From assembly GCA_026419195.1 (NCBI GenBank), contig JANZZV010000014.1, positions 1 through 39,844 on the forward strand: a stretch of DNA of 39,844 nt. The letters run 5' to 3'. Positions 1 through 39,844 of this stretch are shown here, piece by piece. The notes beneath the pieces are model-generated. The model made no database searches and was not told where the DNA came from. It saw only the letters and a program-made list of their open reading frames with translations. A program made the translations under genes and the position numbers. Origin of the DNA: Fervidobacterium sp. Lineage in GTDB: Bacteria; Thermotogota; Thermotogae; Thermotogales; Fervidobacteriaceae. Position 1 is the stretch's first letter; each line of letters opens with the position of its first letter.

Positions 1-2
1 TC

Positions 3-113
3 ACAAAAGATGCTAAACCAAGAAAAATATACGTTGGTACACCTGCAAAAGAATTACGTGATGTTCCAAATGAACAACTAATTGAAAATCAAAGCTACTA
101 TAAAGAAAAATAA
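3..113 (+). CDS. Hexapeptide-repeat acyltransferase, C-terminal fragment
   Basis: This is the last 36 codons of a gene entering from the left edge, ending in TAA. The visible end reads 'KIYVGTPAKELRDVP' followed by a short polar tail. V/G-G-x-PAK-x-(L/V)-R is the usual exit from a left-handed beta-helix (LbetaH) acetyl- or acyltransferase domain, so the gene is probably a sugar or amino-acid O/N-acetyltransferase. The substrate cannot be told from this tail. A strong bidirectional terminator follows. Confidence 0.55.
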   Translation, partial: TKDAKPRKIYVGTPAKELRDVPNEQLIENQSYYKEK

Positions 114-213
114 TCGTTGAAATTTTTATATTATGCATTCCAAAGCAACCAATCAGTTAAATTTATATCTTTACTAACAGAGAAGTAAAACTTACAGCGG
201 TTGATTTTTCCAA

Positions 214-263
214 AAAAACCACAAAGTTTCAGGTTACTTATAGCTTGAAACTTTGTGGTTTTT
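214..263. terminator. Bidirectional intrinsic terminator
   Basis: A perfect 18-bp inverted repeat (214-231 with 246-263) encloses a 14-nt loop. The arms start with A-runs and end with T-runs, so the hairpin has a U-tract on both strands. It lies between the convergent acyltransferase (+) and hcp (-) genes and can end both transcripts. The rest of 114-300 shows no gene. Confidence 0.85.
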
Positions 264-300
264 ACAGAATATTATGATTTTACAGTCAAATTCTTTTGAA

Positions 301-1602
301 TTATATTTTTAAAATTTCTTTAATATCTTCTTCTGGTGCTTTTATCAACTTTAACTTGTATTTTTCAACAAGCACATCGAGTATATCTTTATTAACCCAT
401 GCCGGTAATACAGGTCCTATGTAAATTCCTTTTAATCCAAGAGCAAGTAATGTCCACAAAATAGCAACTGCTTTCTGCTCCATCCACGTTAATACAAGGG
501 TTAGAGGAAGTTCTGTGACTTTAATTTTAAATGTTTCGGCAAGTGCCAGAGCAATTTCAAGTGCGACAATCGTATCGTTGCATTGACCGACATCTATTAA
601 TCTCGGAATTCCTTCGATCTCACCAAGCTGCAAATCATTTATTCTGAACTTTCCGCAGGCTAATGTTATCACTATTGTGTCTTTTGGTAATTTCTGAACA
701 AACTCTCTGTAGTAGTTCCCTCGTTTTGTTGGTGTATCGCAACCACCAACAACAAAGAAATGTCTAATCTTCCCTGCTTCGACAAGCTGTTTTATCTTTT
801 CAGCTAGTGATTTAACTACCTGAGTGGAGTACCCTGTCACTAGTTTATAATCTCCCGGCTTTTCCGGTAACTTTGGAAGAGATTTTGCCTTATCGATAAC
901 TTCAGAGTAGTCGTATCCATCTATATGTTTCACACCGGGTAATTTTGCAATCGACGTTGTAAACATTCTATCTTTGTATGATCCTTTTGGTATCAGCACA
1001 CAGTTAGTTGTTCCAAGGATTGCGGCAGGATAGTTTTCAAAGAGCTCTCGTTGATCAAACCACGCCTTTCCAAGATTACCAGCCAAGTTTTTGTATTTCC
1101 TCAATCCTGGATAACCATGAGCTGGTAGCATCTCTGAATGGGTGTACACGTAAACATCTGTTCCTTCAACTTGTTTAAGCAACTCTTCAAGCGCTTTAAG
1201 GTTGTGACCAGTAACTATAATAGCATGCCCTTTCTTTGTTCCAGTATCTACCTCCACAGGAGTAGGTTCACCGTAAGTTTCTATATGAGCCTTTTTGAGA
1301 AGTTGCATAACCTTAAGATTCATCATACCAGCTTCAAGCGCTATCCTCACAAAATCTTCCGCATCGAAATTCACATTTGTAAGCGTTGAGTAAAGTCCTC
1401 TTCCAAGATACGCTGCTATTTCCTCATCGTGGTATCCAAGTTCTCTTGCATGATAGTAATATGCTGAAATACCCTTAAGGATGTACACTAAGTTATCCTG
1501 AAGCTTAGCTACTATTGGATCTTTTCCACATACACCAGTAACAGTGCACCCTTCACCATTCATTGCTTGGGAACACTGATAACAAAACATGTTAAGTGCC
1601 AT
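301..1602 (-). CDS. hcp: Hybrid cluster protein (hydroxylamine reductase), short class III type
   Basis: Hcp is a cytoplasmic Fe-S enzyme with a hybrid 4Fe-2S-2O cluster. It acts in anaerobic nitric oxide/hydroxylamine detoxification. The N-terminus holds the cubane ligands C7, C10, C19 and C25 (CX2CX8CX5C). Hybrid-cluster signatures follow: 'GTTNC', 'VVGGCD', '[11 protein letters not shown]' and 'DVGQCND'. At 433 residues it is about 100 shorter than the roughly 550-residue class I/II proteins, as in the class III forms of archaea and Thermotogales that lack one helical bundle. The ATG at 1602 has a strong GGAGG site (AAAGGAGGAATTCTT). No hcr reductase gene lies beside it, so the electron donor is not shown. 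The gene is divergent from a Crp/Fnr regulator that shares the 120-bp control region. Confidence 0.95.
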
Positions 1603-1676
1603 AAGAATTCCTCCTTTCCAAAAATTTTAAAATTCTCCTAAAGCTTATTTGTAAATCAAAACCAACTTCTGAAATA

Positions 1677-1718
1677 ATTATAAAACCAATTCACAAAATT
1701 TTCCGTAACCTATGTTAC
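1677..1718 (-). promoter_or_regulatory. hcp promoter with HcpR-type palindrome at -41.5
   Basis: The palindrome GTAACCTATGTTAC (1705-1718) is a perfect 5-4-5 inverted repeat. On the minus strand a consensus -10 TATAAT (1682 down to 1677) has no recognisable -35. With +1 placed 7 nt after the -10 (base 1670), the palindrome is centred at exactly -41.5, the class II position for a Crp/Fnr activator. The same palindrome overlaps a TACAAT -10-like sequence (1715-1720) reading towards the regulator gene, which would allow autorepression. The start point is predicted, not mapped. Confidence 0.7.
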
Positions 1719-1739
1719 AATATCCGTGAGGTGGGAAGT

Positions 1740-2432
1740 ATGAAAATGGAAGAAAGAAAAAATGTAATTGAAAAACTCAGCAAATGCGAAGTTTTTCAAA
1801 ATTTGGAAGATTCTTTCATTGATGAAATTGTAAGTAATGGACAAATCGAACATTACGAGGCCAAGGAAATAGTCAGAAGAAGAGGTGAAAAATGCGAAGA
1901 AGTACTTGTGTTGATTGACGGCGAGGTATATGGATTGTTTGTGAATGCAGAAGGGCGCGTCTTACAAATTGATCATATGATAGCACCAAAGATACTTGCT
2001 TCTGCAGTCATATTCTCAACAGATTCAAAATATCCAGTGGATGTAGAAGCAGCTAAAAGATCTACTTTCCTAAGAATTGAAAAGAACAAATTCCTAAAAT
2101 ATATGCTCAAAAGTGAAGAGCTACTTCACAATTACCTTAAATATATGAGTGATGCTTTCTTATTTATAACTGATAAGTTCTACGAGATAGCCATGAAAAA
2201 CTTGGTTCAAAAAGTTTGTACTTATCTTGTTGACCTTATTGATAAGCAAAGTTCTGATATAATTTTAATGGATATGAGTAAGGAAGAACTCTCCAGAGAA
2301 TTTGGTGTCACAAGACCCGCGTTGTCCCGTGTATTTATTGAACTTGAGAAGGCTGGAATAATAGAAATTGATGGTAGGAAAGTACGTATAAGAAACGAAA
2401 CATTCTTAAGAGATTATTCGGAATTTGGATAG
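1740..2432 (+). CDS. hcpR: Crp/Fnr-family regulator, probable HcpR
   Basis: A 230-residue transcription factor with an N-terminal cyclic-nucleotide-binding-like beta-roll (about residues 10-130) and a C-terminal winged helix. Its recognition helix region reads 'LSREFGVTRPALSRVF', near residues 182-197. No Fnr-type cysteine cluster is visible at the N-terminus. The divergent position to hcp and the GTAAC-N4-GTTAC palindrome between them fit HcpR, a regulator of hcp genes in several anaerobe groups including Thermotogales. The upstream GTG at 1731 is inside the ribosome site (GAGGTGG, 1728-1734), so ATG 1740 is the better start. It may be co-transcribed with the cysteine-rich protein gene 21 bp downstream. 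Confidence 0.8.
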   Translation: MKMEERKNVIEKLSKCEVFQNLEDSFIDEIVSNGQIEHYEAKEIVRRRGEKCEEVLVLIDGEVYGLFVNAEGRVLQIDHMIAPKILASAVIFSTDSKYPVDVEAAKRSTFLRIEKNKFLKYMLKSEELLHNYLKYMSDAFLFITDKFYEIAMKNLVQKVCTYLVDLIDKQSSDIILMDMSKEELSREFGVTRPALSRVFIELEKAGIIEIDGRKVRIRNETFLRDYSEFG

Positions 2433-2453
2433 TAAAGGGGAGGGTAAGTTCAT

Positions 2454-2912
2454 ATGGAAAGTTTAGATTTTGCAATCAAAGCGTTGAGATTACAGGGAAA
2501 CGAAAACATGAGTCAGGTAAGACACCAATTTGAACTTTTGAAAGAAAAATTGAATCCTAAAAGATACGAAAAGAGTGTACTAAAACCTATCGCGGAAAAA
2601 AAGTTTAATGAATTGGAGACCGCATTTGAAATAATTAAGAATCACTTAAGTACAACCACAAGTGAAAGATATATTTTGTTTAACATTCCAAGGAATGATC
2701 TTAACAATTTTGTTTACACAACAGGAACGGTTGATCCATGTTGTTTTGAATGTTGTTGTCGATCTTGCGAAACAAGTCCAATGTCTTGCAACTGTTCAAA
2801 TATTGGTTGCAATAGCTGCGATACAGGTCCTGGTTGCTCAAGCTTATCGTGTGACTGTAACAGCTCTTCCTGCTCTGGTTCGGGATGTTCAAATCTGAGT
2901 TGTAATTGTTAA
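2454..2912 (+). CDS. J-domain-like protein with cysteine-rich C-terminal tail
   Basis: This 152-residue protein was not recognised as a known family. Residues about 4-66 resemble a J domain (helical, ending 'KFNELETAFEIIKNHL'), but the HPD motif is replaced by 'NPK', so Hsp70 stimulation is doubtful. Residues 96-152 hold 17 cysteines in 57 residues, in CC, CCC, SC-N-C and GC-x2-C patterns separated by Ser, Gly and Asn. The tail has few charged residues. Such a tail could bind metal or Fe-S clusters, form disulfides, or be a modification substrate. It follows the HcpR-like gene by 21 bp with a good ribosome site (AGGGGAGGG) and is probably in the same transcript, which links it to nitrosative or redox stress by context only. 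Confidence 0.75.
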   Translation: MESLDFAIKALRLQGNENMSQVRHQFELLKEKLNPKRYEKSVLKPIAEKKFNELETAFEIIKNHLSTTTSERYILFNIPRNDLNNFVYTTGTVDPCCFECCCRSCETSPMSCNCSNIGCNSCDTGPGCSSLSCDCNSSSCSGSGCSNLSCNC

Positions 2913-2926
2913 GATATTTGTCGGCT

Positions 2927-4036
2927 TTACAAGTTAATTCTTCTTTGTAAGTAACTTTCGAAAAGAGGGTCTGTTATAATATATTTTCCTCTTCCAAGTT
3001 TTTCAACAATACCATGCTCACTTAACAATTTAAGTGTTCTACTCATAACCGAAGCAGTAGGAATACCGTATCTTTTCAACGTTTCTTGACTAAATGGTTC
3101 ACTTTCTCCTTTTGTCAAGAGCGCAAGTATATTCCTAACATACCTATAATCAACTTTATCTATAAGCACGTCATAAGCATAAGACTCTCTATCACACAAT
3201 ATCTCATAAGCTTCAGTTACAATTTCCTTTGTTACGACACTATCTGTCTTATTCCAAGTCTCGTAGCATAATAACTGGAAAAAGTACGGATGCCCGCGAG
3301 TTAAGTTGAATATAAATTCAGCAGGTTCGTTCGGTAAACTCTTGTAAGATTCTTTGAATTTCTTTTGTGCGTATTGAATACAATCTTCTTTCGGCAAATA
3401 TGTATCCACATCCATCCTCAGACATGAATGATACATTGCCCCGGATTTTTGAAAAAATAGACTTTCTAACATGTGCTTCTTAGAACCAGCAAAAAAGAAT
3501 GATACATTATCTTCTATTTGAAAGTAGCTTCTTAAACTTTCTGGTAAATTTTTGTATATCCTTTCGTGTTCCTGAAATTCATCAAAGATGACTATAACTC
3601 TTCTTTTAAGGGTCTTAGACAGGCTTGAAAGTAACTTGTAACACTCATCTAATAAAATTTCTTCGTCTACATTAGAAGAAAAACTGAAGCTTACATGCTG
3701 AAAATTTATTGAAAATGAGATGTACCTTCCTAAATTTTTCAGATATTTGGTAACAAAACTAACAGGGTCTTTTTCTTTTAAAATTTGAAAAGACTGATTG
3801 ATGAGCTGCGTGGATAAACCTTTTAACGAAATGACTCCAAAAAGATCAACGTACAAAACTACAAAAGAGGTACTTTCTTTAAATTTGTGCAAAAGCCATG
3901 TTTTTCCAAAACGTCTTGGAGCTAAAATAACTAAATTATTACCACTTTCTGCAACGTTTACCATATAATCTATCTCACGTTGTCTATCTATGAAATGTTC
4001 TTGGCTGTATCCTTTACCCACTTTGAATGGATTCAT
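2927..4036 (-). CDS. AAA-type ATPase (archaeal-type ATP-binding protein)
   Basis: A 369-residue P-loop ATPase of the broad archaeal-type ATPase group (COG1672-like), of unknown cellular role. Walker A is 'APRRFGKTWLL' near residue 40 and Walker B is 'VIVIFDEF'. The C-terminus looks like a winged-helix domain ('IPTASVMSRTLKLLSEHGIVEKLG'), suggesting a DNA- or target-binding end. The longest frame begins at 4114, upstream of the predicted transcription start near 4066, so ATG 4036 with GGAGAG is preferred. It stands alone and is convergent with the cysteine-rich gene, only 14 bp away and with no obvious terminator between them. A second ATPase with a similar P-loop, broken, is at 39245. Confidence 0.8.
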   Translation of the reverse strand: MNPFKVGKGYSQEHFIDRQREIDYMVNVAESGNNLVILAPRRFGKTWLLHKFKESTSFVVLYVDLFGVISLKGLSTQLINQSFQILKEKDPVSFVTKYLKNLGRYISFSINFQHVSFSFSSNVDEEILLDECYKLLSSLSKTLKRRVIVIFDEFQEHERIYKNLPESLRSYFQIEDNVSFFFAGSKKHMLESLFFQKSGAMYHSCLRMDVDTYLPKEDCIQYAQKKFKESYKSLPNEPAEFIFNLTRGHPYFFQLLCYETWNKTDSVVTKEIVTEAYEILCDRESYAYDVLIDKVDYRYVRNILALLTKGESEPFSQETLKRYGIPTASVMSRTLKLLSEHGIVEKLGRGKYIITDPLFESYLQRRINL

Positions 4037-4072
4037 AAGATCTCTCCACAACTTTTTAATGTACACTTTTAC

Positions 4073-4102
4073 ATTATACCATGCAATTTTAAGATTAGGC
4101 AA
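4073..4102 (-). promoter_or_regulatory. Promoter of the AAA ATPase gene
   Basis: On the minus strand the -35 is TTGCCT (4102-4097), the spacer 18 bp and the -10 TATAAT (4078-4073). The start point would be near 4066, about 30 nt upstream of ATG 4036. Confidence 0.6.
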
Positions 4103-4197
4103 AGTAATAAACAACCAAATATCTTTGAAAAAAATAGATTGGCAAACTTTGCTTTAAAAATTTCCACAATCTTGGTATACTATGTCATCTTGAACTA

Positions 4198-4227
4198 TTG
4201 ATAAGAAACTAAACAGTATGTTAAAAT
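4198..4227 (+). promoter_or_regulatory. Promoter of cobalamin riboswitch 1 / cobTUS operon
   Basis: TTGATA (4198-4203), 18-bp spacer, TAAAAT (4222-4227). The start near 4234 is about 10 nt before the predicted aptamer. Confidence 0.5.
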
Positions 4228-4244
4228 AAGTTGGTTAATATCAT

Positions 4245-4399
4245 AGGTGAAACTATCCAGAGTGCCGGGAACACCGGTGAAAATCCGGGACTGCCCAGCA
4301 ACCGTGAATGGGGACGAAACCCACATAATGCCACTGGCGACAGCTGGGAAGGCGTGGGGAGTAGAACGATCCATAAGTCGGGAGACCGACTCTGGATAG
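4245..4399 (+). ncRNA. Cobalamin riboswitch 1 (aptamer)
   Basis: Conserved cobalamin-element blocks appear in order: GGGAA (4267-4271), CCGGTGAAAATCCGGG, 'CTGCCCAGCAACCGTGA', 'GCCACTGGCGACAGCTGGGAAGGCG' (split here by known variation) and the B12 box AAGTCGGGAGACCGAC. An 11-bp closing helix pairs 4253-4263 with 4389-4399. It precedes cobT and is followed by an intrinsic terminator, so it should repress the operon when adenosyl- or other cobamides bind. Two further copies lie at 12252 and 31663. Open reading frames running across it are artefacts. Confidence 0.95.
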
Positions 4400-4404
4400 A
4401 TTAT

Positions 4405-4439
4405 TTTCCCGAAAGCTCGGGCTTTCCGGGAAATTTTTT
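4405..4439 (+). terminator. Riboswitch 1 expression-platform terminator
   Basis: TTTCCCGAAAGC pairs with GCTTTCCGGGAAA with one bulge, followed by six T residues (4434-4439). It lies 30 nt upstream of cobT, so it controls transcription into the operon. The TTTCCC arm is complementary to GGGAA of the aptamer (4267-4271), a possible antiterminator contact. Confidence 0.85.
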
Positions 4440-4470
4440 CGTTAAATTTATTACTGGGAGGTAAGAACGT

Positions 4471-5511
4471 ATGTTCCATGGGGATAAGTGGGAAGAACTT
4501 TCAAGGTCCATTATTCATCGATTAAACAACCTTACGAAACCTATTGGAAGTTTAGGGTACTTAGAAGATATCGCATTGAAGATGGGGCTTATACAAGGCA
4601 AGATTATACCAGATCTTCCTGAAGACAAAAGGGTGTACGTATTTACAGCAGACCATGGCGTAGTGGAGAATGGAGTCTCTGCATATCCGAAAGAAGTGAC
4701 TTACCAAATGGTGTTGAACTTCTTAAGCGGTGGAGCGGCAATAAATGTCTTCTCAAGACATGTTGACGCGAGTGTGTACGTTGTTGACGCCGGTGTTGAT
4801 GGTGACTTTGATTTTGATTCTCCTAAATTGATCAATGCAAAGGTAGGATATGGAACCAGGGATTTTACGAAAGGACCCGCAATGAGTCGTGAAGATGCCA
4901 AACTGTGCATTGAATATGGACGAAAAATAGCAAAAGATGCTATAAACGATGGTGCTGATTTACTGGTTGTTGGTGATATGGGAATAGGAAATACAACAAC
5001 AGCTACGGCAATAGCCTGTGCATTTGGATTCGAAATAGATGAGATTCTTGATATAGGTACACCGTTAGATAACGACGGATTGAAAAGAAAAAAAGAGACA
5101 GTCTTAAAAGCTTTGGAAGTTAACAAGCCTGATCCATCTGATCCAATAGATGTATTGAGTAAAGTTGGTGGATTTTGTATTGGTCAAATGGCCGGATTTA
5201 TCCTTGAAAGTGCTGAAAATGGTGTGCCAGTTGTCGTAGATGGCTTTCCAACATCTGCTGGTTTATTACTTGCATGGGAAATAAATCCATCAGTTGTTGA
5301 TTACGTATTTGCAGGACATAAATCCAAAGTAAAAGGGCACAAAGTTATACTTGATACTCTTGGCTTGAGACCTATTCTCGATCTTGATATGCGATTAGGA
5401 GAGGGAACAGGCGCAGTACTTTCAATTTTTATAATAGAAGCAGCAATCAAAATGATTCGTGAGATGGCGACATTCGATTCTGCTGGTGTTTCGAAGGGGA
5501 CAGATCAATGA
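4471..5511 (+). CDS. cobT: Nicotinate-nucleotide--dimethylbenzimidazole phosphoribosyltransferase
   Basis: CobT activates the lower-ligand base as its alpha-ribotide from nicotinate mononucleotide, in the nucleotide-loop assembly branch of cobalamin synthesis. The 346-residue length is standard. Visible family features are 'LNNLTKPIGSLGYLEDIA' near the N-terminus, 'VFTADHGV', 'GDMGIGNTTTATAI' and the C-terminal 'RLGEGTGA', which carries the catalytic glutamate of the family. ATG 4471 follows a GGGAGGT site. It is the first gene of the riboswitch-1 operon and overlaps cobU by 4 bp (ATGA). No bluB or bza gene for making the base is seen in the window. Confidence 0.97.
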   Translation: MFHGDKWEELSRSIIHRLNNLTKPIGSLGYLEDIALKMGLIQGKIIPDLPEDKRVYVFTADHGVVENGVSAYPKEVTYQMVLNFLSGGAAINVFSRHVDASVYVVDAGVDGDFDFDSPKLINAKVGYGTRDFTKGPAMSREDAKLCIEYGRKIAKDAINDGADLLVVGDMGIGNTTTATAIACAFGFEIDEILDIGTPLDNDGLKRKKETVLKALEVNKPDPSDPIDVLSKVGGFCIGQMAGFILESAENGVPVVVDGFPTSAGLLLAWEINPSVVDYVFAGHKSKVKGHKVILDTLGLRPILDLDMRLGEGTGAVLSIFIIEAAIKMIREMATFDSAGVSKGTDQ

Positions 5512-6005
5512 TAATGATCACTGGTGGTGTGAAATCAGGAAAAAGTTCTTTTGCACTTGACTTAGCCAGAAAATATGAAAAAAAGGCATTCTTAGCAACT
5601 GGTGTACCGTTTGACGAAGAGATGAAAACAAGAATAGAACGGCACAAAAAGGAAAGAGGAAACGATTTTGACACTTTCGAAGAACCTCTAGAAGTGCCAA
5701 AATTACTATCAGATATTTCATATAGATACGATGTTATCGTCTTTGACTGTCTCACAACTTATCTTGGAAACCTTTATCATTACAATGTAGATGTGGAGAA
5801 TTATTTAGAGAAACTTCTTCGAGTATTTTCGCATTTAAAAACACAAGTGATCGTGATTACTAACGAAGTCGGATGGGGAATTATACCAGAGAATAAATTG
5901 GCAAGAGACTACGCAGAAATTCTTGGGAAAGCTAATACACAAATAGCAAAAATCTCGCAGGAAGTTTACTTAATGGTTAGTGGTATCGGAGTGCGTATAA
6001 AATGA
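5508..6005 (+). CDS. cobU: Adenosylcobinamide kinase / adenosylcobinamide-phosphate guanylyltransferase
   Basis: CobU phosphorylates adenosylcobinamide and transfers GMP to give adenosylcobinamide-GDP. The P-loop 'GGVKSGKSS' is at residues 6-14. His46 in 'RIERHKKER' falls at the same number as the guanylylated His46 of the Salmonella enzyme. 'VIVFDCLTTYLGN' and 'VITNEVGWGIIPEN' are further family motifs. At 165 residues it is slightly shorter than the usual 180. It is translationally coupled to cobT and to the next gene by 4-bp overlaps. Confidence 0.96.
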   Translation: MIMITGGVKSGKSSFALDLARKYEKKAFLATGVPFDEEMKTRIERHKKERGNDFDTFEEPLEVPKLLSDISYRYDVIVFDCLTTYLGNLYHYNVDVENYLEKLLRVFSHLKTQVIVITNEVGWGIIPENKLARDYAEILGKANTQIAKISQEVYLMVSGIGVRIK

Positions 6006-6658
6006 GGAATGAATTAAAAAGACAGTTGATTGGCACCACTTCATGGCTTGTTCCAGGCACTTACTATGAAAATGCCAGGCTTGTTGCTCAATTCGTTGAT
6101 TTTGTAGAATTGCTCGTTTACACATGGGATGATGAGACTAAAGATTTAATATCTTCAGAAGTTGAGAAACTTTTTTCTTTAACTCAATCGTATGGATTAA
6201 GTTACACTGTACACCTTCCGGTTGATAATTTTGGAAACGTACTAAGGGCTATTTACTTTTTTGAAAATATCAGAGATAAGTTAAATATAATAAACTACAT
6301 CCTTCATCCATTTGAAGTCGACGATTTTGAATTGTTATTAACACGATTTACAAACATATCAGTTGAAAACCTCAAAGAAAAAGTTTATTACTCAGACAGA
6401 ATGGTTTTTGATATAGGACATCACCTACTTGGAAATCGCGTCGATTTTTCAAAAATCAAAGATATTAAAGAAATACACTTGATGGGAATAAAAAATGGAA
6501 AAGATCATTTAACCACTAATGAAGAGACATTCAACTTAATCTATCAGTTGTTATCTCAAAAACTTTTTGATATTGAATTAATATGTTTTGAAGTATTTTC
6601 ACTGAAAGACTTTATCGATTCACTCATAAGTTGGACAAGGTGGAAAAATAGTGTATAG
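6002..6658 (+). CDS. cbiR: TIM-barrel cobamide-remodelling phosphodiesterase-like protein (CbiR-like)
   Basis: A 218-residue protein of the AP-endonuclease-2/xylose-isomerase-like TIM-barrel superfamily. Possible metal ligands are 'ILHPFEV', 'ISVEN', 'FDIGHH', 'EIHLMG' and 'CFEVF'. The N-terminal 'GTTSWLVPGTYYENARLV...VELLVY' resembles CbiR, which opens the nucleotide loop of incoming cobamides to give cobinamide for remodelling (described in Akkermansia muciniphila). Its place between cobU and cobS, the two enzymes that would rebuild the loop, supports this. It overlaps cobU by 4 bp, and cobS begins 3 bp after its stop. The identification is by motif memory and context, not alignment. Confidence 0.72.
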   Translation: MRNELKRQLIGTTSWLVPGTYYENARLVAQFVDFVELLVYTWDDETKDLISSEVEKLFSLTQSYGLSYTVHLPVDNFGNVLRAIYFFENIRDKLNIINYILHPFEVDDFELLLTRFTNISVENLKEKVYYSDRMVFDIGHHLLGNRVDFSKIKDIKEIHLMGIKNGKDHLTTNEETFNLIYQLLSQKLFDIELICFEVFSLKDFIDSLISWTRWKNSV

Positions 6659-6661
6659 GCG

Positions 6662-7405
6662 GTGATCTTACTGAAAAAGACTTTTGAAGAAATAATTCTT
6701 ACCTTATCATTTTTGACAAGAATTCCTATAAAATTCACCAGCTCAAACGATTGGAAAGTCAGAATTAAAAACATTCCAATTTATTTTCCGTTAATCGGAT
6801 ACTTACCGGGACTAATCTATTATACTGGTGCAATGTTGTATAGAAAACACATGCATTTTGGATTGTTAATACAGATGTTGACAATATCTTTTGGTTTTTA
6901 CATGTTTGATTTATTTCATTTTGATGGCTTACTTGATATGTTCGATGGTTTATTGAATCAATCAAATAAAGAAAAAAGATTAGAAATAATGAGTAAAGGG
7001 AACGTTGGACCATTTGCTGTATTTTATGGTACATTGTATGTTTTGACTTTTTGGGAGCTATTCAAACAAGTTGATCCTGCATCTTTTATATTTGGCAGTG
7101 TATTTGGTAGATACACAATGGACGTTGTAATGTTTTTTTCAAAGCCAGCAAAGCAAACAGGACTTGGTGCACTACTCTATCCGTTTAAAAAAATCACGGT
7201 CTTAGTGTCACTATTTTTCACGTTACCACTTTTTTTAACAAACGTTGAGTTATATATGATCTCATTGATAACGGCATTTATAGTAGGCATTACAATATCT
7301 ATTACTTCTGTATCATTGGTTGGAGGAATTACGGGTGATATTCTTGGAGGAAGTTGTCTCATTGGGAAAATGATGATCTTAGTTTTGAGTTACATATCTA
7401 AGTAA
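6662..7405 (+). CDS. cobS: Cobalamin synthase (adenosylcobinamide-GDP ribazoletransferase)
   Basis: CobS is the membrane enzyme that joins adenosylcobinamide-GDP to alpha-ribazole (phosphate), closing the nucleotide loop. The motif 'FHFDGLLDMFDGLL' near residues 84-97 is the acidic active-site signature; several hydrophobic helices follow, including the Gly-rich 'VGGITGDILGGS' end. Its 247 residues are normal. The start is uncertain: GTG 6662 lies inside GGCGGTGATC, which itself resembles a ribosome site, so initiation at CTG 6671 is possible. It is the last gene of operon 1. No cobC phosphatase follows. Confidence 0.94.
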   Translation: MILLKKTFEEIILTLSFLTRIPIKFTSSNDWKVRIKNIPIYFPLIGYLPGLIYYTGAMLYRKHMHFGLLIQMLTISFGFYMFDLFHFDGLLDMFDGLLNQSNKEKRLEIMSKGNVGPFAVFYGTLYVLTFWELFKQVDPASFIFGSVFGRYTMDVVMFFSKPAKQTGLGALLYPFKKITVLVSLFFTLPLFLTNVELYMISLITAFIVGITISITSVSLVGGITGDILGGSCLIGKMMILVLSYISK

Positions 7406-7426
7406 AAAATCCCCCTAAAGGGGGGG
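7404..7426 (-). terminator. Terminator of the heme-type operon
   Basis: A GC-rich hairpin (CCCCC at 7411-7415, G-run at 7420-7426) is followed, on the minus strand, by TTTTTT (7409-7404). It therefore ends the minus-strand operon rather than cobS; on the plus strand no T-run follows it. Confidence 0.75.
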
Positions 7427-7506
7427 AGAATAAGGAGGTGGTGTGGCTGACAAGTTAAACTAATACTTTTCAAAATTTTTAGATGGGAGAGGCGCATTTT
7501 TAATTC

Positions 7507-8727
7507 TTACAATTTTACAGACTCTTGGAGTATCTCAATCAGTTTTTTGCCTATATTATTACCCCAATAAGCTCCATTAATTGTTAGATATACCTTATCT
7601 TCCTTTTTTATCGCCAAGTTCTCTGAAATAAGCTGATCTATGTATTCCATCGCTTTAGATGAACTTCTTACAATTTCATTATCGATAGGTATTTCTAACA
7701 TTTGTATTTTTCCTTTGATTTTTAAGAATTCTGAGTAAATGCCATCAACAACTATTCCGTTTCTGTTTTCAAAAAATTTAACAGATTGCTTATAACTTTC
7801 AAGATTGGGCGGGTTCATGATCAATACGTTTTTAAAATTACCACCTGCTCCTGCACCCAGGGGTAAAGTATCCTCACCTTTGTTCCTATTTACTATATAT
7901 TTATATTCGTCTTTTTTTACCATTTTGGTCAATTCTAACATTTTGTATCCATTTTGAAAACTTGATTCAATTATTCTTGTAAAAAATTCAAAATCTGTTT
8001 CTTGATCCACTTCTGTTAAATTGTTCTTACCCATGTTTATTAAAGAGTACATAGAAAACCCATCAAGTTGAAGTTCAAAAATTGTTTTCAAATCTTCATC
8101 AAGCTCTTTTAAGGTTTGATCTGGATAGGAATAAATAATATCTATTCCAACAACTTTAAAATCTTTTTTCTTAAGTTTTTCAAGCTTGGCTTTCGCAAAC
8201 TCACCACTTCCTTTTCTGCCTAACAATTTTCTACCTCTATTAGAAAAAGTTTGAATCCCCACACTTACTCTATTTACACCTACTTCAAATAATGTATCAA
8301 TTTTTTCATCAGTTAGTTCACTTACACTTGTTTCAAAGGTAAATTCTGCATCATTCGTAAAGTTGAAACTCTCTTTAATCTTACAAACAAGCTTTTTTAT
8401 CATTTCCGAAGACAAAACTGTTGGTGTACCTCCACCAAAATAAACGGCATCGAAGAGGGATTCTTTAATATAATCCAAATTACTGTATTTTTCAATTTCT
8501 TCTATAATTAGTAAGTAGTAATCCTCTGGAAGTTTAATCTGACTTCTAATAAGTGAACAAAAGCTGCACGTCTTGGTACAAAATGGAATGTGAACATATA
8601 TTACAGATCTTCTTCCTGCAGGTCTTTCCTTAGATAAATGTTCTAAAATATTAATCTGGCTTCTGAAAAATTCATCTTTTCTCTTCATCATATCATGATG
8701 TGTCTTTATTCTGTTTTTAAAATACAT
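7507..8727 (-). CDS. HemN-like radical SAM protein, probable anaerobic heme-degrading enzyme (HutW/HmuW type)
   Basis: A 406-residue radical SAM protein of the HemN/HemW/HutW branch. The cluster motif CX3CX2C is C50, C54 and C57 ('IPFCTKTCSFC'), followed by 'YFGGGTPTVLSS' and 'VGVNRVSVGIQTF', typical of this branch. ATG 8727 has an AGGCGGTGAG site and overlaps the flavodoxin gene. HemN-like proteins next to a flavodoxin and a heme ABC importer, as in HutW/ChuW and fusobacterial HmuW-HmuF systems, open the heme ring anaerobically and release iron. The Fur-like box upstream of the operon fits iron acquisition. An alternative is a HemW-type heme chaperone or a porphyrin-biosynthetic role. Confidence 0.72.
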   Translation of the reverse strand: MYFKNRIKTHHDMMKRKDEFFRSQINILEHLSKERPAGRRSVIYVHIPFCTKTCSFCSLIRSQIKLPEDYYLLIIEEIEKYSNLDYIKESLFDAVYFGGGTPTVLSSEMIKKLVCKIKESFNFTNDAEFTFETSVSELTDEKIDTLFEVGVNRVSVGIQTFSNRGRKLLGRKGSGEFAKAKLEKLKKKDFKVVGIDIIYSYPDQTLKELDEDLKTIFELQLDGFSMYSLINMGKNNLTEVDQETDFEFFTRIIESSFQNGYKMLELTKMVKKDEYKYIVNRNKGEDTLPLGAGAGGNFKNVLIMNPPNLESYKQSVKFFENRNGIVVDGIYSEFLKIKGKIQMLEIPIDNEIVRSSSKAMEYIDQLISENLAIKKEDKVYLTINGAYWGNNIGKKLIEILQESVKL

Positions 8728-9248
8728 AAATTACTCACCGCCTTTAAAAATACATTTTGCGCATTTTTAATATCATCTTCGTTTGGATGCTTTGCTGCTT
8801 CTTCGTATTTTTTTATTTTTTCTTTTGTTAGTGCATGTGGATGATTTGGAGGCAGTGTTTTAAAGAAATTAATCAGCTCTTCGCTCACTTTTCCTTGACA
8901 AATAAATGTTGTAATTACTTTATTTTGGTTTTTTTCAACCATTTCAATAGTTTTTCTCATACATTCCGTTGCATGATAGGATTTAGGAGAAGCGCCAAGA
9001 GTCATGAATATTCCTAAAAGTTTTCCCTTAATAACTTTAAGAAAGTTCAAAGCTTCCCAGTTAGGCATCCCTTTGTCCACCCAAAAGCCTACAATTATAA
9101 AATCAAAATTCAGAACAAATTCACTAGGGTTATTTATATCTTTTATAGGCACATATGTTGTTATGAATTTATCCAAAATTTCATAGATTCCATCAGCTAC
9201 TTTTTTTGTATTTCCGGTTAAGCTTGAGTAAGTAAGTAAAATTCTCAT
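8706..9248 (-). CDS. Flavodoxin-like protein, probable partner of the radical SAM enzyme
   Basis: A 180-residue flavodoxin-fold protein. The FMN-phosphate loop 'TYSSLTGNTKKVADGI' is at residues 5-20, and 'FIIVGFWVDKGMPN' and 'LGIFMTLGASP' follow in the usual order. The frame extends to TTG 9266, but the GAGGAGG ribosome site lies between that codon and ATG 9248, so ATG 9248 is the start. It lies 14 bp after the ABC ATPase gene and overlaps the radical SAM gene. By context it may supply the low-potential electron the radical SAM enzyme needs, as HmuF does for HmuW; this is inference. Confidence 0.8.
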   Translation of the reverse strand: MRILLTYSSLTGNTKKVADGIYEILDKFITTYVPIKDINNPSEFVLNFDFIIVGFWVDKGMPNWEALNFLKVIKGKLLGIFMTLGASPKSYHATECMRKTIEMVEKNQNKVITTFICQGKVSEELINFFKTLPPNHPHALTKEKIKKYEEAAKHPNEDDIKNAQNVFLKAVSNLCILKTE

Positions 9249-9262
9249 AATATTTTTCCTCC

Positions 9263-10036
9263 TCAAACCGTTTCCTGGAAAACAAAGTAATACTCGCCGT
9301 TATCTTCTATCAGTTTGCTACGAATGCCAAAAACATTAATTAGTAATTCTTGAGTAATTACTTTTGAAGGTTCACCACAAGCTACTATTCTTCCTTGCTT
9401 AATAACAATTATGCTATCGCTATATTTGATAGCTTGGTTAATGTCATGAAGAACCATTATAACTGTCAACCCAAGCTCCTTGTTTATTTTTCTAATCAGG
9501 TTTAGGAACTCTATTTGATATCTAATATCAAGATAAGTTGTTGGTTCGTCTAAAAGCAAATACTTAGTATTTTGTACGAGTCCCACAGCTAGCCAAACTC
9601 TTTGTTTCTCGCCACCAGAAAGTTGAGAAAGTCGTCTTTCGGATAAGTGTGTAATTCTTGTTACTCTCATAGCCCATTCTATCAATTTAACGTCCTCTAT
9701 TGTTAGATTATCAAAATACTTTTTATGAGGATTTCTACCAAAAGATAGGAGCTCTCTTACTGTCAAGTCTTCAGGAGCATAATTTTGCTGAAAAATTATT
9801 GAAAGTTTTTTAGCAATATCTCTTCTACTTAACTTAGATATATCCATCTTATCTATTAATATACTTCCACATCTTGGACTTAATATACGAGCCAATAAGT
9901 TTAACAAAGTAGATTTACCTGAACCATTCGGACCTATTATGCTTGTTATTATTCCGTCTTTTATTATTAAATTCAAATTTTCGAAAAAGATTTTTGTTTC
10001 TTCGAAAGAAAAAGACAAATTATCTATTTTAATCAT
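9263..10036 (-). CDS. FecE/HmuV-type ABC transporter ATPase
   Basis: A 257-residue ABC ATPase for iron-chelate, heme or cobalamin import. Walker A 'GPNGSGKSTLLN' (about 36-47), Q-loop 'IIFQQNYAPEDLTV', signature 'LSGGEKQRVWLA' and Walker B 'YLLLDEPTTYLD' are all intact. It overlaps the permease gene by 8 bp. Substrate cannot be read from the ATPase; the following flavodoxin and radical SAM genes and the Fur-like box favour heme or another iron source over cobalamin. Confidence 0.92.
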   Translation of the reverse strand: MIKIDNLSFSFEETKIFFENLNLIIKDGIITSIIGPNGSGKSTLLNLLARILSPRCGSILIDKMDISKLSRRDIAKKLSIIFQQNYAPEDLTVRELLSFGRNPHKKYFDNLTIEDVKLIEWAMRVTRITHLSERRLSQLSGGEKQRVWLAVGLVQNTKYLLLDEPTTYLDIRYQIEFLNLIRKINKELGLTVIMVLHDINQAIKYSDSIIVIKQGRIVACGEPSKVITQELLINVFGIRSKLIEDNGEYYFVFQETV

Positions 10037-11048
10037 TTTTACGCCTCCTTTTCAATAAATAAATAAAAAACGGAGCACCGAACATAGACATAGTTATTCC
10101 AACTGGTATTTCATATGGTTTAGCCATGTTTCGTGATAATGTATCAGCAAAAAGTAAGATGTTTGAACCTATTAAAATTGAAATTGGTATTAAATGCTTG
10201 TGACTTGAACCAATAAGAAATCTTGAAATATGTGGAGCAGTAAGAGCTAAAAAACCAACTATACCTACGATACTTGTTGATAGAGATGCTAAAAAAATAG
10301 CAACAAATGAGATTAACATTCTGTAAAGGTTAACATTTACACCTATACTCATAGAATTTTTTTCGTCGAGAGAAATTAAATCACATGCTTTTGACAATAA
10401 AAAGGAAATTAATAAAAGTATTGGTGAATAGGCTAATAATATACTAACATGTTTCCAGTTTCTACCAGCAATGCTACCATTGAGCCATGTCAGAATACCT
10501 GCAATTTTGTCTGAATTTAATATAGCAATTATGGAAGATATAGAACCTAAAAAAGCATTTATCGCTATACCTGAAAGCACAATTCTCACTGGCGATAAAC
10601 CATTTTTCCAAGCTACAAGGTAGACTAAAACCGAGGCCAAAAGTCCTCCGAAAAAACTAATTATCGGTAAAAAGTATAAATAGTCAGGAAAATAAAGCAT
10701 AACAATTATAGCAAAAATACTTGCCCCAGAAGAAACACCTGTTATACCAGGATCAACAAGTGGATTACGCATAACAGCTTGTAATAACACGCCTGAAACC
10801 GCTAAATTTGCTCCAACAATTATGGAAATCAAAATTCTGGGAAGCCGGAGATAAACAACAATTTCATAATTTTCGAATTTTTTACCAATGAAAAGCGAAA
10901 GCACGTCTTTTGCTGGTATTTTGACACTTCCTAAGATTAGTGAAAATACAAATTGCGAAAAAAGCAGCAACAAACAAAGTAAGAGATAAAATTGATAGTT
11001 CCTATCTTTCTCTACTCTGTCCACTATTTGTATCACAGTTTTTTTCAT
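10029..11048 (-). CDS. FecCD/BtuC-type ABC transporter permease
   Basis: A 339-residue inner-membrane permease with about ten hydrophobic helices, the normal size for the FecCD/BtuC family. Family signatures 'SGVLLQAVMRNPLVDPGITGVSSGAS' (shown as adjoining blocks near residues 85-110) and 'GFLALTAPHISR', which contacts the ATPase, are clear. The first helix begins after about 18 polar residues. It lies 12 bp downstream of the binding-protein gene. It should form a dimeric channel with the ATPase at 9263. Confidence 0.92.
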   Translation of the reverse strand: MKKTVIQIVDRVEKDRNYQFYLLLCLLLLFSQFVFSLILGSVKIPAKDVLSLFIGKKFENYEIVVYLRLPRILISIIVGANLAVSGVLLQAVMRNPLVDPGITGVSSGASIFAIIVMLYFPDYLYFLPIISFFGGLLASVLVYLVAWKNGLSPVRIVLSGIAINAFLGSISSIIAILNSDKIAGILTWLNGSIAGRNWKHVSILLAYSPILLLISFLLSKACDLISLDEKNSMSIGVNVNLYRMLISFVAIFLASLSTSIVGIVGFLALTAPHISRFLIGSSHKHLIPISILIGSNILLFADTLSRNMAKPYEIPVGITMSMFGAPFFIYLLKRRRKND

Positions 11049-11060
11049 AACAATACTCCT

Positions 11061-11915
11061 TCACTTGAAAAGAATTTTAGATAACTTTTCAAGCGCATCA
11101 ATAGCATTTAATTTTGCAGAAACACCAAAATATTCAGGCTCTAGATTATGTACTTTTCCATTCTTTACAGCTTCAAAACTATTCCATATTTTGTTTTCAC
11201 TAAATTCTTTTTCAAACAATTCCCACACTATTCGTGGATCCGCGTGCGAAAATCTCAGTATTACATCCGGTTGGGAAATTAAAAGAGTTTCTAAGTTTAT
11301 TGGAACATATGCACTTTCAGATTTAACTACATTAATACCTCCAAGTTTTTTTACAAGCGATCCAACAAATGATTTGTCAGTTGCAAGCATAAAATTACCA
11401 GGAGTACCAAAAATTATCATAACTTTAGGTTTTCTTTGTTCTTTAATACTTGCCAATATTCTAGCTTCCTTTAAATTTAACTCAGCAAGCAGTTTTTGTG
11501 CCTCTGAGCTTTTTCCTAATAATTTACCAAGTTCACTAATGGTAAACTTCAAATCGTCAATCGAGTTGAGTTTCACAAATTTATAAGGAATTTTGTTATC
11601 ATCAAGATAATTCTTTAAGCTACTTTCAAGAGAAGCATCCGAAACAAATAAATCAGGTTTTAACGATTTTAAAACTTCTAAATCAGGTTTCATAGGGTTA
11701 CCTATGCGTGGTAAGTTTTCAAATTCTTTCGGGAGTTCATAATTTGTTGTTGGAACTGCTATAACGTTTACAGAGAGTTTAGAAAGTATTTCTGAAATCG
11801 CGACTGTCCCAGCAATCACCCGTTTTGGAGTGTTGTAATCTTTAGAAAACAAAGTAGCTGTGCTGATAAAAACAAGTAAGGAAAAAAATAATAAAAACTT
11901 AAGCTTTCCTAACAT
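11061..11915 (-). CDS. Periplasmic heme/iron-chelate-binding protein
   Basis: A 284-residue solute-binding protein of the two-lobed, helix-linked (Fe/B12 periplasmic) class. It opens with a signal peptide (residues 1-24, KFLLFFSLLVFISTATLFS) without a lipobox cysteine, as is common in Thermotogales. Family blocks are 'NLPRIGNPMKPDLEVLKSLKPDLFV' in the first half and 'PINLETLLISQPDVILRFSHADP' in the second; the latter resembles heme-binding IsdE/HmuT proteins. ATG 11915 has a GGGAGGT site. It is the first gene of the five-gene minus-strand operon. Confidence 0.85.
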   Translation of the reverse strand: MLGKLKFLLFFSLLVFISTATLFSKDYNTPKRVIAGTVAISEILSKLSVNVIAVPTTNYELPKEFENLPRIGNPMKPDLEVLKSLKPDLFVSDASLESSLKNYLDDNKIPYKFVKLNSIDDLKFTISELGKLLGKSSEAQKLLAELNLKEARILASIKEQRKPKVMIIFGTPGNFMLATDKSFVGSLVKKLGGINVVKSESAYVPINLETLLISQPDVILRFSHADPRIVWELFEKEFSENKIWNSFEAVKNGKVHNLEPEYFGVSAKLNAIDALEKLSKILFK

Positions 11916-11985
11916 ACTACAACCTCCCTATAAATAGTAACGTTTAACAATCCCTTTTTCGTAAGTTTGTTTTTTAATAGCTTAA

Positions 11986-12006
11986 TGATAATGAGTCTCA
12001 ATTGCA
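11986..12006 (-). promoter_or_regulatory. Fur-like operator in the heme-type operon promoter
   Basis: TGATAATGAG (11986-11995), one central base, then CTCAATTGCA (11997-12006) forms an imperfect 10-1-10 palindrome close to the classical Fur box. On the minus strand it overlaps a possible promoter, TTTAAC-18 bp-TATCAT. Iron repression of the importer and radical SAM genes is predicted. The 11916-12251 interval is otherwise AT-rich, contains the promoters of both divergent operons and no gene. Confidence 0.65.
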
Positions 12007-12197
12007 ATGTTAAATATATCACAAGTTCAGTTTAATGTCAATAGTAATTTTTCAAATTTTCTGTATATATTGATAATCTAGGCAATCTTAAATTTTTTTG
12101 TTTTAAAAATTCAAAGCTGAAGCTAAGAAAATTACAATAAAACGAGAAAATAAAAAATTTTATATAACCAACTTGAAAAATACTAAAAAGTTGGTAA

Positions 12198-12225
12198 TTG
12201 ACAAATAAATTTGTAAATTTATAAT
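12198..12225 (+). promoter_or_regulatory. Promoter of riboswitch 2 / main cbi operon
   Basis: Consensus hexamers TTGACA (12198-12203) and TATAAT (12220-12225) with a 16-bp spacer, ending about 27 nt before the aptamer. Start predicted near 12232. Confidence 0.75.
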
Positions 12226-12251
12226 TGTGTTGAAAAATTTAATAATCCAAG

Positions 12252-12410
12252 CATTACAGGTCTAAACAGGTTAAAAGGGAACGCCGGTGAAAGTCCGGGG
12301 CTGCCCAGCAACCGTGAGTAGGGACGAAACCCACAAAATGCCACTGGCGATAGCTGGGAAGGCGTGGGGAATAGGATGATCTACGAGCCGGGAGACCTGC
12401 CTGTAGTGTA
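12252..12410 (+). ncRNA. Cobalamin riboswitch 2 (aptamer)
   Basis: The same block order as riboswitch 1 is present: GGGAA (12277-12281), GCCGGTGAAAGTCCGGGG, CTGCCCAGCAACCGTGA, GCCACTGGCGATAGCTGGG and the B12 box GAGCCGGGAGACCTGCC. Short ACAGG repeats at the 5' side can pair with CCTG/CTGT at the 3' side to close the structure. It stands in front of the solute-binding protein and cbi genes and should shut down de novo synthesis and cobalt uptake when cobamide is abundant. Confidence 0.95.
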
Positions 12411-12413
12411 TGT

Positions 12414-12456
12414 TTTTCCCGAATCCTAAGGGGATTTTGGGAAAATTTGTTTTTTG
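12414..12456 (+). terminator. Riboswitch 2 expression-platform terminator
   Basis: TTTTCCCgAATCC pairs with GGGATTttGGGAAAA around a short TAAG loop and is followed by TTTGTTTTTT. The T-run ends directly before the ribosome site of the next gene. Confidence 0.8.
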
Positions 12457-12467
12457 GAGGTGTTGGT

Positions 12468-14207
12468 ATGATTAAATCCAAAGTTGGGATTGTATTGATT
12501 TTTTTGTTTGTACCTATTTGCCTATTTTCAACTTATTTAGGACTTGAATCTTCCGGGCTGAAAGGTGGCAAACTAACTCTTATACTGACTACAGCTCCAC
12601 AGACTCTTAATCCTTTTAATTCTGGAACTGGAGATACTTCAATAATTGGTCATCTTTTGGGAAGAGGGGGAAGACTTGCTGAATACAACGAAATTGATAA
12701 AAAGTATTATCCTGGTATTGCAGAAAATTGGAAAGGTCCAAGAATTACTAAGGACGGAGGAATGGAAATATTATTTTACTTAAGAAAGGGAATTAAATGG
12801 AGTGACGGGAAGCCGTTTAGTGTCGATGATGTTATCTTTACATTTAACAATATAATTCTAAATCCAAAATTTCCGAACAGAATACAGGATCAATTAAAAA
12901 CAACTAATGGAATTCTTCCAGAAGTTACGAAAATAGATGATTTTACTTTCAGAGTTTACTATAAAGAGATTTATAGACCTGCATTTGACGCTATCGTTAG
13001 GATTTACATTCTTCCAAAACACGTTTGGGAACCTCAGCTAAGATACAAAAAAATAACCGAAATATGGGATATAGGCGCTATTTCGAGGGGAGAAGCAGTT
13101 GGGCTAGGACCATTCATTCCTGTCGAATATGTACCAGATCAGTATGTAAGATTGGTCAGAAATCCTTATTATTGGAAAAAAGATAAAAACGGTCAGCAAC
13201 TTCCCTATTTAGATGAAGTTGTTTATAAAATAGTGCCAAACTACGAAGCTGGAAAATTGACTTTTTTAACTGGTGGAGCTGATGTCTTTGCTCCAAGAGG
13301 TGCGGATGTTATCAGTATAAGGGAGAAAGGTAATTTCATTGTTTATAGACAAGGTCCCACTCAATCCATTCAATATTTAGCATTTAATTTCAACGCTAAG
13401 GATCCAATTAAACGAAATTGGTTTAGAAATATACACTTTAGAAAAGCGATTGCTTATAGTATAAATAAAACTTCTCTTATAAATGTTGTCTATCATGGCT
13501 TAGCCGTTGAACAAAACAGTGTAGTAGCCTTCATGTCACCATTTTACAATGAGAATATTGTAGTAAAATACAAATACGATATTTCAAGAGCGAAAGCAGA
13601 GCTTTTGTTGGGTGGTTTTAAGTTTGGAAAAGACGGAATACTCTACGATAAGAAGGGTAACAAAGTAGAATTTACACTTGTGACTGATTCAAGTGATACG
13701 TTCCGTGAGCAAATTTGTAATATACTAATAAATGAATGGAAAAAAATAGGAATAAGCTCAAGATTGGTAATTCTTGATAGAAATATTGTTTCAAGGCTCA
13801 TTGAACAAACAGGCGAATGGGAAGCTGTTGTCAGTGGACTTATGGCATTTGAAGAACCGCAATTGTCTGCCCATATTTGGCGTTCTGACGGGATACGACA
13901 TTTTTGGAACTTCCATCCAAAAGTTGCTAAGTGGGTTTCTGAAAAAGATTACGTAAAATTCGAATTTGAAGAACAAGTAGATAAGATTTTAGAAAATAAT
14001 GTTTTAACACTTGATGATGAAATTGCGAAAAATTATTGGTACGCATTTCAAAGAATAATTTCTGAAAACTTACCGATTATTCCTCTTGTTTCTAGTATAA
14101 AATTTTTGGCATGGAATGAGAAGTTAAAAAATGTTACACCTGGCGAGTTAGATTCAATAAATTGGTGTTTAGACAGAATTTATATAGAAGAATTCAAACA
14201 AAGATAA
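12468..14207 (+). CDS. Family 5 extracellular solute-binding protein under B12 control
   Basis: A 579-residue ABC-type binding protein of the oligopeptide/nickel family (SBP_bac_5). A signal peptide covers residues 1-24. Family blocks are 'LILTTAPQTLNPF', 'FYLRKGIKWSDGKPFSVDDVIFTF', 'GLGPFIPVEYVPDQYVRLVRNPYYW' and 'RKAIAYSINKTSLINVVYHG'. The upstream TTG 12447 overlaps the terminator T-run, and GGAGGTGTTGGT points to ATG 12468. It is the first gene of the riboswitch-2 operon, 15 bp ahead of cbiX, yet no DppBCDF-type permease or ATPase is present. Likely ligands by context are cobalt chelates, corrinoids or precursors; the ligand is not readable from sequence. Confidence 0.88.
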   Translation: MIKSKVGIVLIFLFVPICLFSTYLGLESSGLKGGKLTLILTTAPQTLNPFNSGTGDTSIIGHLLGRGGRLAEYNEIDKKYYPGIAENWKGPRITKDGGMEILFYLRKGIKWSDGKPFSVDDVIFTFNNIILNPKFPNRIQDQLKTTNGILPEVTKIDDFTFRVYYKEIYRPAFDAIVRIYILPKHVWEPQLRYKKITEIWDIGAISRGEAVGLGPFIPVEYVPDQYVRLVRNPYYWKKDKNGQQLPYLDEVVYKIVPNYEAGKLTFLTGGADVFAPRGADVISIREKGNFIVYRQGPTQSIQYLAFNFNAKDPIKRNWFRNIHFRKAIAYSINKTSLINVVYHGLAVEQNSVVAFMSPFYNENIVVKYKYDISRAKAELLLGGFKFGKDGILYDKKGNKVEFTLVTDSSDTFREQICNILINEWKKIGISSRLVILDRNIVSRLIEQTGEWEAVVSGLMAFEEPQLSAHIWRSDGIRHFWNFHPKVAKWVSEKDYVKFEFEEQVDKILENNVLTLDDEIAKNYWYAFQRIISENLPIIPLVSSIKFLAWNEKLKNVTPGELDSINWCLDRIYIEEFKQR

Positions 14208-14222
14208 GGAGGATATGTAAAA

Positions 14223-14591
14223 ATGAAAATAATACTTTTGGTGTCTCATGGCAGTCGTGTACCAGAATCCATTACTGTGTGTGAAAAGGTAAAAAATGAC
14301 CTGGAAAATTTAATAAGCGATAAAATTGAACTATGTTATATGGAACTTTCAAAACCTTCTATAGAAGAAAAGGTGGAAGAACTTTACAACAAAGGCTATA
14401 AAAATATAATTGTTCTTCCATTTTTCCTTTTCGAGGGTATGCACATAAAAGTAGACATTCCTGAAATATTGGAAAAACTCGCTGAAAAGTTCAAAATATC
14501 GTTCTGTATAGCAAAACCCATAGGGTATGATAAAAGATTAGCGTATATTCTCAAAGAACGTTTGGACGAAGTTGGTGAAAGTTGTGCTTAG
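14223..14591 (+). CDS. cbiX: Sirohydrochlorin cobaltochelatase, short form
   Basis: CbiX inserts Co2+ into sirohydrochlorin, the entry to the anaerobic (early cobalt) route. At 122 residues it is the short CbiXS type of archaea, which acts as a homodimer. Both metal-binding histidines are at the family positions: His9 ('VSHGSR') and His74 ('FEGMHIKVDIPE'). No histidine-rich or Fe-S tail is present. ATG 14223 has a TAAGGAGG site. The gene overlaps cbiC by 20 bp. No cobA/cysG-type uroporphyrinogen methyltransferase is in the window, so sirohydrochlorin must come from genes elsewhere. Confidence 0.95.
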   Translation: MKIILLVSHGSRVPESITVCEKVKNDLENLISDKIELCYMELSKPSIEEKVEELYNKGYKNIIVLPFFLFEGMHIKVDIPEILEKLAEKFKISFCIAKPIGYDKRLAYILKERLDEVGESCA

Positions 14592-15258
14592 TTATTTGAA
14601 CTCACCGGCGGAAATTGAATTAAAAAGTTTTAGTATAATAAAAAGCAAAGTCAACAGATTAGACTTATCAGATGAAGAAAAGGAGATATTACTTAGGATA
14701 ATCCATACAACTGCTGACTTTCAATTTCAAGAATTATTTTACATTTCAAAAAACTTTTTAGATTATTGGTACGAAATGATATTATCTGCTAAAAAAGAGA
14801 ATAAGAAAATATCAGTTTATGTTGATACCGAGATGATAAGGGCAGGAGTTAATAAAAACAAGCTTAGACTTGTTGGTATAAACCTTTTCTGCCCGGTTAA
14901 TTATGACTCTGTTAAAAAAATTGCTGAAAAAACACAACTTACAAGGGCAATTGTCGGAATAGATTGGACTGTAAAGAATAGGAAAAGCACCAGAGTCTTT
15001 GTTATAGGTAACTCTCCAACCGCATTGTTTAGGTTGTGTGAGCACCTTCAAAAAAATGTAATTGATAATGTTGTTGTTATAGGTGTTCCTGTGGGATTTG
15101 TAGGGGCTAAAGAGTCTAAACTCTTTTTGCAAAAACTCAACGTACCTAAGATTTTGATTAAAGGTGAGAAAGGCGGTAGTACAATAGCAGTCGCAATTTT
15201 GAATTCATTGTTAAATCTATCAATTAGAAAGTTGGGATTTAATGAAAATCCAAAATAA
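14572..15258 (+). CDS. cbiC: Cobalt-precorrin-8 methylmutase
   Basis: CbiC moves the C11 methyl group to C12, giving cobyrinate. The catalytic histidine is His45 in 'RIIHTTADFQF'. 'VYVDTEMIRAGV' and 'VIGNSPTALFRL' and 'VIGVPVGFVGAKESK' are the standard substrate-binding blocks. At 228 residues it is slightly longer than usual. Start is TTG 14572 or GTG 14575, inside the end of cbiX; both lack a strong ribosome site, so translation is probably coupled. It overlaps cbiD by 17 bp. Confidence 0.96.
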   Translation: MVKVVLSYLNSPAEIELKSFSIIKSKVNRLDLSDEEKEILLRIIHTTADFQFQELFYISKNFLDYWYEMILSAKKENKKISVYVDTEMIRAGVNKNKLRLVGINLFCPVNYDSVKKIAEKTQLTRAIVGIDWTVKNRKSTRVFVIGNSPTALFRLCEHLQKNVIDNVVVIGVPVGFVGAKESKLFLQKLNVPKILIKGEKGGSTIAVAILNSLLNLSIRKLGFNENPK

Positions 15259-16306
15259 CTTAAGATATGGTTACACTACTGGAACCTGTGCCGCAGCCGC
15301 TACAAAAGCAGCGCTTTATATGTTGATAAATCAAAAACCTGTATTTCTTGTAGAAATACAAACTCCTTCTAATTTTGATTTATTACTGAACGTTGATTTT
15401 CCATTTTTCAACAAAGATTATTCAGAATGCGCAGTAAGAAAGGATGCTGGTGATGATCCTGATGTCACAAACGGACTTTATATCTTTTCAAAGGTCGAGT
15501 TTATAAGTCAAAAAACGATAGAAATACTTGGATCAGAAGGAATTGGAATTGCTACAAAAAAAGGACTTAGCGTATCTGTAGGTGATTATGCTATTAATCC
15601 AGTCCCCAGAAAAATGATAGAAAGAGAAATCGATAGAATTTTGAAAAACTATGGCTTAGAAAATGGAGTAAGGGTAACTTTAAGCATACCAAAAGGAGAA
15701 GTGGTAGCAAAGAAAACTCTTAATCCAAAGTTAGGAATAAAAGGTGGACTTTCCATTCTTGGAACAACAGGTATTGTTAAGCCCATATCTCATGAAGCGT
15801 TTGAAAATTCTCTAAGATTAGAAATTAATCAACTCTCACATTATTCAGAAACAATAGTTTTAACACCTGGAAATACTGGAATGAAAAAGGCATTAGAATA
15901 CGGTTTTTCAAACGAAAATATTGTCGTCTTCGGTAATTTTCTAAATGTTGCATTGGAAGTTATAAAATATAATAATTTCAAGCAGGTATATCTGATAGGT
16001 GAATTAGGAAAGCTAATAAAAGTCGCAGGTGGTATTTTTAATACGCACAGTAAAGTGGCAGACGCACGCAAGGAAATTTTTGTATACTATCTAACATTAT
16101 TCTGTAAAGGTAATTTGCACCATGAGATATTCCAGAAATTGACAAACGCTGTTACAACGAAAGAAATGCTTCAGATCCTGCGTGAATACAATATCAATAC
16201 GGCTAAATTTTTAAATTTTCTCGAAAAAATAATAATAGATAGGGTGCGAGAATACATAGACAAAGATGTAAAAATATATGTAAAGGTTTTTTCAGAGGGT
16301 GATTAA
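15242..16306 (+). CDS. cbiD: Cobalt-precorrin-5B C1-methyltransferase
   Basis: CbiD methylates C1 after ring contraction and loss of the acetaldehyde fragment. It is the one methyltransferase of the route outside the tetrapyrrole methylase family. The N-terminal 'LRYGYTTGTCAAAATKAAL' and the block 'RKDAGDDPDVTNG' are diagnostic, as are 'GGLSILGTTGIVKP' and 'VLTPGNTG'. Its 354 residues are normal. ATG 15242 starts within cbiC, and cbiE begins one base after its stop. Confidence 0.97.
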   Translation: MKIQNNLRYGYTTGTCAAAATKAALYMLINQKPVFLVEIQTPSNFDLLLNVDFPFFNKDYSECAVRKDAGDDPDVTNGLYIFSKVEFISQKTIEILGSEGIGIATKKGLSVSVGDYAINPVPRKMIEREIDRILKNYGLENGVRVTLSIPKGEVVAKKTLNPKLGIKGGLSILGTTGIVKPISHEAFENSLRLEINQLSHYSETIVLTPGNTGMKKALEYGFSNENIVVFGNFLNVALEVIKYNNFKQVYLIGELGKLIKVAGGIFNTHSKVADARKEIFVYYLTLFCKGNLHHEIFQKLTNAVTTKEMLQILREYNINTAKFLNFLEKIIIDRVREYIDKDVKIYVKVFSEGD

Positions 16307-16978
16307 ATGATAAGCATTGTAGGTATTGGTCCAGGTGATTTGGATTATATAAGTAACATGTCAGTTCAAAAAATTCTTAACGCAGATGTATTAATAGGTG
16401 GAAAAAGACATTTGGATTTATTTAAGGATCTTAAAGGTAAGGAATTTATAAGTTATGATTCAAGTCTTGATTTGGTTAAGTTGTTACAAAACTATCCTCC
16501 GGAGAAAAAAATAGTTTTCTTGGCTTCAGGCGATCCATTACTTCACGGCATCTTTGCTGTAATATCTAAACACATTGATAAGAACTTGATAGAAGTAATA
16601 CCAGGAATTAGTGCCATACAGTATCTTTGTTCAAAAGTAAAAGTCTCTACAGATAATCTTATAACACTTTCTCTTCACGGAAAAAAATTAACCGAAGAGT
16701 TTATACAAGAAATGTTGTTTTTATTAAGAAAATACGGAAAAGTCGCTGCTTTTACCGACTCAGTGAATACACCAAAAAAAATCGTTAATGAAATGCTGAA
16801 AAGTAATGATTTTACCGACTTTCTAAACTCTTGCCCGAATGAGATTAAACTTTACATTGGAGAAGATTTGTCTTATAAAAACGAGAGAATTTATGAGTTT
16901 AAATTTCTAGACTTTTTGATCTTTCCGAACGATTTTTCCAACTTAGTTACCATACTTATAACCTTGGAGGGACGATGA
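16307..16978 (+). CDS. cbiE: Cobalt-precorrin-7 C5-methyltransferase
   Basis: A 223-residue tetrapyrrole methylase. The N-terminal SAM/substrate loop 'IVGIGPGDLDYI' (residues 4-15), 'GGKRHLDLF', 'FLASGDPLLHGI' and 'VIPGISAIQYLCSKV' are in family order. Together with CbiT it forms the two halves of the fused CobL enzyme of aerobic bacteria: CbiE methylates C5. It overlaps cbiT by 4 bp (ATGA), which would keep the two products in balance. Confidence 0.93.
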   Translation: MISIVGIGPGDLDYISNMSVQKILNADVLIGGKRHLDLFKDLKGKEFISYDSSLDLVKLLQNYPPEKKIVFLASGDPLLHGIFAVISKHIDKNLIEVIPGISAIQYLCSKVKVSTDNLITLSLHGKKLTEEFIQEMLFLLRKYGKVAAFTDSVNTPKKIVNEMLKSNDFTDFLNSCPNEIKLYIGEDLSYKNERIYEFKFLDFLIFPNDFSNLVTILITLEGR

Positions 16979-17586
16979 AATTGAAAAAAGTTTTTGGAAT
17001 AAAGGACTATGAATTTGAATTATCCGGTAAAGTTCCGTACACAAAAGAAGAAGTAAGAGCTATTATCTTCCACAAATTAAATTTGAAAGAGTCCTCGGTG
17101 CTCTGGGACATTGGTTCAGGTACTGGTACAATTTCTATTGAATTTGCAAATCTATTACCAAAAGGACGTGTTTATTCTATAGACAAAGATCCACATGCAT
17201 TCGATGTAATGAAAAAAAATACACAAAGATTCGGTTTGAAAAACATTGTTCCTATTTTTGGCGAAGCTCCAGAGGTTTTGGAAAGTTTAGAAGTACCAAC
17301 ACACATTTTCATCGGAGGAACAGATCAAAGACTAAAAGAAATATTAGCCTATATATTAGAAGTTGGGAAAAAAGTCAAGATAATAGAAAAAATAATTATT
17401 ACAGCTGTATCTATCGAAACTTTTATTCAAAGCTTTGAGATAATTAATAGTGAAGAATTTGTAAATTTTTCTAATCATGAAATTGTTCAAATTTACATAT
17501 CTAGAGCTAATAAAATTTCAAAATACAATATCTTAAAACCAGCTAACCCAATTTTTTTATTTGATATATCACCTTGCTGGGAGTGA
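16975..17586 (+). CDS. cbiT: Cobalt-precorrin-6B C15-methyltransferase (decarboxylating)
   Basis: A 203-residue Rossmann-type SAM methyltransferase that methylates C15 and decarboxylates the C12 acetate. The N-terminal 'PYTKEEVRAI' and SAM motif I 'LWDIGSGTGTISIEFA' (near residues 43-58) are characteristic, with 'VYSIDKDPHAFDVMKKNTQRFG' next. 'HIFIGGT' matches the substrate loop. It is adjacent and coupled to cbiE. Confidence 0.95.
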   Translation: MKLKKVFGIKDYEFELSGKVPYTKEEVRAIIFHKLNLKESSVLWDIGSGTGTISIEFANLLPKGRVYSIDKDPHAFDVMKKNTQRFGLKNIVPIFGEAPEVLESLEVPTHIFIGGTDQRLKEILAYILEVGKKVKIIEKIIITAVSIETFIQSFEIINSEEFVNFSNHEIVQIYISRANKISKYNILKPANPIFLFDISPCWE

Positions 17587-17590
17587 AAAA

Positions 17591-18265
17591 ATGAAAGGAA
17601 AACTTTACGCAATTGGTGTTGGACCTGGCGATAAAGAATTGATTACGTTGAAAGCTTACAAAATACTTAAGCAGGCTGATATAGTTTTCTTACCATCGGG
17701 AAGAAAAGATTTTAGCTGGGCACTCAACGTAATTAAGGATTATATTCAATGTCCGTATGTTCTCTTACCATTTCAAATGGAAAAAGATAAAAATGAAACA
17801 ATCAAAGAAAATGCTCTCAAAATTTATAATCACATAAAAGATAATAAGCAATGCGTTTTCGCTACCGCAGGAGATGTTTCAATGTATAGTACTTTTTGGT
17901 ATCTCTATGGAGAACTCAAAAAAATAGATCAAGATCTCGACGTTGAGATAATTCCGGGTATTAATTCTTTTTCGGCTGCCAGCGCACGTTTGAAAATACC
18001 TGTAGCACAAGGACAAGAGAATTTTTGTGTACTTTCTTTTGGTCAAAAACAAGTGATCAAAAGCCAAATTTTTGAGAATATTATCGTATTAAAGCCCATT
18101 AAAGAAGTTGATGATTTGATAAATGAATTTATAGAAAATGGTTATAGAGAGATAAAAATAGCTGAAAAAGTTGGGACATTGGATGAGAAGTTAGGAAATC
18201 CTGAAGACTTTGATTTAAGTAAAAAAGAATATTTTAGACTTATAATAGCAAAAAAGCAAAGGTGA
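17591..18265 (+). CDS. cbiL: Cobalt-precorrin-2 C20-methyltransferase
   Basis: A 224-residue tetrapyrrole methylase that adds the C20 methyl later lost at ring contraction. Signatures: 'LYAIGVGPGDKELITLKA' (residues 4-21), 'TAGDVSMYSTFWYL' and 'EIIPGINSFSAASARL'. The choice of C20 rests on these blocks, especially the D-x-S-x-Y-S/T motif. The reading frame opens at 17561 but the GGGAGTG site places the start at ATG 17591, 4 bp after cbiT. CbiF begins 6 bp downstream. Confidence 0.93.
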   Translation: MKGKLYAIGVGPGDKELITLKAYKILKQADIVFLPSGRKDFSWALNVIKDYIQCPYVLLPFQMEKDKNETIKENALKIYNHIKDNKQCVFATAGDVSMYSTFWYLYGELKKIDQDLDVEIIPGINSFSAASARLKIPVAQGQENFCVLSFGQKQVIKSQIFENIIVLKPIKEVDDLINEFIENGYREIKIAEKVGTLDEKLGNPEDFDLSKKEYFRLIIAKKQR

Positions 18266-18271
18266 GGATTA

Positions 18272-19027
18272 ATGGTGTATTTTATCGGTGTAGGACCAGG
18301 AGATAGCGAATTAATAACTTTAAAGGCTTTGAAAATTATATCTACCAGTGATGTAATAATATACGCTGGGTCTTTAATAAACCAAGAAATACTTAACTAT
18401 TCAAAAAATGATGCCGAAAAGTTTGATAGTTCTCGCATGAACCTTGAAGAAATTATTCAAATAATTGAAGAAAATTGGAAAAAAAGAAGAAAAATATCAA
18501 GATTGCATCCTGGCGATCCTTCATTATACGGTGCTATTTACGAGCAGGCAAAAGAACTTGATAAAAGAGGTATAGAATACGAAGTTATTCCCGGCGTAAG
18601 TTCACTATTTGGTGCCGTTTCAAGGTTAAAACTTGAGTTCACACCACCCCAAGTATCTCAGACACTTATTATAACACGCTTAGAGGGAAAAACAGCCGTC
18701 CCTGAAAAAGAAAAACTCTCTTATCTTGCTTCTCACCAATCAAGCATGGCAATTTTTCTAAGTGTTCATATGATTGAAAAAGTCGTTCAAGAATTGAGGG
18801 CCGGAGGTTATAGTGATAATACCCCTGTTTGTGTTGTTTACAAGGCAACTTGGAAAGATGAAAAAATAATAAAAGGTAGGTTGGAAAATATTGCTGAGCT
18901 CGTCAAAAAAGAAGGTGTTGATAAATTTTCAATTATTTTCGTTGGAAATTTCCTAGAACCTTATGGCGAATACTCAAAGCTGTACGACAAGAACTTCTCA
19001 CATTCTTTTAGGAGGAAACAAGCTTGA
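18272..19027 (+). CDS. cbiF: Cobalt-precorrin-4 C11-methyltransferase
   Basis: A 251-residue tetrapyrrole methylase. 'VYFIGVGPGDSELITLKA' (residues 2-19), 'VIIYAGSLIN', 'RLHPGDPSLYGAIYEQ', 'YEVIPGVSSLFGA' and the basic 'LIITRLEGKT' are the hallmarks of CbiF/CobM. 'VVYKATWKDEKI' near the C-terminus is also typical. It overlaps cbiG by 4 bp, fitting the sequence C11 methylation and then CbiG hydrolysis. Confidence 0.96.
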   Translation: MVYFIGVGPGDSELITLKALKIISTSDVIIYAGSLINQEILNYSKNDAEKFDSSRMNLEEIIQIIEENWKKRRKISRLHPGDPSLYGAIYEQAKELDKRGIEYEVIPGVSSLFGAVSRLKLEFTPPQVSQTLIITRLEGKTAVPEKEKLSYLASHQSSMAIFLSVHMIEKVVQELRAGGYSDNTPVCVVYKATWKDEKIIKGRLENIAELVKKEGVDKFSIIFVGNFLEPYGEYSKLYDKNFSHSFRRKQA

Positions 19028-20088
19028 CTGAAAACCAGAAAGTTGCTTTCGTTGTTATATCCAAAAACGGTTTAAAAATGGCAAGATTCTTAACAAAACT
19101 CTTAGGCGGTGATATATTTTGTCTTAACAAATATAAAGAAGATGATTGTATTGGTTTTGAAAAAGTTACCGAAATAACACAGAATATATTCAAGAAATAT
19201 AATATTATTGTTTATATAATGGCAACGGGAATAGTTGTAAGAAGTATATCGAATTTAATAAATAATAAGTTTTTGGACCCAGCAGTTATCGTGATAGATG
19301 ACGCTGGAAAGTTTGTTATAAGCCTAATTTCTGGGCACTTTGGAGGAGCAAATGAGTTAACAATTCTTATAGCTAATTTTTTAAATGCAATACCAGTGGT
19401 CACCACCGCAACTGATGTGCACAATAAGTTTTCAATTGATAATTATATGAAAAAGTACTTCATGTTGCCAAATGATTACAAAGAGCTTAAATTATTCTCC
19501 GTCAAGATTTTAAAAGGTGAAAAATTAAACATCTACATTGAAGAGCAACTTTCCGAATTCTCATTTGTAAAAGAAATAATAAATCAAATTCCTCATGCTT
19601 GTTTTCATTTTAATTATTTAAACAGCATAAACTACGACTTGTTGATAACTTTCAAGGACAATTTATTTGGATCTGTAATACTCTACCCTAAGATCTTGCA
19701 CGTTGGAATTGGCTTTTCAACAAAGGTTAACTCCTCAGATTTACTTTTTGCTGTTGAGGAAAGCTTCAAAAAGTATAACTTATCAATTAAATCCTTAAAA
19801 AGTGTATCTTCACTGGAAAAAAAGGTTCAAACAAACGTATTTCAAGACTTCTACGAAAAGCTTTGTTCTTACACTTTTGTTCAGAAAAATAGTTTCTGTG
19901 TGGAGAAATTAAAAGCGCACGAAGATAAATTTCAAGGATCTGATTTCGTAAAAGGTGCGGTAGGAATTGGAGCGGTTGCAAGACCTTGTGCTTATTTATC
20001 GAGTAAAAAAGGTATAGAAATATTCTACGAAAAAATGAAAGGTGTAACAATTTCAACATTCATCGAAAATCCGAAAGGAGATGATTAA
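19024..20088 (+). CDS. cbiG: Cobalt-precorrin-5A hydrolase
   Basis: CbiG opens the delta-lactone of cobalt-precorrin-5A and releases acetaldehyde, a reaction unique to the anaerobic route. The 354-residue protein shows the three expected parts: an N-terminal domain ('VYIMATGIVVRSI'), a central segment ('VISLISGHFGGANELTILIA') and the C-terminal CbiG_C domain ('LHVGIGFSTKVNSSDLLFAVEE', here given as family block; 'SVSSLEKKV'). The start is TTG 19024 with GGAGG eight bases upstream. It is not fused to CbiH as in some bacteria. Confidence 0.93.
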   Translation: MTENQKVAFVVISKNGLKMARFLTKLLGGDIFCLNKYKEDDCIGFEKVTEITQNIFKKYNIIVYIMATGIVVRSISNLINNKFLDPAVIVIDDAGKFVISLISGHFGGANELTILIANFLNAIPVVTTATDVHNKFSIDNYMKKYFMLPNDYKELKLFSVKILKGEKLNIYIEEQLSEFSFVKEIINQIPHACFHFNYLNSINYDLLITFKDNLFGSVILYPKILHVGIGFSTKVNSSDLLFAVEESFKKYNLSIKSLKSVSSLEKKVQTNVFQDFYEKLCSYTFVQKNSFCVEKLKAHEDKFQGSDFVKGAVGIGAVARPCAYLSSKKGIEIFYEKMKGVTISTFIENPKGDD

Positions 20089-20089
20089 A

Positions 20090-20848
20090 TTGTCATGGCT
20101 AAAAGTAGTAGGAATCGGTCCAGGAAAGGTTGATTACTTAACAATAAGGGCTTACAGAGTGCTTACAGATAGCGAAATAATAGTAGGATATAAAAGATAC
20201 TTAGACCTCATAAAAGACGAATTCTCTTCAAAAGAGCTTGTAGGTTCTGACATGGGGGATGAAAAAGAACGGGTGAAAAAAGCCATAAAATTCTACTTAT
20301 CAGGCAAGAAAGTAGCGATTGTTTCAGGAGGAGATGCCGGACTTTATGGAATTGCTTCAGTTGCGATAGAAGAGATGCAAAACACTGCGATAGATTTTGA
20401 AAAAGCGCAATTTGAAATAGTTCCCGGTGTAACAAGTGCAACAGCAGTTTCTAACTTGGTAGGTTGCGTGGTAACACAAGATTTTGCAACAATCAGTTTG
20501 TCCGATTATCTCGTTCCGTGGAAAGAAATTGAGAAGCGTTTGGAAAATTTTTCCAAACTTGATATAACCTTGGCTATCTACAATCCCATAAGCTCCAAAC
20601 GTATAAATAATTTCGAAAAAGCAATTGAAGTATTGAAAAAACACAAAACTCCAGAGACTTTAGTTGTAATTTGTGAAAACGCATATAGAGAAGGAGAAAA
20701 AATTATTATTACCAACATTGGAGATTTTGATAAAGAAACAGTAAACATGAATTGTATTATTATTGTTTGTCCATCGAATACCAAATTAGTATACACCAAT
20801 AACAAGACTTATGTTTTAGTACCAAGATACTATAACAAGGTATTATAA
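20090..20848 (+). CDS. cbiH: Cobalt-precorrin-3B C17-methyltransferase
   Basis: The ring-contraction methyltransferase (252 residues). Blocks: 'VVGIGPGKVDYLTIRA', 'IVGYKRYLDLI', 'IVSGGDAGLYGIASVA', 'EIVPGVTSATAVSNLVG' and 'AIYNPISSKR', all typical of CbiH/CobJ. ATG 20081 touches the AAAGGAG site (20074-20080), so TTG 20090 is the more likely start; it follows the cbiG stop directly. The C-terminal 'VLVPRYY' is the usual end of the domain. Confidence 0.93.
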   Translation: MSWLKVVGIGPGKVDYLTIRAYRVLTDSEIIVGYKRYLDLIKDEFSSKELVGSDMGDEKERVKKAIKFYLSGKKVAIVSGGDAGLYGIASVAIEEMQNTAIDFEKAQFEIVPGVTSATAVSNLVGCVVTQDFATISLSDYLVPWKEIEKRLENFSKLDITLAIYNPISSKRINNFEKAIEVLKKHKTPETLVVICENAYREGEKIIITNIGDFDKETVNMNCIIIVCPSNTKLVYTNNKTYVLVPRYYNKVL

Positions 20849-20871
20849 AATAATCATAATTGGTGATAGGT

Positions 20872-21663
20872 ATGAAATTACTAATACTTTCGGGAACTTC
20901 TGACGGCAACAACTTAGCTTGCGAACTTTCTAAATATAATCACACAGTTATTGTCACCTCAACAACTGACTTAGGAAAGTTTTTTGCAAGTAAATTTTTT
21001 AAGGAAAGCAAATGTAAAGTAAAGGTATTGAAAAAAGTTTTCAAAAACGAAAATGATATCATTGAGTTCGTGAAAAATCAGAAAATTGAAATGATAATTG
21101 ATTGTACGCACCCATTTGCGGAGAATATAAAGTCAATACTAACGCAGTTACAAGATCAAATTTTGATTGTACGCTACGAAAGACCAAAAATAGAAATTGG
21201 ATACTTAAAAGCTATAGAAGTTAGCTCTTTTGAACAGGCGGCTAAAGCTTGTCAAAAATTTAAGAATATATTTTTGAGTATAGGTTCAAGTAGAATAAAC
21301 TTTTTCGAAAATTTAATAAAGAGTGGAAAAAACATATATGCACGAGTTCTTCCTACAAAGGATTCTATTGATAAGTGTTTGAAAGCAGGTATAAAGATGG
21401 AAAATTTAGTTTTAGATGTTGGACCATACACTTTGGAAAAAAATCTTGAACATTTTAGAAAAAGCCAAGCCGAAGTTGTCGTTTCCAAAGACAGTGGACA
21501 AAGCGGAGGATTATTTGAAAAAATAAAGGCATGTGAAATATTAGAAATACCTATAATTATAATAAAACCAAGAGAAAACAGTTTATGTAATAAATTCTAC
21601 TCTCTCAACCAAATAGTTGAATTTGTAAATTCTAAAACAGCTATGTTGAATGACAAAGTATAA
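20872..21663 (+). CDS. cbiJ: Cobalt-precorrin-6A reductase
   Basis: CbiJ reduces the macrocycle at C18-C19 with NADH. The 263-residue protein has the N-terminal 'LLILSGTSDGNNLA' nucleotide-binding-type loop, 'IDCTHPFA' and the C-terminal 'VVSKDSGQSGGLFEKIKA', all signatures of CbiJ/CobK. The frame is open from TTG 20860 but GGTGAT before ATG 20872 favours the latter. This is the last corrin-ring gene before the cobalt transporter. Confidence 0.93.
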   Translation: MKLLILSGTSDGNNLACELSKYNHTVIVTSTTDLGKFFASKFFKESKCKVKVLKKVFKNENDIIEFVKNQKIEMIIDCTHPFAENIKSILTQLQDQILIVRYERPKIEIGYLKAIEVSSFEQAAKACQKFKNIFLSIGSSRINFFENLIKSGKNIYARVLPTKDSIDKCLKAGIKMENLVLDVGPYTLEKNLEHFRKSQAEVVVSKDSGQSGGLFEKIKACEILEIPIIIIKPRENSLCNKFYSLNQIVEFVNSKTAMLNDKV

Positions 21664-21680
21664 TCAAAGGAGTGAATTTT

Positions 21681-22397
21681 GTGATAAAACTGAGTGTTTT
21701 TGTTATTTTGACAGCATTTTCAAGCTTAAGTTTCTCTATGCACATTGCAGAAGGTTTCTTACCAATAGGTTGGGCAGCGGTTTGGTATATTGTAAGTATA
21801 CCATTTGTGTTTTTTGGCATGAGGAAAGTCTCTAATTTCATGAAGAGCGATGATAGAAATATTTTTCGCATGGCTTTTATTATAGGATTTGTCTTTGTCC
21901 TATCAGCGTTGAAAATACCGTCAGTAACCGGAAGTTGTTCACATCCTACAGGTATAGGTCTTGGAGCAGTTGTATTTGGTCCCTTTGTAATGGCGGTAAT
22001 TGGATTAGTTGTACTATTATTTCAAGCGCTATTAATAGCGCATGGTGGTATAACAACACTTGGGGCAAATATATTTTCCATGGCGATAGTTGGTTCCTTC
22101 GTTGGATACTTTGTATTCAAGACATTAAAAAGGTTGAAATTAAACACAAACACTTCGATTTTTCTTACTGCATTCTTATCTGATTTATCAACTTACGCCG
22201 TTACATCCGCTCAACTCGCCTTAGCCTTTCCATCAAGTCAAGGAGGCTTTTTGTTATCTCTTCTTAAGTTTGGTGGTGTCTTTTTAATCACACAGATACC
22301 ACTTGCTATTTTTGAAGGTATAATAAGTATATTTGCTTATAAGTTCTTGATGGAATCTTTACAAACACACGAAGGAAGTGAGCAACATGAAGGGTAG
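21681..22397 (+). CDS. cbiM: Cobalt ECF transporter substrate-specific component CbiM
   Basis: CbiM binds Co2+ for the energy-coupling-factor importer CbiMNQO. A signal-like segment is followed by 'MHIAEGFLP' (Met20-His21): in the family, processing exposes this Met-His end, which coordinates the metal. 'GSCSHPTGIGLGA' and 'LLIAHGGITTLGANIFSMAI' are the conserved loops. Five to seven membrane helices are visible in 238 residues. GTG 21672 is inside the AAAGGAG site, so GTG 21681 is chosen. It overlaps cbiN by 11 bp. Confidence 0.95.
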   Translation: MIKLSVFVILTAFSSLSFSMHIAEGFLPIGWAAVWYIVSIPFVFFGMRKVSNFMKSDDRNIFRMAFIIGFVFVLSALKIPSVTGSCSHPTGIGLGAVVFGPFVMAVIGLVVLLFQALLIAHGGITTLGANIFSMAIVGSFVGYFVFKTLKRLKLNTNTSIFLTAFLSDLSTYAVTSAQLALAFPSSQGGFLLSLLKFGGVFLITQIPLAIFEGIISIFAYKFLMESLQTHEGSEQHEG

Positions 22398-22674
22398 TTA
22401 CTTACTCTTAATAATCTTAGAATTGGCACTGGTAATTTTACCCATTCTTTTTATTGATGGAAGTTTTGAAGGTACAGATGTTCAAGCGGAAAAACTTGTA
22501 CAACAAATTAATCCTGATTATAAACCTTGGTTTAGCTCGATTTGGGAACCTCCAAGTAGTGAAATAGAAAGTTTAATTTTCTCTATACAATCGGCGATAG
22601 GATCAGGGATAATATTCTACATTATAGGGTATTCAAACGGAATTAAAAAAAGAAAAGCTAACAATAAGATATGA
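22387..22674 (+). CDS. cbiN: Cobalt transport protein CbiN
   Basis: A 95-residue accessory membrane protein with two helices (about residues 5-21 and 70-86) flanking an external loop with 'FEGTDVQAEKLVQQINPDYKPW', a CbiN pattern. CbiN assists metal loading of CbiM. AAGGAAG eight bases upstream supports ATG 22387 over the in-frame GTG 22378. It overlaps cbiQ by 4 bp. Confidence 0.92.
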   Translation: MKGSYLLLIILELALVILPILFIDGSFEGTDVQAEKLVQQINPDYKPWFSSIWEPPSSEIESLIFSIQSAIGSGIIFYIIGYSNGIKKRKANNKI

Positions 22675-23399
22675 AAAAAGATGTTAGTTTTGAAGGCAAC
22701 TTAGACTTTTTCCTTCTGTATGTAATGACAGTGGTGAATGTTTTTATTATGGAATTTACAAATTCGCCAAATATAACTTATAAATCTACTTTTTTCTTTA
22801 CACTTCTAATTTTCATATTCAATGATATAGCAAATTTTAAAAAAAATATAAAACTTTTCTTTTGGTCAGGTATGGTCATTTTACTACTATCTATTCCCAT
22901 ATTGGTTGAAATAGACTTTTCAAAAAGGTTAATTTTACATTTTGAAAAGGAAAACTTGTATTTATTCGAAAAAACAGTACTTCGCAGTCTTTTATTAATT
23001 ATTAGCTTAATCATGCTTGCAAATAAACAGGATATAGCAGATTTCGTTTATATATTAAGGAAAATGAAGTTCAGCAATGATTTTCTGTTGTTATTTGTAA
23101 TCAGTTATAAAACAATAGAAAATTTATACGTGATAGCAAAGGAAATTTTAGAATCACAGCTATCAAGAAATGGTTATACACATTTTTTTAAATCTGTAAA
23201 ATCAACTTTCCTATTAACTCAGGGTATATTGAGAAAGGGTACATCAAAGATACAGGAAATGGTTGATGCTCATAGAAGTAGAAACATTGAAAAAATAAAT
23301 TTGCTTGAAAAAAACTATAGAATAAGCATAAAGCCGTTTATTTACGAAATTATCATCATTTTATTGGTGGTGCTTGAAAAGTGGATGTACCGATTTTAG
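22671..23399 (+). CDS. cbiQ: Cobalt ECF transporter transmembrane component CbiQ
   Basis: A 242-residue T-component of the cobalt importer. Four or five hydrophobic helices are followed by the cytoplasmic coupling region; 'SQLSRNGYTH' and 'EMVDAHRSRNI' correspond to the two short A-R-G-type coupling helices that contact the ATPase, here in altered form. The sequence is more divergent than its neighbours, and identification leans on its place between cbiN and cbiO. It overlaps cbiO by 19 bp. Confidence 0.88.
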   Translation: MKKDVSFEGNLDFFLLYVMTVVNVFIMEFTNSPNITYKSTFFFTLLIFIFNDIANFKKNIKLFFWSGMVILLLSIPILVEIDFSKRLILHFEKENLYLFEKTVLRSLLLIISLIMLANKQDIADFVYILRKMKFSNDFLLLFVISYKTIENLYVIAKEILESQLSRNGYTHFFKSVKSTFLLTQGILRKGTSKIQEMVDAHRSRNIEKINLLEKNYRISIKPFIYEIIIILLVVLEKWMYRF

Positions 23400-24040
23400 A
23401 AGTTGAAAATGTTTCTTTCTCATATGGGGAAAAAGTAGTTATTAAATCGTTTAATATAAGGATTTTTCGTTCAGATGTTATCTTTTTGTTAGGTGCAAAT
23501 GGATGTGGAAAAACCACTCTTTTAAAAATTATAGATGGACTAATTATACCAAATTATGGTACTTTGAGATTTAATGGTGAACCATACAAGTATAACAAAA
23601 GTTTTCTAAAAAAACTAAGACAAAATGTTGGCTTTGTTTTCCAAAACCCAGACGTTCAAATTTTTGCTCCAACTGTGATTCAAGAACTGTCTTTTGGACT
23701 TTATAGTTGTGAAATTCAGAAAAACAAGGTTTTGGAACTTACTTGGGAATTTTTGAACAGCTGGGGATTAGAAAAGTATGCTTATGAAAATCCATTTAAG
23801 TTAAGTTACGGTTATAAAAGATTAATTACACTTGCAAGCGTGTTAATAACATCTCCAAGTATTGTTTTATTAGATGAACCAACGAATTATCTTGATAAGA
23901 GAAACCATTCGTTTGTGCTTAATAAAATAAAGGAGTTAGCGGACAAAAACGTTACGATGATTATCTCCACCCACGATGAAAAACTTATAGATTTACTTTC
24001 TTCAAGATCGAAAATAATTCGTATGGAATGCAATATATAA
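23381..24040 (+). CDS. cbiO: Cobalt ECF transporter ATPase CbiO
   Basis: A 219-residue ABC ATPase that powers the cobalt importer. Walker A 'GANGCGKTTLLK' (about 38-49), Q-loop 'FQNPDVQIFAPTV', Walker B 'IVLLDEPTNYLD' and switch histidine 'ISTHDE' are intact. The signature reads 'LSYGYKR' instead of LSGGQ(K/R); ECF ATPases vary at this place but two changed residues are notable. It is short compared with the usual 270, lacking a C-terminal extension. Start GTG 23381 lies inside cbiQ. Confidence 0.92.
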   Translation: MDVPILEVENVSFSYGEKVVIKSFNIRIFRSDVIFLLGANGCGKTTLLKIIDGLIIPNYGTLRFNGEPYKYNKSFLKKLRQNVGFVFQNPDVQIFAPTVIQELSFGLYSCEIQKNKVLELTWEFLNSWGLEKYAYENPFKLSYGYKRLITLASVLITSPSIVLLDEPTNYLDKRNHSFVLNKIKELADKNVTMIISTHDEKLIDLLSSRSKIIRMECNI

Positions 24041-24052
24041 GGTGTGAAATTT

Positions 24053-25252
24053 GTGGTAAAAATTCTGATTAACGACTCAGGTATGTATGGTTTGTGGATG
24101 ATAAACGCACTAATAAATTCAAATATAAAGTTCAAAGTTGAATTTTTATCCGACGACAAAATTTTAGATTTAAAAAACACAAAAGCCTTGTTTGTTCCTG
24201 GAGGATGGGCTGAAAATAAGATTGAAAACATATCGGAAAAATCTAAGGAAACTTTAAGAAAATTTATAGAAAACGGTGGAATATACTTTGGAATATGCGG
24301 TGGTGCAAGACTTGCAAGCAAAGGCTTCTTGGATTTAATAAATATACAAAAAGATAGCGAAAATTTAAAAAATTATAGCGGACCTGTGATGGTAAATTTC
24401 TCCATGCATGATTTAACAAAAGATCTTAATGAAAAACAATTCATCTGGTTTCCGCCGAAATTTAAAATTATAGATGATAAAGTAAAAGTACTTGCAACTC
24501 TCAAATCTGTTTGCTCAGAGGCCTTTGTTTATGGAATTCCAGTGAGATTAACATCTAAAATTGCCCAAAAAAATGAGACTTACAAAAATTTATTCAACAC
24601 CGATCTGCTTGTTGGTTCTCCTGTCTTGATGTTAGAAAAGCTCGACTTCGGAGAAATCTTAGTATCCACAATACATTTTGATACGCCCACGGTTGATGGT
24701 TCAAGGTTTTTTCATAACTTGAAATACTATTTTAATCTCGAAGAATTTATTTGTCCTAAATTCATTAATGAAGTCTATCTAAAACCGGTATGTGAAAATG
24801 AGATATATAAAATATTATTTCAAAATTATAAACGTGTTTCACAAATTATAAATTTAGCCAAAAGATGCATGTTAATTAAAAAACGATACCACTTTTATTA
24901 CTCATGGCAAAGTGGTTTTAGAGGATCAGAATATCAAACACTTTATTTTATTCTAAGAGAACTTGTAAAATTGCATGGGGCAATTAGCTTTCCAAAGGCT
25001 GTTGTAAACGAGATTTTGTACATATTATTAGATGGTTACTTAGAAAAAATAAAGGAACTAACGGAATATATGGAAGAGAGGATAATTTATTTCAAGTTAG
25101 ATAAAATTGACGAAATTTTTGAAAAAGAAAGTTTGTATTTTGGTCATCCAAAAGGAGTTCACGGAAAGTATGGTGGTTTGTACAGAAAAGTATTAAATTG
25201 CTTAGAAAAAATAATTTGCATTTCATATAACTGTATTTTAGAAGAGAGGTGA
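24053..25252 (+). CDS. Class I glutamine-amidotransferase-like protein of the B12 operon
   Basis: A 399-residue protein not assigned to a known B12 enzyme. The N-terminal about 230 residues resemble the GATase1-like fold of biotin-protein-ligase N-terminal (BPL_N) domains: 'KALFVPGGWAENK', the nucleophile elbow 'YFGICGGARLAS' with Cys82, and a later 'TIHFDTPTVDG' with His208 followed by an acidic residue. The C-terminal about 150 residues are helical and unrecognised. There is no P-loop, so it is not CbiA. It lies 12 bp after cbiO and 5 bp before a DUF71 PP-loop gene and cbiP. GTG 24044 is within the ribosome site, so GTG 24053 is chosen. A glutaminase or corrin-binding role is inference. Confidence 0.7.
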   Translation: MVKILINDSGMYGLWMINALINSNIKFKVEFLSDDKILDLKNTKALFVPGGWAENKIENISEKSKETLRKFIENGGIYFGICGGARLASKGFLDLINIQKDSENLKNYSGPVMVNFSMHDLTKDLNEKQFIWFPPKFKIIDDKVKVLATLKSVCSEAFVYGIPVRLTSKIAQKNETYKNLFNTDLLVGSPVLMLEKLDFGEILVSTIHFDTPTVDGSRFFHNLKYYFNLEEFICPKFINEVYLKPVCENEIYKILFQNYKRVSQIINLAKRCMLIKKRYHFYYSWQSGFRGSEYQTLYFILRELVKLHGAISFPKAVVNEILYILLDGYLEKIKELTEYMEERIIYFKLDKIDEIFEKESLYFGHPKGVHGKYGGLYRKVLNCLEKIICISYNCILEER

Positions 25253-25257
25253 AATCT

Positions 25258-25899
25258 ATGTTTTACAATGGTACAATAACCGAAGTTCCAGTAGTTTTTT
25301 CTTCGTGGAGTGGAGGTAAAGATAGTGCGCTTTCGTTTTACAAGGCAAAAGAATTCTTTGGGAAAGTTGATTACATCTTTACAATGTTTGATGAAAATTG
25401 CCAACGTACAAGAGCACATGGATTAAAACCAGAGATTATTAGAATGCAGTCGGAAAGTATCGGAGTACCACTGATACATGGTTGTGCATCTTGGGAAAGT
25501 TATGAAGCAATTTTCAGTAGTATACTTGAAAAACACTTCTCAGGTGGTGTTGGTGTCTTTGGTGACATTGACCTTCAAGAACATTTAGATTGGATAGTTC
25601 GTGTATGCAATCAAAAGAATGTGAACGTTTTCGAACCACTCTGGAAAAAATCAAGGGAAGAGATATTTAACGAGTTTATTAAACTCGGGTTCAAAGCAAG
25701 AGTAGTTGCTGTCAAAAAAGGATTTGAACAGTTGCTTGGAAAAGAGTTAGACGAAAATTTTGTTGAATTTGCCAATAGTTTAGGAGCAGATCTATGTGGT
25801 GAAAATGGTGAATACCACACACTTGTCTACGATGGTCCAATATTCTCTTTTCCACTCCCGATAGATAAGATATATCGCGAGCATATAAAAGGAGAATGA
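25258..25899 (+). CDS. DUF71/Dph6-like PP-loop ATP-pyrophosphatase (B12-associated)
   Basis: A 213-residue enzyme of the diphthine-ammonia ligase family (COG2102/DUF71). The PP-loop 'SGGKDS' is at residues 18-23 and the family motif 'GENGEYHT' at 181-188. Characterised members adenylate a carboxyl group and replace AMP by ammonia to form an amide, in diphthamide synthesis. Bacteria have no diphthamide, and a bacterial subgroup has been linked to B12 genes by comparative genomics. Here it sits between the amidotransferase-like gene and cbiP, both concerned with amide formation. ATG 25258 has a GAGAGGTG site that overlaps the previous stop. Substrate unknown. Confidence 0.85.
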   Translation: MFYNGTITEVPVVFSSWSGGKDSALSFYKAKEFFGKVDYIFTMFDENCQRTRAHGLKPEIIRMQSESIGVPLIHGCASWESYEAIFSSILEKHFSGGVGVFGDIDLQEHLDWIVRVCNQKNVNVFEPLWKKSREEIFNEFIKLGFKARVVAVKKGFEQLLGKELDENFVEFANSLGADLCGENGEYHTLVYDGPIFSFPLPIDKIYREHIKGE

Positions 25900-25900
25900 T

Positions 25901-27373
25901 ATGAGTAAATCTATAGTGATCTTAGGCACAATGTCATCCGCAGGCAAAAGCACAATAGTAGCCGGATTATGTAGGTTGTTTGCCAACATGGGTATAAGGG
26001 TAGCACCTTTTAAATCACAGAACATGTCAAACAATGCCGCCGTTTGTAAAGATGGTGGAGAGATAGGCAGAGCGCAGTATCTGCAAGCAATTGCTTGCAA
26101 AATAGAACCAACCGTTGACATGAACCCAATTCTACTGAAACCAGAAGGAAATTCAAAATCACAAGTCATTGTTAGGGGTAAAGTGTGGGACACAATATCT
26201 GCTGTAAGCTATTATGAACGTAAAAAATACTTGTGGAATATTGTTGTAGAGTCGATTGAGAATTTGAAATCAAATTACGAACTTATCGTTGTTGAAGGAG
26301 CTGGTAGTCCTGTAGAACTCAATTTGAAAGACAATGATATCGTTAATATGGCAATAGCTAAGTACTTAAACGCCCCTACATATTTGGTCGGAGATATAGA
26401 TCGCGGAGGTATTTTTGCTCAGCTTTTGGGAACTTACTGGCTTTTGGAAGACGACGAGAAAAGTTTGATAAAAGGTTTCATCGTAAACAAGTTCAGAGGT
26501 GACTTAGCCCTTTTTAAAAGCGGTATCGAAATCGTAGAGCAAAGGTCGAAGGTACCAGTTGTTGGTGTTGTTCCTTATGTTGATTTGATATTACCTCAAG
26601 AAGATTCCACAACTTTAGACCAGTTAAGTAAATATGAAGGAAAAATAGATATATGTGTCGTTGCTTACCCACATATTTCAAACTTCGATGATTTTGATGC
26701 TTTGAAAATGGAAAAAAATGTAAGATTGAGATTCGTGAGTAATGTACGAGATTTTGCAAACCCTGATGTGGTTATACTGCCAGGTTCGAAAAATACTATT
26801 AGAGATCTAATATGGTTAAAATTGTCTGGTTTTGAGAACGTTTTGAGAAATTATCTAAAAAATGGCGGTAAACTTATCGGTATTTGTGGTGGTTATCAAA
26901 TGCTTGGAAAAAAAATATACAACCCCCATAAAATTGAAAGCGAGATAAGAGAAATAGACGGGCTTGGATTTTTAAATATTCAAACAACTTTCAAAAACAA
27001 AAAAACCACAAGACAAATCTGTGCTAGGATGATTAAAGACATTGGTTTTTTCACAGAAAGTCTTTTAGAAGGTTACGAAATTCATTTAGGACAAACAGAA
27101 AATTTGGACGATAATTATATATTTGAAATGCAAATTGATGGCAAATTAGTAAAAGACGGAGCATTCGATACAGATTTTAAAGTGTGGGGAACATACATAC
27201 ATGGTATATTTAACAATGATGATTTTAGGGGAAAATTTCTGCAAAGTTTAGGTATTGAGAAATCAAACATGTCTTACAAAGATTTCCTCGAATCCACACT
27301 TGAAAAACTAGCGCAGGTAATCGAAAAAAATGTTGACATTCAAAAAATACTTAACGATGCAAAAATATATTGA
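25901..27373 (+). CDS. cbiP: Adenosylcobyric acid synthase (glutamine-hydrolysing)
   Basis: CbiP amidates carboxyls b, d, e and g of adenosylcobyrinate a,c-diamide using glutamine and ATP. The 490-residue protein has the N-terminal dethiobiotin-synthetase-like ATP domain ('LGTMSSAGKSTIVAGL', 'PFKSQNMSNNA', 'MNPILLKPEG', 'VVEGAGSPVELNL') and the C-terminal class I amidotransferase domain with 'LIGICGGYQMLG' (nucleophile Cys) and 'VWGTYIHGIFN'. ATG 25901 follows AAAAGGAG. CbiA, the partner for positions a and c, is not in the window. The end overlaps the upstream open frame of cbiB but not its likely start. Confidence 0.97.
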   Translation: MSKSIVILGTMSSAGKSTIVAGLCRLFANMGIRVAPFKSQNMSNNAAVCKDGGEIGRAQYLQAIACKIEPTVDMNPILLKPEGNSKSQVIVRGKVWDTISAVSYYERKKYLWNIVVESIENLKSNYELIVVEGAGSPVELNLKDNDIVNMAIAKYLNAPTYLVGDIDRGGIFAQLLGTYWLLEDDEKSLIKGFIVNKFRGDLALFKSGIEIVEQRSKVPVVGVVPYVDLILPQEDSTTLDQLSKYEGKIDICVVAYPHISNFDDFDALKMEKNVRLRFVSNVRDFANPDVVILPGSKNTIRDLIWLKLSGFENVLRNYLKNGGKLIGICGGYQMLGKKIYNPHKIESEIREIDGLGFLNIQTTFKNKKTTRQICARMIKDIGFFTESLLEGYEIHLGQTENLDDNYIFEMQIDGKLVKDGAFDTDFKVWGTYIHGIFNNDDFRGKFLQSLGIEKSNMSYKDFLESTLEKLAQVIEKNVDIQKILNDAKIY

Positions 27374-27398
27374 TTTTTTTGAGACAAAGGAGGAAAGA

Positions 27399-28274
27399 AT
27401 GCGGGAAAAAGTTATTATTTTGATTACTGCAATTTTCTTTGACATTCTCTTTGGCGAATATCCTACAAAAATACATCCGGTTGTGTACATGGGATTTATA
27501 GGTAAACTATTTGACAGATATTATTCAGGTAAAAAAAGTAGGTCTCTCTCTTTCTTTCTCGGTAGCATTTCGTTGATTTTTGAAATAACTTATTGGGTAG
27601 TTATTGTTTTTTTAATAAGCTTTGTTAACTATTCTTGGTTAAGGTTACTCTTACAAATCTATCTTTTGAAATCCGCTTTTTCAATAAAGTCTTTGTACAT
27701 ACACGTAAAAAATTGCACAGTCGATGATCAAGAAGAACTGAAAGAAAAAGTAAAGTTAATAGTCTCAAGAGATGTTAGCAAACTTGATAAACCTCATCTT
27801 TATTCTGCAGCAATAGAAAGTCTTTCTGAAAATATCTCTGATAGTATCACAGGTCCTTTGTTCTATTATCTGCTATTTGGCTTGTATGGAGCGATCATTT
27901 ATAGAGTGGTGAACACTTACGATGCGTTATTTGGTTACAGAACAGTAAAATACGAATGGTTTGGAAAATTTTGCGCAAGATTTGATGATCTGTTAAACAT
28001 AATTCCTTCGCGGTTAACAGCACTTGTGATTATACTATTTAACCCAAAACGTGGACTGGAATACATAACAAGATACGGAGGTATAAAGATAAACTCAACA
28101 TATCCAATGAGTGCATTTTCTGGGGTCTTAGGTGTCGGACTCGAAAAGATAGGATACTATAAATTTGATGGAAAATTACCCGACAAGTACGATATTTTTC
28201 GTGCTCTGAAATTGTATAAAAGGATTGTGACGATTTTGCTAAGTGTGGTGATTTCACTGTGCATGGTGGTATAA
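27399..28274 (+). CDS. cbiB: Adenosylcobinamide-phosphate synthase
   Basis: CbiB joins (R)-1-aminopropan-2-ol phosphate to adenosylcobyrate in the membrane. Of 291 residues, the N-terminal 'FDILFGEYPTKIHPVVYMG' and 'AAIESLSENISDSITGPLFYYLLFG' blocks are the family signature, and 'YRVVNTYDALFGYR' follows. Several membrane helices are visible. AAAGGAGGAAAGA places the start at ATG 27399, 25 bp after cbiP. It overlaps cobD by 16 bp, whose product supplies its substrate. Confidence 0.95.
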   Translation: MREKVIILITAIFFDILFGEYPTKIHPVVYMGFIGKLFDRYYSGKKSRSLSFFLGSISLIFEITYWVVIVFLISFVNYSWLRLLLQIYLLKSAFSIKSLYIHVKNCTVDDQEELKEKVKLIVSRDVSKLDKPHLYSAAIESLSENISDSITGPLFYYLLFGLYGAIIYRVVNTYDALFGYRTVKYEWFGKFCARFDDLLNIIPSRLTALVIILFNPKRGLEYITRYGGIKINSTYPMSAFSGVLGVGLEKIGYYKFDGKLPDKYDIFRALKLYKRIVTILLSVVISLCMVV

Positions 28275-29266
28275 AAGATGAAAATACGATTGACTTTTCA
28301 ATTTCAGTAAATACTTTGGTTCCTGATTTTATAAAAATCGCCTTTGAGGATGTTTTAAGATACGAAACAAGGTACACTTATGTCGAATGGATAGAGGAGG
28401 ACTTCAAAAAGTTATTTGGAGAGGACTGTACTATTGTCGCTGGAGCTACTGAAGCTTTACAAATAATTGGATGGACTATAATGAAGGATGCGTGTGTTTT
28501 AATACCCTTGCCAAATTATACAGAATACGCAAAAATAGCAAGATTTTCAAGTTCACAATTAAAAACGGTATGGATTTTAGAAAATGGTCGACTTAATTTA
28601 GATCGCTTAACAAAACATGTTAAAGATGAATTAGAGAAGCATAAAAAAATTGCTGTTATTCTTGGAAATCCAAATAATCCAACTGGAATTTATGAAGATT
28701 TGAATTGTTTCCTTAAGGATCTGCAGGATTACTCAGAAAAAATAATAGTGATTGTAGATGAGGCATTTGTTGATTTTGTTCCCGATAATTTTCTTAGACA
28801 CATAGATTTAGACAAATTTGAAAATGTTATTATACTAAGGACATTTACAAAAATACTTGGAATTCCTGGAGTAAGGATTGGTTATGTGAAAACGAAAAAG
28901 TATAATCATTTGTTTAAAAAATACAGAATGCTTTGGGCAATTGGTGGAAGTGGATATATGGTATTAGAAAAGATCGTAGAAAACTACCATGATTACAAAA
29001 AATTTATCGACAAAACAAAGAAGTACTACGAAGATGAAAGGCAAAAATTTTCTCATCTTATGGCGTTCCCTTCGAAAACAAACTACTTAACGTGCAAAAT
29101 TCAAAACGAAAATACCTTTAGAAAGCTAATAAAACAGAAAAATATTCACGTAAGATTTATGAAAGATTTTAATATGTCGGGCTATATAAGATTAGGATTA
29201 AAGTCTCAAAAAGATAATCAACTAATACTCCATTTGCTCACAAATTATCTTGGAAAGGAGAGATAA
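28259..29266 (+). CDS. cobD: L-threonine-O-3-phosphate decarboxylase
   Basis: A 335-residue fold-type I PLP enzyme that makes (R)-1-aminopropan-2-ol phosphate. The N-terminal 'HGGIKDENTIDFSISVNTL' corresponds to the CobD 'HGG...DFSxNxNP' start and separates it from HisC. 'LGNPNNPTG', 'VDEAFVDF' and the PLP lysine Lys198 in 'RTFTKILGIPGVRIGY' are present. Start GTG 28259 lies inside cbiB. No threonine kinase gene (pduX or bluE type) is seen in the window. Confidence 0.92.
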   Translation: MHGGIKDENTIDFSISVNTLVPDFIKIAFEDVLRYETRYTYVEWIEEDFKKLFGEDCTIVAGATEALQIIGWTIMKDACVLIPLPNYTEYAKIARFSSSQLKTVWILENGRLNLDRLTKHVKDELEKHKKIAVILGNPNNPTGIYEDLNCFLKDLQDYSEKIIVIVDEAFVDFVPDNFLRHIDLDKFENVIILRTFTKILGIPGVRIGYVKTKKYNHLFKKYRMLWAIGGSGYMVLEKIVENYHDYKKFIDKTKKYYEDERQKFSHLMAFPSKTNYLTCKIQNENTFRKLIKQKNIHVRFMKDFNMSGYIRLGLKSQKDNQLILHLLTNYLGKER

Positions 29267-29267
29267 A

Positions 29268-29777
29268 ATGGGTTTTATACACATTTACACAGGAAATGGG
29301 AAGGGAAAAACAACAGCAGCACTTGGTCTTGCACTAAGGGCGATATGTGCTGGAAAGAAAGTATATATGGGTCAATTCGTAAAAGGCATGAAATACAGCG
29401 AACTTGAAGCTGTAAAGTATTTACCTAACTTTGTTATTGAACAGTACGGTAGAAATTGTTTTATTAAAAATTCACCTACACAAGAAGATATAAAACTTGC
29501 ACAAGAAGGACTCGAAAGAGCAAGACAAGTGATACTTTCTGGTCGATTTGATATAGTAATATTGGATGAAATAAATATAGCTGTACATTACAAACTTATT
29601 GAGGCAGAACAAGTCATAGACCTTATAACTCAAAGACCTGAAAACGTAGAAATAATTCTAACCGGAAGATATGCACCAAAACGGTTCATCGAAATTGCAG
29701 ATCTTGTAACAAACATGGAAGAAATAAAACATTACTACCAAAACGGAATAGAAGCAAGAAAAGGAATAGAATATTGA
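29268..29777 (+). CDS. btuR: Corrinoid adenosyltransferase, BtuR/CobA type
   Basis: This enzyme adenosylates cob(I)yrinate a,c-diamide and other corrinoids with ATP. The 169-residue protein has the reversed-type P-loop 'YTGNGKGKTTAALGLALRA' near the N-terminus, 'VYMGQFVKGMKYSE' and 'FDIVILDEINIA', all BtuR/CobA signatures. AAAGGAG before ATG 29268 fixes the start. It is the last gene of the riboswitch-2 operon; only 18 bp separate it from the convergent chemotaxis gene and no clear terminator is visible there. Confidence 0.96.
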   Translation: MGFIHIYTGNGKGKTTAALGLALRAICAGKKVYMGQFVKGMKYSELEAVKYLPNFVIEQYGRNCFIKNSPTQEDIKLAQEGLERARQVILSGRFDIVILDEINIAVHYKLIEAEQVIDLITQRPENVEIILTGRYAPKRFIEIADLVTNMEEIKHYYQNGIEARKGIEY

Positions 29778-29795
29778 AAATTCAAAAAATACAAA

Positions 29796-31478
29796 TCACA
29801 ACTTAAATATCTTTTGTTTCTCATCAAGCACATCAACAGCAACCTTTAGTGATTCCGATTGCTTGCTGATTGATTCAGAATTCTTCGATGTTTGCTCAAC
29901 CATCTTCTCTATGTTCTTTGCCATGTTTACAAGCAATCCCGAACTTGAAACTACACTTTCCACAGTTGATACGAATTGTGAAAAAATTGCCTTCTCTTCT
30001 TCAGAAAGTGCTAAAAGATTACTTATTCTTTCCATAACTTTGTTTACAAGTTCGTCAATCTCTCTATACTTTTCACTAGCTTGCTTGATATTTATATTTA
30101 GTTCCTCTACTTTTTTAATACCATCTTCACTGTTTTTCGAAACTACTCCAACTGCATTTGTTATCTCAAGCAAGATATTTGAAATTCTCTTTGTAGCTTC
30201 TTTACTTTGTTCCGCAAGTTTTCTAATTTCGTCAGCAACCACCGCAAAACCACGTCCTACTTCTCCTGCCCTCGCTGCCTCTATTGCAGCATTCAAAGCT
30301 AAAAGGTTGGTTTGCTCAGCTATTGTAGAGATTTCAGAAAGTACACTTTGTATGTTATTAGTCTTTTCTTGAAGAGACTTAACACTAATCTCAAAATTTC
30401 TGATTGAATCTATAACAAAGCTTGAAGAACTGACAGCTCCCTGTAAGCTCTTTTTTCCTGTTTCAGTAGCTGATGTTACTTGCACTGTTGATTTTGATAT
30501 ACTTTCAACTTCGCTTGTTAATGTTGCTAAGCTTGCGTTGAACTGCTCAGAAGATGCACTTAGCTCTTCTATTGAAGCATGCAAGCTTTCGATAAATTGA
30601 TACAATCCTTGATTGGTAATTTCTAAATCTTTCACGTCCTTAGCGATATAATTTGAAAAGCTGTGAATTTCCTCTGACTTACTTAGCACATCAGCCGCTG
30701 CAACTTTTATAGACTGTACCAAATTTTTCAAACCTTGACGTGTTTTTTCGGCAGACGCAAATATATGTGCTATTTCGTTGTTTCCTTTGATAGCTATTTC
30801 CTTTGATAAATCGCCATTTGCAATAACTGAGAATGTTTTGTCCAATGTGTTTAAGTTTTTGAATATGTACATAATTACAGAAATTATTATCATAAACAAG
30901 AATCCCGAAAAAACTAAAAATAAAAAGAAGAAACTCCTTTGCACATTTGAGACGACGGAGGCATCAAAATCTCCAGCAAGCCAAGCGATTATTTTACCTT
31001 CTTGCTTGATGGGTATAGCAGCTGTTTGCAACCTTCCCCACTTTGGATCGCTGTACACAGATGTGTAAAACTCATTGCCAAGATTATATTGATCGAGAAA
31101 AGACTCTTCTTCTTCTCCCAATGCTGAAAATTCTTCAGAAGATGGATCCAGGCCATCGACAAGGTATGTGAGTTTATTTTTTTCAATCTTTATTGTATAA
31201 AGGTATTTAAAAGAACTTTTTTCGCGAGCTTTTCTAAGGTACGAATTCAACGCTTTGTACTCGTTTATCGAATCATCCATCGTATCTATAACTTTTTTCA
31301 AGGCGTCCAAATCCATGTTTGCAGCACATGCTCTTAAAAAATCAAGAGCAGATAAGCCAAGTATTTTTTCAGCTTGCCTTAAAGCTAAAAGGTTAACTAA
31401 AATCAACGAAACTGCCACTGCTGCTGAGAAAATAAGCAAGACAACAAACTTTATACTGACGTATTTATCTTTCTTCAC
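29796..31478 (-). CDS. Methyl-accepting chemotaxis protein
   Basis: A 560-residue transmembrane chemoreceptor. TM1 spans about residues 10-32, an extracytoplasmic sensor domain of about 150 residues follows, TM2 lies near 180-203, then a HAMP linker and a coiled-coil signalling domain. The hairpin tip '[19 protein letters not shown]' is the conserved CheA/CheW contact. '[22 protein letters not shown]' follows. The sensor resembles dCache/sCache domains only in general size; ligand unknown. The start is GTG 31478 with TAGGAGGGG. It is a single-gene unit with its own consensus promoter. Confidence 0.95.
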
Positions 31479-31519
31479 TTTTACCCCTCCTAAACCTTAT
31501 TTGATAGTAATACAATTTA

Positions 31520-31548
31520 ATTATAATAACTTAAATCTTGTATGTCAA
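31520..31548 (-). promoter_or_regulatory. Promoter of the chemotaxis receptor gene
   Basis: On the minus strand, perfect TTGACA (31548-31543), a 17-bp spacer and perfect TATAAT (31525-31520). Predicted start near 31513. A 14-bp inverted repeat TTACACTTATGTAA (31568-31581) is centred 61.5 bp upstream of that start. Confidence 0.85.
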
Positions 31549-31662
31549 TTTATATTACACATAGAAATTACACTTATGTAACAAACAGATAGAATTATCA
31601 CTATTTAAAACTACTTGTGGTAATATATTTAGTAGAAATCATTGAAAATTTAATATTCTCCC

Positions 31663-31818
31663 CTGCAAAGGTGCGTTGGCTTAATAGGGAACTCCGGTGA
31701 AAGTCCGGGACGGTCAGGCCACCGTAAGTGGGGACGAAATCCACATAATGCCACTGGCGATAGCTGGGAAGGCGTGGAGAGTAGGACGATCCACAAGTCG
31801 GGAGACCTGCCTTTGTGG
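31663..31818 (+). ncRNA. Cobalamin riboswitch 3 (aptamer)
   Basis: Third copy of the cobalamin element: GGGAA (31687-31691), CTCCGGTGAAAGTCCGGG, 'GGCCACCGTAAGTGGGGACGA', 'GCCACTGGCGATAGCTGGG' and the B12 box AAGTCGGGAGACCTGCC. CAAAGG near 31666 pairs with CCTTTG near 31810 to close it. It differs from copies 1 and 2 in the 'ACGGTCAGGCCACCGT' segment. It precedes the succinyl-CoA synthetase-like genes. A weak promoter, TTTAGT-17 bp-TAATAT (31628-31656), lies just upstream. Confidence 0.94.
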
Positions 31819-31824
31819 GATGCT

Positions 31825-31858
31825 TTTCCCAAAAACCATAGATTTTTGGGAAATTTTT
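31825..31858 (+). terminator. Riboswitch 3 expression-platform terminator
   Basis: TTTCCCAAAAA (31825-31835) pairs perfectly with TTTTTGGGAAA (31843-31853), loop of 7 nt, then TTTTT. It ends 31 nt before the start codon of the next gene. Confidence 0.85.
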
Positions 31859-31889
31859 CTTTTGAAAATTCACACAAGGAGGGGTTTAT

Positions 31890-32942
31890 GTGAAGATTCA
31901 CGAGTATGTTGCGAAGGGTATTTTAAGTAAAGAAGGATTCCGTGTCCCAAAAGGAGTTTTATTAACGAAAGATTACACCGTCAAGGAACTTGAAGAGGTA
32001 AAAAGATTAGGATTTCCACAAATACTTAAGTCCCAAGTACTTGTTGGTGGTCGGATGAAAGCAGGAGGTGTAAAAATCAGTAATTCATTTGATGAGACAA
32101 AGAAATTATTGAATGAGTTGCTCAACAAACCAATAAAGGGTGAATTACCCGAATGTGTCTTGATAGAGGAGTTAATTGAACACGATGAAGAATGGTACTT
32201 CTCTTTATCAATTGACAGAAACGCAAGAGATTTTCTATACATTTTTTCAAAATTTGGAGGAATAAACATTGAAGAATTTTCAAAAGAAAATCCAGATAGA
32301 GTATTCAAGACCAATAGTATACAGAGTCTTCCTGAAGAAATTAGAGAAACAGCAGAAAGACTGACAGATGTGTTCATAAAATATGATTTAACACTTTTAG
32401 AAATTAATCCTATAGGCTTTTCTAAAGGGAGACTTTATCTATTAGACGCAGTTTTTCATCTCGATGATAGTGCAGTTTTTAGACAGCACTGGGTTATTGA
32501 AAAAACTACTGAGAAAATAATTAAGCTTCATGGGGACATAGGTGTAATTGGATGTGGCGCTGGTATTGTGATGGCAACTATAGATGTACTTAAAGAATTT
32601 GGATTCGAACCTGCAAACTTTTGTGACATAGGGGGTGGTGCTGATAGAGAGGAACTTCAAAATGCTTTAGATGAGTTAAGAAAGTATTCAGATATTATTG
32701 TTCTAAATATTTTTGGTGGAATAACCGATTGTTTAGAGATCGCCGAGGGAATAAAGCATTTTCATTTGAAGTTTCCAAATGTAAAACTTATTGTCAGACT
32801 TACTGGTAATAATGAAGAAATTGCCAGAGAAGTTTTAAGGTCACTAAACATTACTTGTGTAGGTGATATGGAAGAACTGATAAATCAGTTGAAAAACTTT
32901 GATACAAAGAGAGGGAAGGACTATGTTTTGGAAAGACAGTAA
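31890..32942 (+). CDS. sucC: Succinyl-CoA synthetase beta-subunit-like protein (ADP-forming)
   Basis: A 350-residue ATP-grasp plus CoA-ligase protein. 'KIHEYVAKGILSKEGFRVPKG' is the standard SucC start, 'GGRMKAGGVKI' the nucleotide loop (RGKAGGVK in most), 'LLEINPIGFSKG' the metal site, and 'ANFCDIGGGADREEL' and 'LNIFGGITDC' the C-terminal ligase domain. It is about 38 residues shorter than E. coli SucC. Start is GTG 31890 with AAGGAGG; an overlapping ATG at 31888 is out of frame. Control by a cobalamin riboswitch is unusual for a TCA-cycle enzyme. The true acid substrate is not certain: other acyl-CoA ligases share the fold. Confidence 0.85.
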   Translation: MKIHEYVAKGILSKEGFRVPKGVLLTKDYTVKELEEVKRLGFPQILKSQVLVGGRMKAGGVKISNSFDETKKLLNELLNKPIKGELPECVLIEELIEHDEEWYFSLSIDRNARDFLYIFSKFGGINIEEFSKENPDRVFKTNSIQSLPEEIRETAERLTDVFIKYDLTLLEINPIGFSKGRLYLLDAVFHLDDSAVFRQHWVIEKTTEKIIKLHGDIGVIGCGAGIVMATIDVLKEFGFEPANFCDIGGGADREELQNALDELRKYSDIIVLNIFGGITDCLEIAEGIKHFHLKFPNVKLIVRLTGNNEEIAREVLRSLNITCVGDMEELINQLKNFDTKRGKDYVLERQ

Positions 32943-33771
32943 AATCTGTGTTTACGGAATTACCGGTAGATACGGAAGGTATCATACAAAAAAGATGAAA
33001 GACTATGGTACAAACATAGTATGTGGTATTAGCAGAAATGATCAGCAGAAACATTTCCTGGATATTCCTGTATTAAAATCGTTAAGACAATTCTGTCATG
33101 ATAAAGTAGATACTGCTATATTTTTTGTACCAGCTCCTTTCTTGTACGAAGCATTTCTTGATGCGTTTGAGAATGGGGTGAAGAACTTCATCGTTATCAC
33201 AGAACATGTACCAATCCACGATACACTGAAAATGGTGAAGTTAGTTAAAGAGAATAAGTTAACTCTGATAGGTCCAAATTGTCCTGGCATCATACATCCA
33301 AGAGAGCGAGTAAAACTTGGTATAATGCCTGAAAAATATTTCAAAGATGGTGAAATTTGTATAATTTCAAGAAGCGGTACATTGATGTACGAAGTGGCAA
33401 AGAACATAAGCGAAGAATTTGGAATAGGCGTTGCACTTGGACTTGGAGGTGATCCAATAGTTGGTACTAATGTAGCTGAGGCATTTGAGATAGTTAAAAA
33501 TCTTGGGTATGAAAAGGTCGTCTTGATCGGTGAGATAGGTGGTGAAGATGAAATAAAGGGTGTGGAGCATGCAATCAAAATAGGTTTTAAACCAGAGTTT
33601 ATAAAAGCTTACTTTGCAGGAAGACACGCACCTGAAGGTAAAAGAATGGGTCACGCTGGCGCTATCATCGAAGGCGAGCGCGGGACCATTAAATACAAAG
33701 AAAAACAACTGAGAGAATACGGTGTATCGGTGGTGAAATTTCCATGGGAGTTAAAAAGAATTACAGCGTAA
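32923..33771 (+). CDS. sucD: Succinyl-CoA synthetase alpha-subunit-like protein
   Basis: A 282-residue CoA-binding and phosphohistidine subunit. The Rossmann start is 'KICVYGITGRYGRYHTKKM', followed by 'LIGPNCPGIIHP' and 'IISRSGTLMYEVA'; the active-site histidine to be phosphorylated is His244 in 'KRMGHAGAII'. The loop 'GLGGDPIVGTN' is intact. It overlaps the beta-subunit gene by 20 bp, and GAGGGAAGG supports ATG 32923. Together they should form an alpha-beta ligase making or consuming an acyl-CoA with ATP or ADP. Confidence 0.87.
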   Translation: MFWKDSKICVYGITGRYGRYHTKKMKDYGTNIVCGISRNDQQKHFLDIPVLKSLRQFCHDKVDTAIFFVPAPFLYEAFLDAFENGVKNFIVITEHVPIHDTLKMVKLVKENKLTLIGPNCPGIIHPRERVKLGIMPEKYFKDGEICIISRSGTLMYEVAKNISEEFGIGVALGLGGDPIVGTNVAEAFEIVKNLGYEKVVLIGEIGGEDEIKGVEHAIKIGFKPEFIKAYFAGRHAPEGKRMGHAGAIIEGERGTIKYKEKQLREYGVSVVKFPWELKRITA

Positions 33772-34604
33772 TTTTTAAAGAATACTTCCTATCATCCTTT
33801 GGAGTTTTTCTAACTGCTCTTGGAATTTCTATCTTTTTGATACCTAACAATATCGCTGCAGGTGGTGCTTCCGGTTTGGCTATAGTTTTAAATAGGTTTA
33901 TAAATCTCTCCGTTGGTATTTGGATGTATATAATAAATGGTCTATTGTTTTTAACTGCCTTCATACTTGTGGGATTTGATTTCAGTTTTAAAACAATTTA
34001 CTGCACATTCTTACTCAATTTTTTGGTTGATCTTTTCAATAGAATCCTTCCTTTATTCAAATATCAAGGGGATATCATAATTTCTGTGTTCTTTGGAGAT
34101 ATATTAACAGCTATAGGTATGGCAATAGCATTCTCACAAAATGCTTCAACTGGAGGCACAGACATAATTGCAAAGATACTAAACAAATTCTTTGGTTTTC
34201 CAATGGGCATGACAATACTATTTTTGGATATTACGATTGGGGTTTTAGCAGGGCTTGCTTATGAAATCGACACAGGTATGTACTCGGTGCTGGCTATTAT
34301 AATAAATGGAACAACTATTGATTTTGTAATGAAAGGTTTAGAATTGTCCGTTAACGTATGGGTAGTTTCAGAAAAGTGGGATGAAATAAGAAAATTCATC
34401 CTTGACGAACTTGAAAGAGGGGTAACGATATTTGATGCTATAGGAGGTTACACTCTAAGTCCAAAAAAGATCTTATTGGTGGCTTTAAAACGTCGAGAAT
34501 TACATGAACTTGTATCAAGTATCAGACGAATCGACCCACATGCATTTTTTATAGTTAACGAAGCACGAAATGTTTTCGGTGAAGGATTTAGAGAACTGAT
34601 TTAG
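33744..34604 (+). CDS. YitT-family membrane protein (DUF161 + DUF2179)
   Basis: A 286-residue integral membrane protein of unknown function. Five or six helices occupy residues 10-190, with the family motifs 'IPNNIAAGGASGLAIVLN' and 'SQNASTGGTDIIAKILNK', which look like two related halves. A soluble C-terminal DUF2179 domain (about 205-286) ends 'DPHAFFIVNEARNVFGEGF'. It starts inside the sucD-like gene, so it belongs to the riboswitch-3 operon. The family is often suggested to transport a small metabolite, but none is proven here. The interval 34605-34846 is AT-rich and shows no gene or clear terminator. Confidence 0.85.
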   Translation: MGVKKNYSVIFKEYFLSSFGVFLTALGISIFLIPNNIAAGGASGLAIVLNRFINLSVGIWMYIINGLLFLTAFILVGFDFSFKTIYCTFLLNFLVDLFNRILPLFKYQGDIIISVFFGDILTAIGMAIAFSQNASTGGTDIIAKILNKFFGFPMGMTILFLDITIGVLAGLAYEIDTGMYSVLAIIINGTTIDFVMKGLELSVNVWVVSEKWDEIRKFILDELERGVTIFDAIGGYTLSPKKILLVALKRRELHELVSSIRRIDPHAFFIVNEARNVFGEGFRELI

Positions 34605-34846
34605 CTACAAAACACAAAAGCTCCAAACTGGTGAGACCTTTTTCATTTCATGCAAAACTCAAACACTTTTGCAAGCTTTATCTCATTCTCACAAACATTT
34701 AGAAAAATTCAACAAATGCATTAAGCATTAACAATTCTAATCTAAGACTTACAAAAACTTATTCTTTTAGGTACTCTCTATACAGCATCCAAGTTTTATC
34801 AGAGCTTTTTCTTTGGCTTTCGCCTTTAGATGTTATTTTTCATTTA

Positions 34847-34874
34847 TTGACGATTAACAAAGCCATGTTAAAAT
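34847..34874 (+). promoter_or_regulatory. Promoter of the thiamine operon
   Basis: TTGACG (34847-34852), 16-bp spacer, TAAAAT (34869-34874). The predicted start near 34881 is 15 nt before the TPP aptamer. Confidence 0.6.
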
Positions 34875-34895
34875 AAATTTGACAAGTGAATATTA

Positions 34896-34996
34896 TTCCC
34901 GAAGGGGAGCTCCTATTATGCGGGGCTGAGAGGAGAGAGACAATCTCTCGACCCTTTGAACCTGAACCGGGTAATACCGGCGGAGGGATTCGGGAA
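34896..34996 (+). ncRNA. Thiamine pyrophosphate (TPP) riboswitch aptamer
   Basis: Classic THI element: GGGGAGC, GCGGGGCTGAGAGGAG, ACCCTTTGAACCTGAACCGGGTAATACCGGCGGAGGGA. An 8-bp P1 helix pairs TTCCCGAA (34896-34903) with TTCGGGAA (34989-34996). It stands before thi4-thiC and should turn the operon off with TPP. Confidence 0.97.
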
Positions 34997-35018
34997 GAAG
35001 GTAAAGATATATTTAATC

Positions 35019-35051
35019 AATCCCTCCGTATTTTCGGAGGGATTTTATTTT
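35019..35051 (+). terminator. TPP riboswitch terminator with duplicated antiterminator partner
   Basis: AATCCCTCCG (35019-35028) pairs perfectly with CGGAGGGATT (35035-35044), 6-nt loop, then TTATTTT. The same ten bases CGGAGGGATT occur inside the aptamer at 34981-34990, so the left arm has two identical possible partners. TPP binding would hide the first and force the terminator. Confidence 0.9.
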
Positions 35052-35078
35052 AAAATTCTCAAAGAGGAGGTTGGTTTT

Positions 35079-35912
35079 ATGTACAAGAAAGACACACTTA
35101 TAAGCAAACTTATCGTTGAAGAGTTTTTTGAAAAGCTCAACAAAGCTTTGACCGTCGATGTAGCAATAGCTGGATGTGGTCCCAGTGGACTAGCTTTGGC
35201 AAGTGAGCTTGCCAAAAATGGGCGTAGTGTTGCAATATTTGAAGCTAAAAACGAACCAGGTGGTGGTATTTGGGGCGGAGGTATGATGTTCAACGAGGTT
35301 GTACTTGAGAGAGAACTCATAGGATATCTTAGAGAAAACCAGATTAATTACAAAGAACACGGCGAATTTTTGACAGTCGACTCTGTGCACTTTGCTTCCG
35401 CATTATTGTACAAAGCCACACAAAATGGTGCATTGATATTTAACAATGTCTTCGTAGAAGATTTGGTTATGTACGATGAAAGAATATCGGGAGTTGTAAT
35501 CAACTGGATGCCAACGATTAGAGAAAAGTTACATGTAGATCCAATAACCGTTGTTTCAAAAGTAGTTGTTGATGGAACGGGCCATCCAGCAAACCTTGTG
35601 AGATTGTTGTCTAAAAGAGGCATTTTAAATAGTGTGTCAGGGAATTCTGAAAATTTATGCAGTTGTGGGGTTGTTGAATATGAGTTTCCAATGGATGCGG
35701 AAAATGGTGAAAAATTCGTCGTTGAAAACACAAAAGAAATTTTTCCAGGCTTATATGTAATAGGTATGGCAGCTGTAAGTGTAGGAGGCGGACCAAGAAT
35801 GGGACCTATATTTGGTGGAATGATATTTTCTGGTCTAAGAGCAGCAGAGCTAATAGAACAAGAATTAAAAAGAATAGATAGTCTTTCAAGCGAGAAGGTG
35901 ATGAAAGTATGA
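35079..35912 (+). CDS. thi4: Thiamine thiazole synthase, archaeal-type Thi4
   Basis: A 277-residue FAD/NAD-binding enzyme that makes the thiazole precursor from NAD and glycine. The dinucleotide fold '[21 protein letters not shown]' (given in part), '[12 protein letters not shown]' and the C-terminal '[17 protein letters not shown]' are diagnostic. In yeast Thi4 a cysteine donates its sulfur and is consumed; at the matching place this protein has His169 ('DGTGHPA'), as in methanogen Thi4, which uses free sulfide catalytically. The frame runs back to 34956 through the riboswitch, but AAAGAGGAGG fixes ATG 35079. It overlaps thiC by 4 bp. Confidence 0.93.
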
Positions 35913-37186
35913 CTCAGATGGACCTTGCAAGGAGTGGAACTATAACAGAAGAAATGGAAGTCTGCGCGCAATACGAAGAAGTAAGTATACAAGAAATTTT
36001 AAACAAATTAGCATCTGGTAAAGCTGTGCTTCCGAAAAATAAATATCATGATTTAAAAAAGCCAGTAGTAATTGGTGAAGGTTTCTCTGTTAAAGTCAAC
36101 GCAAACATTGGTACTTCAAAAGGGTATTCTTCACTTGAAGAAGAGATAGAGAAAATGAATGTAGCTATTCAAGCAGGCGCAGACACCGTAATGATCCTTT
36201 CAACATGGGGTGAAATCAGGCAGATGAGGAAAGAATTAATAAAACATTGTACAGTACCCGTTGGATCTGTTCCCATCTACGACTCGGCGGTAAAAGCATT
36301 TCGTGAAAAGAAGAATGTAGTTGACTTTTCTGAAAAAGATTTCATCAACATGGTGCTTGAACACGCAGAAGACGGTATCGATTTTATGACAATACACGTA
36401 GGTATAAACAAAAAGGTTCTTGAGAAAATACGCAATTCAAAAAGAATACTAAGGATAGTTAGTCGTGGTGGGTCTATTATAGTTGGCTGGATGATAAAAA
36501 ACAACAAAGAAAATCCTTTTTACAAGCATTTTGATGAAATACTCGATATTGCAAAAGAATACGATATAACACTTAGTCTTGGAGACGGCATGAGACCTGG
36601 TGCTATCGTTGATGCAACGGATGTTCAGCAACTCGAAGAGTTGTTTGAAATGAGTGAACTTGTGGAAAGATGTCATGAAAAGGGTGTACAAGTAATGCTT
36701 GAAGGACCAGGACATGTACCTTTAAATGACATAGAAATTAACGTAAAATTGATGAAAAAAGTAGGAAAAGGAGCGCCGATATTTCTTCTTGGTCCATTAC
36801 CAACCGATAGAGGAGTTGGATACGACCACATAGTTAGCGCAATAGGTGGTGCTTTAGCAGGCTATTATGGATGTGATTTCTTGTGCTATGTAACACCCGC
36901 AGAGCATGTTTCGTTACCCACTATTGAAGATGTTAAAGAAGGAGTTATAGCTTCAAAGATTGCTGCAACAATTGCAGATGTAGCAAAAGGTAACAAAAAA
37001 GCATTAAAACTAGAAAAAGAAATGGCAATAGCCCGTTCAGAGTTTAATTGGAACGAAATGTTTAAGCTCGCTATTCACTCAGACAAGGCTCGAGAAAAAT
37101 ACAAACAGCGACCTTACGAAGATAAAGGCTGCTCAATGTGTGGACCATTTTGTGCAATAAAAATTGCCCAGGAATTGGAAAGGTGA
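35909..37186 (+). CDS. thiC: Phosphomethylpyrimidine synthase
   Basis: ThiC rearranges aminoimidazole ribotide to HMP phosphate using a radical SAM reaction. The 425-residue protein is the compact bacterial/archaeal form without the long N-terminal extension. 'VNANIGTS', 'TVMILSTWG', '[17 protein letters not shown]', 'EGPGHVPL' and '[14 protein letters not shown]' are family blocks. The C-terminal cluster motif is C408, C411 and C415 ('CSMCGPFC'). Coupled to thi4 by an ATGA overlap and followed 7 bp later by the TIM-barrel gene. Confidence 0.97.
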
Positions 37187-37193
37187 CAATTGC

Positions 37194-37988
37194 GTGGGAA
37201 GAAAAGTTATATCTACAAGTTTGATAAGGGCAAACATAGAAAAATTAAACGATCTTCCCTCATCAAAGAATTATGAATTGACATTTTTTAAAGAAAATGA
37301 TCTAAGTAAAATACTCGAATTTTTACACACAAAAAGCGCAACATTTGGATTGCACGCACCGTTTATCTACCGATACAAACAAACTCATCCATTTCCCACC
37401 TCAACAATTGATGAGTTAAGAAAAGACACTTATGAAAAAAACTACAACTGTGCCATTTTAGCCAAAAATATAGGCGCGGAATACGTAGTTATACATTTTC
37501 CAAACGCACGCCAAAGTGAAAATTGGATAGTACAACAGAAAATTGTTCATGAAGCCGTCGAAGCCATATCTCAACTCAATCAAATAATACCTGTCAGAAT
37601 AGAAAATATCTATATGAATGACTATTTCCACTCACCAGAAGATTATACTTGGTTCACAAGACAGACAAACACAACATTGTGTGTAGACATAGGTCATCTA
37701 TTAATAGATTCCGAAATTTATAACTTTGACCCGGTGAAATTTATCGATAAGTGTGCTGAGTATATAAGTGAATTCCACCTTTACTATGCTGACTTAAACG
37801 TATACAATCAATGTCACCATGCGCCGTGGGGTGATTCAAAAGACTTTCTCAGAACACTTGATTTTATAAGAAACTTTAAATGTGATTTTACGGTGGAAGC
37901 ATCAAACGATTGTAAAGAAGGACTTGAAAAATTACTAAGGTATGTGGAGGAGGTTACCGAAGATGGTGATGGTGATATCAGGATTTGA
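37194..37988 (+). CDS. Xylose-isomerase-like TIM-barrel protein in the thiamine operon
   Basis: A 264-residue protein of the sugar-phosphate isomerase/epimerase (AP_endonuc_2) superfamily with no recognised role in thiamine synthesis. Metal-ligand candidates are 'FGLHAPF', 'VVIHFPN', 'VRIENIY', 'LCVDIGHLL', 'EFHLYYADL' and 'FTVEASND'. AAAGGTGA places the start at GTG 37194; the open frame from TTG 37164 overlaps thiC. It overlaps the thiDN gene by 26 bp, so it is fully embedded between thiC and thiDN and shares their TPP control. The superfamily also contains the CbiR-like protein at 6002. Possible jobs are phosphoester cleavage, isomerisation or salvage; none can be chosen from sequence. Confidence 0.75.
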   Translation: MGRKVISTSLIRANIEKLNDLPSSKNYELTFFKENDLSKILEFLHTKSATFGLHAPFIYRYKQTHPFPTSTIDELRKDTYEKNYNCAILAKNIGAEYVVIHFPNARQSENWIVQQKIVHEAVEAISQLNQIIPVRIENIYMNDYFHSPEDYTWFTRQTNTTLCVDIGHLLIDSEIYNFDPVKFIDKCAEYISEFHLYYADLNVYNQCHHAPWGDSKDFLRTLDFIRNFKCDFTVEASNDCKEGLEKLLRYVEEVTEDGDGDIRI

Positions 37989-39183
37989 TCCGTCAGCAGG
38001 TGCTGGGATCTTACAAGATATAAAAAGTCTGGCTCTACTCGGAATAAGTGCAAACGCCGTTGTGAGTACATACACAGTGCAAAATAGAGAAAGAGTTTTT
38101 TCAGTTACATTTAGAAAATGGGAAGATATAGATAGAGAACTTTCTGTACTCGAAAGACCTAAGTATATTAAGATAGGATTGATTACACCAGAATTTGTAA
38201 AACTAGTACGCGAAAAATACCAAGAATCAATAATTGTTTGGAATGTAATCCTAAGTTCAAGTTCAGGGTACTTCTTTGAAGCAGAAGAAGAGGTCTTGAA
38301 AAATCTAAATTACGCTGACTACGTGATATTGAATAACCAAGAGGCTGAAAGACTTAAACTCAAACCTTCCGAGAAGTGTATAATAACCTGCGGACATAAG
38401 GATGGAGATGAAATTAAAGTACTTTATAAAGACAAAGAATTCTCAGCAAAACGGATACATAAACGATTCCATGGAACTGGTTGCGCATTTTCGAGCCTTG
38501 TGACCGGCTTTATTTCTTTTGGGTATCAAGTGGAAGAAGCTATATTATCAAGTATGGAAATCATGGAAAAAATACTCTCCTTAAGTAAACAAGAGCAAGT
38601 CGAAAGTGAAAAACTTGCTCGCGAATGGATGAAAATAGAGGCATTGGAAAGACTTGAAAAGATAATACCTGAAATCGAAAAAATAGGTCACAAAACAGTA
38701 CCCGAAGTTGGACAAAATGTATCTTACGCGTTGCCTTGGTCAACAACAGAAGAAGAGGTTGCCAAATTTCCCGGACGAATAAGACTGAAAGAAGGAAAAC
38801 CATTTTTCGCATCTTCACCTTCGTTTAAAGATAAATCTCATACAGCAAGAATGAGCATAGCCGCGAAAGAATTTGCCCCACATATACGCTGTGTTACTAA
38901 TATAAGATACGAAAAGCAATACATCGACAATGCGATAAAAAATGGTTTAAAAGTATTCAAATACGACAGAGCCTCTGAACCTATTGAAATCTCAAACCAT
39001 GACGGGAAGTCGATGCAGTGGATGATAGAACAAGCTGTGAAAACAATTGGCAGCTTACCTGATATAATTTATGATGAAGGTTGGTACGGAAAGGAAGCAA
39101 TGATAAGAATTTTTGGAAGAAATCCTCAAGAAGTAATACAAAAAGTTTCAAAAATCATTGAAAATTCTAACAAAGATTATTAA
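37963..39183 (+). CDS. thiDN: Hydroxymethylpyrimidine(-phosphate) kinase / ThiN-type thiamine-phosphate synthase fusion
   Basis: A 406-residue fusion. Residues 1-215 are ThiD: 'ISGFDPSAGAGILQDIKSLALLG' (start shown in part) and 'KRFHGTGCAFSSLVTGF'. This kinase part is about 40-50 residues shorter than free ThiD, mostly in the middle. Residues about 225-400 are ThiN ('VPEVGQNVSYALP', 'FPGRIRL', 'MSIAAKEFAPHIRCVTNIRYE'), which replaces ThiE and joins HMP-PP to the thiazole phosphate. GGAGGAGG precedes ATG 37963; the frame's ATG 37942 lies just upstream of that site. With Thi4 and ThiC the route to thiamine phosphate is complete; ThiL kinase is not in the window. Confidence 0.94.
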   Translation: MVMVISGFDPSAGAGILQDIKSLALLGISANAVVSTYTVQNRERVFSVTFRKWEDIDRELSVLERPKYIKIGLITPEFVKLVREKYQESIIVWNVILSSSSGYFFEAEEEVLKNLNYADYVILNNQEAERLKLKPSEKCIITCGHKDGDEIKVLYKDKEFSAKRIHKRFHGTGCAFSSLVTGFISFGYQVEEAILSSMEIMEKILSLSKQEQVESEKLAREWMKIEALERLEKIIPEIEKIGHKTVPEVGQNVSYALPWSTTEEEVAKFPGRIRLKEGKPFFASSPSFKDKSHTARMSIAAKEFAPHIRCVTNIRYEKQYIDNAIKNGLKVFKYDRASEPIEISNHDGKSMQWMIEQAVKTIGSLPDIIYDEGWYGKEAMIRIFGRNPQEVIQKVSKIIENSNKDY

Positions 39184-39244
39184 CAATAAAACTTAAGTGA
39201 TATAATAATACATAGACAAAAAACTCTTTTGTTAAGGAGGAAGC

Positions 39245-39844
39245 ATGAAAAGATTTTGCACGACAGGACCAGTTGATAAACAAACATGTTACTACGTTGA
39301 ACGAAATGAAGAAATGAAAAAAGCACTTGAATACATCGAAAATTATCGATACTTCACAATCTCTGCACCAAGACAAACCGGAAAGACTACTTTCCTCCTT
39401 GATGTCGTTGAAAACATTAAGGATACATTTCTACCCGTGTTTATATCCTTCGAAAACCTCGGCAGTGTCACAGAAGAAGATGACTTTATCAGAATTTTTC
39501 AAAAAAAGGTGGAATTCTTCTTAGAAAGCAATTTAAATCAACCAATTAACTTGAAAAGGATAAAAAAGATAGCAGAACTTGATGAATACTTCATGCAATT
39601 GTATGAGCAAACAGGGAAAGAAACGGTGTTAATGATAGACGAGTTTGAAATGTTTGGAAGCGAAAGACTAGTAAGCAACTTTTTACACACGATAAGAGAG
39701 ATCTACCATGGGAGGAAAAATAAGAAATTAAGGAGCGTAATACTGATAAGTGTAGGGTACTTAAGTGTAGTGGGATAAGACAACGCAATTCCATCCAACA
39801 GAGCAGACCTCCTCTGGTTGCCTGAGTTCACCAAAGAACAGGTG
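39245..39844 (+). pseudogene. AAA-family ATPase gene interrupted by in-frame TAA, runs off the window
   Basis: ATG 39245 follows TTAAGGAGG. The first 177 codons encode an AAA-type ATPase with Walker A 'APRQTGKTTFLL' (about residues 39-50) and Walker B 'ETVLMIDEF'. TAA at 39776-39778 ends the frame, but the same frame continues without a shift as 'DNAIPSNRADLLWLPEFTKEQV' (in two blocks) to the edge, matching the expected next part of this ATPase family. A single substitution of a sense codon such as CAA, AAA or GAA would explain it. A possible -10 TATAAT is at 39200-39205, and ACAAAA/TTTTGT forms a small hairpin just before the ribosome site. Relatives are common in Thermotogales; function unknown. 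Confidence 0.75.

Follow-up and report, generated by a model that had tools for sequence, protein, structure and literature searches.

An anaerobic B12 operon without CbiA in Fervidobacterium sp. and candidate enzymes for the a,c-amidation of the corrin ring

Of the predicted cobamide producers, 99% are reported to have CbiA/CobB, the a,c-diamide synthase, which has served as a marker gene (PMC6461909). Its homologue CbiP forms four amides on the corrin ring (PMC7242693), and DsrN acts as siroheme amidase in sulfate reducers (PMC10504309). Amides are also formed, from ATP and ammonia, by relatives of Dph6, and a DUF71-B12 subgroup has been defined by an ENGEF/YH motif (de Crecy-Lagard et al., 2012; PMC3541065). 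T. africanus and T. melanesiensis are described as B12 producers with a full set of corrinoid genes, and T. affectus as missing 20 of these 22 genes (PMC6211235).

The window, i.e., the whole stretch of 39,844 nucleotides analysed here, is a contig of Fervidobacterium sp. (GCA_026419195.1, JANZZV010000014.1) and part of a 2.06 Mb draft genome (G000; 118 contigs, 97.7% complete). Profile searches found salvage genes alone, or none, in the other members of the genus. The features of the window relevant to cobamide synthesis are as follows.

4243-4408: second cobalamin riboswitch, at the cobT-cobS region (RF00174 search)
4471..7405, + strand: cobT, cobU, a TIM-barrel ORF and cobS, for nucleotide-loop assembly (similarity)
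12241..12418, + strand: cobalamin riboswitch 5' of the corrin operon (RF00174, 119 bits)
14223..21663, + strand: corrin-ring genes cbiX, C, D, E, T, L, F, G, H, J (profile matches or similarity)
21672..24040, + strand: cobalt ECF transporter cbiM, N, Q, O (profile matches)
24053..25252, + strand: GAT402, class I amidotransferase-like protein with a BPL_N/GATase_3-like N domain and a C-terminal domain (profiles, alignment)
25258..25899, + strand: DUF71/COG2102 PP-loop protein of the DUF71-B12 subgroup, with SGGKDS and CGENGEYHT (profiles, motif definition of PMC3541065)
25901..27373, + strand: CbiP, cobyric acid synthase, full length with ATPase and glutaminase domain (profiles)
27330..28274, + strand: CbiB (profiles)
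28259..29777, + strand: cobD and cobA, 3' end of the operon (sequence and gene order kept in relatives)

The names cbiD, E, T, L and F are based on sequence and on similarity to sister operons, and that of cbiN on position and the same similarity. After the riboswitch at 12241-12418 the gene order on one strand is solute-binding protein, cbiX-J, cbiM-O, GAT402, DUF71, cbiP, cbiB, cobD, cobA, and every corrin gene is intact. The first-pass annotation had placed an amidotransferase-like protein and a DUF71 protein directly before cbiP, which the ORFs bear out: all three are open, lie on the + strand and nearly abut. GAT402 starts with GTG at 24053, a longer GTG start at 24044 being possible too, and the DUF71 ORF starts at 25249 or 25258.

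The anaerobic B12 pathway in the window is truly without CbiA. That nearly all genes from sirohydrochlorin to cobamide are present while cbiA is not had been seen at first pass and was confirmed by profiles and similarity (CbiX, C, D, E, T, L, F, G, H, J, CbiMNQO, CbiB, CobD, CobA, CobT, CobU and CobS). The accompanying suggestion that cbiA could simply lie elsewhere in the genome did not hold: genome-wide, the CbiA profile TIGR00379 matched the tail of CbiP and a 192-aa amidotransferase only, and a search of G000 together with 40 relatives (41 genomes) gave no CbiA. Neither GAT402 nor DUF71 matches this profile, which describes ATPase and GATase_3 in one protein, and neither belongs to the CbiA/CobB family. 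As the same profile does detect CbiA in four more distant Thermotogota (family f10), at 275-328 bits, the absence from G000 and its relatives is not a failure of sensitivity. CbiC, a marker of corrin synthesis, occurs in 8 of 103 Thermotogota, i.e., in G000, in G012, G015 and G017 (family f1) and in the four f10 genomes; the first four are without CbiA and the f10 genomes have it, adjoining cbiP where both were seen. B12 in the Thermotogales is reportedly the subject of a study by Swithers et al. in 2012, cited here through PMC6211235 and PMC8123684. In G012, G015 and G017 the corrin operon runs cobT, cbiX-cbiJ, hem genes, cbiM-cbiO and DUF71; cbiP lies apart in a second cluster, and neither CbiA nor GAT402 is present. 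Since these sisters share the gap, and G015 is assembled as a single contig, the missing CbiA is not an assembly accident; since they have no GAT402, the gap is not tied to the presence of that gene. A further genome, G123, has corrin genes and DUF71 and no CbiA, with cbiP and cbiB not on the contig stretch read, but this draft bin of unknown completeness was left out as firm evidence.

The catalytic-looking residues of GAT402, counted from the start at 24053, are Cys82, His208 and Asp210, so that the positions first given for the Cys and the His are exact. In an alignment of 21 homologues the Cys and the His never vary, and the position two residues beyond the His holds Asp (13 sequences) or Glu (8 sequences). 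With a nucleophile-elbow Cys, a His and an acidic third residue GAT402 would be counted among the class I glutamine amidotransferases. Its Pfam matches are BPL_N, GATase_3, GATase and other amidotransferase or DJ-1-like models only; no ATP-binding domain was detected by Pfam, again as first noted. Biotin-protein ligase was considered and rejected as an identity, since the BPL_N match covers residues 44-93 only and a ligase domain is missing. The C-terminal domain is unnamed and conserved among homologues (WxxGxRG ... FG ... YGG). No relative was found in the other 102 Thermotogota, among solved structures or in a single-sequence scan of the genome contigs, a plasmid scan gave weak BPL-N matches only, and a single-sequence structure model (mean pLDDT 34) was too poor to use. 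Homologues are present in 49 of 395 Thermodesulfobacteriota genomes, the best of them 37% identical across the whole protein. In five close relatives the gene is part of a cbi operon (cbiL-cbiF-cbiGH-GAT402), with cobU next in three, and in a tree the window protein groups, on a long branch, with three cbi-operon relatives (support 98/97). GAT402 is thus a genuine gene of corrin operons and recurs in them. Among these five genomes, three (G441, G280 and G479) have a true CbiA among the cbi genes and no DUF71.

The DUF71 protein matches PF01902 (1.8e-41), has the PP-loop SGGKDS, and carries CGENGEYHT, i.e., ENGEF/YH in place of the EGGE/DxE motif of Dph6; this is the DUF71-B12 signature (PMC3541065), in line with the earlier remark that DUF71 members had been linked to B12 before. 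A His stands where Dph6 has its catalytic Glu188. Nearly all of 80 related DUF71 loci that were fetched share the motif of the window protein, and their neighbours are mainly btuCDF, cobU, cobT and cobS; GAT402 adjoins none of the 80. CbiC is present in 10 of 50 DUF71 genomes and absent from 40, and 9 of the 10 with CbiC, which lie outside the Thermotogota, have CbiA as well. The genome G019, sister to the corrin producers, has DUF71 immediately 3' of cobT, flanked by the outer genes seen in the sisters, with no cbiX-cbiO block at that place and no CbiC found in the genome. As DUF71 is kept there and in other genomes that make no corrin, it serves where no cobyrinate is made, and the DUF71 of the window, to judge from motif and gene context, most likely serves corrinoid salvage or remodelling. 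A strict either-or of DUF71 and CbiA in thermophiles was ruled out by G093, a CbiA-containing member of the Thermotogota with a DUF71 of EGGEFH variant located away from B12 genes. Every CbiA-less corrin producer seen has DUF71 (G000, G012, G015, G017, G332, G513 and the draft G123), an observation that sits uneasily with CbiP acting alone.

GAT402, DUF71 and corrin-ring genes occur together in three genomes, G000, G332 and G513, none with a canonical CbiA. This is what a joint action of the two proteins predicts and runs against an assignment of the reaction to CbiP. Co-occurrence of the pair with absence of cbiA, proposed earlier as a test, is thereby seen in all three, but G332 and G513 (both Thermodesulfobacteriota, with GAT402 in the cbi operon) also have DsrN. 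This CbiA homologue might stand in for CbiA there; its presence confounds the favourable pattern, which rests on three genomes. DUF71 was found in 3 of 39 other GAT402 genomes tested, and G190, a fourth genome with both proteins, has its DUF71 in a salvage-type cluster. The CbiA profile TIGR00379 also matches DsrN. All 39 GAT402 genomes match it, but a reading of this as CbiA in 39 of 39 was rejected, as the sole copy is DsrN-like, by neighbours or tree, in ten (G332, G513, G190, G288, G315, G340, G226, G259, G510 and G434). The same applies to an apparent CbiA adjoining GAT402 in G340, G259 and G226, where the copy is DsrN-like.

The window CbiP scores 520.7 bits against TIGR00313 (cut-off 309.9) and has both domains; no second full corrin amidotransferase was found in G000. 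As the genome has no other, the simplest reading is that CbiP has taken over side chains a and c, and we give an even chance to CbiP alone amidating these in addition to its usual four. CbiP would then carry out all six amidations, dependent on glutamine, and would have to accept non-amidated cobyrinate. DUF71 would act in the salvage or remodelling of corrinoids, and GAT402 would be a tetrapyrrole-operon protein with a conserved Cys-His-Asp/Glu triad, the two being operon neighbours and not a demonstrated two-part synthase. Consistent with a role of CbiP, G012, G015 and G017 have CbiP and DUF71 and neither CbiA nor GAT402. In a CbiP tree the window protein and those of G012, G015 and G017 are on separate branches, the latter being sisters of CbiPs from the CbiA-containing f10 genomes, which means that the absence of CbiA is seen in two distinct lineages of CbiP. 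A single residue was common to the CbiPs of both CbiA-less lineages and not found in CbiA-containing genomes, no more than in controls. We know of no experiment in which amidation of side chains a and c by a CbiP was demonstrated.

The first-pass annotation had proposed a two-part substitute for CbiA, in which GAT402 frees ammonia from glutamine, and DUF71 activates the a and c carboxyls of cobyrinate by adenylation before amidating them. The CbiA gap on which this was built is real and both proteins are plausible enzymes: the genes are adjacent, near-overlapping and directly 5' of cbiP, the triad of GAT402 is retained, Dph6 relatives provide a chemical precedent (PMC3541065), and G000, G332 and G513 combine both proteins and corrin genes without a canonical CbiA. 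It is the pairing that fails to hold up, as the three f1 sisters manage without GAT402, the two genes rarely share a genome or a locus, GAT402 occurs in cbi operons that also have a true CbiA, DUF71-B12 is mostly found in genomes without corrin synthesis, its His replaces the catalytic Glu of Dph6, and DsrN is available in G332 and G513. A replacement of CbiA by the pair is therefore quite improbable. It is conceivable that DUF71 alone, using free ammonia, makes the a,c-diamide in CbiA-less lineages besides a role in salvage, given its presence in all such producers seen and its position directly 3' of cbiO in the operons of G012, G015 and G017; this too is doubtful, and rather unlikely, as most genomes with this subgroup make no corrin, as CbiA accompanies DUF71 in G093 and, outside the Thermotogota, in 9 of 10 corrin producers, and as the subgroup has the His in place of Glu188. 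Taking these variants together, a CbiA-unrelated a,c-diamide synthase consisting of GAT402 and DUF71, or of DUF71 with ammonia, aided by GAT402 where present, in CbiA-less Thermotogota and Thermodesulfobacteriota is in our estimate unlikely.

Two further explanations leave both neighbours of cbiP aside. A diverged or unrelated enzyme could be encoded elsewhere in the genome, or CbiA could lie in the missing 2% of the assembly, which the draft state of G000 would allow; the same gap in the sisters, one of them a single contig, and the ease with which TIGR00379 finds CbiA in the four f10 genomes make this improbable. Alternatively, synthesis de novo could stop at the a,c step, with imported, already amidated corrinoids being used and the corrin operon decaying. 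Such decay is suggested by G013, in which a CbiP 70% identical to that of the window is flanked by transposase-like ORFs and preceded by a disrupted DUF71, and by several relatives with salvage genes only. The intact, riboswitch-led corrin genes of the window argue against it, as do the sisters with the same gap, which, with species names assigned by inference, are described as B12 producers (PMC6211235), and we consider an operon in decay quite unlikely. Amidation of a and c by CbiP remains the favoured reading, also over a two-part GAT402/DUF71 module.

Full corrin pathways without CbiA imply either that a single CbiP is able to perform all six amidations or that some enzyme has gone unrecognised, and either answer on a,c-amidation would correct pathway annotation. 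The present case also limits the roles open to DUF71-B12 and draws attention to GAT402 as a gene of corrin operons.

Compared with the described systems, the window CbiP is a full orthologue of CbiP/CobQ, cobyric acid synthase. The reaction missing here is that performed by CbiA/CobB, and DsrN is likewise a tetrapyrrole amidotransferase; GAT402 and DUF71 fall outside that family, of which CbiP is the only relative in the genome. With the BPL_N and class I glutamine amidotransferases GAT402 shares a PGGW motif, a GICGG elbow and the Cys-His-Asp/Glu triad, but it differs in its extra conserved C-terminal domain and in having no match to an NCBIfam family or a solved structure. DUF71 shares the fold family and ATP-site residues of Dph6, diphthine-ammonia ligase (PDB 3RJZ/3RK1; E 8e-20), from which it departs at the catalytic Glu. 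It resembles the DUF71-B12 subgroup (PMC3541065) in SGGKDS, in ENGEYH and in clustering with B12 genes; whereas most of these relatives adjoin transport or nucleotide-loop genes, that of the window lies inside a full corrin operon without CbiA.

The salvage-only relatives G003, G005, G006, G007, G008, G009 and G013 encode a CbiP (cobyric acid synthase) of about 280–300 aa that consists of the ATPase domain only, the glutaminase domain being absent, and in the three sequences read the P-loop is present. The PP-loop protein DUF71 accompanies the shortened CbiP in every one of these genomes, and in several of them the two genes adjoin.

L036:10021-10863, shortened CbiP
L040:9470-10342, shortened CbiP
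L041:8753-9661, shortened CbiP
L228:8150-9010, shortened CbiP
L229:9125-9973, shortened CbiP

G013 carries an isolated CbiP with 70% identity to that of the window. A broken DUF71 lies immediately upstream of it, transposase-like ORFs are found on both sides, and the locus is a relic of the window arrangement. In G019, a sister of corrin producers, cobT directly adjoins DUF71, and the outer genes flanking this pair are those found around the whole corrin operon in the sisters.

L035:17293-19001, isolated CbiP and broken DUF71 (G013)
L226:9407-12340, cobT and DUF71 (G019)

In the window itself, a solute-binding protein gene comes first after the corrin-operon riboswitch, a further cobalamin riboswitch precedes a gene pair, and a set of genes comes after a TPP riboswitch. 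The position of a TIM-barrel-like ORF between cobU and cobS is conserved in nearly all Thermotogota B12 clusters read, and it is possible that this ORF substitutes for a missing nucleotide-loop step.

6002-6658, TIM-barrel-like ORF between cobU and cobS
12447-14207, family-5 solute-binding protein
31652-33771, cobalamin riboswitch and two succinyl-CoA-synthetase-like genes
34893-39183, TPP riboswitch and Thi4-like, ThiC-like, TIM-barrel and ThiD/N-like genes

In the genome searches the CbiA profile TIGR00379 gave DsrN, the siroheme amidase of sulfate reducers, scores that equal or exceed those of some true CbiA proteins, and a tree is therefore required for calling CbiA presence in these organisms. 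Between DUF71 and cobD, the Thermodesulfobacteriota G513 and G190 both encode another PP-loop protein, which is asparagine-synthase-like and bears the motif SGGLD.

L232:6279-7187, second PP-loop protein
L249:10818-11753, second PP-loop protein

This placement of an asparagine-synthase-like protein near DUF71 is reminiscent of the archaeal AsnB-DUF71 fusions.
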